Source of the DNA: Tubiluchus corallicola
Taxonomy: Eukaryota; Priapulida; Priapulimorpha; Priapulimorphida; Tubiluchidae
NCBI GenBank assembly: GCA_030141605.1
Contig: JAQGDQ010000496.1
Location: forward strand, 62,001 to 126,000
Direction: 5' to 3'
DNA: 64,000 nt
Shown: one piece after another, positions 1 to 64,000 of the stretch
How positions within the stretch are numbered: the first letter of the stretch is position 1
Layout of the letters: every line of letters starts with the position of its first letter
Made by a program: the position numbers and the translations under genes
Notes under the pieces: model-generated
Told to the model about the DNA's origin: nothing
The model's database searches: none
Seen by the model: only the letters and a program-made list of their open reading frames with translations

Positions 1-219
1 TTGTCACCCATTGCACTAAGTTTACCTTTTTGGGGTTTAGTTGAATAGATTTTTCGCTGTTAGTTCATGCCTAGGCTACCTGCCTATAAACTATTATAAA
101 ATGCTGTTGGACTGTTAATAGTACTTTTTTGCGCCAAAGTCAAAGTACCAAATTTGATAGAAATGATCGCAGCTCATTTGAACTTCCACTGATCAAATAC
201 ACGAAAGAGCCAACTTCTA

Positions 220-264
220 GGAATCAACATGTTGTTTACCTGCGCTAACAAACATGTTGATTCC
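220..264. repeat. Short hairpin (17-18 bp stem) in CCDC50 intron 4
   Basis: GGAATCAACATGTTGTTT at 220 is followed, after a loop of about 9 bases, by a near-perfect reverse complement ending ATGTTGATTCC at 264. It lies downstream of the last visible CCDC50 exon. Its function is unknown; it could be a TE end or a structured intronic RNA. Confidence 0.5.
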
Positions 265-465
265 ACTGATCCATTAATAAACAGTAACTGCTCACTTTAG
301 TATTGCAGATCAAAGATGAAAGTGACAAGACTAGCTATTAAAATCTGACGACGACGATGATAAAAATTATTATGGGCAAGAAGAATTCAGTACTTTCAAT
401 GAATCATCTCAAATTTTAAACCTTTCAAAACATTTCCTAATAACATTTACTAGGAACAGGAATAC

Positions 466-3400
466 CTCGTCTTGAACTTCTATACTCTTCTGCTGAGCAA
501 GCTCTTCTTTTAGCATAGCTTCTTGAAGTTCCATAGCTACTTTCTCATCTTGCTGTTCTCTAACAAAAACAAACAAAAATTTTGTTGTGACGATCTAATA
601 AGTGCAAAAGTGATTGTCTGGACAGGAAAATTTCCCTCTCTTAGCAAAAAAGGAGAGAATTCATATTTTAAACATGTAGAGAGTTCCCGCTTTGAATTGG
701 AACACCACTTTTTAGGGAAAGTTCTCATTTGTCCAGCTGTGGCACAGCAGCCAATACCTACATCAAATGATAACTCTTGAACTTAACTTCATATTGCATT
801 TATTCTAAACAGAATCCACTAACTCGGTGTTTTTCACCTTTGTGTCTGGAACCTCAACAACGTAGCGGCCATCCACATATAACGATATCAACTTTAGGGT
901 AGGCAGGTGGTAGGAGACATGATAACACCATTGTAATGCAAGGTAGGTAGGTGATTTAGTCGTGAAATCCCTTAATCTCCTTATATTGATATCGGTATCA
1001 CACTGATGTAACTTTTTGTACATTTTATTCTTCCTCAAGGACAGGCAACAATATCACTTGTGTAGGTAGGTATCTGACTTCACGCTTTTTTCACACGTGT
1101 GCACCAGCAGCAGACAAAGCTAAAAGGGTGTAGCCCAATTTGGGACTGCCACCGCTTCCAGCAGCGATGCCAGTAGAATCCACTGATGGCTTCCCGTTAA
1201 TTAACAGGTGATATTGTTGCCTGCCCTCGGGAGGAGGAAAAATAAAATGTAAAAAAGTTACATCGGTGAGATATCAATATCAATATAAGGCCATTTAGGG
1301 TAGGTAGGTGATGGGGCATATGATAACGCAAGGTGGGTCCTCAAAATCGGCCAAAAATTTGATATCGTTATATGTGGATGGCCCCTTATTGGAAAATCAG
1401 TGTACTTCCAAGTATCAGCTTCATATGATGCACTGGCTGAATGAGTGAAAAGGAAAAGATGTTCTCACTAACTGTTACACATTTTAAAACAATGTTATTT
1501 TCCCATAATTTTCACACGGAAATTTTAGGCAAATTCCAGAATTTTCACTAATTTTGCCAATAGTATATAAACATTTTTCAAAAAAATAAGCAAATGGTTT
1601 TTAATAGAAGAGTTTTGTTCAAGAAAACTGGATTATTTAGTTACTTCTGCTCTATTTAGGCTGCATGTGGATGTACAAAAAATTATAAATTTCAATTATT
1701 GGATAAGTCAGTTCTTTGCTCATCTTAGACAAAATCATTCAAGCCACTTGTGAGTTATGCAATGTTTATTGCACTGTACAGCTTTAACAGAAAAAGTTTG
1801 TCCAGTTTATGTTCATTATTCGTTTAACGTCGATTGTGATGTTTCTAGGTGTTGCTATAGCACATGGTGAGAAAAGCTTGCCAAAGTCACTTATACATCT
1901 CACAGATGTGGGTGTATTGACAGAATGGACTTGCTCAGCTTTCTGTCTGATTCTATGAGTCCCAAAGCAAAAAGGTGGAGAAACATTTACTATCACCAAT
2001 ACTACGGTAGATCTGTAGGGTCATCAAGCATTACCACTTACAATTCCATTAATTTCAATTGCTCCTCTATGAGTTTCTGTGTTGCAATCTCTTCTTCAGT
2101 CATCTGCTCAGTTTTTGCAACCTTCAAGTCAGTACTGATAGTTCTTCGTGTTTCCTTGTTTAGCCCAAAATGCTCTGCAACTACCATTAAAAAAGATCTT
2201 TAGCTGCTAGATATGTTTGCACAGATCAACAAAGGTGAAAGCTCAAAAGAGACCCACAGTAATATGCTGCCAGGATGTTTTGCTTCACACAGTGTTCCTC
2301 AAGCACAGGGGTCAAAAACTTCCAAAAATGGATGCCAATACACCTTGTAGAAAAAACATTCTAGTAGCGACTGATGGGGAAAGGAAATTTATATCTCTTT
2401 ACAAAAAAAGAAAAACTGGGATACATGATTTATCCTTGTTTCTTTTTCAAATGCCTCCACCAGGATGAACGTCTATGGGTTAATTTAGGGATATGTTGAC
2501 CCTGTATTAAAGCTACAACAGTGTTAAGTCACCGAAAGTAAACAATTTACTAAAACTTATTTACAAGAAAAACAAAAAAATCACGGCTAATAAGCTTAAG
2601 CAGGAAGAATGTAAAGAGTTCAATAAACTTAAGTATTAAAAATTAATATTTTTCTTAGCTGGAGTTAATAGTTTAAATAGAATTGACTTGTTGCAAGCCA
2701 GTACCTGAAAAATTTACAAGCAACGATTTACGCAAAGTTTCGAGCATTTTGACCCAGCAGCTGCACTGAATCAGCAAATAGGTGGATTGCTAATAATAAT
2801 TCAGGATAACATCAATCAGAAATTCACAGGTAATATGTGATAGACAGTTCCCATTAATATTAATATTACATAATAAAAGGCATACATACATTCTTGGTCT
2901 TGTAGTCTGTAGGCAAAGGCTGCATCTTCGTGAACAAGGAATTGCCGACAAACTAAAAATCATGTATAAAAACCTATTAAGATTGTTTAACAAGAACACT
3001 TGCACTTGGAACGTGTTTTAAGATATTGTCATTAGGAAGGCTTTAAATAATTAATGTTTACAATGTGTTTAATCTCTGGTTGGAACATAACATCCAATCA
3101 TTCTAAACACTGTAACATAGAAGCACACATATAAGCAACTACACTAAATTACATTTAATTAAGTCCATATTTTTTCAGAAATAAAAATTTATTTCACCAT
3201 TGTCACAAAAACGCAATAATGCAACCACAATATACTACATTACGTATGTGCATTTACAAAATACAGTACAACTAACATATGGAAAAATTATGTATACGTA
3301 CATGTATAACTAGTGCGATATGAATGAGTTAATAATGAAATTATAAGACTTCAATTTATCACATGGCAGAATTTTGAACATGAGCTATAGACTTAGTAAT

Positions 3401-6400
3401 ATTTATTTAGGACCGTTAGCTCAGCAAGCACTCAAAATCTGCATGTAAATGAGACTAGTTTGTTCAGTAACTGCAGTCTTGAAATAAGACACTCAGAGAC
3501 AGTAGGATCTAAAGAATATAGATTTTTCTGTAAAAAATTATTGCAAAAGGTCATTATCGTAACTAGGTCATCAGCAATAACGTAGACAACTGTGTGTGAA
3601 AGTTATTTGTAATTTACGGATTTGTCAGACAAAACCAGTTTTATATTATACACTTCCTGCTTCATGTTGTACACAGATATGGTCATGCTATAATCAACTC
3701 ACTCATTGATTCAGTCAATAAACTGGCCACCAAGGCAAACAATATTCGGTTGTTAGCCATTTCCCAAAGTATAGCAAATATATCTTCAAAACTAGAAAGA
3801 TCATCAGTCATCACAGTTTATGCTTACATGTTAATGACAGCCTACTGCTTTCATGATGCAAATCAGATCATTTAAGATGATTAAAACCGAAAAACTTTAT
3901 ATAAAGCAGCATATTCCTTATTGAAATATTATGCACCTGCTTTGTTTCGCTCTTGTGTGAAAAAAACTAATGTAAAGGAAAATTTTGTGTAGGCAAACAA
4001 AGCAGAAAGCAGACATTTTTCTAAAAACAGTTGGACCTATGTAAACTAGATTTAGTCACGCCAAAACAAACTATCTTGCTGAAGCATAAATAAAAAACAA
4101 GAAACTAATTTGTCAGGTTTTTTTTAAGATGTTTTGAAAATACATACATATATAATTTTAATATCAACTTCAATAAACTGCCCAGCATTCAAGTTTTTCC
4201 GGCATGATTATTTTTAATTACTTATGTCTGCTGGCAACAATAATGCAAGTATTTCTTTCACAAAGACATTAATTAAAACCTTTACGTAAAATAGCTTGAT
4301 CAATTGGCTGAACGTGTCACGCCTAGACCTTAATACCTATCTCATCGCAGCCTATTTAGAAGGCATCACACTTATGAACACGTGACATTGTTTGAATGAT
4401 ACGCAAATGGGCACAAAGAGAAAAATAATTAAGAAGTACATTTACAATTTTTCAGTTCAAAATGACTTTTCTTCAGCAGCATAGTTTTGGCTCACCCTAG
4501 TACAAAGTCCACACCAGTATCGAACCCCATAAGCTAAGAGGAATACAGACAAGCATATAGTTCCGAGAATGACTAAGAAATCTAGCGATGTGCCCTGGCA
4601 ATGTGCCAACACTTAGGTGCCAATTGGAAATTTTTTCAAGTTAGATCATTTTTTCCAAATTGCAGATGGACAGATTTCTGAGTGTAAGCTAAAGTTGCCA
4701 CATCATTGCTGCTCTTGGAGTCTCCGTTAAGTTTGCAACATGACTAGAAAGTTTTCAGGCTGACCATTTAAAAACCTATGTATGTTGCAGCCATGAAACA
4801 GTTGCTCCATAGCAAAATCTAAAATGTTACAATTTGATGAGCTTCAGTAGCTAGAACACAATCTCTGGAAAGCAATACTTCATAGACTTGCTGCTAGAAC
4901 AAGTAGCTTCAGTAGCTAGAACACAGTCTCTGGAAAACATTACTTCATAGACTTGCTGCTAGAACAAGTAGCTATACTAGAAAGCTGCAAATAATTTTGA
5001 ATTATTGTTTATGTTTTCTTTTGACAGACAAGCAGCTGCAAAAGATCTCATGTAATTTTCCCTTGAAGTCTACAGACTAACGGCAGAAACGGAGTGCTTT
5101 AACATGAACCATTTATGGTACTCTCTCATTCTCACCCCCCCCCCTTCTCTTTGCTCTCCTTCTTGCTTCCTTCTCTGAGTTCCTCTTTAGTAGTGTATAA
5201 GAGTCCATGGTTAATGTATATATCTAAGTTAAGTGAGTAAAATTTGCATTAAATTAACTTAATGGAAATCAATTTTAATCAAAGAAAAAATGCCAAAAAT
5301 GATTTGTGAGGACTAAATGATTGCCATTTAAAGACATTGTATTTTAGACATTTTATTACAATTTATCCCCGTAAATTTGTCATTTCTACAATGTTCATAC
5401 TAGTTACACAATAGGCATTAAGAGTCACCTCGTGTGAGACATAGTGCTTTGATACATTGATATTTGTAATATTTCCTTTCTTTATTCCTATTTAAATTCC
5501 TTATTTTTTTCTTTGTTATTCTTTGAATTTATGTTGTTTTACATCCAGTGCTTTTTATAGCCCAGGAAACATTTGCAGCAGTGTAAACCGAAGCTTGACT
5601 CACTTAATATGAAGGATATCCCTCTAAGATGAGTCATTGAACTGGCAGAGGTGTCTCCGCCATGTACGGATGTACCGTATTTTCCCGTGTATAAGAGACC
5701 CCTTCAATTTTTAGGCAAAAATTCTGGAAAAAAGTTTTTTCAGACGGACATTTTTAGAGGGTAGAGTACAACTTTTTTCAACTCAGTGCGGTACTGAAAA
5801 CAAAATAAAACCAATTAATGTGTTGTAGAAAAAGAGTACTGGTATATATTAAAGTGCGTACCTGCAAACCTGTAACAGGAAAAGAGAAAACGAGGAGATA
5901 ATGTCTGTGTCACGATGCTTGTATTGCTTACAACCGCTTCATAGTCGAACGCGACACGCAAAACAGTTGTAGAGCACTTATTTAAAATCATTAGTGTCAC
6001 AATTTATGCATCTTATTGAAAAGACTTACTCCCATGTATAAGAGACCCCCTATTTTTAAAGTGAAAATTCTGAGCAAAAAAGGGTCTCTTATACACGGGA
6101 AAATACGGTATATACATCCATGCTCCGAAGTCCCTGTTTTTGTGCTTGCGACTCAAGCTATCTGTACTCGTTATAGGAGTTCTAGGACTTTTGGATCACC
6201 TGACCTAATCACAATCATGTAAAAGCTCAGTGGCATCCTCTTCATTTTTGAATAATTGAATTAACACTTGGCCATGATTGGCATTTGCAATTTTTCTTAG
6301 TTTTTTGTGACATTTACAAAACATACGGACTTTGACAATTTTTACGACACACGGCGTTTAACCATGTGCCCTGCACATCATTGAAAAGCTCATAAAAATG

Positions 6401-7621
6401 GCGATATGGCATCATACTGCCTGTAGCCGTATCGTTTTTCTTCGGTACCATTTTTCTTCATGATATAATAGTTACACTGTAAATATTAGTTAGTCTCCTT
6501 TTATTGTCTTACAAATTGTTAGCTTTGATATAGTGCTGTGTGTTGCATAATACCAATTAATAGTATGTTTAATTTATTTTGTTTACTGTTACAAAAAACT
6601 TTAGTATTTTGATGTGTAGTAGGCCAGTTAGCAAGAGTTTAAATCTTAGAGTGTTATGAATTTCTTAGAGTGTAGTAATATGATAACCTACTAGCCTGTA
6701 TTTTTTCTATAGAGTAATGTGAATGTGATAACCTACTGAACTGTATTCTTCCTTAGTTTGACTTGTCAAACATAGCAAAAATTTTTAGTCTTTATGTGAT
6801 ATACAGTAAGTCCAATTTATAAAGTTGCTGAACTGTTGCATGCACCTGTTGCCAAATAATTTATGCTGTGAATATTATAACGTGCCAGTATTACTCACTT
6901 CATTTATTATTTTGCTTGCCATTGTAAGCATTTTAAAGCATTTTTATGTGAGCCAGGTCCCATATTAATTAGTTATTTTATTATTTTGCTTATCAAAGCT
7001 GTACTACAATCAATGACTGCCATATTCCAGCTCAATTTTTGTAGTGTTTTATACGTCAATTTCAATCAATACGGATATTCAATTTCACTCAATCAGCGGA
7101 TATTTATGTTGCAGATTTTGCAGATAAACAAGAAAGTGATATCTTCCCCTCTCTGATGGCAATCCGTAGTCAATATCTTTCCCGGTACGGATCCGTACCT
7201 TTACTCGATGCCTTTTTTTACGTTATAGTATATTTAATTTAATAGCTAGCAATTCTTTAACTACTTCTGATGTTAAGCCTACTACAATGACGTTTTCCTT
7301 TGTCCCCAAAAACTCCAGGACCATAGTTTTTGGTATGAAAGAAGCTGACTATGTGCCAAGTACAAATCTCAACTTTATTTTTAACCTAATCTGCTCAAAA
7401 AAGTAGCACACATAATAATGAAGAAAAAATAATGAGCAAGCGTGACAAAGAGAATACTCGTGTTTATAAACATGCTAGACTAACTGCAGTAAGTATGTGT
7501 ATGAACAAGACTAAACTAGACAGACGAATGCTTAAGCCTTAATCCAATGTACAACAACTAACTCACCCTCTTGAACTGTAGGGCTAGGGATGTCGTCAGA
7601 TCCACTCGCTACACCTGCCAT
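466..7621 (-). CDS. CCDC50: CCDC50 (Ymer) homologue, 5' four coding exons; gene continues off the left edge
   Basis: Coding exons on the minus strand are 7567-7621 (ATG at 7621), 2890-2952, 2042-2180 and 466-559. All are bounded by AG/GT and the phases join cleanly (1, 1, 2, 0). The product begins MAGVASGSDD and continues with VCRQFLVHEDAAFAYRLQDQ, closely matching the N-terminal CCDC50 signature (VCR-F-V-ED--LA--LQ-QE in vertebrates). A charged helical stretch follows (EHFGLNKE, then DLKVAKTEQMTEEE) and then LEQQDEKVAMELQEA, matching LEQQD-x-IAQEIQE. CCDC50 is a cytosolic ubiquitin-binding coiled-coil protein tied to EGFR trafficking, NF-kB control and selective autophagy; that role is family knowledge. 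The exon 3 acceptor was placed after GTAG at 2181-2182, because the nearer CAG would create a stop. The last donor (GTATTC) is weak. The C-terminal part lies outside the window. Confidence 0.85.
868..1383. repeat. Foldback (imperfect inverted-repeat) element in CCDC50 intron 3
   Basis: The outer ends are inverted copies: GGCCATCCACATATAACGAT at about 868 reappears as its reverse complement ending at about 1383. The inner segments around 970-1060 and 1205-1295 are also inverted copies, each with TTATATTGATATC and the block around TGATATTGTTGCCTG. Between these, a block beginning TTTAGGGTAGG occurs in the same orientation in both arms (about 894 and 1297). The structure is therefore composite rather than a simple palindrome. 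No coding capacity is seen. Confidence 0.6.
4841..4973. repeat. 65-bp tandem duplication
   Basis: GCTTCAGTAGCTAGAACACA occurs at 4841 and again at 4906. Each copy is followed by CTCTGGAAA and by CTTCATAGACTTGCTGCTAG. There are two nearly identical units of about 65 bp in CCDC50 intron 1, a recent local duplication with a few substitutions. Confidence 0.9.
5673..6110. mobile_element. TA-flanked MITE with about 30-bp terminal inverted repeats
   Basis: The left end CCGTATTTTCCCGTGTATAA starts at 5675, and the right end at 6108 is its reverse complement, extending through the AAGAGACCC block. TA dinucleotides at 5673-5674 and 6109-6110 fit a Tc1/mariner/pogo-type target duplication. A third copy of the TIR core lies inside the element at about 6032 in the same orientation as the left end, so the last 75 bp also fold into a hairpin. 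No transposase frame is present, so this is a non-autonomous element. Confidence 0.8.
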
Positions 7622-8649
7622 AGTATTAACGCTTGGGTATTAAATAATTATCGATTTACGTTGCGACACCGTTCCAGCAATTTGCGTAAAACGTTAAATT
7701 AAAACACATCAATCATTAATCGTCATTTCAACATACAGAAAAGTACAGCAGGTAAATCAGAACTGTCTGAGATCCGGTAGGACGACTGAAAAAAGCATAC
7801 ACCATTCGGCTAAAAAAGCAAACTCAAAATATTTAGCCTTTTTAACGAAAAACTATAGAGCACATGTGAATAATACATAGATAAGTTTGTCACGAGCAGC
7901 TTCAATAAAGCGAATATCTATCTTATCGGAGCTTCTTCGGCTCAGTTCAAAAATTCATACTTTTTCTCTGAAAATTATTCTACTATGAAATTTACTCAAA
8001 TGCCCTGTCGAGCCGCATATATTTCTTTGCAGTCAGTAAACGACAGCTACCTTTCTGCCATCTATTGAGAGGATTGTAAAGTAATAATAAATTCCCACGT
8101 AGTACGGGCACAACAAACGTCTGCGGACAAACAGGCGCTCATGCTGATTTATCAATGCTTCAGTTGCTTCTTAAGCTTATAAGTTTATGAGAACGAATGA
8201 AACATTCTTTTTGCGCTTTAAGAGCACAGGCAAATAATATAATTATGTAGTTTACCATCAATTTTCATCCTTTTATAAAAAATACTCAAGAAATACTTAA
8301 TTGCTTTAGCTGCAAAAATAAACTATTGTATTCTCCTAATTTCATGTTTCTCTGAACAGTGTCAGAGCAAAAGGAGGCCACGGGATTGCGTTTATTCACA
8401 TCTGTCTGTTTGTTTGTCTGTCTTCTAGTCTGTATGTCCAGATAAACAGATGAAGCTATATAAAATTATAATATTATTTAACTATATAATATTATTAAAG
8501 TTGGCGCCCTATAGCTCTGGGAAGAACAGAGCTATTGCTAATTTCTCCTACTTATATTCAGATTTAAAATCGCGTGTCTTCTGTAGCTTCTGTCACAGGA
8601 CTACAGAAGTCAAACTCGAAACTCGATTGTAAAATTTCGAAATTAAGTA
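7622..8649. other. Spacer upstream of the CCDC50 start
   Basis: AT-rich sequence that probably contains the CCDC50 5' UTR and promoter on the minus strand. No TATA box or further exon can be fixed by eye. A short CTGT/TTTGTC-rich simple repeat lies near 8396-8440. Confidence 0.4.
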
Positions 8650-8689
8650 TGGCTTGGAATATTGCAGTAAGAAAACTTACCATTTAGAT

Positions 8690-9740
8690 CAAACAGGTAT
8701 TGTCTTCCTTTTATATGTGTCATTGCTCGGGGGGGGGGGATTTGTTCCTCCACTTAAACAATTACAGAAACAATTTGTTAAATTTTACCATAGCAGCTTG
8801 AATAGTGAAAATCATATAGCCAATTTCTTTGCACATAATTCTCGATTTCACGCATCTTCAATAATACGCAATAATTTGTTATGCATTTGTAACGAGTACA
8901 AACCTTTTTATACAAATGAAAATTTTCTTTCTAAAGTTTTTGCTGTATATCAAATGTAAGCAATTATGATAGCGAAGAACAAATACAGATGTTAACTTCA
9001 TTTAAGAAATTATTATTATTGCTCACTAATCTTGTTAATTAACGTCTTTTTACTTGTTGATTTGTTTGTACATTTGATGTAACCATACCTAACATGATAA
9101 AATTATGAATATATGATATAAATGATATATATATATGTTCATTTTCATTCACACTTGTGTGTGTGCGTGCGTGCGTGCGTGCGTGTGTGTGGAACCCAAT
9201 GTTATTGACTAATGTTGATAAAACTGAAGCAGTTTGAAGGTATTTTACCAGACATTTGTGCTATAGATGTAACACTACTTGTGTCACATCTATGTGTCAC
9301 AATGTCTACTTGTGTGTTACGACATTGAACTTTTTAAAACTTAGATCATTAGAGGAAAGAAGGTTACATAAAGATTTAGTACTGTGTTGTCGAATCTTAC
9401 ATAAAGACACAGTTATAGACAGAGACAAATTTTCTGCATTAGCTACATCTAGTCAGACAAGAAGTAACAACTCACTTAATTTGTATGTCAAGCGATCTGC
9501 GAAAAAATATTTGGTGATTTTTTTCGAATAGGGTTGTCCCGATTTGGAATAGTTTACCAGAAATTGTGAATTATGCACCATGGTAAAAGCTCGAAATGCA
9601 AACCTCTTTAAACCTCGAATAAATTATATCGATCTAATTGCTGTTAATGTGTTTTGCATGTTTTTATTATGATGTATATGTGTATATTTTAGTGTATATT
9701 GTTTGCTTTTAATTGGGATGTAATAAACTTAAACTTAAAC
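8690..9740 (+). mobile_element. Non-LTR retrotransposon (LINE) 3' fragment, degenerate
   Basis: The clear part is 9340-9600. It encodes LRSLEERRLHKDLVLCCRIL in one frame, then after a +1 shift SNRVVPIWNSLPEIVN at about 9525-9575, the FxxRVVPxWNxLPxxV motif found after the reverse transcriptase domain of many LINEs. The 3' tail ends AATAAACTTAAACTTAAAC near 9723-9740, a typical LINE terminal short repeat. A possible earlier piece at 8750-8900 encodes NSENHIANFF and SSIIRNNLLCICNEY. A GTGC microsatellite interrupts the element. The frameshift and stops make it a relic. Confidence 0.65.
9155..9192. repeat. (GT)n/(GTGC)n microsatellite
   Basis: A run of TG and TGCG units inside the LINE relic. 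Confidence 0.9.
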
Positions 9741-10174
9741 ATATATTATATAGAAAGTCATTACTTTTTTCTAAAGTTCAAGGTCGCTAGATCAAATGTC
9801 GAAATACATAAATGTCGTGACTTCGCGCATAAATGCAGATTTGTACCTTTGTTGAGTGCCCTCCCCCTGGTTCTCTTCTGTGCTCTTTTCGATAACAAAT
9901 GATCTAAAAAAAACTTCCCTTCACTGTGGCGAATCTGCACTAAAGAAATTCGCAATCCTAACTCCAAAGTATTTGTTTTTTTATTGCATGTATTATTTAC
10001 ACTCCCCAGCCTTACAAATACATTAAATTTTAATGTACAATTATCATTTACACTTTTTTACAGTCCCGTTACAATAAGATTAAATTAAAATGTACACTAT
10101 AAAACAAGTGAAATACCTTAAGTACGGGCCTAAACAATACGTAGCTAGTTGTAGTGGCCATTTCTATTATATCC

Positions 10175-11025
10175 TCCAATAGACGGCAAAGGAAAAAACG
10201 GTACAGGAAAAAGTGACACAGGAAAATATGGCACACGAAAAATGGCACCAATGGAAAAGTAGGAAAAAATGGAACGTATATTATTTTGATGCGATTGATT
10301 TCTATAACGAAACTAGCATGCGCTCAGTAGGAAGCAGATCTTTGCCAAAGCTGAACAATCCTAAATTTATTCTCCTGGTTCTTTTGATTAAAAAATCTAC
10401 CATAAAGATAAGCAGATAAACGCAGAAAATGTACCTGCATTAGCCATGGACTAGCAAAAGACTCACAAAATATTTGTTTATTAAACTAATATGTAATCAA
10501 TAATGCACGAATGCTCCACATAGTGTTTTTCTACCTTTTTAACCATTAATTTTGGTGATGGTAATAGACAGACAAATGTTTACGTACCAAGTCACCTTAT
10601 AAGGTTATTCACATTAATATCCAAAGGTTATGGACAGCGTTACCCAGTTATTCAAGCGAGATATTCTCGAAATGGAACTCGAACTAACACGGAGAGATAA
10701 CCAAAAAGAAGTACTAAACATTCCACCTGAGACCTCCACGAAGTGCTTCACGATCGTTTTTTGTACGTGGTGTTCGGTCTAGTTTTGCCAAAAAAGAACC
10801 GCCGGGCGAAAAGATTCCCATTTTGGCACCCTTTATCCGCCTTTCTTCACAACGTTTCTTGGAAACCTGTTAGGTAGCTTTTCCATAATAGGCTTACTGC
10901 CATAACAGACAAAAAACAACCAAACCATATAAACAAACAAAGTGTGTTGAAGCATAACTTCTTTAGCAGAGGTAAGTATAACTAAAATAATTATCCCCCA
11001 CTGTAACCCTAATCGTACACACATG
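10175..11025 (-). mobile_element. Copy A of a TIR element carrying a 14-bp minisatellite; left end truncated
   Basis: At 10180-10270 there are degenerate units of about 14 bp (AAAAATGGCACAGG). A unique core follows, containing CAGTAGGAAGCAGATCTTTG and AATGCACGAATGCTCCACAT. The terminal block at 10950-11025 contains GAAGCATAACTTCTTTAGCA and ACTGTAACCCTAA. The whole order is found again in reverse orientation at 44521-45700. The opposite terminal repeat is missing here, so this copy is incomplete. No transposase is seen. Confidence 0.7.
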
Positions 11026-11358
11026 TGTTTTGTAGAGCGAAATGGCTTAAGATTAATCTAGAAACATGGGGAAAATTTAAAAAAATAAAAAGCATTTCTA
11101 GCGCGGTGTCTAGACGTATTACAGCCTGGCATTGTTGTCCATATATCAAATAAATAAACTACTGCATGTAATAGGTCACTTGCTTTACCCAAAACTCAGA
11201 TCAATATTTTTGACACAAAATAGCCACCAAACAAAACTTGAAAGTATGTTCTTCTGAGTATACATTAGGCCTAAATGACACTACACGCTACGACGCGACA
11301 TATTCTGTGTAACGCATAATCCTAACACACTTCTGTTGAATTATGAGTTCTTTCTTAC

Positions 11359-11521
11359 ATGATACTTCCAACACTTCCCATCCTTTGCTGGATTTGTCGT
11401 GAAATCTCCTTGTCCAAACATCGATACATCTGCTTAGTGTGTCATTTTCGCTTGAGATAGCTTTGAAATGATACTGCACAACTCTTATTGGATCGCCTCC
11501 TAGCTTGTGTTGATACAAGAG
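11359..11521 (-). other. Isolated exon-like frame, unassigned
   Basis: Read on the minus strand, this 163-nt stretch starts after a TGTCAG acceptor-like site, stays open, and ends at a good donor (TCAT|GTAAGA). It encodes LLYQHKLGGDPIRVVQYHF, then DVWTRRFHDKSSKGWEVLEV. The KGWEVLEV ending loosely recalls the W-x-x-F/L-D-V strand of TGF-beta propeptides, but this is weak. No partner exon or mature-ligand exon was found nearby. It could be an orphan exon, a pseudo-exon or TE sequence. Confidence 0.25.
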
Positions 11522-11589
11522 CTGACATCATTTTCAAAGACACCTCCCTAAGATTAGCCACAAAACCGGCATAGCTGCTCTAGCCAGGT

Positions 11590-11720
11590 GGGAACGTTCC
11601 CGCTACGAGGTTAATAATCAGATTCGGTACGGTGAATGAAACCTCCTGCGAGTATCGAACCTAGGCACCCAGGAGCCCTTCACGCGGGTCATATGCGTAT
11701 GAACCTAGGAACCCGCCTAG
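11590..11720 (-). repeat. Possible tRNA-derived SINE
   Basis: On the minus strand, GGTTCGATACT resembles a pol III B box, within a GC-richer block that also contains GTGAAGGGCTCCTGGGTGCC, which could hold a diverged A box and anticodon arm. No full cloverleaf was established by eye. Confidence 0.3.
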
Positions 11721-11721
11721 A

Positions 11722-13270
11722 AGACAGTTTACTTCTTTTGTAAGCAGTTTGGGGTTTTGAAAATCCAGCACGTTAGTACAATAACTTAATATAGTCAAGT
11801 CTGCACACATTATTTAATATAGTTCAGTATTGGTATAATTCCACACCTACACCATCTAGTTTTTTATCTGTATTTAACATACAACACCTAAATAATAAAC
11901 TGCGACAGCAACAAAACTGTGTATCGTGGAGGGTCAGCATTTCATATTTAATTGTTCGACAAATTTACTGTCTATTTTTATGCTTAGTTACCTGTCCATG
12001 ATATTTTGATGTCTGACAATTGATAAGAAAGGCCTCTACTCCACAGCTATCGAAGTCACGTTGGATGTCGCATAATGTGCCTACTAGAGCTTTACTGTCA
12101 CGCTGCAAATGCTTGCCTGTTATAATGATAATGCGCTAGATAAGTAAAATTCATATTTATAAAAAATGCTCTTAGTCTACTACCTGACTTCTCCCCAAGA
12201 GATAGCTACTCTCGTTTTCTAAACAAAAGGGTGCAGCCCTACCGCTCAGTAAGCCATGCATGTGATTTATCATGAATATGTGGCAACCACGGATAGACGG
12301 TATGTGTTTTAAGGCTGACAGCAAATCTGCGATTTTACAATTGCTGTTCAAATCCCGGCTCTATTGTTTCACCAGGAGACGGATCCTCGAACATATTTAG
12401 GTAATTCCTTACAAAATAATAATGAAATTGTCTCAATTTGTCTGAATTTTGGTTCCAATGTTTAATTCATTCTTATTAATTCATATTTATTCATAATTCA
12501 TTCTTATTATTAATTCATTAATATTAATTTGAAGAAAATTTGAATTATACTAGCGAAACTTTCTTAATCAGCATAATTCAAACTTTCTTTCAGTTAATAT
12601 TAATGAATTATTCAAAATTAAGCATTGAAACCAAAATTCACACGTTATTACATGATAACTTACTTTTAAATATTGACCGAAATAAAACTATTTTTTATAT
12701 AACACAGGAATTTTTAAAAGCTACAAGTGGTCTAATGAGTATATTCTAAAACTGTGTGAACGAACAATATACATGCATTAGTCCGCATCACATATTCTAG
12801 CCAATTATATCGGTATCCCCACGTACGCTACGGTTTGCCGTATACACATACATATTCTGTACTAATGATATACGATCGAGTTTGTTATGTTTATGTTTGT
12901 TATGTTAAGCCCTTTCAAAGTTGCGCAACAACAGCACAAGGCAATTATGGTTAAAAATAGGCCGATAAATTGTTGAGCTATTGCGAAAAGGACGGTGAGA
13001 TTCACTGTATGTAGGCCCTGGTTTTGAATAGATCCTGTCGTGGTCACTTTGAGCACAGGAATTTGTTCTGAGCAATTCGAGATTTGGCGTAAACAAAATA
13101 AAGGTAGGGAAAATTGACATGGCAAACAATTGTTGTAAGCGAAGGCGTTTGTTTTCTGATGTTGATACACATAAAGTCAGTCTTACCTTTTCAAACGACT
13201 AGTTTAGTCAGAACAAAACTATTGTTGTGAGAGACAAGTACATACTGATAAAGTCCGATTCCTATGCGAA
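11722..13270. other. Spacer upstream of the Ig-domain gene
   Basis: AT-rich, with degenerate AATTCATTCTTATTAATTCA repeats near 12460-12530 and a SINE-like motif at 12296-12372. It should contain the promoter and any 5' UTR of the Ig gene. No convincing exon was found. Confidence 0.4.
12296..12372 (+). repeat. Possible tRNA-derived SINE
   Basis: AAGGCTGACAGCAAATCTGC (A-box-like) is followed about 30 bp later by GTTCAAATCCCGG, which fits the B-box consensus. The spacing suits a tRNA-like promoter, but the stems are not intact. Confidence 0.35.
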
Positions 13271-15278
13271 ATGAATAATTTTTGTTTTGCGTTTGTAATT
13301 TACTTCCTAACAAGTGTGGAAGGTAAGCTATAATTTGCATTAATTATTTCGATCCATATAAAATCGGTGTGCTGGCAATACAAATGGAGTGCAAAGTTAA
13401 TGCAGCTAGCGAAATCCAATTTTAATTTGTCATTTCATTTAAAAACACGATATGTGATTATGATATACAGTTCAGACTAAGGCAAAAACAAACAGGAAGT
13501 TAAAGATCGGAATTTTGCGCAAAATATGGACTGAAGTTTGGCCAACTGCGCCTGGAAATGTGTTTATAGTCGCTTATCAGTGGAAAGCAAATTTGTAGGC
13601 CTACGACAGTTACTACAAGTAACTGTTTAGTGTCTATCTATTGAACTAACCAGTTTTTCCCCGCTGTGATCCAATCACAATTTCTTATTCATTTATTATG
13701 AAGCGATGTATTAAATTTTGAACTATCGTCGCGAATCAAACACTTGTCTATTAACGTACATTATATATTACGAAAACAATAATCTGGAGTAACCATTTTG
13801 TCTGTCCAAAAGAATGTTTTGCAGTCTTGTATTGCCTGCAGTATGGAAACTTGCATGCACTATGCACACTGATATGACTCTCAGTCTTTTTGAAGCATTT
13901 CTTTAAAATAAAACGCAAAGATTTTTAAGCCAAGCACTTAACTCAAGAACAGAATTAATTACCAAACTGATTCTGATTGCGACAAAACTTAACGGCCGGC
14001 ACAGCGAGAGATACTATTACTGTTAGAAATTTTTTCTTTGACAGATAAAATAAGAACCTTCCTGTTTGCTCTATTTAACGTTGAATTTCATTGTTTCATG
14101 GTAATAAAGTGCTGTCCATGTTAAAGGAGTGGACAGTTGCACAGGGAAAACTACGTCAGTCACATGTTAGGCCTACTTCGAATCTGTGGGCAATTAATCA
14201 TCACTAAGGACCTTGTATTAATCTATTAGGACTGCTTTGAGAGCTTTGGATATGTAGTGATTACACAGAGGAAATACGTCTTTATTAGAATTTTGACTTA
14301 AAAATGACAGAATCTAGTAATAACACGATTTTTGACATCCTCTGTATATTATAGAAGACATTTTCAATAGGCTTAAGTGCCTTTCTGATGACATTTCCTG
14401 TGGCCTCAAAGCGTGTAGCCTGAAACCATAAGGTTCTCGGTTCCAATCATGGTTAATTCTTTCTAACATACTTGCTTGACTGTTGATTCACATGTTATTA
14501 GTAAATTTCTAGGGTATTTTGACCCAGAAACACTTTAAAAGCCATTAGTTTAAGGATGTTTTGATGCTTGGCTTCGAAATAAAACGCACTTTTTGCATTC
14601 TTAGCTGAAGTAAAGCGACCATCTTGAATATTTTTGACAACCACTGAAGTTCAGAAGTACTTCAGTTGCTCTCGTTGATCCAGAAAATATAGCTGTAGCT
14701 GCTAGTTTCAATACGTTCTAATATCTCATATTGTTGTATACCCTATAACTAATAAGTTTTTTTTCTGCAGATGTAAGAGTAACCTCGGCAGAGTGGTCGT
14801 GGATCTCTGTGCCTCCAAGGAATGTGACAGCTCTTGTTGGACATTCAGCTGTGTTAACATGTCATGTGAATCCTGACCCTGCTGTTAGCGTGTTTGTGGT
14901 AAGGAATTTATTTAACCAGACCACCAAGAAGGCAGTTTGCGAAAAAGGATCACCTATAAAAAAACCCGATTAGTGAAATTTATATATTTAAAAAAACAAA
15001 ATTCACTTGAAGTAATTGTTAAAATACTATTAATTGATATTACGAGAAATAATTAGTGTAAGACTAGGTGTATTGAGGTAAGCTTAAATTAGATTAGGTC
15101 AAAAGATTGAGTCGATATGAAGTGTGGCGATGGGCCAAAGTAAGGCAACTCTAGATGAAATCACGTGACATGAAACGAATCTGTGCAAGAAAAAACAAGA
15201 TGAGGTGTAATATAAAATGAGCTGAGATGAGACGAAAGGAGATAAAGTAAGATCAGATGAGTTGAAGTAAGATGAAGC

Positions 15279-15315
<37 letters not shown>

Positions 15316-15872
15316 CAGTACAGAATCAGTTCTAGTATAGGCCTACTCCTATATAGTTTCCTAGCGATCGTTGCTAACTGATGGAGTCTCAGGCTTTCTT
15401 CGAAAATGATATTTTGCCACTGTCTTGAATGCTAAATAGAGGATCGAAATCCGAGGAACTCGATGTACAGTACAGTAGTACATTCATGTGAAGTTTCTTG
15501 AGAATCCATTGCGAATTTACGGAGCCTTAGGTTTTGATCAAATGGTCGTCACCCAGCAATAGCAATAGCAGCAACAACAGCAACAGCAACAGCACCGGCA
15601 TCAGCAGCAGCAGTAGTAACATCCACAATAGCAGTGCTAGCAGCAGCAACAAAAACAGCAACAACAACAACAGCTACAGCATCCGCAATGACAGCAACAG
15701 CAACAGCAGCAGCACCGACAGCAACAACAGCAGTGGTAACAGCTACAACATCAGCAACAGCAGCAGCAGCAACAACAGCAGCTGTAGTGGCAGCAGCAGA
15801 AGCAACAACAACAACAGCTGCAGCACCACCGCTTTTGCCTTCTCCATCACCACCACATACCACCACCAACTG

Positions 15873-15912
<40 letters not shown>

Positions 15913-18900
15913 AAATAAGTTATCGTGAAAACGACTGAACATCAGACATTTTTAAATTGACATTTCACTAAAAGTTGGTAGCATGCATGCTTCTGTTTTT
16001 TTTTTGTCCAGGCGTCATGGTCAAAAGACGGAAGAGCAATCAGCGTAGGAAGCGCAGTATATCCCAGATACACCTGGACAAATGAAACTCCTACACAAAC
16101 TCACATCTACGACGTTTCAATATCAAACGTTGATGAAAAGGATAACGGCCAGTGGGTTTGCAGTGTGGATTTTGGGGGACTTATTCCAGATGCTACAGCA
16201 GAAGCAACATTTTCAGTTGCTGGTAATGTTGTTTTCAGGCACGGGTTGCGGCACAATCAAGTATTTCTAAGCAAGCCAGTAGTCTCTACACACTAAATTG
16301 GTTTACCCGCTCAGCCGGTTCCTCCAAGGTTACTAAAAAGTTGACCGGCTGCCTCCAAATCATTACATCAGTTAATCTGGAAAAGAAATGGTTTTGTAAT
16401 CGGCTTGAGCCGTAAAACCGCAAACGGTGTCTTTTAGCAGTAGATGGCAGTGACTTTTTATCAATGGTGTCACAGTTTCAGTGTAGAAAACGGCGTACAC
16501 TTGGAAAGTTAGCCTCAAGTCGACATTTTTTAATCTGTGCACCTACAAAACATCCCCTGATAAATCACAGTGTGCTACAAAGTCATTCATTTTGCGGTCT
16601 ATTTGTATGACAAAGGATGTACTATACATTTCTTGATCTAATAGCTCTGTAAACAATAAAAACGTTTTGTTCAGGCGGTTTATCCAAGCTGGTTTCAACG
16701 GTCTTTTATAAGCTGACTTCTATTCAACACTAACAGTTAAACGTATAATTTTATGAAACTTGGGTGACATATTTAGTTTACTGCGTATTTGCGATGTACG
16801 CCTTAACAAACACTAAAAATGAAACCTATCACTGAGTTTAGCAGGAAACAATCATAAAAGGTTACGTAAGCACATTTTATTTGGTTTCATGTAATCTATG
16901 CTGATTGGTTCACACAATTAATAATTATATGTTGTTGGCAAACAATACATAAGAAAAGAACAAATCGGCGAATGGTTAGTTAAGGTAACGAACATTTAAA
17001 ACAGCTACGAGTAGCTATAAGTTAAAATATTTTTCTGCTAATAGGCAATTTTTTGCAGTGCCTCCTACAAGCATTTACTGGACGACAACCGAAGCAGATG
17101 CAGAAATCAACAATGCGGATGTGACAGAGTATGAGACATTAGACGTCATTTGTGTCGCAATGGACATTAACCCTGTCCCAATCTTCTCAGTGCATGTACT
17201 AGACCCAAACACAAATGTATGTATCTTGTTTGACGTGGAGTGCAAACTTTTATTGTTGTGCCACATTACTTCGAATTTGTTGACATTGTAGCTTCAATAA
17301 AAACGAATAAGTGAACAAAAAGAATCCAGCATGTCAACGTCTGGGGATATTTTAAATTGAACATTATGACGGGCAATATAGCGACCAGTATTCATCGACT
17401 TTATAAGCCAGTTAAATCTGGCACAACACAACAGTTGTGCTAACAGAGAAGCAGTGAGATAGCGAGAGAGAGAGAGAGAGATAGCGAGAACACTCTTACT
17501 GACTTATTGAGTTTATCCTTCTCTGATTCTTTTATCCATGCCTCTGCTCTGTTTTAGCATTTTAGCGTTTTGTCCTGCAGTCCTAATAAAATGTTCGCTG
17601 CAAAGTCTTGTTACTCACGTAGGCTAATGCACCTAAGTAAGGCTCGTATAGAATACGCACTTAAACAATTTTTTTCTTCAATTAGGAGACGGTTTTTCTG
17701 AGTGAACACGGAGAAAATTTTACTAGTGAAATCATCCCCAACAAGGAACCATTGCTAAAAGTGGAAAATAATGTTGAAGTGAGGGTCTTGAACAGAACGC
17801 ACAACCAGATGCATTTAGTCTGCCAGATTTCAACAGACATGGACTATCCCAATAGCACGATGACCAATCAGACGTACCTGGTTTTAAATGTAGAATGTAA
17901 GTGAACATTTCAAGAGTACACATAGGCGTACAACCACCTTTGTGAAATACCTACGAGAAAATACACCTTACTCATTTTCAAGTTATTTGCAAAATATTCA
18001 CCTTCACAGTCTGTCACTGCAGTGAAAAACATAAGTTTTGATGAAATTTGCGAGCGCAATTAAGATAAAGTTTGTTCGATATAATTTCTTTGGGCCTGCT
18101 AACCTTGATGGCGATGCTTCAATCTTTTTCAAAATCAAAAAAATTGTGAAAAATGTATTAAGATTCTAGAGATTTACAGCATTGTAGTTTCGACTTTATT
18201 AATAACTCGTACAGGGTGTTCTGAAGAAATAGTAAACAAGAAATAAACTATTGTGCTGAGATATGCTGAGCAAAGTACAACGAAGTGCAGTCATACAGTA
18301 ATAGACTGTATAGCTGCTGGAAGTGTACAACTTACTTAAAGAGAAAAGAATTAAGCGATGACACGTAAAAAACGCTCAAGTTCATAAGCTTGAACAACAC
18401 TTCCGCATTACGACATCATAATGATGTCAAATACAGTTACACAACCTCATTTTTTCATTGAAAACATTTTGGCCACGGTAAGAAATTGCTGAAAATTTTA
18501 TTCGTTTGTTTGTTAGATCCACCTCTGATCAACATCACCTTGCCTTCTGAAGTAACAGTGGAAGAGGGATCTGAGCTGAAGTTAAAATGTGAAGCGGAAG
18601 GCAATCCTCTACCTGAATACACGTGGCTTCATGATGGTTTATCTTCACAGGTTTTTATACATAATGTATTTGAGGAGTTGCATTTGGCAAAATAATCCCT
18701 AGTAAAAGCGCCAGCTACTGAAATAAAGCTGTTCTAAAGGGCAACGAAACGAAATTTTAAAGTATATCCCAAAAAACATTCCACTCCAAGTTATATTGCT
18801 TAATATTATGCTTACCTGTTTGAAGTGCTTATGTAATTGGAAAATTAAATTCTTAAAATGTTTGCGCCAACAGGTAAACGTCACTACTGGCTCACCAAAA

Positions 18901-21900
18901 AACACATTACTAATCTTATTGACAATAAAATGTAATTTGTACTTTTGCTAAGTTAGCAGTTAGTGTGCCACAAATGCACTTATTATTTTTTCAAACTTTA
19001 CGCAAGGTTATCTTAACTCATTTCAAACGACTTACCGTTAAAATGACTGCGACTAAGTGGGAGTTTAAATTTATGTTTTAAACAGCGCCATTGGTAACGC
19101 AAGCTCTGCGTGCAATAAGACAGCATGTGAATGAAACAAAATTTGAAGACGATTTTTAAGCGTTAGTTATGAAAAGTGTTTCCTTTTCGTTTAAACTAGT
19201 ATGACCAGGTTGACCAGGCATACATGTTGAAGATTTACGTACCAACCTTTTTATGGTTGCATTTAATAGAAGCCACAAATGACAATAATATCAGCATGGT
19301 TGAAATGCGTCGTCACTTACATAATATGCACGTTGTTTTTTTTCAAAAATGTAGTTCTCAGTGTTTGTTGTTTTCATTCGCTGTTGTTATTTTGTTGGCC
19401 TAAAACAAGATTCTAAGCTAAGATGTCTAGGCATCATTAACCAATTATGCTAATTTCTAATCAGAGTGAATTATTAAAATATGCTTCTACGTTGCATAGA
19501 CGTCGTATTTCTATAGGTTCAACATACCACAATCTAGTATACCTGTTTTACCAGAGAAAAATTGTTAATTTGTGTAAAAGCCTAGTCTGAAAAGTAGGTC
19601 TACAACGGTATTAAGTTTAAATACTAAGTGGTATATTTCACAGGCAAAGGCCGTGTTGATTATCGATTCAGTGAGCAAATCTGATGGAGGGGAGTATGCA
19701 TGCGTAGTTATGAATAAATTAGGAAGCCATCGCTCTGGTAGTATTCAAGTTATTATTGTTGGTGAGTACTTCACTTATTAGTGTTCACGTATCCAGCACC
19801 AAAGCAAAGCTCAGATGATATTTACCTTAAACGTCCCGGGAAATTACTGGCTTCTGATAGCTGGGGAGCATAGCAAATATCTTGAGACCACTCAAAAATC
19901 ATCCAACATGGCTGCTATTTTCAAGATGGCCGATAAGATGGCTACTGCGAGTTTTTAAAAGCCGTATGTTAGCTCTTAGGGCAGGTAAGACAAAGATTTT
20001 AGTGTCTAAATATAGGTTTTCAAGGTTAGGGAATCTATATCCGATGCTTAAAAATAGCTAGACATCACCTCAATTAAGATTTTAATATGGCTGCCAAGAT
20101 AGCTGGAGCTGCTTGTAATAATATATTAGCTATACAGCATGTTCTAAGGCAAATAGGATGATGATGATATTTATATGTATATAGACTTTAAAGGTCAAAG
20201 ATTTACAGTAGTATCCATTATGGCCGCCACTATCAATATTGCAGGAAAAATGTCTGCTACTAGCTTAAGAAGGCCATACCTTAGGTGATAAGTAGGCCTA
20301 ATTGTAAATAATATGGGCCATGAAAAAGCAGCAATTCTGTCAGCACTCCTTGCCAATACTGGTTTTAAAACACACTTCAGCTTTCAGAGACATAGAGAGG
20401 AAAAATGATAACTTAGTTTACATCTGCCTCAGTGTTGGAGCACACCAGACGTGTGGCATATCAGGCAGGATACTGTTGGACCAGACACTGATTACTGCCC
20501 CATCCAGTCCACTGCCAAGTCCAGTGATGTGACATGGGAACCACACTGGCTATTAAGACCTGAAGTATGTCATCAACTTATTAAATGTTGCTGCCAGCCA
20601 GCCAAAGGGCATCAGATGTAAATGTGTCTAAGCAAGTCTTACTTAGACAGCTCTGCCCAAATGTGGTGGTGAATGTGCCAGATTATTTTAGAGGTATTAA
20701 TTTCTTATCACCATTACTTATATACCAGGATCTATCAATTCTGATTTGAACTGCTTGTTTTTTTGTTGCCCACTTCTTTACAGTGAATGTGTAGTGTGCA
20801 TACATGACATTATCGATATTGTTACAGTTCAGTATGAATAGTAATGACACTACCCTAAACCTTATCTAATGTAAACCTGATACTAAAATTATATCAACTA
20901 CCTCCAGCAGAACATGCAATATTGCTAATATATTATACAATTGGCTGTAGCCATCTTGACAGCCATTTTGAAATTCTAACTAAGGTATTGTCATAATTGG
21001 TTTTTTAAGCATCATATACTTTTTTCATCTTTCAGCTGGTACCAGCACTTGGACTATATATGTTGGGGACCCAGCGGCCATTTTGCTTTTGGCATATTGG
21101 GCTGATTTGGTAGTTTTGCATTCTTTTGGGGGTCTAGCAGTTTTTAGATTCAACAAGGTCAAATTAATTAAAATATTTTTTTTGTTTTCATACTTATAAT
21201 AAGTTTTTAAGTGAAACAGCTAACATAATAGCATTATTGCCATAATTTCGTATTGTGTAGCAGTCATTTTAAAAATTGCAGCTATTTTAAAAATAAGTGT
21301 AACTGAAATGGACTGCTCAGGTCCAACTACCCTGGAATAAATGTCATAACCGCTTCTTCATATTGACTTTCATGGAATTTCTTTTGATCTATATTGTTTG
21401 TGCACAAACTTCAAAACTTCGTAGCCATTTTATTTTAAGCATTTTCCACCCTTTCTGCTAAGTCCATTTCGGATTCAGCATAGTCAAATTGACCAGACTG
21501 GCTATGTTACCCACTCAAAAAACCCTTACAACAGGGCCTACACGTTATACACTTTTGCCACATGTACCTGCAGTAACCATTTTAGTGCTGCATACTAGAC
21601 CTATTTCCGAAACTTTATCAGGGCTGTTTCTGCACAGGACTCCTTACAACCAGTTAATGAAGCAATTTTCTTTTTACCAAAAGGGTGACTCAAATGTCTC
21701 ATTGAAACAACTTATTGTGTTTTACGTTAAAAAACAATTACCGGCAAAAAAATTATATTTTGTCAATAATTTTTCAGAAAGTCAATCTATAGCTGGTCTG
21801 GTGATTGGTTTGGTAGTATTGATCATTGGCATGCTAGTGATAGCCGTCGTTGCCTTGCTCTTTGCTAAGAAAAGGGCATGCTTTGCCAAATCCGGCAAAG

Positions 21901-22016
21901 GCACCATGACCACCACATACGGAGGGGGTTCAACAGAAACGGAAAGAACCACGAAAGGTATTCTGAAAAGTTCAGAACAAGCGCAACCTCCTAAGAAGTC
22001 AGATCACCGACTTTGA
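13271..22016 (+). CDS. Type I membrane protein with three Ig domains (cell-adhesion or recognition receptor), 8 exons
   Basis: The coding exons are 13271-13322, 14771-14898, 16012-16222, 17059-17216, 17686-17896, 18517-18650, 19644-19761 and 21778-22016 (TGA), giving 1251 nt or 416 residues. All junctions are GT-AG with consistent phases. Residues 1-17 form a hydrophobic signal peptide (MNNFCFAFVIYFLTSVE). Ig1 spans about 18-130, with LTCHV, then WSKDG, then DNGQWVCSV. Ig2 spans about 131-253, with VICVA and LVCQI. Ig3 (I-set) spans about 254-337, with LKCEAEGNP, YTWLHDG and DGGEYACVV. The TM helix is about 342-366 (IAGLVIGLVVLIIGMLVIAV), followed by KKR and a Ser/Thr/Lys-rich tail. Several N-x-S/T glycosylation sites are present. 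Each Ig domain is coded by two exons split by a phase-0 intron and flanked by phase-1 introns. The architecture fits nectin, CADM or ALCAM-like molecules, but no one-to-one orthologue is recognised. Confidence 0.85.
14395..14455 (+). repeat. tRNA-derived SINE-like sequence in intron 1 of the Ig gene
   Basis: GTGGCCTCAAAGCGTGTAGC resembles a tRNA D-arm/A box. CTCGGTTCCAATCATGG follows at the spacing expected for a B box. The anticodon stem is degraded. It is a tRNA-like relic rather than a functional tRNA. Confidence 0.45.
15277..15313. repeat. (CTG)n microsatellite
   Basis: About 12 CTG units with one interruption, in intron 2 of the Ig gene. Confidence 0.95.
15555..15910. repeat. Long imperfect (CAR)n tract, about 350 bp
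   Basis: CAG and CAA triplets with scattered ACC/GTA variants fill the region and end in a pure (CAA)n run near 15879-15909. It lies in intron 2 of the Ig gene, between exons 14771-14898 and 16012-16222. Long Ser/Asn, Ala or Thr homopolymer frames on both strands result from the repeat and are not genes. Confidence 0.9.
17461..17483. repeat. (GA)n microsatellite
   Basis: A short GAGA run in intron 4 of the Ig gene. Confidence 0.9.
19900..20310. repeat. Degenerate tandem repeat of about 150-bp units in intron 7 of the Ig gene
   Basis: Three diverged units start with ATGGCTGCTATTTTCAAGAT (about 19910), ATGGCTGCCAAGATAGCTGG (about 20090) and ATGGCCGCCACTATCAATAT (about 20220). They share later AAAGATTT and GGTAAG-like words. 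Reverse-orientation relatives (AGCCATCTTGACAGCCATTT near 20948 and CGGCCATTTTGC near 21073) suggest the ends of a larger inverted structure. The origin is probably a TE. Confidence 0.45.
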
Positions 22017-22096
22017 ATGTTATTAATAATTATTTTAGACGAAAGCTCGCTTGATATCACTTGACAAATTCTCTTATTTTTCTTCCTTTTGCACAG

Positions 22097-22140
22097 GAGG
22101 CCAAATTTATCAAAAAAGATTATCAATTGGCCAAGCGTGA
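22097..22140 (+). CDS. Candidate alternative last coding exon of the Ig gene
   Basis: Exon 8 contains an internal donor (ACGAAAG|GTATTC at 21957), and a pyrimidine-rich TTTTGCACAG acceptor ends at 22096. Joining them keeps phase 1 and replaces the tail GILKSSEQAQPPKKSDHRL with a shorter one, GGQIYQKRLSIGQA, then TGA at 22138-22140. The read-through exon gives the default isoform. Transcript data would decide. Confidence 0.35.
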
Positions 22141-22494
22141 AATGCACAGAATGGATGTATTCATTTTTGACATTTGTGGTACATGTAGGCATACATTAAT
22201 ATTTGAACGACAAAGGTTATGTACCTTTTTACTGACAACATGTTCTGCAATCTAAGCCTGCATATCTTAAAGTCACTTTGTATTAGTTGTAGCTTATTAA
22301 GCAGTAGCATTTGTAGTAACGCAAGTTATGTAAACTTATAAAAAAATGTATGTGCAGAGACGGTACCTTATTTTTAATTATTTTTGTAGAGGTGTAATTG
22401 TTAGCCACTGATTATCACTGCATAATGACTGGTCATATGAGTGTCATTACTGACAGTATGATGTAAGTTGAAAATGACTGAGCATAACAGTTAT

Positions 22495-22500
22495 AATAAA
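22495..22500 (+). terminator. Poly(A) signal AATAAA of the Ig gene
   Basis: AATAAA lies about 480 nt past the stop codon in an AT-rich 3' UTR, the first canonical signal downstream in this strand. Confidence 0.5.
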
Positions 22501-22779
22501 TTATGTAATTTTATAGATTGCAGTGTTCCTTATATAAAGGTGTTCCACAATATTTTTACTACTTATAATTAAAACAAATTTCAATCTTGAAAAAGTAAAA
22601 CAATGGCCGGCTGCTCTGAAGTAAAGTCCGTAAACGGCTGTTGGCCGGCTCAAGAGTGGCAAGGCCGAGAGCCAAATCCAGCCAACTTTGAAGGCCAAAT
22701 GTATCATAGAGATGTATAAGCCACAAGCCAACATTAAATCTAATTTAGGCATTTAAAAATTATATTACGCGTAATGATA

Positions 22780-22950
22780 ACGTCGATGAAGTTAATAATG
22801 ATAATGATGTGATGGTGATAATCATGATGATGAAGGTGATAGCTAAGATTGATGCAGACGTAGATAATTATGATGATGATGATGTAATGATAATGATGAT
22901 GGTAATGATAATGATAATGGTAATGATGAAGATAATAATGATGACAATGA
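22780..22950. repeat. GATGAT/AATGAT-rich simple repeat
   Basis: Imperfect ATG and TGATAA triplet runs of about 170 bp. Confidence 0.8.
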
Positions 22951-24757
22951 TTACAAATTAGTCAGTTCACTGAAATATCAGTGGTTGTAATCATAACATG
23001 CAGATAAAATATTATTTATTACCAAACATAAATAATTTTATTATTACCTATTAGTTAAAATGTCACTCAGTAAACAATGGGACCACAAATCAAAAATACA
23101 CAGAGCAACTAGATTACGAAATGTCTATGCTACAGTAAGTGTTGGACTGCAAACTTAAAAATACCTGTACAAAAATAGTTGGCAGATTCTTTGTATTAAT
23201 TAAGACTAGTTACCTAACATATAAACTGTAAAAAAGTATTGTTACAGATTTACAAATTGCACACAAATTTGGCTTAATATCGTGTTTTTGAAGCACAGTG
23301 AAACTATAACTGTCACAGCCTAAAATATGCAAACATGCCATAATGGAATGAAGAAACAAGTGTACAGTAAAATGCCTAAACTACTTCAGAAGCAGAGTTA
23401 GGCTACATGTAACATGACCAATATTCCTGAGTATTTTTGGGTCCACAGACATATGTTTAACAACAGAATTAATGAAAACTTTTTCCAAATTATACCAGTA
23501 TTAATACGATATTATCAATGCAGACTGATTGAAAGCAAACCGGAATATAATGCACACAAAATAACTTAAATGCACGTAAATAATATTCGAATAAATAAGC
23601 AATAAATAAAAATATCTTTGGTATATTCAGTATTCAAAGATGTCCATCATATAAACTGTTAAAAAGGTAAACTTGAAACAGTTGCCTGCTCAACTACTAA
23701 GCACCAACTCAGCATTATGAAAACATGAAGAGTTTAATAAACACGCAGCCATGGCAACACACACACAGGTCATTGACGTAACATTAGTAACAACTTGTAT
23801 TAGATAGTTTAAAATTAGCTAACCACGGAGGCCATGTGTTTAACCAGTAAACAGATGTAAGGCGAGATTGAAACTTCGTAGAAACGAACACCGTGCAATA
23901 AGCCAGATTAGAAAAACAACGATGGCTTACAATAGTGAACATTAACTAGTTTCTTCGTTTTTGATAAGTTTTATAAAAAACTTGAACAAAATATGGGTAA
24001 CAACATCCTTAAAAGCTAAAATAAATCTTTTGGCTCTTTTCAGATAGCAAACGTTATGAAAACAAAAATGCCATTACGAAAGGAAATGTAGCAGTTAAGC
24101 AAAGTAAATATTGTCCTTTAAACACTCATAAAATTCTGTTAGCTCGTACTGTTGACCAGAATGCCTTTCCAGATTAGCATATTGGATTTCCCTCATTTTA
24201 CACCACTGCATCTGTGATTTTTAACTCAGAAACTACAAGAACATTTTCCTTCAGTTGTATAAGCTATCTGTGTTCTCTACGTGGGTTTAAAATTCAGGTT
24301 TAAAAACAACTACCAGCAAACTGAACTTCCACAAGCAAGCTTGGAGTTCATACAAATGCGGAAGGGCAATATATGATAGGTTTGACTATTTGTCTGCAAA
24401 GTTAAGCAGCACCAACCTGGACTAGCATATGTATGGATGAAGGCTAAGAAACCTGCTTTTGGGCAGTTTTGTCTGCATCAATGACGAATATGTATAGAGT
24501 ATATATGTATCATAAGTTCCTAATGAAGAAATTGTTATTAATCCCACTGCACCAATAACACTAGCTGAAGGTTCTCATACTGAAAGCTACAATATGCCAT
24601 CCAGATTGCCAAACTGCAAAAGAGTTCATCTCTGCAAAGGATCTCAGCACGTCCTAAGAAAACTGTGAAACAACAGGAAGTGAGTAGACATTTAAAACAT
24701 TGCAATATACTTCAGGTCTCAAAATATGAATAGCTGTACTTGTTTCAATATCATCCT

Positions 24758-24830
24758 TTCCTAGGAACCAGGACTCAACCTTGATTGCTATTTTACGATG
24801 CAGTAACCCACCGCCTCACATTCACTTAAT
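24758..24830 (-). repeat. Possible tRNA-derived SINE
   Basis: Read on the minus strand, GAGGCGGTGGGTTACTGC is followed about 20 bp later by CAAGGTTGAGTCCTGG. This resembles a pol III A-box/B-box pair at tRNA spacing. The stems are incomplete. Confidence 0.35.
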
Positions 24831-25309
24831 GAGCTGCACATTAATCCAGCAAAATCTGGCCAAATACTTGAAATATGTTGAACAAAAGCTTGCCAGATAT
24901 GAAGCTGATGATATATTAAAATAGTTCCTTATGGAAAAACAGCCCGTACAAAATACACATGTAAAAATTGCTCCATTTTTATAAATGCTATATAACTAAC
25001 AAAGATAACCGTTAAAAATAGCATTTCAACATTATAAGCATGCATATAAAAGCACCATTCTGAAAAATTTTCTTTAAATCCCTTAAGGGCCTCAATGTTA
25101 GCTTACAAACTTTTCCCAGAATCCATTATGCACAAAAACATTTTATCGAGCAGGTACAGCAAATTTTAAGAATCAGAATAAAGTTAAGAAACTGATTCAG
25201 GGATAATGGTAAAGAAGCAGCCCATATCCTAGTTACATTTTGTCAGTAATCCATATAATCAGATCAAAATATATTTGAAACTTTTAGTAAATGAATCTCT
25301 CACATGGAA

Positions 25310-25315
25310 TTTATT
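25310..25315 (-). terminator. Candidate poly(A) signal for NCS-1
   Basis: AATAAA on the minus strand about 270 nt past the stop codon. Other AATAAA matches lie farther downstream, so the true site is uncertain. Confidence 0.35.
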
Positions 25316-25582
25316 TAAACAGAATGAACGCATGTTTATAAATTGGTAACAATTAACTAGTTTAAGCAGCATTCAGCAGCACTGGTGTGGTATTTCTGGA
25401 ACAACACATACGATGATACAATTCATCTGATGATTGCGAAAATCCACGCAGCATCACTTTCCAATATAGGAGAACATGCCCGTGGGTCTACGACAATAAT
25501 TTCTAGGTCATTAGAATACGTTGTAACACATGAAGACAGTTTTTAATACTGGTGAGAACGGATATGATCTTGCATGTAAATC

Positions 25583-26152
25583 TTACGATGTCGTATCTAT
25601 AGTGAGGGCCTGCACAATCCATGGATCTGACTTTGATCCCTCTCGGAATTCCTCTCTTGTCAAACGACCATCTCTGTCCAAATCCATCTGTTCAAATATT
25701 TTGTTCACCCGTTTTTCCGGTGTATCCTCGTCAGCAGGCAGATCTAGCATGCTACCAACCATTGAGTAAATGGCATCAACAATGTCCACCATTTCGGCCT
25801 TAGTGATGTAGCCATCATGATCTAAATCATACAGACTAAACGCCCACTCTAACTTCTCATCTAGTGTCCCTCTAGATGTCACGGATAGTGCCATAATAAA
25901 CTCTTTAAATGAAATTGTTCCATCTTTGTTCAAATCAAACACATTAAAGACAAATGATGCAAACTTTGATGGATCTCCATATGGGAAGAACTGCTGGTAG
26001 ATGCTCTGGAACTCTTCTTTCCGCAAAAGTCCGCTTGGACAGTCTTTAAGAAAGTCTTTGTGCCACTGTTGTAGTTCCTTCTTGTCAAAATATGTACATA
26101 GCTGCAATTCAGAGATTTCTGCTGACGACAACTTGCTACTGCTTTTACCCAT
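25583..26152 (-). CDS. NCS1: Neuronal calcium sensor 1 (frequenin) homologue, single-exon CDS
   Basis: The 189-residue product is almost the same length as animal NCS-1 (190). It starts MGKSSSKL, an N-myristoylation signal (Gly2, Ser6). [20 protein letters not shown] matches the N-terminal hydrophobic-pocket region. EF-hand 1 (about 36-47) is degenerate with the CPSG replacement typical of the family. EF2 (73-84, [12 protein letters not shown]), EF3 (109-120, [12 protein letters not shown]) and EF4 (157-168, [12 protein letters not shown]) keep the Ca2+ ligands. [13 protein letters not shown] and the C-terminal [13 protein letters not shown] segment are family hallmarks. The protein should be a myristoylated Ca2+ sensor at membranes that regulates PI4-kinase, channels and exocytosis. 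The coding region has no intron, unlike the multi-exon vertebrate gene. A non-coding 5' exon could exist upstream. Confidence 0.95.
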
Positions 26153-29100
26153 TTTGAAGGCAAACTCATAACATCACAGCAGAAATTTTCAAAAAGTCCT
26201 GCAAATACTTAAGACAAACAGAGTAAGATAATAACATAACAATAAAAAGTGAACATTTACTTAATGATGAGGAGCAACATAAGAACACAAGACTTGCAAA
26301 ACAGTGTGCTAGACCTGTAGAATAAAGTGACCTAAACACCACAAACGACTCAGCAAAGATGCATATTCGTGCAATCATTTCTCAGTGGATGCACTGTGCG
26401 TGTGTTTGCGTGTAGCTATTTATTGAAATGGGAGCCTGCTTCATGGCCAAATCTTTGCTTAAAAATAAATAATTATTGACTGACTCCCATTTGTTTTGAT
26501 TAATTTATTTAAAAAATGTCCAGCACTAATGGCAGTTCCACACCTGCTGCACTGCAGTTCAGGATGAAAGCGCCCAGTTATTATAATTAAGCAATCAGTT
26601 GTGAAATTTGATATGAAAAACTTACACACTCGCATGCATGCACTAAAATCACTGTCTGCATTCATTGCGAAAATAAGTCTGTCGGGGCCTTCTGAAACCG
26701 ACAGTGGAAGTCAAAGAAATAATAATGGAGGCAGAATTTTCTCCTTTAGCATTTTATTAAAAGAGCAGAATCAGTGAATTACTGGCACGTATTATTCTTC
26801 AGAAAACAAGGCAATTTACAGGTGTTACATGCATAAATACCCTGTTGTATTTATTGATTAGTTCTCCAATTGTTTTGCAACCCTATTGATGGGACACCCA
26901 GGAAAGCACATATTCATTGTATAGACAATGTTTGAGATGAGCTTAGCAAATACAATGACTTTGCGTAAATTCCCTAAAATACACTGAATTCAGCGATATA
27001 CCAAGTTAAAAATACCAGGTTTTGCGATTACTTAAAGCATCAAGGCGAGTAGAAATGTAACAGAATCTCTTCTTAAATGTAAGTATTACAACAGTTGTTA
27101 GGAAACGTTTTAAATACCCCACCAGCATCCCAAACAGAACAGCAGAAACCGATGCATTTTGTTTATTACTGTAGGTAGGTTTTAAGAGCAGATTACTCAT
27201 AAGTAAAATTTAAAAATCACTCTAATAATATTTTTGTATGTTCTAATTTAAATAAGTTTAACAACAAATTTGTTTGAATTCCATTAAGTTTTAATATTCA
27301 TTAATGTACTGTTTTGTTGAACAACTGCGTAGTTCAACCATAACATGAAAGGAAGGCTAAGTTAGTGTTGCAATTTTGAATGTACACGTAACCGAAACGA
27401 ATGACCAAAATGTTTAAAAAAAGACAAATTGAGCCTAGAGTATTTACTAAATAAGTAACGAGTACAACATCTCTATTGTTCTTGCAGATTAGAGCATGTT
27501 GTATCTTTTGTTGTAAAATCGTGTATTGTCAAACTTGTAATGATTCATTGCAAAGTTTCATCTCCAGATGATAAGTACTTTTTAGGAGTATGCCTAATAA
27601 TTGATGTTATAGACGTACATTGCCCTCACACATTTTTTTCTATAAAAATATTTTCAATATTGGCTAGTTTGTACTGCATGTGTGAAATAAACATATCTTA
27701 TATTTGAGTTGCAAATCTTACTGATTGGTAAATTAGCACGAGTGTTTTAATGCATTGACTAGCTTACAAGTTACAGTTACACTGCGGAGACTCGTACCAG
27801 TTATAACTACTTTGTAAATCCACTTTAAATAAATAAACTTAAGATTATATTATATAAAACAGTTTTTCTCGATCACGCAGACAAGCAAAAATTGTAGCAG
27901 ACAAATTTTGAATTTTGTGCGCTGGGTTTAAGAGACGACAACACAAAGACAGTAATAACGTCAACAGAAGAGATGTCCTACTGTCTTTTACCTTTGGATT
28001 CTTTTTTTGAACTTTGCCATCGCCGTTAAATGCCTCCTATTATATTTCGATTTATATCATAATTCACTTCAAGTTTAATGTTACAAAATGAGTTTTACAT
28101 TATCGCATCATTTCACTAACAGTTTTACACAGCATGGCACAATAGGAAATCTTTGACCAGTTACGCGTGGCGGCCGAGGCCTAATCCGCGATTTTATGCT
28201 AAAGAAGCTTATTTTTTGTATGATAGAGCATCGAACTTTCGAGTTCGAACGTTCGAAGTTGATTCGAACCTAAAATTATAGATTCGAATAATTCAGCACT
28301 TCAACCACATACGTTCTTTATCATTAAAACGTTTGAAATATCATACAATTAGCCCATTTTAGTAGCGATTTCTGTAGTAGTAATTTTTACACAAATTATT
28401 AGTGGTTTTATTGCACAACAAAATCGAGCAATATGCATGATCCTTATAAGACTGCTTTTTACTGGTGGTTCGAAAATCTTTCAAACTCAATTTGAATTCG
28501 AAATACTAAAATTCGGTATGACTAACATTCGAAAGTCACAAATTCGATTCAATTTCTGGCAGAGAATACTCACCCCTAACCAATACCCACCCTGTATTGT
28601 GAGATTCGCGACAGTGACTACAATTACTTTTGCGTTGATATCTGAATTTCAATCTTTCTTTGAAAAATAACATAGGCAGATTATTTTGTTTATAGTTCTA
28701 GACATTTAACTAGAATTTTGACTAATCACTCACCTGTAGCAGAAATGTATTGCACGTTTTTTTGCTATGCTATCTGTTTGCTAGACTGATCAATTGATTA
28801 ACTACAGTTGTGTATGGTAGTCATAAATTTTCTGTTCTGGCACTGCTTAAGTCTTTTTTGCTTTTTTCTTTACATTAATATGTTTCATGCAGAATGAGAT
28901 ACATAACTATGGTCATATAATTACATTCATTACCAACATAATTGTGTTTATTAACAATAACAGGATTCTTTATTCTGCTTAAAATGCTGCTGCAGCCCAT
29001 AAATGATTCTTGACATCAGCAACAAAAAAACTACAGCTTTCTGATAACTTCAGACACAGATTTGTACACAGTGTCTCGTAACAAAAAACAACGTTTTAAG

Positions 29101-30028
29101 ATGACATGGAAAGTAGGGATGCCTCGAAATCAAAACAAAAATTAGGCCACTTATTTCACAGATTAATCACCATATTACACAACAATCGAAGAATATCGTT
29201 TGAGGCATTTTTAAAATCTTAATGAAACAAGAACAATATGGCAATTACTTTTTACACCAAATTGTGGAACTGTTTGGCAACCAAATTGGCTAAAATTAGT
29301 AAAGATAGCTACTGCCCCCTAAAAACAAAAATAATATCATACAATCTTACGTTTCTATGAATTGAATTTAACCACAAGTTTGCCAAGTGATTACATACCA
29401 GAACCAATAATTTTTGTATAAAAGAAGACTTATATAAAAATATAGATTCATATTTATATGCTATATTATCAAAGCACAGCAGATTATAACATAATTCATG
29501 GCTTCACTATTTTAATCATAACTTCTTTAGATAAAACACAAACACAGTGGATATAATCTGTAAATTCATCTGGACATAAGACACTTTCACTTTATCCATT
29601 ACATAAATGAATTTATAACAATGAGGATCCATTTCGAGAAGCTTTAGCATAAGAAACTTGCGATTACATGCTAACTTATGTTCACCAAAGCATTACTACC
29701 TCTGTAAAATACTTTCTCCAGCCAATTTCCATACGTTGATAGCACGTCAGGACTCGCTGCTACCAGCAGCATGCAAGTGAGCATAACGAAAAAGAATCTA
29801 ATGCTTTTGAAACACGTGCGTGCATAGGATAATTCAATCAAGGGTGCAGCTGCACAGCAACAAATATTAAGCAAATGAACTTAATGTAATTTAGCATGTG
29901 CTTGTGTACATTACTGGACCAGTTTGCTATATGGAAGAGATTGATTTGCTGCTCAACTAATATTTGTTAGGGATATTCCTAACAAAACCAAATGCAGACA
30001 GCAGAAATAGATACATTAAAAAATACAA
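26153..30028. other. Spacer between NCS-1 and FKBP15
   Basis: AT-rich. It should hold the NCS-1 5' UTR and promoter and the far 3' flank of FKBP15. Near 28225-28560 there is a block rich in TTCGAA palindromes, and at 28575-28594 the sequence ACCAATACCCACCCTG resembles one end of a hAT-type element, but no matching second end was found. No gene was recognised. Confidence 0.4.
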
Positions 30029-30034
30029 TTTATT
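30029..30034 (-). terminator. Candidate poly(A) signal of FKBP15
   Basis: AATAAA on the minus strand about 205 nt after the FKBP15 stop codon. Confidence 0.45.
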
Positions 30035-30238
30035 TTAGTGTTCAAGCAAGTAATTATACTTTCAAAGATGAATAATAATGTCATTTCAGCAATTACTATT
30101 CAACTGAGCAATTACCAGTCATATCTGAGCTAGTTATCATTGCAGAACGGTATAAAAGATTATGGCACATCAAGATATGATGTAAAAATTAGCTTGCATT
30201 GTTATCACGAATACAGCAGGCATCGTAGAAAGCTCTAA

Positions 30239-33200
30239 TCACTTTAACCAATCTAAGTCATCATCATCGTCATCATCACCAAACAGCGGTGGTGGTTGCT
30301 TAAAGTGATAATTCTGTTAAAAAATGCAACGAAGAGATTAATATCGCACCAACAAGTTTATATTTGCAGATTTTTCCCATACAGGAATGTTTATTAACTT
30401 CATGCTCATTAATCATTAGGGTGCAGATATAAGTATTCCATAGGAACTTGTGCAGAATTTCGTGTAATTATTTAAGAAAGTGCTAAACAATTTTTCTAGA
30501 GATATGGAAGATAACCATAAATTACTCACAACTTCATTATCGTTCGTTGATTCCACTGAACCTACATGCTCATGAGAGGGGCTCCGTGAAGCAGATGGCT
30601 TAGCCGATGAACCTCCAAATAATAAAGAACCCAGCTCAGCATCATCGTCATCGTTGCCGTCATCACTCCCAAACAACCTTATGATACACAAAACATACAT
30701 TTAGCCTAGCGAGAAGTATCAGAAATTATGATAAATTAAAATCACAATGATATAAGATAACAATTAATAAAAAAATAAGAATACCTGTTTAATTCTTTCA
30801 AAACGTAACACACAGCTACAATTTCAAACAACCCCTTCTCCTCAGCTTATTAGACAGTGACATTTCTTCTTTAGCACTACTATTTAAAACATAAACAGGA
30901 AACAGCTAGCTGATCACAGTGTTGTGTTTGCTTAGCAACAGAAGTTAAGCAATTCAGAGCTCTGTCAGCAAATGGATGGGGGACTGCCACAGGAAACAGC
31001 TTCTGAATGGTTTTATCTACCACACTGATCTTCTTAAAAGGATGTATATGAATCCCAATACATTTACTAGGTCTGTCAGCAAGTGCTATATGCCAGCTTG
31101 CTGTCTACTAAGCTGCTAAGAATGAGGTGCTTTGAGCTACATTTCTGGTTTTACAGAAAAACCCATTTTCACAAAAAAAAACAATATCTGTGCCAACAGT
31201 CAGGTATACCGAGATCAAATCAACGTCACCAATATATAATATTCCTTTATTTGCAATTTATAATTATTTACTCCCTACCCTCTAATGAAACCAAGTCATG
31301 TTGCACTACAAATGATTAATCCTCCATTTTCATAGTAACAGTTGGACTGTGAAAAGGTAACTCCTGGTGGAAACTTCTATAACTTCTGTAGTCACTGTAG
31401 AGTTAATATATTTCAAGCATATTGTGAAATCTAGTCATGTTACTCTGCTAATAAGAATCTTCCATTCTCAAGGGCTTCGGTTAAGGGACACTGAAATTGT
31501 TATTCATCTTGTTATTCATCGATAACTTACCTTTCACTAATAGAACTGGTTTTACTATCTCCTATTTGTTGGGGGGTTACATCGGGTAATATGTCCATCT
31601 GCTCTTCTTCATCATTTTGCAATGCTGAGATGCTGTCGTCAAAGCACTCCTGATTAATAGGTTGTAACATAAATTAACGGTATTAAATACATCAATATGA
31701 TAAAAAAATTTAATTTTGTAATACTGCCAAGCCTGAAACAATACTTCCTGACAGAACGCTAACAGCTTATTGGGATAATAGTGAAAAATTACTAAATGAC
31801 TAAGCAAACTCGAATATAACTGTGTCTAGACAAATATGCAAGATTTGGCAGTGGTGATTTTTTTATGTGTTTCACAGTTTACATTTATAAATTTTGCGAC
31901 TGTTAAGAGTAAGAATAAACTAACTATTTATGGTAAATTTTACAGGTGGTAGATATGCAATTTGCATACAATTGCAAACACACTAATTTTTTATGCCAAC
32001 TATTTTAACGAAATTAAAATGTTAAACTTTGGTTTTCGTGGTTGCATCATTTGTTAAAGATGTTACTTGGTTTCACGACATACTGTTTTTTCCCATATCA
32101 ACTAATAGGCCTACTGTACTTTCTCACCGTACTTTTGTAGGTCTACCAAAGTCACACTGTATATGTAACAACATAAAAACCTAGTGACAATATGTTGAAA
32201 CTTACCATAAAACAGTGTGACCTGAAATGCATCCTACTTATCGAGGAAGGCGCCAAAGTGATTTGGAATGAATGTAGTTATTTAAATATGGCGACAAAGT
32301 GACCCAAAATGCATCATACTTATCAGGGAAGGTACTAGGAATGATTTGAAATAAATTTTGATTATCTATATATGGTGACAGAGTGACATGAAATGAATCC
32401 TATTTATCGAACCATATTTTTTTAATTTTAAAAATGGCAATACATTGTAATGCGGCAAAATGTTCCATAAAATCACCTTTTCTACCACTTCTCTTCTCCT
32501 TGTTGATGTAACATGTTTACACTCGTTTTGAAAATTTCCGCATTTTTCTAAATAAATGACTTTGCAGTTAATAGGTACAAGTTATCCGCACTGCCGATGG
32601 TTGCCTCTCTGCAACTCTATCTTTGACAACAATCTGTCTAAGCTATGCCCATTTCATTTCTAATAGTGTTGATTTTCACTTTTTTTTACAATAAAAAACA
32701 AAATCTCAGTGCCTAAAGCAAGGCCAGAAATTTGTTAATAAGATGAAGCATCCATCAAGTGAGAAAAAATTGGGAGAAACCATTAAAGCAAACTAAAGAC
32801 AAATGGAGACTTGGGGATTAATTTGGTAAGGATAACATTAATAAAAAAATTATATTCATTTCTATATCTCTTTCAATCTGCTGAATTATGATAATGATTA
32901 ACTCTTTACTGATACGAACTTCTTAAAACTGCGCTAAGCAGTTGTGAAGTGCATTACTTAGTTTGCACTGTTAATAACGCAAAATAAAATGCTGATATAA
33001 AGCATAAACACCTGTTTAAGATCTTCAGGAGGTTGGTGACTTGAGCTTGAAGAAGCGACTTGCGGTTCTTCTGTAGTTTCTTCTGTCGCAGATACATAAG
33101 AATCTATTGTTTCGTTTGGATGCAGTGGTACCTTTTCTTCACCTGCTTGGTCAATTTCTGAACTGACATGTTCAGCATCAGGTGACATGCGGGCTTCAAG

Positions 33201-34061
33201 ATTAGTCTGCTTAGTTTTTAGCTCGTCTTCATTTTCGTCTGTTCCCGTGGATGGTACTAACTCGTCAGTTGGGTCAGTTTCACGACAGATTTCGGATGTT
33301 ATGTTATCACTGCCTAGTTCACCAGATGCTGATGATCCTGTTTGCTTTGACTGAAAATGATTTACATCTTCTATAAGACTAGGTACTTCATTAACATCAC
33401 CAGTTAAATTTTCTATTTTTGGCATCGATGCATTTTCTGAAATTTGACCTCCGCTGTCTTCTTGAATTCTAGTGTTAGTATTTAAGTCTTCATCTGGCTT
33501 TCCGAATTGAGCCATATCAGATGTAGGCATTTTGTCGAAAATGTGTGAGTTATCACTGGCTTCTCCATTTTCAGTTGGCTGGACAATGCATAATGAATCA
33601 ACTGGCAAATCTGCATTGCTCGACAGACTCAACTCACTGTTTTCAGCTTCTATAGCATTGTCTAAGTTTTCAGTTTCTGTAACAGGTACGGCAAGTGAAG
33701 AATCATTTGCAGCTTTTATTGAATCACAGACAATATTTTCTGAAGATGAGACTGACAGTTCTTTTCCTTCCTCTTTACTTTTGTTTTGTACATCACAGTC
33801 TTTGTCAGCATCAGCGGCCAAGGCTACATGATGCTTTTGAACACTTGCATCTTCCTTCTTTATATTTACCTCCTGAGGGGAAATTTCACTTTGTCCTAAA
33901 GGGCAGATGTCGTCATCAGCTTGATCACTAGGTGTGGAAACACCACTTCCACTTCCTGTAGATATCGGTGAACGAACGTTTTCCACTGGTTTCTCTGTTG
34001 TGACAGATGTATGTGCATTGTTGGCTGATGAAGACTGCTGCAACATTTGCATGGTAACCGT
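30239..34061 (-). CDS. FKBP15: FKBP15 exons 20-23: acidic Ser-rich region and LFG-acidic C-terminus
   Basis: Exon 20 (33012-34061) is one 350-codon frame opening with TVTMQMLQQ and rich in Glu, Asp, Ser and Thr, probably disordered. Exon 22 gives RLFGSDDGNDDDDAELGSLL, then FGGSS. Exon 23 gives PPPLFGDDDDDDD, then LDWLK and stop, matching the vertebrate FKBP15 end (PLFGDDDDDDDIDWL). Repeated LF followed by acidic runs resembles the LFa motifs of the WASH subunit FAM21; that link is inference. Confidence 0.9.
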
Positions 34062-37000
34062 CTGTGAAAATCAAAGGTGCAACAAAAATTAATTGTGTGA
34101 CCAATGATGAAACTAAGCATGCATAAAAACAGAGGAGACTCGAATGTATTGACAGCTAAAAAATTCAGTTTGTAAAAGACACACAACTACAAAGTAGTTT
34201 TTATTGCATACATTAAACATTAAAAGATCTAACAAACCACCTCTAAAAGAAATTAGTGAAACACCAAAGAAGACAAGGTTACCAGACATATCTAGAAGCC
34301 CAGGACCTTGTCATGTATTTTATTGCACAAAGTTTTTCAGATATGTCAAAGCACGTGAGTTTTTTCATGGCAGCCGGATAAGTAATATCTAAAGCACACA
34401 TCTAACTGCGGATAGAAAACTCGCAATTCATAAAAGTGAATTTTAGAATCAGTATGTTTAACCTTGATTGTTTTCAGGAGCATAGAATGCACGGTGGCGC
34501 CAACGTATTGTTGCTCTGAACTAAACTCGCCACATGTGATATGGTAAACAGAATTCATCACCTTTTTTACCTGAAATGAATGTCATATTAATAATCAGTA
34601 TCTCATTTTGCAATCATCATCAACTTCTCCTTACAACTGGTGATATTGCAAAATGACATCAACTGGAAATAAAAACTTCATTGGTCATGGGTCATTTCAC
34701 ATTACATCTTGCAGTCATCATCAACATGCTTCATTGAATTTAAAAAAAGCCAAGACAAAAACTGTGGTGGTAAATAAATGTGAAATAAAGAATAGGTTTG
34801 AATTTAATGTATTCACTAACATGAAAACAGAGTTTTTTAGTATGTTTAAATAAGGTTCAGTACTGAATGAGGCATACAACACGAATAAAATGCATACCTG
34901 CCGTAAGACGTTTTCACTGCCAAAATTCTCGAACTGACGTTGTAGCTCAACTGTGGTATTCTCAGCCTCCAAAGCTTGCTGTCTCCAAGACTCTGCCTCA
35001 GTTTCTGCTGCCATCAGCTTTTCTTTCAGCAACTTATAATCTCCGCCATCACAATTTACGTCTTGCTGTGGAATTGTTTCTTCTCTAGGAAAGTCACTTT
35101 TGTATTTTTCACGTTCGAGCTCTAACTTTGATTTTTCGTCTTCTAGAATTTGTATTTGTCTACGGAAGTGTAACAGTTTTTCTTCCATTACAGCTGACTC
35201 ATCATCCAATTTTTGCTTCAGTCTCACTACCTCATTCTCCGCCAATTGTCTGGCTTCTGTTATACTATCCACCTCTCCCGATCTTCCAGACAATTCCTTT
35301 TGTAGTTCAGTAATATCATCATGCATTTTTGTCACACTTGTCTCTGAGCTTCTCACATTGTTTTCAGCTTTTTCTAGATCAATTTTCAGTGACTCAATTT
35401 CCCTCTTAGCTGCCAGCAATTTTTCAGACGTTTCTGTTTTTGTTGCTGCTAACGTTTCACTCAATCTTGCTGCTTCCTCTTCTGCAGCTCGCAACTTGCC
35501 TTCGCTGACTTCTGCTATTTGCTGCAAATTTGAGCTGTTCTTGCTTCTGTCTAAAAACAGAGTTCTATATTATACCTTAGCTTTTAATACAAACAGTAAT
35601 TTCTATTCCAGAATGATGCACCAACAAGAATTTTCCAGTCAGCAGTATAACAAGATTGTTTACTTCATAAATCTGCTTTACATAGGTGCTATATTTGTGT
35701 GCTTGCAAACCTTAATTGTCCATAAGTCGGCATCGTTAAAACTACATTAAAATGCTTCAAAGTAGAATGCACCAAATTTTGCTCAAACGTCAATTTTTTG
35801 TTTTTTGTAAAAACAAATGCTAAATATAATGAACTTTCACATTCTACCATCAAACTGTCAAGAAAATGCTTAAAAAATACAAATGCTAATCTAATTTTAT
35901 AACCCCAGACTCACTTTTCTCTCTAGAAACTAGCACTACAATTGAGAAAACTCATGGGAGCAATCATTATGCTTCGGGTTCTTTCTGTCACCAAGCCTAG
36001 ATCTTCGCTTGATCCTTGACATCAATGTGTTCTTGCAAATCCACATTTGTTGCTAAGTGTTTTGTAGAAACACGACAAAAAAGAATGGCTAACTTTGACA
36101 ACGATTTTCTCAATTTACGTTTTTCAGTGTGTAGCGTGCACCTCAACTTCACAGTGGATTATCTTAGTTTAGAAATAACATAGAGTGATGAGCTTGGCAT
36201 CAAAATTATCCTCATGAAATGGAGATTCAGGATACACGAATAATTAGAAAAGGTAAATTGCCAACTTATGGACGATTTTGCTACGCAAGCACACATTTAA
36301 TGACGTTAACCTATACATTTTCGCAGTCACTTCTACAAATAAAGCTCAGTTAATTCAGTTGCACTTTTTTCTTCCTCGTAACTTTTATACTAGCATGTTT
36401 CATTGAATATTTGAACAACCTTTACAGATGATTTATAAACTTAACTAAGACATAAATTACCTTCAAGCTGAACCTCCAGAGAACCAATCAGCTGATTTCG
36501 ACCGGACAATTCACTCTGGACTGTCTGCAGCTTCTCTTCTAATTTAGCTGTTGTTTGCTGTTCTTGTTTTAACTGTGCTTGCAATACATCAGCACGTGAT
36601 ATGGCTTCAGTACAGTCTTTCATTATTTTAAGCTGTTTCATACAAAATCTTATTCAACACAAAATTCAATGTCATTTGGTATAATTTTGATGCACTCACT
36701 TTTAGGTAACAATTGGCTTATAGGTTTAAAAAACTGACCAGAAAAAATTAGAGAAACTAGACGTAGCTAGTCAACAGAGCAAGAGGAATACATTAGTGGT
36801 TATGTGACCTGGTCTGCAAATTTGAACATGGGAGGACTCGGTAAGTAAATGGATGCGTGACTGGTGGAAAAATTGCGTCCGAGTGATTTTGTCTAGGTTA
36901 TTCACTCCTTTATGTGTATCTGAATGGAACTACACACCTTTATCCATTCAGCATCATACATTAGAAGATTATCCTTAATAACAAGTTGGCTGTAGTTTCA

Positions 37001-40000
37001 CCAAAACCATCTACATTAAGTTAAGTCCTGCCATTGAGTGATGGATCCAAACTTGTAAAACGTGCGCAAAAAATGGCCGCACAATTCCTGCACTTGGAGA
37101 ATTAGTAAATAAACTGCACTTCTAAGTTTCCAACTACACGTCAATGTTGTTAACGGACAAAACACATACCAAAAACTCTCCATCAAATTCCTATAAATTG
37201 TACTATGATGTGTTTAGTTGTATTTTTTAATGAATGTTAACAATTTTATAAAGTCATAATGCATGATACCTTTTCTTCCTGGAATGTTATCATGTGATGG
37301 TGAGATTGTTCATTAGAACTCATGAACAGCTTGTTTTTCTGTTCCATCAAAGCATGACTATTTTCCAACAACCTAAAATATTGATGTACAATATCGATGA
37401 CATTTAATTTAGTAACATCGTAAAGCAATGAATGATTATTTTTTATTTCTTGATTCAATTTTTTCCTTTATGGAAAAAGATTAAAGCAAATTATAGTACA
37501 AATTGTGGCAGAGGAAACACTAGCATGTGCCATCTTCTGGAAAATGCACTTTTCAGTAGCATTGATGACAGATAAAAAGTAAAGTACTTGATTTGTAGCA
37601 GAAGCTTTCAAAATATTATTATGCTCTGGATCAAAGAATTAACAAGTGCGACAAAAACTGTAGTAACCCCATAAAAGCGCTTCAAATAACTAAACAAATC
37701 AAATTTCAAATTTTATCAATATCAAAATTTTAAAATCACACTAGGTCACAATAACAAAATTGCTACATTACAGTACAGTTTGCAAATTTAATGCCAGTTC
37801 TCCCAAAAATTCCGGTAAATGTGTCCGAGGACAGGCAGAAGTCATCTGTACACCAATCCCCATTTAGGAGTTTTTATTAAAATGACCTGAATAAGGAATT
37901 TACTGTATAAGAAAATATATGCTATGTAACATTGTGAAGTTACCAAATTGCTGTACAAAATTAATGTTGTATCAGATTCTCCATGCAGGGGACAGGCAAA
38001 TTTTTCTGGGGACAGGCAGATTTTTTTAGCTGCCCATCCAAATTTAAGTAGAAAAAATGGTTAAATTTGCACCTTACAGTAAGTTTACTTCTACTTGTAT
38101 TTCTAATTCTAAAATAGTTACTTATGGTTCTTTTCTATCAAACTTGATATTTTCTCATTCAGTTTTTCTATCTGCTGGCTTTTCTCTACACTATCTGTCT
38201 TCAGTTTCTCATTTTCCTAAAATAAAAAATATCTCATTATTTAATCATATAAAATACATTAATAGCAAACGTCACTTAATTAACATAGCTGCTTTTTCCA
38301 TTCTTAATTATGGAAGTTTCTTTTTAAAGAATAAAGAATCACTGACAAACAATCTCAAGTAAATGCAATTACTGTTTTTCCTTTTCATTTCTTACTTAAA
38401 ATATACATTGAAATACATAAACTAAATCAAAACTGATTTCTTAGTCTCGTAGCATATTTACCTGCACTAATCGTTGTATACCTGAGATCAAAACTACCGT
38501 GTCCACGTCACGGACAGGAGGCAATCCATAACTTACAACAGCTGATTGATTTTGTGAAGCTGTTTCTGATTGGACTTTGTCAAGCTACAATAATAAAAAG
38601 TAGTTATGAATAACAAACAGCTGCAATTAATGTAAAAATTTGTACTCATTAGTTTTCTTCCCAAAAAGGCACTTCCAGCATCTGCTATTCAACACAGATT
38701 GTAATACAAAACTACATCACAGCAACTTAAACTGTCAACAAGTAAATTCAAACTGGAATTCAAACTGATAAAGGCTATTGAGCTCACAAAAACCATTCTA
38801 GTAATGAGTAGCATAGATGCTAGCATAGATGCTTTGTAAAATTACATAATTTTACTCGACTGAAATGGCTTGTTGAGGAAAATTTGCTTACATAAATACA
38901 AAAGTGCTAAAGCAAGTCCAAAGGTGACATTCTTTTTATACCTGCACAAAAGTAATATTTCTTTTTCTATGTTACAATTATTGGACATAGTCAGTGTCAA
39001 ACAATGTTTCTAATTTACACTGTTACACAAAATTTAAGCGTACTACTAGAGATTCTTATAGTTTTCATACAGGTTTCGACAAGTTTTTACAAAATTTGCA
39101 AGTCTCCACTTGCAAATTCTTCACTTTCGATGAAACATGAAACAAAGTCATAGGGACCTAGAAATGAACACAGTTATGGTCCTTTCTCAAACACGATTTA
39201 AAACTATTGACAGATGGTGCTTGAATGGTTTCCATTGGTAATTTGTTCCAAGGATCGACGATGTGGGAGGGAAAAAGGTGTGATCGAATACTGATTCGTG
39301 AAAAAGGAAGAAATAGTTTGGCTAGGTGTTCACAGAGGGGTTTAGAAGGGCATAAAAAATCATTTTCCTGGAGGATGGATGCTCTATTCATTATCTTATA
39401 ACAGTTGATGTTGTTCTTATAACGAATGATGTCACTCTCCGTTGTTCCAGAGTTGAAATCGCAGAAAAGTCAGCGTCTTCAGCTACTCTAACACATCGGG
39501 TTTTTTCCAGAGATGCTTTAAGAGGATGGTACTGCAGGAATCAGACTACTGAAGCATACTCAAGAATTGCGCGCACAACAGCTTTTAAAGTGAGATAATT
39601 ACGGGGCTTTGTTGGATGTAATACAACGTTTGATCACGCCTGCGTATTGATTCGCTTGTGAAAATAATATTGCTTATGTGGACATTCCACTTTAAATCAT
39701 TCGTTTTTGTGATGTCAGGATCTTTAATAGATTATTTATCCTCAACCGGTCCATCTTTAAGATAATATGGAGTTTGACTTTTAAGACGGTTACGCAAAAG
39801 ATGGTTCTTGCTTTTTTAAAGCTCCAATAACCATTCTTCACACCACTTTTCAATGTTGTTCAGGCCGAATTGTAGTAAACACCCATCGCAGTCGTCCCAT
39901 ATCACGGATGGTATGTCAACATACAAGGTCAATGATTTTCCAGTTGATATGCAATTTATAATACCGTTTATGAAAATTAAGAAACAATGGGAACCAACTG

Positions 40001-43000
40001 AGGGATACCACTGCCAACATGCTTGCAACTTGTGGTTATGCAATTTAAGATCACACATTGACAGCAGTTTGTCAAGAAGTACTGGAACCAGGTGAGAAGG
40101 TTGTCTCTTATTTCTGTGTATAACATCTTTACCAAAAGATGTGGATGCGGCACCAAGTTGAAAGCCTTTTTAAAGTCAAGGTACAGAACATCAAAACCTG
40201 GCAGAGGAGGTGTTCGAACCACTCTGTTCAAGCAAGAAAGTAGATTATTTACTGTTGATCTATGGGGAAGTGAGACATGCTGTTTCTGGTATGTCCTAAT
40301 CAGAAAATATAAAACCTCATCTCACAGAATGGCTTCCATGCATTCGGCAACTACTGAAGTTAAAGATAGGGACTTAGGTTCAATGCCAGGTTAAGGCATA
40401 GGCTATAACCAAGGGGCCTCTGCTTGCTGAAGGGTCTTCAGAGATTAATTAAATAACACTAAAAGATAAATTAATTTACTGTGAAAAGTTACTTCAGAAT
40501 GAGAGTAGAAGCATGCTGAATAATCTCTATAAAAAAGGGCTCAATTAATTAATATACTGTATAATAATACACTGGAAATGTTTTCTTGACCATTATTCCA
40601 ACTCATTGGTACTGCCACACTGGCAATCCCAATTATAACGACACAGTTTTATAGGAATTGAGGTCACATATCTCTGTCACATATATACGAAATAAGATAT
40701 CTCAGTCCTAAGAGAACTTAGTGGTAGTTTGCCACTAAACCTCTAGCCTACTGAACCTCTGGATTAGGTATTCTCAGGCATGGTTCTTGAAGTTGAAAGA
40801 CCTAGGACAATGCTGTGTGCAGCATGCATCTTGAATCAGTTGTGAGCAACGTGCACTATGCGCATGCTAGAGATTTGAAGCGGCACTGCGTCTTTATTTA
40901 ATTTTATTTAGCCTTGACAAATAATTTTATTTATGTATTAACTTTTGCAATAATTCATGGTTATAAACACGCACACACATAGTACCTGAATTATGAACAC
41001 CTTAAATCATTATGAGGATAAAGATGCAAAAAAACTAATATTAGCTTATTTCCACTGTGATTTTCTTATTAGTTATATTCAACGTTTTTAGTTATATATA
41101 TATAGGGACTTTATATATATATATATATATAAAAACTAATATTAGCTTATTTCCACTGTGATTTTCTTATTAGTTATATTCAACGTTTTTAGTTATATAT
41201 ATATATCAAAGTCTATAATACTCCATTGAAAAGAAATAAAAGAAATGTGTCTAATTATAGTATAAATGCGCATATTTATAGTAGCCTCAAAGAGTCCATT
41301 GATAAATAAAAGCTAATTAGTACTAGTGACAGTATATTTTATGATATACGATAAAATACCAGTAATTTATTTATTGTAATTCATAACCGTGAGTAATAGT
41401 TAGTATTTCAAAAACTTATTTTAATTTTGTAAATATCAGAATATCTCTTCTCTTTTTGTTGTGTTAGACTTGCACCTGTCTATGTGGGTCTAATGTTGGC
41501 ATTATGTTGTAGAAGTTGAATAAACTGATTTGAAGAATTCGACATTCATGCTTTTGTTAACCCTTTCAGTCCCAAATTATTTTTTTAATAAGAGAAAATT
41601 TGCAAAAAAACGACTTTTTTAAAAGCACAACAAAAGCAAAAAATTTGCTTCATTCTGTAACTGCTGATAATTTTTTAAAGTATTTAAGACATTTAGTATG
41701 TATGCTATGCTGATCTGTACAAAGTCGTCTCTAAAGTACTGTACCTTGAGCAGTTTTTTATGCTATGTAGATTTTCTAGTTTGCCATTTTATCACCATTT
41801 TTAGTCTATTGTTATTGGCTTAAATCAAAATAACTATTAACTGACCAAATAACTGTCAGTTTTAAAATTTTATTAATTTTAAAGGCAGAAAATATTCTCG
41901 TATCCCACAGGATACAACGGGTATGAAAGGGTTAATCGTCACAGTATCTGTAGCCCAGGGCCTACAAAATCAAAATCTGACCCGCTTAGATTATCACAAG
42001 ATGAGCTGGTAGAGGACTATAACATGGAGTAGGTCTCTAAAACAGCAAAAACAGTACTAGCAACACGATAGCCAAGAACAAAAATAACGAACATAAATAC
42101 CTTGGTTGTTAAATTATCCAATTTATCCTGCATTTTTCCAATGGCTAATCTTAGCTCTGTGTTGACATTACGGCTTTCAGACATGAACATCTGCAAACAG
42201 ACATGAACATGAACAAGTTAAAGCAACTGACTGACCTTCGTTATTTGAGTCAAAAGCTGTGAAAAAAATAGTAAAGAAATTAATAATGAAATAATCATAA
42301 AAAACTGAATTATTATAATTCACAGGAAACTTATCAGCAATAATAGTTCAATCACTTACAATTTAATAATAGAAAGAACGAACGGGGTGTTGTGCAATGC
42401 ACAGATAAATCATTTGCAATATTTTAACACGATAGTTTGGCTCTCTAACTGAACAAATAGGAAAAGCCTACTGATTCACTGCAACATTGAGCCAAGGTTA
42501 CTTCTAGCCATACATGTGACAAATATCAGACAACTCAGGACAAAATCATTATCCAAGGTCTTCCACATTCTACTACTACTTATTTTAATAATAATAATAA
42601 TAATACTACAATACTACTACTTATTATTATTATATTATAATATACTACTGATTACAATAATCAGCCAAAAAATGGAAAGACAATATGCTTTCATACAGAT
42701 ACTTAATGTTGACATAATGTTGACAAAATTTTGTTGACAGTAGATATCTTTCTACCATAACCTAGAGTTAACCACATGTCCCTGTGTTCATTTGGCACAT
42801 GAATTGACACACACTGCAGAGGTAACGGCAGCACATTTTTAGTTTTGATCATAAGCACACATAATAGGCCATTGTCTCAGTGATTGAAATACAACAAACT
42901 TGTAAGCTTGGATCCACTGCAGGAATAGCCGACTGCTGTTGCACCGGTACTTGTGGATACAAGGTCTGCTGATGAATAGGTGTACTTGGATGGACATAAG

Positions 43001-44481
43001 TCATGCCGGGATAACCGAGGTTAGACTGGTACAAAGCAAGAGTTGCAGGCTGTGGCTGCTGCTGTATGCCTAAACAAATAATCAAAATGTATTAATAAAC
43101 AAAGTATTGTTTTACAAAAGTGTTTGCTAATGTCTAAACAGTCTGAAAATTACTACTAAAAATGCTTTCACTGAAGACAAGCAAAAAACGAATGCCAATA
43201 AATACTGCAGATGAGCAATCTTGTTTAGCTAACAGTGTTAGATATAATATAATAGTGTGCTGATACAAAATGTTTTTTGAGAACAGTAACTTTTGCGTAC
43301 CTAATTGTGTCGAGTATGTACCAGCAGAAACTGTAGGTTCTTTGACTATGTTGACCGGTTCAGCTTGCTCACTGCTCGGCTGCGATGTGGTGAGGTGCCG
43401 AGAGGTCGACTTGCGAGGTTTAGGGTGTAACGACGGTCGTTGTTTAGGTGGAGACGAAGGCTCTGGCATAAGCGGAGACATCGTTGACTCAGCCTACATA
43501 AACATTTATAAAAGACATTTTGAAATAAACTAACTTTTATAATGAATTAAAATGCATAAAGCTCTACAAACTTGTCAACATCTATTTTTAAGAACTCCTT
43601 TGACCACTCATTACAATGTTTTGCTTGTTGATGATTTGACCAAATCACCTTTTCACTAAAGAAAAGTGAAAGCAATAATAAACGCAACTCAAAGTACAAG
43701 ATCTTTTTACATGTTTGCAAATCTAAAAATTTAATATCATTTTTATTGCCAAAAAATTATGCTGTTTACAGCTAGAATAGATTGTATAGAATAGAATACA
43801 ACTCAAATTAAACCAACAGACAACCACTGAATGTAGACCCATTTTCTTGTTGGAAGTGACTGGTTTTTAACTAAAACATGTTTTACACGGTTGTTTGTAA
43901 TAGAATTTACTCTTAACCAAAGCTATTGATATTCAACAGAGTGAGTGAATTCACTATTTGTGTGTTTAATCTCCTTTAAACTCTCCTTTAATTTACTTTG
44001 AATATGTGACTACTTTTAGTCAAATTTTGTGAAGTGATTAGAGTGAAACGTCGCATTAGCACTTCAAATCACATCCCTTGTGCTGTTATCTATTAATACC
44101 ATATATAATCTTTTACTTTTAATAATATACACAATCTGCTAATCTGTTTGGCCGCTCACTATTAGCAAACACAGTTACCAAAAAATTTATTCACAAAGTG
44201 AGCAAACACTGTCACCAGATACAATGCCATCATTTGTACCTTAAATATTATAATTATTAGCTTAATATTTCTGCTGCCAAATTTAATATTTATGAATAAC
44301 TATGTTCTTTTCTTCTGAAACATGAACCATGGTCATGAATCTTTATGAACAATGCAACATTTTAAACTTTGGAGCACGAGTGCATCATATAGTCTTTTTT
44401 AGCATTTTTGTCTAAATATTTTTAATTGTACAGCCTTCTGGAAATCATTGAAAGAGGGCTTTATAAATAAACATGTTATAC

Positions 44482-44514
<33 letters not shown>

Positions 44515-47500
44515 CGACTTGAGCGGAGACGAATGTAGGTACAAATGGCACAGGTAAAAATAGCACAGGGAAAAATGGCACGGTAAAAATGACATAGAAA
44601 AAAGTGGCACAGGACAAAATGACATAGATGGAAACGTAGGTAAAAATGGCACACTTAACAAAATATGGATTTAGGGTTGGGCTTACTGTGGGGTATAATT
44701 ATTTTAGTTATTTTTACCTCTGCCAAGGAAGTCATGCTTCAACACAGTTTGTCTGTTGCTTTTTTTGTCTGTTATAACAGTAACCCTATTATGCAAAAAT
44801 TACCATACAAATTTCGACGAAACTTTGTGGAGGTGGTTTTGAGTGCCAATGGGCATTTTTTGGCACGTTCTTTTTCGCAAAACTTGACCGAACACCACGA
44901 ACAAAAGCACCCGCGAAGTACTTCGTGGAAATGTAAGAGGGGCTGTTTATTATTATCTGCACCAGGACAAACAACTACATGTTAGTTCCAGCTTCCATTT
45001 CCAGAAACTTTTACTTGGAAAATTGTGAAATGTTGTCTATAACCTTTGCTTTTTAATGTAAACATATACGAATATGTCAGTCGGTTACCATCGCCAAAAT
45101 TTATGGTTAAAGAAAGGTAGATAAATACTATGTGGAGCATTCGTGCATTATTGATTATAATGCTACTTAAGGAACAAAATATTTTGTGCCTTTTGCCAGT
45201 CTATATGATACGAATACAGGTACATTTTTGTATATTTGCTTGTTTATCTTTGATTTATGTTTTTTTAATCAAAATAATCAGATCATTAAATTTAGGAATG
45301 TTTTACATTTTTTAATAAAAAAATCAGACAAATAAGTTTAGGATTGTTCGACTTTGGCACAGATCTGCTTCCTACTGAGCATGGTCTAGTTGTATTATAG
45401 AAATTAACTGCATTAAAATAACATAAAATAATCACTTTTTCCTGTGCAATTTTTACCTCTTTTCTATTTGTGCCCATTTTTCCTATGCTATTTTTTCCTG
45501 TGCCCGTTTTTGCAGTGCAATCTTTTCATGTGCCATTTTTTTCCGTGTCATTTTTACCTGTGCCATTTTACCCATTTCTCCATTTGTCCCATTTTTACCA
45601 TGTCAATTTTGAAGCATAATTTCCTTGGCAGAGGAAAAATAACTAAAATAATAATCCACCACAGTAACCCTAACCATAAACTCATTTTACTAAGAGTGAC
45701 ATCTTAACCTACACTCATGTGAACTGAAATTTGCACAGAATGACCTAAGAATTAATAGGCTGCGAGTTTGACCCATACCCTACCCTTATGTCAAGTGTCA
45801 ACTTTTAACATTTCTCCAGAGCCGAGACAGATAGACAGAGCAGAAAATTTTACAACTGCCCATTTTGTTGGGGCAACTAGGAAACTATAACCTAGGCTAT
45901 TTTACCTACCTGATTACTGTCATTTTCTTCATTATCAGATTCCTGCTCTTGGGATGCAGCCGCACTAGGCAACATCTGGTGACCCATTTTTGCCATTCTG
46001 GAGATGAGCTTTGCCTTGTCTGTACTTGTTGGTGAATGCTGAAGAACAAAATCCAACAAATGACATTTCTAAAATCAACGTGGATATGAAAGGCTACACT
46101 CTTCTTGTTGCTGTGGCTAACAGATATTTACTTACAATGATTACTTCTTTACTAAACCATTTTGGCAAAGAGCATCAAGTTCGATTATTATGTTTATTAA
46201 TCAGATAATTAAATTCAGTTATTGGCTTTTCTAATACATCTAAGTAAATTTTGCGCTGCTTGCTTTACTGTTGAAATTTCAAATTTGCAGGTGTAATCAC
46301 ATGATTAATAGTCATGTCACAATGCCTTTAGCATGGTACCTGGTATCCACGGCTACCAGTCTAAAGGTACAAATAACTTTTGACCTATAGCTCCAAACTA
46401 CCACTGCAAGTGCCACTAGCAAAACTCTAAATGAGTTTATTCAAATGCCACATCAGCCCTATTTGCAATTAATCACACTGTGAAAGCAAGTTGTCACTGT
46501 TCTATCCTTAGTGTTTCAGAGTGGCTATAATACAAATTCTAAAAATCTACATTAGCTGGACTGAAAAGTTCGCTAAGATACCCGGGGTTCCTAGGTGAGC
46601 CTGAAAATCTTCATCCTTCCTGCTGCCCATTTTTAAGGACATTCAATGTGTCAGCTAAATGCCTTGGTGTACTAAGGTCAGTAGAATTAGAAATTAGTGG
46701 TTCCGATGCAACAAAAAGTAACTTTACTTTGTTTTGTTTTGGCAAAATGTCGTGACACAGCTCTTTCAAAAATCTGTATTTCGAACACGACGCTCTACAA
46801 CAATAAAGTTACTCTTTACTTCACCAGTACCATGATTTTTATCACCAAACTGAGATTTTTTCTTTCCATAATTAAAAAGGCCATCTACGTAATTCATACA
46901 ATAGTAACTTACATGTGACAGTTGTTCCGTAAGCGAGGCAGTACGTTCCTTAATGCTTTCGGCTCTGGGCTTTACTTGTACTGTTTCACTTTCTGCTGAT
47001 CTGACGTCCACTTTGGAAGTATCTTTGTGCGACTTAACCTATCAAACAAAACCAACTATTACCTGAACTAAACAGTTTTTCAGTACACTAACTACTAACC
47101 ATCACCAAAACATTTAACCAAACCACATTAAAAAATCATTATCTGTTCTTTGTACATTATAAGATATAATAGAAAATCCAAAATAGCAAAAAGTAACGGC
47201 AAAAAATGAAAGTGAAATACGAAGGCAGCCTTTGAAAAAGACATTTAGTAAAAGTTCACGATAAGTTATATAATAGTACCAGGTGACTAAGATATTCGTA
47301 ACAAACTTATACTGGTTGTTCAGGTACGACATACATTCCTTTGGTTTCAAAAGTATGCAAAAAGGTGCCTATGCATCGCATGTTTAGGCAACTATTCACA
47401 CATCCTCGAGTTGTAGAGGCCTATATGGGTATAGGCCAGCTCTAAAAATATCTACGCATTTATAAATTACAGCAACCATATATTGGTGTGTTCACTACAA

Positions 47501-50500
47501 ATACAATTTAAAAGAAACATACAATGTTCAATTCAAAGCAGCTTCTACTCACACCAACAACCTCAAGCTGGAAAATAAGAGTGCTGTTAGGTGGAATCCG
47601 ATTTCCCATGCCTGGCTCTCCATAACCAATATGAGGAGGAATTATCAGCATCCTCTTTCCACCAGTTTTCATCCCTCTAATACCTTCATCCCAACCCTAA
47701 TTTGCATAAGATAAAAAAACATACATAAAAATTTATGATGTCGAAACATCAAATGTGAAATAAATCAGATCTTTATTCGAGCGGGTGCTGGCGATTTACT
47801 TTCCGATTGCTTTTAGGTAGATAGGCACAACTAAGCCATATTATTAAAATATTTAAATAAACAATAATCTGACCTTACAGAGGCAGTTCCACATAAAATC
47901 ATTTGCTCTGTTGAGGTCAAATAAATTACGGTTTTGTAATTTCCTAACAAGTTGTAATAATTACAGCATAAACTTCCTAAATTAAATTTAAAAAAGACAT
48001 CAAAAAATTAAAAAACAGTGAATTGCATCGCATTTCAGGGTTTTCAAAACATGACAGAGGCAACTAAAATTTGCAGTTTTCACTAAACAGCATAGTTATG
48101 AAGCTGAAGAATGTTACCCCTCAGGTAATGCTCAGGTAATGCTTACTACTGCATTAGTATTAAACACATCTTACACAGAGGTTACAAGGAAGACAATAAA
48201 ACTGGTAATGATTTTTGAATAAAATTCACTGGATTAGAAGCACTATTAACAAAAACACGGCCTCCAAATTTGAAAAAAACTACAAATAACTAAATCTTGT
48301 TCATTGTTCAGTTACCTAGAATTTTTGGCACAACCAGTTAGCGAAATGCGATAATATGAAGATAACACTTTGTGTAAAAAATTATAATTAGCAAGTTTAC
48401 TTACACATTGACAAATACAAATGCTCAGTAAAGTAATAGTGTTGACATTTGGTTTAAATGAAGCATGTTTCCTTAAAAATGATTTATTAACAAACATTAC
48501 AATCATTACTGAGAACAAACTGCTGCTTTGGTTGATTAAAATAAACTTTGATTATTGGTCAACAACTCACTGTAAAATTGAAATTAGATTCAAGGACCTG
48601 ACTTAATGTAAACCAATAAAAGTGCGTGCCAAATGTTTTGCGAATTGAGCTTCAAAGCCTTGTTTGCGGACAGGGCCTATTTCAAGGGGGGGAAGTGGGG
48701 ATACTTCCCCGGGGCCTCACCCTCCAGGGGGGCTTCGCGCCGAGGTAACTTTTTTTTTTTGCTTTATACGAACATACTGCCTCCTCTCTCTCCCTCTTCC
48801 TCTCTTGCCGCACGCGCGCCGTGTGCGAGTATTGACAAGTATTAAGGAATAAAAAGCAGTTTTTCTTTCAATTGCTCTTTCCTTTAACAACTGTATAACT
48901 CCATATTTTCTCTTCGAAAATGCTTCTCCTAGGCCTTGTTTGCGGAGTAATATTTTGCGATGCACTATTCTACACGAAATATGCAAGTTCAAAATTGATA
49001 GAATTTATGGCTTTATTTTGCAGTAGAAAGCACACTACCAAACAATAATGGTATCCTATTATTAATATTATTGTTTGTATTAAATGGGTTGAATACAAGA
49101 ACCTATACATTCAACGGTGTCTGCTTTTGCACAGTGAGCGAGTTGCACCTTTAGCAGCTTGAATTGTGATGACAACAAGCAACAGAACTATGTGGTGCCT
49201 CTCTTTAGCTAATCATTTACACTTGTACCCACCCGTAAACTTAGTACTAGTATTATCCCGTAGTTTATAGTTTATAATAAATTAATAAAACTGAAATGCC
49301 CATGCTAAAAACCTGCAGTGTCTTAAATATTAGTGTAACTTATGCATCTGGCTCTCCTTGCAGAATTCTCAGACAATTCAGGACTAATTTTACAGCTTAC
49401 AGCATTTTGTGCTACTTTCGGACTTTAGATTTACCTAAATTTTACTATGGTTGGCTTTCATTTGTCAAAGAACATTTAGTAATCTTGCAATCCTAAGACA
49501 TGTTGTGCAATTACAGTAGCTACTGTATGCCGATTAACGTGAAAATTTTTATGCATGTATATTTTTTAGAATAGTAAAGCAAACGCTTTTAACATTGATA
49601 ATATGTTAGAGCAGCAAGTGTGGTCTGATGAATTTGCTTTTGCTAAATGACATAATTAGTTGCAGGACACCAACAACATTGCTGCCTGTTTTTGTTTTAA
49701 TCATCACTGGTTTGTATCCGTCAGATAACATCACTTGTACCATAATTCCTCACAGCTGCTTGTGGTTTCTTATTAAAAAACTGGACATATTCTAAACTAA
49801 AGCTGCTGCCTGTCCTTGTCTTAGTTATCACTGGTTTTGTGCTATATTGGCGGGCAGATGACAACACACATACCATAGTTTCTCGTAACTGCTTGTGGTT
49901 TCTTATTAAAAAACAGAACAGACTCCTAACTAATTACATTTGATATTTTAGTACAAGTTTTGCAAGATGTAATTTTAAACTTCACCCATATCATTTGTCT
50001 TCTCAATGGATATCACACATTAAAATTTCTCACACCTTCCAATTTTTAGAAAAATGTCTAAATAAGCTGCTATTTTGCTGGTTTGACAGATAAAGACACA
50101 ATAGCACACAGCGAAAAATATCTGCAATCATAATAGACATGGTAGCTCAAAACTAAACACCAACATTAATGCATTCTCAAAAACACAGTTAATCAATATC
50201 AGAAAATGATCACCTTTATCACCTTTCCGCTGCCAATTTTAAATTGAAAAGGTGTCGCATTGCTGGTATTCGAATCAAAAAGCTTCCCAAATGCATGGTC
50301 AGTGAACAACCAACCTGAATATTTGACTTCTACTGAATCTTTCTGCACAAGAGAGTGCCCAGTGCCAATTTTCAGATCTTGTGTGATGAGTGAAGAGACC
50401 GCGGATGAACTATTTGCTCGAGCTAAACCTATCTATAGAAAATATCAGAAACACATTCTAAAATAACTAAAAATCATATGCTTGAAAGACCTTACAATTT

Positions 50501-53500
50501 GTAAGTAACTGCGGTTTTCTGACTCATAATATTATAAAGTAATAAATTTAAAATGATTACTGTCAATGATAAATTTTTGGGATTTTCACAAAGATACACG
50601 CTGTTTTCTACAAACAACACGTGAATTTTTGCCGAATTTTAAAAAGGTTATTTGCAGACCTTGCTTTCCAGACTTGCACAAAAACTAATACAGGAAAAAT
50701 TTATTTAAAGCAACCTGTTGTTGAAAAATAGGTGCGGCGTATGTTAATAAATTTCTTGAAAAAACAAATGGGATGCTTCTAACAAAAAATAATGACATTA
50801 ACCTGTACGCAAACTAAGTCATAAATAAAATGCCAAAAAATGGGAAAAGAAACGAGAAACCTCGGTTATTTAAATAATCAACTAGATTATTAGAATCACA
50901 ACTCGGTAAATCATATCAATCAAGAACAGGGTCATAACATTCCAATGGCATTGCCTATACATACACATATATATTTGTGTGCTTGCATAACAAAATCATC
51001 CATAGGTCGGCAATTAAGCTTTTCTAGTTATTCACATATCCTGAATCTGCATTTCATGAGGATCATTTTAATACCAATCTCTATGTTATTTCTAAGCTGA
51101 AATAATCCACGTTGAAGTTGAGGTGCATGCTACACACTGAAAAACATTACCCAGAGAAAATCGCTGTTAAAGTTAGCCATTGTTTTTTGTCGAGTTTCTA
51201 TAAAACACTTAGCAACCACACAAAAGTTGGTTGCTACGGACTTTGCAAAAACACAATGATGTTATGCTTAAATCCAGTAGATGGCTCTCTCTTTCTGATG
51301 AAAATCTGGGCTTGGCAACAGAAAAAACCCGAAGCAAAATGATAGCTTCCATGAGCTTCCTACTGGAGTTTGACAATACAAGTTTTTCTCAATTGCAGTT
51401 TAGTTTCTAGACAGAAAAGTACTTTTTAAACAACTTCCTTACAATTTGGTGCTAGAATATTAAAGTCTAACATATTTAGCAATTATTTTTATAAAAAACA
51501 AAAAAATTGACATTTGAGCACATTTTTGATGCATTCTACTTTGAAACATCATAAAATAGTTACAACTGTGCCGACTATGGACGATTTTGGTATGCAAACA
51601 CGCATACATATATATGTATATGCATATATATGCATTATAATCATCCCATTTCAAACTGATCTCATTTCATTTCATTTCGATCTGAGACATCTCAAGTAGC
51701 AGAGCAAAGGCAGCTGATGCACTGATCCTGAGTTCAAATTCAGATCTACACAACTTTTTGGCACAACATTTTTAACAGATTATACATAATGTGATTTTTT
51801 TCTGATAATCTTCAAAGTTAATTCATTTTTGGCTTACTGCAGTTAAAACATCTCCTACCTGTTTAGCAAACTCGATTATGTGATCCTCATTATCACACAA
51901 AATGCACCAGTTTTGCCCCTGAATATCATAAAAGCTGGCATAGTTGTTCGCTTGGATCTAAAACAGACAAATGTACGAAAGTTAATCATATTCCATTTAA
52001 GATAATGAAACCAGCCCTCACTATGGTACTTCAGAAATGACCATAGTCATTGTAGTCACAGTAAAATAAGTGGAATCTTGCTAATTTAGATCAGCGATTC
52101 ACAGTAAGCTAACTACAATAGGTTCCACTTAAGAGACTCACTTTGGGAGAAAAAGTGTTTTGACCACTTAACTGACTAAAACTGTTAACCGGGGTGTAGC
52201 TTTACTACTATAGGAGTCATAACTCATCAGCTTAACATGAACTGCAAAAGCTCTAAATGTATTTCAGAAATGAGCTAATGCCAAAATATCTAAGTCTATT
52301 ATTTAAGAATATGGGTACAAATTTATATAAGTGAATTAATAAAAAAGAAAATCAAAAAATTAAAGAATCGCACAAGTCTGTTTATTTACACTAAAAATTA
52401 CAAAGTTGGTTGCAAGGTCAGTTACTTCATTTCTTCATGAAAAAGTTGGTTTATAAAGTTCTCATGCTGATAAAAATGTTGAAAATCTGTTGCCATGGGC
52501 TGGTGATTAAGTGTTTAGCTTCCAAAAACAATGAGATTAACCGCAACTGATAAGCAGGTAACAGATTCAGAGCAAAACCGCTGTGCTAGCATATAGCATG
52601 TGAAAAATGCACAGGTCAGCTAATAAACAAAACGGTATTTACATGATTGTTTCTACGCGCATTATAGTGCTCAAAAGTAAAGTAAATCTAACATAAACAC
52701 AGCAAAAGCTCTTTCGTCACAGACATAAAATAATTTTGTCTTCTTTTAAGCACAAGAAGCAAAAATATTGAGTCAATTGTCAGCAGTTTTTATATGGATT
52801 TGAATAAGAGCAGCTCATACCAAACATTTTTGAAGAAATTAGGTAATTGATTCTATTAACCGTTAGTTTGGCAAACAGCGCCTTAAATTCATCAAACATG
52901 CTTTTAACAGCCTTGACTTTCTCTGTAAAAACGGATTTAAAACTTTTTTTGCAAATTTAGAATAATTGGTTTTCCTTATTACAAGAGACATATTAGACCA
53001 ATTAATTATAGTAGCCTTTCCAGAAGTTGTACAGTCATTTATTACATAAACTAAGCCATACAGAAAATTATCCATACAAATAACAATGTCTTTAGAAACT
53101 ATACAGTTGAACAATTTTGGTACTTACCATAAAAGAAAAATTGGCAGTTACAGAGGCTTGAGCAATTGGCTTTTGATTCTTTATGTAGAGTAGTAATTTG
53201 TGCTGAAAGATTACATTATTGAACATTCAAATCAAATTGAAAAAGTTCACACAAGTGAAAAAACTAACTCAAAGAAATACATAGTAACTTCCGATGAGTG
53301 CTTGCTTTAATATTTTTTTAATTAATATATTTTTAATTATTTTTTAATTAATTACAAAGATATGTTTAAACCAGAAGAATTCTGATAGTGAATAAAATAT
53401 TGGCTAAATTGAAATATCTTTCATTAGATTAAAACAAAATTTTGTAATACACTGCACATGTTGTACTAATTATTTACGATCTTAGTTTTGTGAGAATTTT

Positions 53501-56500
53501 CAAAGCCATTTTCCTTTATAAAAAGTAAAACTATCACAAAAGCAAAGCAGTAAGTAGTTAGCACACATCTAATGTCCAGTATAGCTTGTCATGATATAAG
53601 CTTATGGGCAAAGAAATAATACAAGGAATGTGGACTGAAAACCTGAGTGCAATTTATTTTACAATTTCAGCAAAATGATTTTAGTAAAATTATTTAAGCT
53701 GATAAAGAATTTTATAGAATGCTTTCTATATCTTCACTGATTAACTATTTTCATTTATAGCAAGCTGATTTTATGGATAAACAACTTTAACTTATGTCAA
53801 GCCATGTTAAAACTATGCTACCAGAGTACCTTGAACTATTCTACCTGCATTTTTCAGAAATGAGACTAAACCATATTAGACAATGTATGACATAATTTTT
53901 AGCAGAAATTACCCCATATCAAAAGTTAATACAGTACATAAAATCAGGACAGTAAAACAAAATGTATAGAAATGATGATGTTTGTTCCCTATTAGTTGAA
54001 GGTAATGAAATCACTTCAAAATGACTCACCTCTCCAGTCGCGTTATTACCAATAATAGCAGCTCCCAGTTTGCCTTGTTCTTTGTAATGACCATCAATGC
54101 TGGAAAACAAGTCATATATTATAGGTTTATTTTGGAACGCACAAGCGCTTGAAAAATTTGGCAAGGCAAAACTCAAAATTCAAAATATTATATATAATTT
54201 CAATACTAGCTTAGCAGAAATAATAATCGCAGAGAAAATATCTGCTTTCAGAATTATTCACTTTTAAAATCATTCATTTTCAGTAACAATCATTTCTGAA
54301 ATCATTCACTTTCAACTTATTCTTCATGCCGTTCGCTTTCAAATTCATCAACTTTCGTTCTGTTTCAAAGTCACTAATTTTCAACATCATTCACTTTCAA
54401 AGTTCATTCACTATCATCTCCTTTTCATATGATTCTCTTTTAAATTCATAAATTTACTTTCAGTATCATTCTCCACACAGCTAGAAACGAGGCTCAGCAC
54501 AAACTGGCATGTACAACTGTACACGTTATAGTATCATACGTACAATTTAAAGCAGTGGACGGCAGTTGCATGTTTAACGGTCATTGCTGATCCTTGACCC
54601 GTATTTTTGGCACTAGCTTTAGAAGCACTTGAATCAGTTTCTGCAACACATATATACAACTAACATTAGCCAATATGAAATGCTGACAGATTCTCGGCAG
54701 GCTAGCAGGTATAGCTATTAGAAATACTTGAAATGCAGTTTGTTCATTATATTCAACCCAGCACTAGGCACTGTAACAAGCTAATTTTATTGATAAACAA
54801 TTTTCTAACATATAAATTTACATTAGTAGGACTTCAAACTCGATGATGAGAAAAGCAACATTGTATTCTGAAAGAGAAGCCCAGTACACCAAGAATGAGG
54901 TTTGGCATGGAAAGTGTAGGTGCTAGTGACACCTGGTGAACATTTTCGAAATCTTTTTAGTTTAACATTTTTAAATTTGTTGTATTACAGTCAATCAGAC
55001 GTCAGAAGCCAACTTTCGGTATAACTACCTGACTTACCTGACCTAATTTACCTGTTCATATTGACTAATGTGAGCGATTATGCCATTTTTTTCATTCTGA
55101 TAAACATAATAATTTTTTGTGATCCAGGAAGCCATTTTAGTCACCAAATTGTAAATTTTGTGAATTCAGATTCTATTAACTTTCTCTTATAAATTAATGT
55201 AAGCATTAACTATTTTTGCTATAAGTTAGAAACATATTAGGTGATACACATTATATTTTTGTAAAACTTCTGTAAATTCCCATTTTCACCTATTAATCTG
55301 TTAATTACTTCTTTGTTGTTGCTTAGAACCACTTTTTTATACTGAATAAATTAATTTCAGGTTTATCCCACCAGGCAGCGCCGGACTTAGCTTTTCTTTT
55401 GAATGTTTTACCTGGGCACAGGTATTGTAGTTTTCAGCAGATGATGGACTATAGCAGCTGCAAAACTGATATGTAAACTCAGAATTGTCGTCACAATTTT
55501 CCAGTCATTTCACTCTAAACAAAACTTGCTCTTAATGTTTATTCAACTTCTTTGCTTTAAGAAGGCAACTCTATTTGCAAAGCTTTTCCTCTCATATTTT
55601 CCAACTGAAATCTTCATATTGTAATCTGTGAGTTCTTTCGTATTGACTCCTAATGATGCACTCCTCAATAACAAGACGCAGTTATAAATTCCATTCATCA
55701 GAGCATTGTCATTATAGTGTAATGCACTCTAATATCCTGTATTTAACACAATAAACCGTTTCACTGTTCCAGCAATTGATGGTGAGCGTGAAAAGGTCAA
55801 AGGTTAAGTGAACCAGACAACGTACTTGTGTATACTTGAAAACACCTCACAGCCCATGCTATTGTAATAGTAGTTAAAAACAGGAATGAGAACTACGTAT
55901 AGAACCTTACCTACTTCAGTTTTCTTGTTCCAAAGCAAGGTCCCAAGATCCCAAGCAAGTACACTTAACCTCTGACCTACAGCAACTACGTGTGTGCACA
56001 ATGAAATTCTGAAAAAGCTTACTCACATAACATAACACACATGCAGGAACGTTTTTTTGCAATGTTCCGCAAACTCTCTATTCAAATGTAGAATGGACTT
56101 GTGTGCCTTTTACTGTTTGAAAACCCCAATTTATAATAGTAGCATTTCATAGCATCGATTATTGCCAGAAATCATTAAAGATCGACATATATGACAAAAG
56201 TGACAAGCAATTGAAAAAGAATATGTCACAATTTTTTCATTGTTCATACAACATTATGCGTGGTTTGTACTTCACCTATTTTTGGTGTAACAGCTCATGC
56301 CGCACAAGTGGTTTGAGCCATAGATATGTGTGTAGCCACAGATATACGATGTGGTGTGCCTTGGGTAGGTAGAAGGAGAAAAAAGATGGTGTGCCAAGTT
56401 GGCATTTTTATTTTTTGTTTAACAATTGATATAATACTGAGTGTGAACTATTTGCATAAAATAAATATTTATTTTGTGTTTGGAACAATATTTGCGAGCT

Positions 56501-58890
56501 GTAAATCTTTGAGTAGTACATCTATATCAGTCTGTCTGTTGGGTACATACAAGTTTCCTTACCTGTTAAATTTGGTTTTGCCCCTTTAACTGTCATCAGT
56601 CATGTGACCAGGTAGATGGCCAGGTAGACATTACTCTAACTTGAAATACAAGTTGATATGATGTGAAATATGTGAATTGATTTGTATCATTTCGCAAGTT
56701 ATAAGTGCCAAAACTCAGGGAGACCACATGTAAGTGTTTAATTATCTTTGTTGTAACTGCTTTATATAAATAGGGCTATATCGCTAATATTTTTTGTATA
56801 ATTATAATAGAAAATCGCATAATCTAATTTACTAATTTACCTGCATCAAACTTTTATTTTTTGCTGAAAACTCATTGCTGTAATTTATTGTTACAGATAA
56901 AATGGCAATTGCCTCATATTAAACATATTTGGATGTTCTGGGGTGTAAATGTAGTACACTGTTAGACATAAGAATTTCTCCAACCATCTGGTCGACAGCT
57001 TTTATTTTAATCCATTGACATGATTATTTTTTCTAACAGCATGCACCTAAATAATTGCACGATATGACACGCATCATCACGAAAACAAGAGAAATATGTA
57101 CAAGCCTCTGTTTTCTTCTGCAACAGAATTATGATATGCAAGTTCATGAATGCCAACAGTTATTAAATTAAATATCCGACGGGTATTGTGTACTGACTTC
57201 GTGTGTAAACAGTGCATTCTCAAAGCATGTGGTTGCTAAATCTTTCAAAGATAAATTTCCCAAAACGTTTCAAAAATTTTAACATGTGTGATTTTTGAAG
57301 AAAATGGATGAATTTAACACCAGGCCTTGATTTACAGTTTTTCCCATAACTAGGTAGCAAATTTACCTTGCTACATTCATCCTACATTCTACCTTATATG
57401 CAAAAGTAATTATTAGATGCTGTAGCTCGATCATTTTAATAGCTTTGCGACTTGGGACTGTTTATCTTTATGCATGACTACATGCAAAAGCTTATTACCT
57501 TGGTCATCAGCATCAAAATCTTTATGAACTTATTTGGCATTTGAAAGAATTATACACAACGTAGTTTAATAAAACTTACCTGGTTCTAACTCATGTTTCC
57601 GTGGTTGCTTAGGTGCTGTGTAAGTAAGACTGTTATTGCTCTCCTCAAGTCTTTGATCCAAGTTGAAAAGAGAACCCAGTTTGCTCCTAAAAGTGTTTCA
57701 AGAGTAACAAATCAACAAATAAAGTGGCTTGATAATCTGCTGACATTCAGTTTAATAATACACAGTATATACAACTTTTGGCTATAAATATACCTACTTA
57801 CATTACAATTATAGGCATGCATTTAAATGTATATACATGAAATGTTGTAACAGCATTTTGCAGTCGTGACACATCTATATTTGATATTCCATAAATTAGC
57901 CCCACCCCACTTTTTGTTGTTTACTAATCAATTGCTTTAAACATATTCTAAATCCAAATATCTTTTTCCAAAAATAAGACGAAGTATTTTCAGGTTTCTT
58001 TAGTTGCTGTACATACCAGATAACTAATTATGAAACGCTTTCAGTTAAGCCTGTACTTGTACTTGAAATCCAAGTACAAATTTATTGTACAAAGCTCAAA
58101 TTATTAGAATCCATTCGCAGCTCTTTCAACAATGAATATTGGATCAAAATTTAGAAGAGTGAAGGTAAAATTGCCACGTTGAAAAAGCTCAATAAATGAA
58201 AAGTTTGCCAATTTGCCATTTGACAATTTTAATCAAAGCTTAATATCTTTATCATAGAAAATACAGTGAAGCTTCTGACAAGTCACTGAATTTTCCAATA
58301 GGATAAACTCTTAATCTTTGAAACATAAAAGACATAAATCTATGTGAGTTTAGAGCCATATGTTCAGCTAGCTTTTAAGCCTCCAGTCTATCAGCCGTTA
58401 AATTATCATCGTTATCACCAGAAAATGAAGCACTGTTTACTGTTCGAAGTAAAAGGATTCACAAAATTTTAAATTAGTGCCCCAAAAAACAGTTGCGTGA
58501 ATTATTTATATGAAAAAGACAACATTGTAAAAAAACATTGCAGGTATTTCGATAATGTTAAAGATATATTACTGGATAATTTTTGGGCATCTTACAAACC
58601 ATCACTGAGAACATAATATCTTTTTGCTGCCTGAACTATTTGATACAAAATGAATTAGTTGATTGCGTTTGAAATTTTAGGACTGCCAACCAGCTGTAAT
58701 TGGTGACCAAATTTAGTCAGCACACCTTAGCCTTCTAGAATATCAACAAAATCACAAAACTGTAAATGCTTATCTCCTCAGAAGAAATTTAGCGATTCAA
58801 GTGTTACTTTTCTTAAATGGTCTGTTTGTATAGCAAAACCGGTACTTACTTGCCCGCCAATGAAAAGTCGTCATCATCTTCTGAAAACAT
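30239..58890 (-). CDS. FKBP15: FKBP15 homologue (WASH/endosome-associated FK506-binding protein), 23 coding exons
   Basis: Exons, 5' to 3' on the minus strand: 58850-58890, 57580-57686, 54544-54640, 54030-54099, 53128-53202, 51859-51957, 50214-50432, 47553-47696, 46913-47038, 45910-46038, 43301-43493, 42900-43069, 42101-42190, 38462-38584, 38122-38216, 37270-37372, 36461-36632, 34898-35550, 34463-34570, 33012-34061, 31531-31649, 30530-30677, 30239-30313. They sum to 4206 nt (1401 residues; human is about 1219) with every phase consistent. The order is an acidic start (MFSEDDDDFSLAG), the KLGSLFNLDQ and LTYTAPKQPRK motifs, a WH1-like region (about 70-165), an FKBP domain (about 182-285), the KAKLISRMAKMGHQMLP motif, a Pro/Gln-rich linker, coiled coils (about 490-900), the VKKVMNSVY block, a long acidic Ser-rich region and an LFG-acidic tail. 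An in-frame ATG 15 nt upstream (58905) is possible, but 58890 fits the family start and has a better Kozak context. Confidence 0.93.
32215..32425. repeat. Tandem repeat, about 2.5 units of 82-94 bp
   Basis: GTGACCTGAAATGCATCCTA (32217), GTGACCCAAAATGCATCATA (32299) and GTGACATGAAATGAATCCTA (32393) start successive diverged units in FKBP15 intron 20. Confidence 0.8.
34463..38584 (-). CDS. FKBP15: FKBP15 exons 14-19: coiled-coil region and conserved VKKVMN block
   Basis: Exons 14-18 encode heptad-rich sequence, for example EKSQQIEKLNEKISSLIEKN, QLKQEQQTTAKLEEKLQ and KLRAAEEEAARLSETLAATK, forming about 300 residues of predicted coiled coil. The single large exon 34898-35550 carries 217 codons of it. 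Exon 19 (34463-34570) encodes VKKVMNSVYHITCGEFSSEQ and ends LLKTIK, matching the conserved VKKIMNQVF...NTIK block of vertebrate FKBP15. Confidence 0.88.
35696..36295. mobile_element. 0.6-kb MITE, copy 1 (TIRs about 35 bp)
   Basis: The left end TGTGTGCTTGCAAACCTTAA continues to GTCCATAAGTCGGCA, and the right end at 36295 is its diverged inverse (GGACGATTTTGCTACGCAAG, then CACACA). A second copy in opposite orientation lies at 50976-51608, about 15 kb away in the same gene. Both are intronic in FKBP15 and have AT-rich flanks. No transposase frame was recognised. Confidence 0.75.
39050..40400 (-). mobile_element. Non-LTR retrotransposon (LINE) reverse-transcriptase relic
   Basis: In FKBP15 intron 13, minus-strand frames in series encode FDVLYLDFKKAFNLVPHPHL (RT motif DFxKAFDxVPHxxL), then GSGIPQ and FLIFINGI (SGVPQGS...LFxIFIND). 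LYVDI follows in place of the F-A-D-D catalytic motif, then IEKWCEEW, and finally RSHLFPSHIVDPWNKLPMET, the post-RT WNxLP motif. Several frame changes and the altered catalytic motif show it is dead. Boundaries are approximate. Confidence 0.8.
41030..41206. repeat. Tandem duplication (period 101 bp) with (TA)n
   Basis: AAAAACTAATATTAGCTTAT through GTTTTTAGTTATATATATA occurs at 41030 and again at 41131, nearly identical, separated by a (TA)n run. It lies in FKBP15 intron 13. Confidence 0.95.
41557..41935. mobile_element. piggyBac-type MITE with TTAA target duplication
   Basis: TTAACCCTTTCAGTCCC at the left (TTAA 41557-41560) mirrors GGGTATGAAAGGGTTAA at the right (TTAA 41932-41935). The TTAA duplication and CCCTTTCA termini are characteristic of piggyBac-superfamily elements. 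The 371-bp interior has no transposase. Confidence 0.8.
42582..42660. repeat. TAA/TTA-rich simple repeat
   Basis: Imperfect AATAAT and ATTATT runs in FKBP15 intron 12. Confidence 0.8.
44480..44514. repeat. (TTA)n microsatellite
   Basis: About 11 ATT units just left of the TIR element copy B. Confidence 0.95.
44521..45700 (+). mobile_element. Copy B of the TIR element with 14-bp minisatellite, near complete
   Basis: Terminal blocks of about 75 bp are inverted copies. The left block (about 44668-44755) has GGGTTGGGCTTACTGTGGGG and CTCTGCCAAGGAAGTCATGC. The right block (about 45610-45690) is its complement, with GCATAATTTCCTTGGCAGAG and CACAGTAACCCTAACC. Arrays of AAAAATGGCACAGG-type units flank or adjoin both, at 44535-44655 and, inverted, 45440-45600. 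The core shares AATGCACGAATGCTCCACAT (in reverse) with copy A at 10175-11025. It is in FKBP15 intron 10 and has no recognisable transposase. Confidence 0.75.
47553..50432 (-). CDS. FKBP15: FKBP15 exons 7-8: FKBP-type peptidyl-prolyl isomerase domain
   Basis: The two exons code for the FKBP fold (about 182-285). Pocket positions, in FKBP12 numbering, read Tyr26 (Tyr201, VKYSGW), Phe36-Asp37 (215-216, LFDSN), Phe46 (225, PFQF), Val55-Ile56 (234-235), Trp59 (238, GWDEG), Tyr82 (261, IGYGEPG), Ile91 (271, RIPPNS) and Phe99 (278, LIFQLEV). His87 is replaced by Met. The exon junction falls between VIK and GWDEG. The catalytic and drug-binding residues look largely intact, so isomerase activity is plausible. 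Confidence 0.9.
48657..48946. mobile_element. 262-bp GC-rich insertion flanked by 14-bp direct repeats
   Basis: GCCTTGTTTGCGGA occurs at 48657-48670 and 48933-48946, a perfect direct repeat that looks like a target-site duplication. The insert starts CAGGGCCTATTTCAAGGGGG and holds a GC-rich block (CTTCCCCGGGGCCTCACC) and a pyrimidine-rich stretch (CCTCCTCTCTCTCCCTC), unlike the AT-rich surroundings. It lies in FKBP15 intron 7. Confidence 0.6.
49681..49930. repeat. Tandem duplication, period 124 bp
   Basis: GCTGCCTGTTTTTGTTTTAA (49681) and GCTGCCTGTCCTTGTCTTAG (49805) begin two diverged units, each ending CTGCTTGTGGTTTCTTATTA. It lies in FKBP15 intron 7. Confidence 0.85.
50976..51608. mobile_element. 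0.6-kb MITE, copy 2 (inverted relative to copy 1)
   Basis: The left end TGTGTGCTTGCATAACAAAA continues to CCATAGGTCGGCA, and the right end is GCCGACTATGGACGATTTTG followed by TATGCAAACACGCATA. Its reverse complement aligns along its length with 35696-36295, with shared words such as TTCAAAGTAGAATGCA and GTCAATTTTTTTGTTTTTTA. Flanks are (TA)-rich. A 76-codon frame inside (51112-51342) is part of the repeat, not a gene. Confidence 0.75.
51690..51755 (+). repeat. Possible tRNA-derived SINE or tRNA relic
   Basis: CTCAAGTAGCAGAGCAAAGG resembles an A box and D-arm, and GAGTTCAAATTCAGATC follows at the B-box position. No clean acceptor stem. Confidence 0.35.
51859..57686 (-). CDS. FKBP15: FKBP15 exons 2-6: N-terminal TAPKQP motif and WH1-like domain
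   Basis: Exon 2 encodes SKLGSLFNLDQ and LTYTAPKQPRKHE, matching the conserved lead of vertebrate FKBP15. Exons 3-6 encode TAVHCFKFIDGHY, then KEQGKLGAAIIGNNATGE, then KLLLYIKNQKPIAQASVTAN, then NNYASFYDIQGQNWCILCDN. The order and spacing match the FKBP15 WH1/EVH1-like fold, which is thought to bind partners of the actin or WASH machinery. All exon joins preserve phase (1, 2, 0, 0, 0). Confidence 0.88.
54250..54475. repeat. Degenerate minisatellite of about 16-bp units (TTCACTTTCAAAATCA)
   Basis: Many variants of ATTCACTTTCAAA/CATTCATTTTC occur in tandem across about 220 bp of FKBP15 intron 3. Confidence 0.8.
54641..57579 (-). other. FKBP15 intron 2 (about 2.9 kb)
   Basis: GTAAGT donor and TTGCAG acceptor. 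AT-rich, with no further exon (phase 1 to phase 1 join is complete) and no delimited TE seen. Confidence 0.6.
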
Positions 58891-58905
58891 CTTGGATTTC
58901 AGCAT

Positions 58906-60578
58906 CGAATTAGCATACTTTTCAGATTGTTTTGCAGCACTAAAATGATAATCAGTCTGTGATTCAAACAAGGAACACTTGATTGGCAGGTAATTGGGCA
59001 AGTTGCAACTTTGTTATTTCTGTTTCTATGATAAAATGTCCCATAACTAGTTTAAAACATGCAAAAGGTATACATTAATTTATTGATAATTGTGTGATGT
59101 TCTTTGCCAGCAAATCACACGTATTTTTTTCGCAAATTAAAACTGGTTACAAACATCATCATCAATGTCAATTTTTCGAACTAATGAAGTAACTCTATAA
59201 AGCCATTTTTTCGTCATAGCACTGGTGTCTTGTTCTCGTTCATTTACTCTGGCATTTATTCATTATGAGACAAGTAATGCATATTCCATGACAACTGTAA
59301 ACGTATCTGTTAACAATTAGCATACTACTGTGAAAAACCATGCGCTTGTACAGGCATTTATTAGTTTGACATGCTAAAAATGTTTTCTCTTGTTGCTAGA
59401 TTGAGGAACGCAAACCTGTGACATTTTGCGAAGATGTTTTTTCTTTGTTCTTCAAATAAACTTATAATCATAACCATAACTAGTTGTCCTTAGTTAAAAT
59501 TACTGTTTGTGTACACATAGAACCAGGAAAAGAAAGGTTTAACAGTAATAAACTACCATCATTTCAGAAGCAGTAAGCAAAGATAATGTAAAATGTCTGC
59601 AAATTATTAGTTTTTGTTACAGTCATTTCAGGAGTAAAAACCAAAGACCAGGTAGTGTGTGCGTGCTTTATTGAAAATCAGTGGTACGTTTTTTTAATAT
59701 TGTGATGTCACAACAGGCCACTATTGTAGAAAAATTGTTGAATGACTTAGAGGAACCAACGGAAGAGCATCATCTGAAACATAGCATGCAAACATACACA
59801 AGTGTGATAAAAGAGTGACGCAATGCTTCACATTCTAAACTAGTTCTGCAAAATTGGGCACAATAATCAGTACTGATAATGGGCTTATTATAATGGTGCA
59901 ACATGCATAAAGTTGTGTATTGACAAGAGAACTCATATAATAAGCTGGTGCGTCTTTGGTGTAGCGTGCTCAAACCAAGTGCTCTCCTACTGTTTAGTAT
60001 CAATATAAATATTATCCATTCAGCATAGGTTGGATATTTTATGAGTTTCATCATAGGCATATAACAAAATCATGAAACTCATTATCTTCCTAGTGCATTG
60101 CATTGATGTAAACAACGATCCCTGAACTGGCTGAAGCCAGTATAAGCGCGCCATATATTCTTATGAAAGCCTGTAACACACATAGAACATCTACTCAACA
60201 AGCACGATTTTAGTAAGAATTGTAAAACAAAAATGTCGTTAGAAACTAATCCAGTAACGAGCATTCAAAAGCGTAATATATTATTATAAACGTCGAGTAA
60301 ACGGTCAGCGGAAAAGGGATCACAAATTTTAGTGACAATTACCGTACGCCACCATTTACGCTATTCACAGAATACAGTTATGATTTCCCGAAAAGTAAAC
60401 GCACCGCAGTTAAAATAAAAACCTTTTATTTCCTATTTTCCTTTGTCAGACTACGCGTTTTCGCCCTTGAAGATTTGAACTAACAAAAAAACCGAGAGGG
60501 GTCAGCTACTGACATATATTGTTATTGCAGTGCCTAAGGATTGTTTAGCAAATACACTTATAGATTTGCTAACAACTG

Positions 60579-60629
<51 letters not shown>

Positions 60630-61989
60630 TATAAACAATTCTCTAAAGTCAAAACTGACTAGCAGTAATAATGTAAAACTCTAAAGCAGGTTCTTAGAAC
60701 ACAAAACAAACCCTAGAAAACATTTAATTCAACCACTGTAAATAGAAAATCAACTATTATTAACACTACCGAATCTAATATACAAATATAACTATAACGT
60801 TCTGCCACTACATATACAAACATATTCAACGATATTAACAAGGGAGTTGAAAAAATACTGCCACTTTTGAAAGGAATCTAATGGAAGACCAGACAACATA
60901 CGTCAAAAAAACCGCAAAACATAAATATCGGTTTAACTCAGGTTCACTCAAACTTATATCCTCAACTAATCTTAGTTTCTAAAAAACAATTAAAATCGCT
61001 CCCTTTAATGCGATTGAGCCAGTAAATTGAATTGATAAATTAATCACATGGGTATTATAGTCCATCCTTAATTTTTAGTTTTACAATACCTGCCTGTCAA
61101 ACAACTAAAGTAATTACAAATATAATAACTGACGAACAAAAGCAAAACAAAAACTTGTCGTATAAGTTATTAACACCGGATTTGTTTTGGGGAACCCGAA
61201 TCTCAATAATGCAACTAAAACAATCGCTGTTGTTGACTACAACACCGCGCCTCTTTACTGTTTACACATTTTTAAGGCAGACTTGCATCATCGTCAGGGT
61301 TACAACCTCGCAAGCCAGCTAGAAAAATGTTAAGTTATAAGCTAATGAGCACTACTATCCTATACTTCAAAGCATGTTTTATTTAAAATTATGTATTATG
61401 TAAATATGACGTGCAATAGTTTTTATCCACAAAATATCATTATTATAAATAGTGCAAAAATTAAACCTTTCTAATAACGCATCAGCAAAATGCTGGGTCT
61501 AAAATTCTAGTTTACTAATATCTAATTATTCATTGACACCATTGTACAATATCAATCGAAAAACTGAATGTGCACAATTACTTAATAGGTACTGTATGTT
61601 TTTTGTGCATGTTTTATTACAATAAAGAAACGGATGGCGCAGAAAAAAATGTGCCAATCTTCAATCTTTAGATTATAACCATATTAAAAGGACTTGACCT
61701 ACAAAGCAGAATTTTTTACAACTTACTTGATATTAATGTACATTCACTTTTGAGTGTAAAATTTATGAGAGTAGAGCTTTAGTATTTTTTATTTTATGGC
61801 TAAAAAACTTTTGCATGTTAAAAAATTGAATGCCGGAATAATATCAGCCATAATCATTAACTGAAAAACAACCACGTTGACGTATAAAACACTCGATATA
61901 CTTGACCGCAAAACAATAAGGAAATCAAGGAATTTGCATAATGGTCTTCACCACAAAAAATAAAGCACTGACGAAGGTTTGTTGCTAGA
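58906..61989. other. Upstream flank of FKBP15
   Basis: AT-rich. It probably contains the FKBP15 promoter and 5' UTR on the minus strand. A TTTTAG acceptor-like site at 58940-58941 suggests an upstream non-coding exon could be spliced to the first coding exon. It also holds a (TAA)n tract at 60578-60630. No gene recognised. Confidence 0.45.
60578..60630. repeat. (TAA)n microsatellite
   Basis: About 17 uninterrupted AAT units. Confidence 0.95.
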
Positions 61990-62205
61990 AAAAAAAGGGA
62001 TAATCCTTTGCATTACAAAATCTGGAATTTCCTGAAAGAGAAAGTTTTCAATAGCCGCACACAGCCATTTGATGCAAAGGAACTAAAGACAAAAATTACT
62101 GAGTGGTTGGATCAAATACGTGAGAAACTGGCAGCTGCTGCAAGAAATGCCTTCGTCTAGTTCGCAGTAAAAATGGTGGACACATTGAGCACGTGCTGTT
62201 GATTT
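61990..62205 (+). mobile_element. Tc1/mariner-type transposase C-terminal remnant, frameshifted
   Basis: One frame reads NPLHYKIWNFLKEKVFNSRT, then ELKTKITEWLDQIREKL, then AAAARNAFV and stop. A one-base shift continues with RLVRSKNGGHIEHVL. The order (NPxDYxxWxxLKxxVY, then LKxxIxxxWDxI, then GGHIEH at the end) is that of the C-terminus of DDE transposases of the Tc1/mariner group. The N-terminal part is absent, so it is inactive debris. Confidence 0.7.
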
Positions 62206-62644
62206 TAGCAATAGTACTAACACAAAATTAGTATTGTGTTTTACTGCAAACACTGGCATTTAGTTTTTGCTTGTTTATTTCAAACTTCTATCTTTGGACA
62301 AATCCAGGAAGATTACCAAAAATTTTGGGTGTTTTTGAATAATCATCTGTAACATCAGTGAGGTAATTTTAAGAAGAATCGTATTTTAAGAAGATCTTCT
62401 TGTAACATCGTGATCGAACCTCCAGCACAACTCCAGCCTAATATAAACATATTACAGTAACCTTGTAATAATAGAGACGAACAACCAGACACGATGAAAA
62501 TAAATAGGGCCTATACGTTCACCAATTTATGTGTGTAACACTGTGCACCATAAACATATCGTGATAATGTTTATTTGATAACAATGTCTACGCTACTTGT
62601 TTATTTGTTCAGTTTGCAAGCTCTCACGCTTATCATTAAAAATC

Positions 62645-62656
62645 TCCTTTATAATA
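62645..62656 (+). promoter_or_regulatory. Possible TATA element of the serine protease gene
   Basis: CTTTATAATA lies about 55 bp upstream of the ATG, a plausible TATA box for a gene with a short leader. Judged by position only. Confidence 0.25.
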
Positions 62657-62704
62657 CACCTCTTAGGCCTAGTCGATTATTAGCCTTCACAATTACGGTG
62701 CAGA

Positions 62705-64000
62705 ATGAAATTTCTGGCAATCATCGCTGTTCTTGCTATTGCGGTTACTGGAGACACTGGTCTGCACTCCGCAAGACCTCGATGGCCACGGCTGCCACCC
62801 GGTAAGTTTCATTACTACACAATTCCACTTTGTGCTGCGTTCAAACTTCGGACTGTATGGTGCATATTTGGCAAGATTTTCAGAAAATTTCACCAAATTT
62901 TTGAAGTTTTTTTTTCACAAATTACCCCATTTGGCTTCATTGATATTGCCGAACCCTGTGAAAATTTGTTTATCGATATTCTGGTGAATTTTGCCCTAAG
63001 TCGTAACGTCCTCCTATTTCGTGTCCTACTAGTTTAAATGAGCTTCAAAATTCCGTGAATCATTTCCTTTGCAATGGGAATGTCCTCTTGTGATTATTTC
63101 TCTTACTGTGTAAATGTTATTGATCTGGATTTTTGTTACGCGGATAGTTAATAAAATATTGATTTGCGGAATAAAATCACCTTTTTTATTCGCCTTTAGA
63201 GTCACAGAAGCCCCGGGTAAAGAACTCACGGGCGTATCTTCTGAAATTCAGTCTTTCAAGTACCTGAATTAGACTATGTATTCCTTGGACCCGCTGAGTC
63301 ATAAATAGCTTAAGATCGTTACAAATAAATTGATAAAAAACTTGCAATTTCGTGCAGGCTGGGGTGAAATGTTTCGGAAAAATGCCGCTAGTGGAATAAG
63401 TGGATTTGTTGCAATTTCGTCTCTGTTGTTTCTTAACTAGAAAATGGCTTCAGTTATCTATCCATCTTTTAGTAACCTTAAATAACCATAAAGAAAAGAG
63501 ATTTTCGTTCGTTAATAATCCAATTAAAATTACAAGACAGCGAAGAGATTGCCAAATACCGTTAGCAAGAACAACTTTGTCATTTCGTGGTGTTAAGTTA
63601 TGGAACGTTATGAAAATTGGGTTACTGTGTTTAAAAAACGTGTCAAACAGAAAATTTTTAGAGAAACACAGATGGTTGATGGCATTTTACGTACATTATA
63701 TCTTAAATATCTTTTAAAATATGCATTTAATTGAAACACATTTTTAATACTAGATGAACTATATTATAAGAATTATTTTTAATAACCATGTTCAAAAGGG
63801 GAAGGACTCTATAAACATTAAACTTCATTCTCCCTGTATTTTTATTTCTTGAATGAATGTTGTGCGCTGAAAGCAGATGTATTTGCGTTAAAACGTTAAA
63901 GAAACATGATAAGCTTTTAACTGCTTGAGTTTATATGTCAAATAATATAGGTTGGACGATACCAAATGATGATTCGAAGGTTGTAGGCGGCACTAATACA
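62705..64000 (+). CDS. Secreted trypsin/chymotrypsin-like serine protease, 5' part; continues off the right edge
   Basis: Exon 1 (62705-62801) encodes MKFLAIIAVLAIAVTG, a signal peptide, followed by a short pro-segment rich in Arg, Pro and Trp (SARPRWPRLPP), and ends in phase 1 at GTAAGT. The next exon starts at 63951 after AATAATATAG and continues in phase with GWTIPNDDSK|VVGGTNT to the window end. VVGGTN is the conserved N-terminus of the active S1A peptidase. Cleavage after the preceding Lys by a trypsin-like enzyme would release it. The catalytic His, Asp and Ser are outside the window, so activity and subclass cannot be judged. The 1.15-kb intron carries a LINE fragment. Confidence 0.8.
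63400..63720 (+). mobile_element. LINE-like C-terminal fragment inside the protease intron
   Basis: The open frame reads FVNNPIKITRQRRDCQIPLA, then RTTLSFRGVKLWNVM, then NRKFLEKHRWLMAF. This resembles the tail of LINE reverse transcriptases (R-rich, GxKLWNxLP, then FKxxL). The match is short and diverged. It is bounded by protease exons, so it is intronic. Confidence 0.45.

Follow-up and report, generated by a model that had tools for sequence, protein, structure and literature searches.

The window, by which we mean the whole 64,000-nucleotide stretch of Tubiluchus corallicola DNA analysed here, carries an FKBP15 gene whose FKBP domain has a canonical pocket. In the explanation that we consider quite probable, its product is a predicted working FKBP on endosomes, and the pocket was lost later in vertebrates, in which the scaffold was kept. 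The gene has multiple exons on the minus strand and runs from about 58905 to near 30500 of the window (~28 kb). Its sequence makes it a well-supported candidate for the sole FKBP15 (WAFL/FKBP133) gene of this non-vertebrate animal, grouped with no other FKBP.

The first part of the gene was joined by hand from 10 exons, across which a frame of 374 codons stays open. Every internal exon of this part is preceded by AG and followed by GT. The features of the gene are as follows.

58850-58905, minus strand: first coding exon, ATG at 58905, donor GTAAGT
57580-57686, minus strand: exon with the SKLGSLFNLDQ...YTAPKQP block, AG/GT sites, in frame
54544-54640, minus strand: exon in which the WH1-like region begins, hand-joined open frame
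54030-54099, minus strand: exon of the WH1-like region, hand-joined open frame
53128-53202, minus strand: exon of the WH1-like region, hand-joined open frame
51859-51957, minus strand: exon of the WH1-like region with NNYASFYDIQGQNW, hand-joined open frame
50214-50432, minus strand: first half of the FKBP domain, with Y26, F36, D37, F46, V55 and I56 (FKBP12 numbering), from alignment and Pfam FKBP_C
47697-50213, minus strand: intron dividing the FKBP domain, GT...AG, phase 0
47553-47696, minus strand: second half of the FKBP domain, with W59, Y82, I91, F99 and the 80s loop (YGEPGMGNRIPPNSTLIF), from alignment
46913-47038, minus strand: linker exon ending in SLTEQLSH, hand-joined open frame
45910-46038, minus strand: exon with the KAKLISRMAKMG signature block, matching the provisional human reference sequence
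42050-42200 (approximate), minus strand: downstream exon with FMSESRNVNTELRLAIGKMQDKLDNLTTK, an open frame resembling FLMTEARQHNTEIRMAVSKVADKMDHLMTK of the provisional human reference
34870-35560 (approximate), minus strand: coiled-coil exon, an open frame with weak coiled-coil family matches only
33000-34060 (approximate), minus strand: acidic low-complexity C-terminal region, open frame

The in-frame ATG at 58890 (MFSEDDDDF...) is a likelier start than the upstream ATG at 58905, which would add 5 to every residue number. The N-terminus resembles the MFGAGDEDD of the provisional human reference sequence. The frame at ~35560-34870 is long, charged and helical, and its matches to tropomyosin and other coiled-coil proteins were weak and sub-threshold. 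Searches of Pfam and of PDB sequences with the N-terminal (WH1-like) region gave no match. Additionally, pieces of a non-LTR reverse transcriptase-like frame were seen at 39158-40321 (minus strand), apparently inside an FKBP15 intron.

The exon join 50214/47696, on which an earlier sequence-only reading had relied, held up at the level of the DNA sequence: it has GT/AG sites in phase 0, shares one frame with the eight other exons and yields a complete FKBP domain. On the minus strand, the exon 50432-50214 is bounded by the acceptor CTATAG and the donor GTGATC, and the exon 47696-47553 by AATTAG and GTGAGT. Because an in-frame TAG lies directly ahead of 47696, translation of the domain's second half requires splicing. 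A second exon matching this half was not found in the intron between the two (47697-50213). The same intron contains a 79-bp direct repeat (49722-49933; 80% identical, starts 133 bp apart).

The assignment to FKBP15 made in that reading was borne out by FKBP15 blocks flanking the domain on both sides, by the coiled coil and the acidic tail, and by the tree described below. The human FKBP15 sequence used for comparison is a provisional reference, presumably correct in the main. Because exact runs are common to it and to this independent genome (YTAPKQP, WLF..H..G..FDS, GSGKVIKGW and KAKLISRMAKMG), we regard it as credible in general, the pocket segment aside. The first about 370 residues of the window protein were 43% identical to this reference sequence. 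Moreover, the window gene and vertebrate FKBP15 (WAFL, FKBP133, FKBP135; the provisional human reference) have the same order of parts, namely an acidic N-terminus, YTAPKQP, a WH1-like region, the FKBP domain, KAKLISRMAKMG, a coiled coil and an acidic tail. The domains of both, the human one again from this reference, contain the motif WLFxxHxxGxxFDS with four extra residues. A protein search of the T. corallicola assembly (343.5 Mb) returned one FKBP15-like match, indicating a single copy, and no other FKBP of the genome exceeded ~50% identity to the window domain. No FKBP15 relatives were found in IMG/VR, and a PDB search for human FKBP15 returned no chain, the best matches being other FKBPs. 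A literature search on invertebrate FKBP15 found nothing relevant, and no human FKBP15 peptide sequence is printed in the literature searched.

For the pocket, human FKBP12 served as the reference, after it had been checked to be identical to PDB 1a7x. The window domain was identical to it at 10/10 pocket positions (Y26, F36, D37, F46, V55, I56, W59, Y82, I91 and F99), which are Y201, F215, D216, F225, V234, I235, W238, Y261, I270 and F278 when counted from the Met at 58890. The sequence-only reading had listed these residues and had proposed the alignment with FKBP12 as a check; all of them were present, and only its Ile271 needed correction, to Ile270. The 80s loop (GYGEPGMGNRIPP) is equal in length to that of FKBP12. 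In addition, the domain matched Pfam FKBP_C (PF00254) with 103.9 bits against a cut-off of 21.1, and its E-value of 5.7e-30 indicates that this is not a chance match. Its profile and pocket place it in the FKBP-type peptidyl-prolyl isomerase family, with isomerase activity as a prediction. Although alike in pocket and 80s-loop length, the window domain and FKBP12 (FKBP1A, PDB 1a7x) are 48% identical; the former has four additional residues ahead of F36 and has Asn, Met and Arg in place of R42, H87 and I90, the FKBP12 residues that contact calcineurin. Because of these three substitutions, an FK506-bound window domain would probably not inhibit calcineurin.

The human FKBP15 domain, as given by the provisional reference, looks different. 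It has Leu at F46 and Val at Y82, its I91-P-P segment is replaced (ACAVGSEGVIGWTQATDS), and it keeps 7/10 pocket residues, whereas the window domain keeps 10/10. This provisional human domain scored 86.8 bits in Pfam, compared with 106.9 bits for the window domain cut to equal length. In a published table, human FKBP15 is given as No/No for FK506 binding and PPIase activity (Table 1, PMC8836061). FKBP15 and AIP were left out of FKBP heat-maps because of their low sequence similarity to other FKBPs (PMC6406343), and another alignment excludes both human domains (PMC5745455). The earlier statement that vertebrate FKBP15 is rewritten here and poorly active is backed by these papers and by the provisional human sequence, from which the change of the segment comes. 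With human FKBP15 listed as inactive and the window pocket intact, vertebrate FKBP15 most likely lost an ancestral property.

The ancestral state was approached through a scan of genome contigs with the window domain as query, which supplied 80 loci containing 122 prokaryotic FKBP matches. Apart from F46, every pocket residue was kept in 116-121 of the 122, F46 in 70 and the complete ten-residue pocket in 68. These counts are biased upward, since the sample consists of sequences selected for resembling the window domain. Judged from them, Y82 and I91 are the FKBP family default, and nearly all FKBPs have the canonical pocket. In a tree of 46 rows (LG+C20, 106 columns, prokaryotic FKBPs as outgroup), the window domain and the one FKBP15 reference, the provisional human domain, were sisters with a support of 97/80. 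The end branch of the human domain (1.68) was almost threefold that of the window domain (0.6), and because of this long branch its place rests on few columns. Since regaining all pocket residues after a loss is implausible, the ancestor common to the two domains was most simply canonical. The view that this lineage keeps the ancestral state is therefore favoured by parsimony, given a near universal pocket and two sister domains, and from the two FKBP15 sequences compared, the canonical pocket appears to be the starting state of FKBP15.

The closest bacterial FKBPs were up to 57% identical to the window domain, compared with 48% for FKBP12, with weak tree support for the placement; identity across the aligned bacterial rows was about 42-51%. 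Bacterial FKBP-type isomerases (e.g. PDB 2ke0 and 4dz3) were also the best single-domain PDB matches and have the same pocket, but they are stand-alone enzymes without the WH1-like and coiled-coil parts of the window gene. The greater nearness to bacterial FKBPs than to FKBP12 would suit an origin in which another FKBP supplied the canonical domain, through exon replacement or gene conversion, and the vertebrate state is not a loss. The sister grouping with human FKBP15 speaks against such an origin, as do the WLFxxHxxGxxFDS motif and four extra residues common to the window domain and the provisional human sequence and the lack of any FKBP above ~50% identity in the same genome. On the sister grouping and the common motif and insertion, we judged it unlikely that the canonical pocket came from exon replacement, and we give this origin very little credence.

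The intact pocket might instead be a proline-peptide docking module of an endosomal scaffold, its residues persisting for fold and binding, with catalysis irrelevant. Mammalian FKBP15 is endosomal, binds VPS35 (retromer) and the tail of FAM21 (WASH complex) and is of unclear function (PMC4024763, PMC3714738). That it operates with these complexes and no activity has been reported would fit docking, and the residues of the pocket contribute to peptide binding and to the shape of the core as well. However, D37 and Y82 are kept alongside the whole pocket, which is the canonical FKBP pattern, and we hold docking alone to be rather doubtful. It is somewhat more probable than not, in our estimate, that the gene is simply an ordinary ortholog, that the canonical pocket persists in most FKBP15 proteins of non-vertebrates, visibly so in public predicted proteins, and that the vertebrate change alone is notable. 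The canonical residues are the family default, and in all other respects we see a standard FKBP15 gene. This reading is compatible with our preferred explanation and bears on how unusual the finding is.

Under the preferred explanation, a canonical FKBP15 later losing its pocket in the vertebrate line, where the protein would be retained as a scaffold, the window domain would fold as a working FKBP, able to bind X-Pro peptides and catalyse their isomerisation and with some affinity for FK506 or rapamycin. The coiled-coil scaffold, whose mammalian counterpart attaches to retromer and to the tail of the WASH complex, may bring it to endosomes, making the protein an endosomal scaffold combined with a prolyl isomerase or a proline-peptide binder. 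A search with PF15255 (FAM21-type family) gave no match, and the controls were likewise silent. A more specific proposal, which we regard as speculative, is that ancestral FKBP15 was an active FK506-binding endosomal isomerase acting on WASH/retromer partners, that it became a pseudo-isomerase on the vertebrate stem and that non-vertebrates retain its use in endosomal actin control.

The window gene belongs to a known family and has the default pocket, so that it is a surprise relative to vertebrates only. Very likely, the public predicted proteins of other invertebrates already show the same pocket residues, and for an ordinary ortholog the evolutionary point is both plausible and modest. Neither C. 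elegans nor Drosophila has a conserved FKBP15 (PMC4024763), and this absence may be why non-vertebrate FKBP15 has received little attention. If the contrast with vertebrates holds, FKBP15 shows how, within one orthologous gene, an enzyme domain has become a scaffold, which would suggest an endosomal prolyl isomerase step hidden from mammalian work.

Several other features were seen in the window and the assembly. A single-exon frame of 196 amino acids at 25583-26173 (minus strand) is close to the neuronal calcium sensor NCS-1/frequenin, with EF hands, and is either an intronless copy or an intronless gene. Apparent exons at 16000-22016 (plus strand) encode an Ig-like single-pass membrane protein with the hydrophobic segment LVIGLVVLIIGMLVIAVVALLF. 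Three assembly contigs (C1531, C1299 and C2218; loci L002, L003, L007 and L008) carry bacterial-type FKBP genes without introns, which suggests a bacterial symbiont or contaminant. Finally, contig C560 (L022) has a partial 18S rRNA match at 398-1080 (minus strand; model 1118-1823), probably a fragment, with a tRNA match ~440 bases away at 1520-1593 (minus strand).
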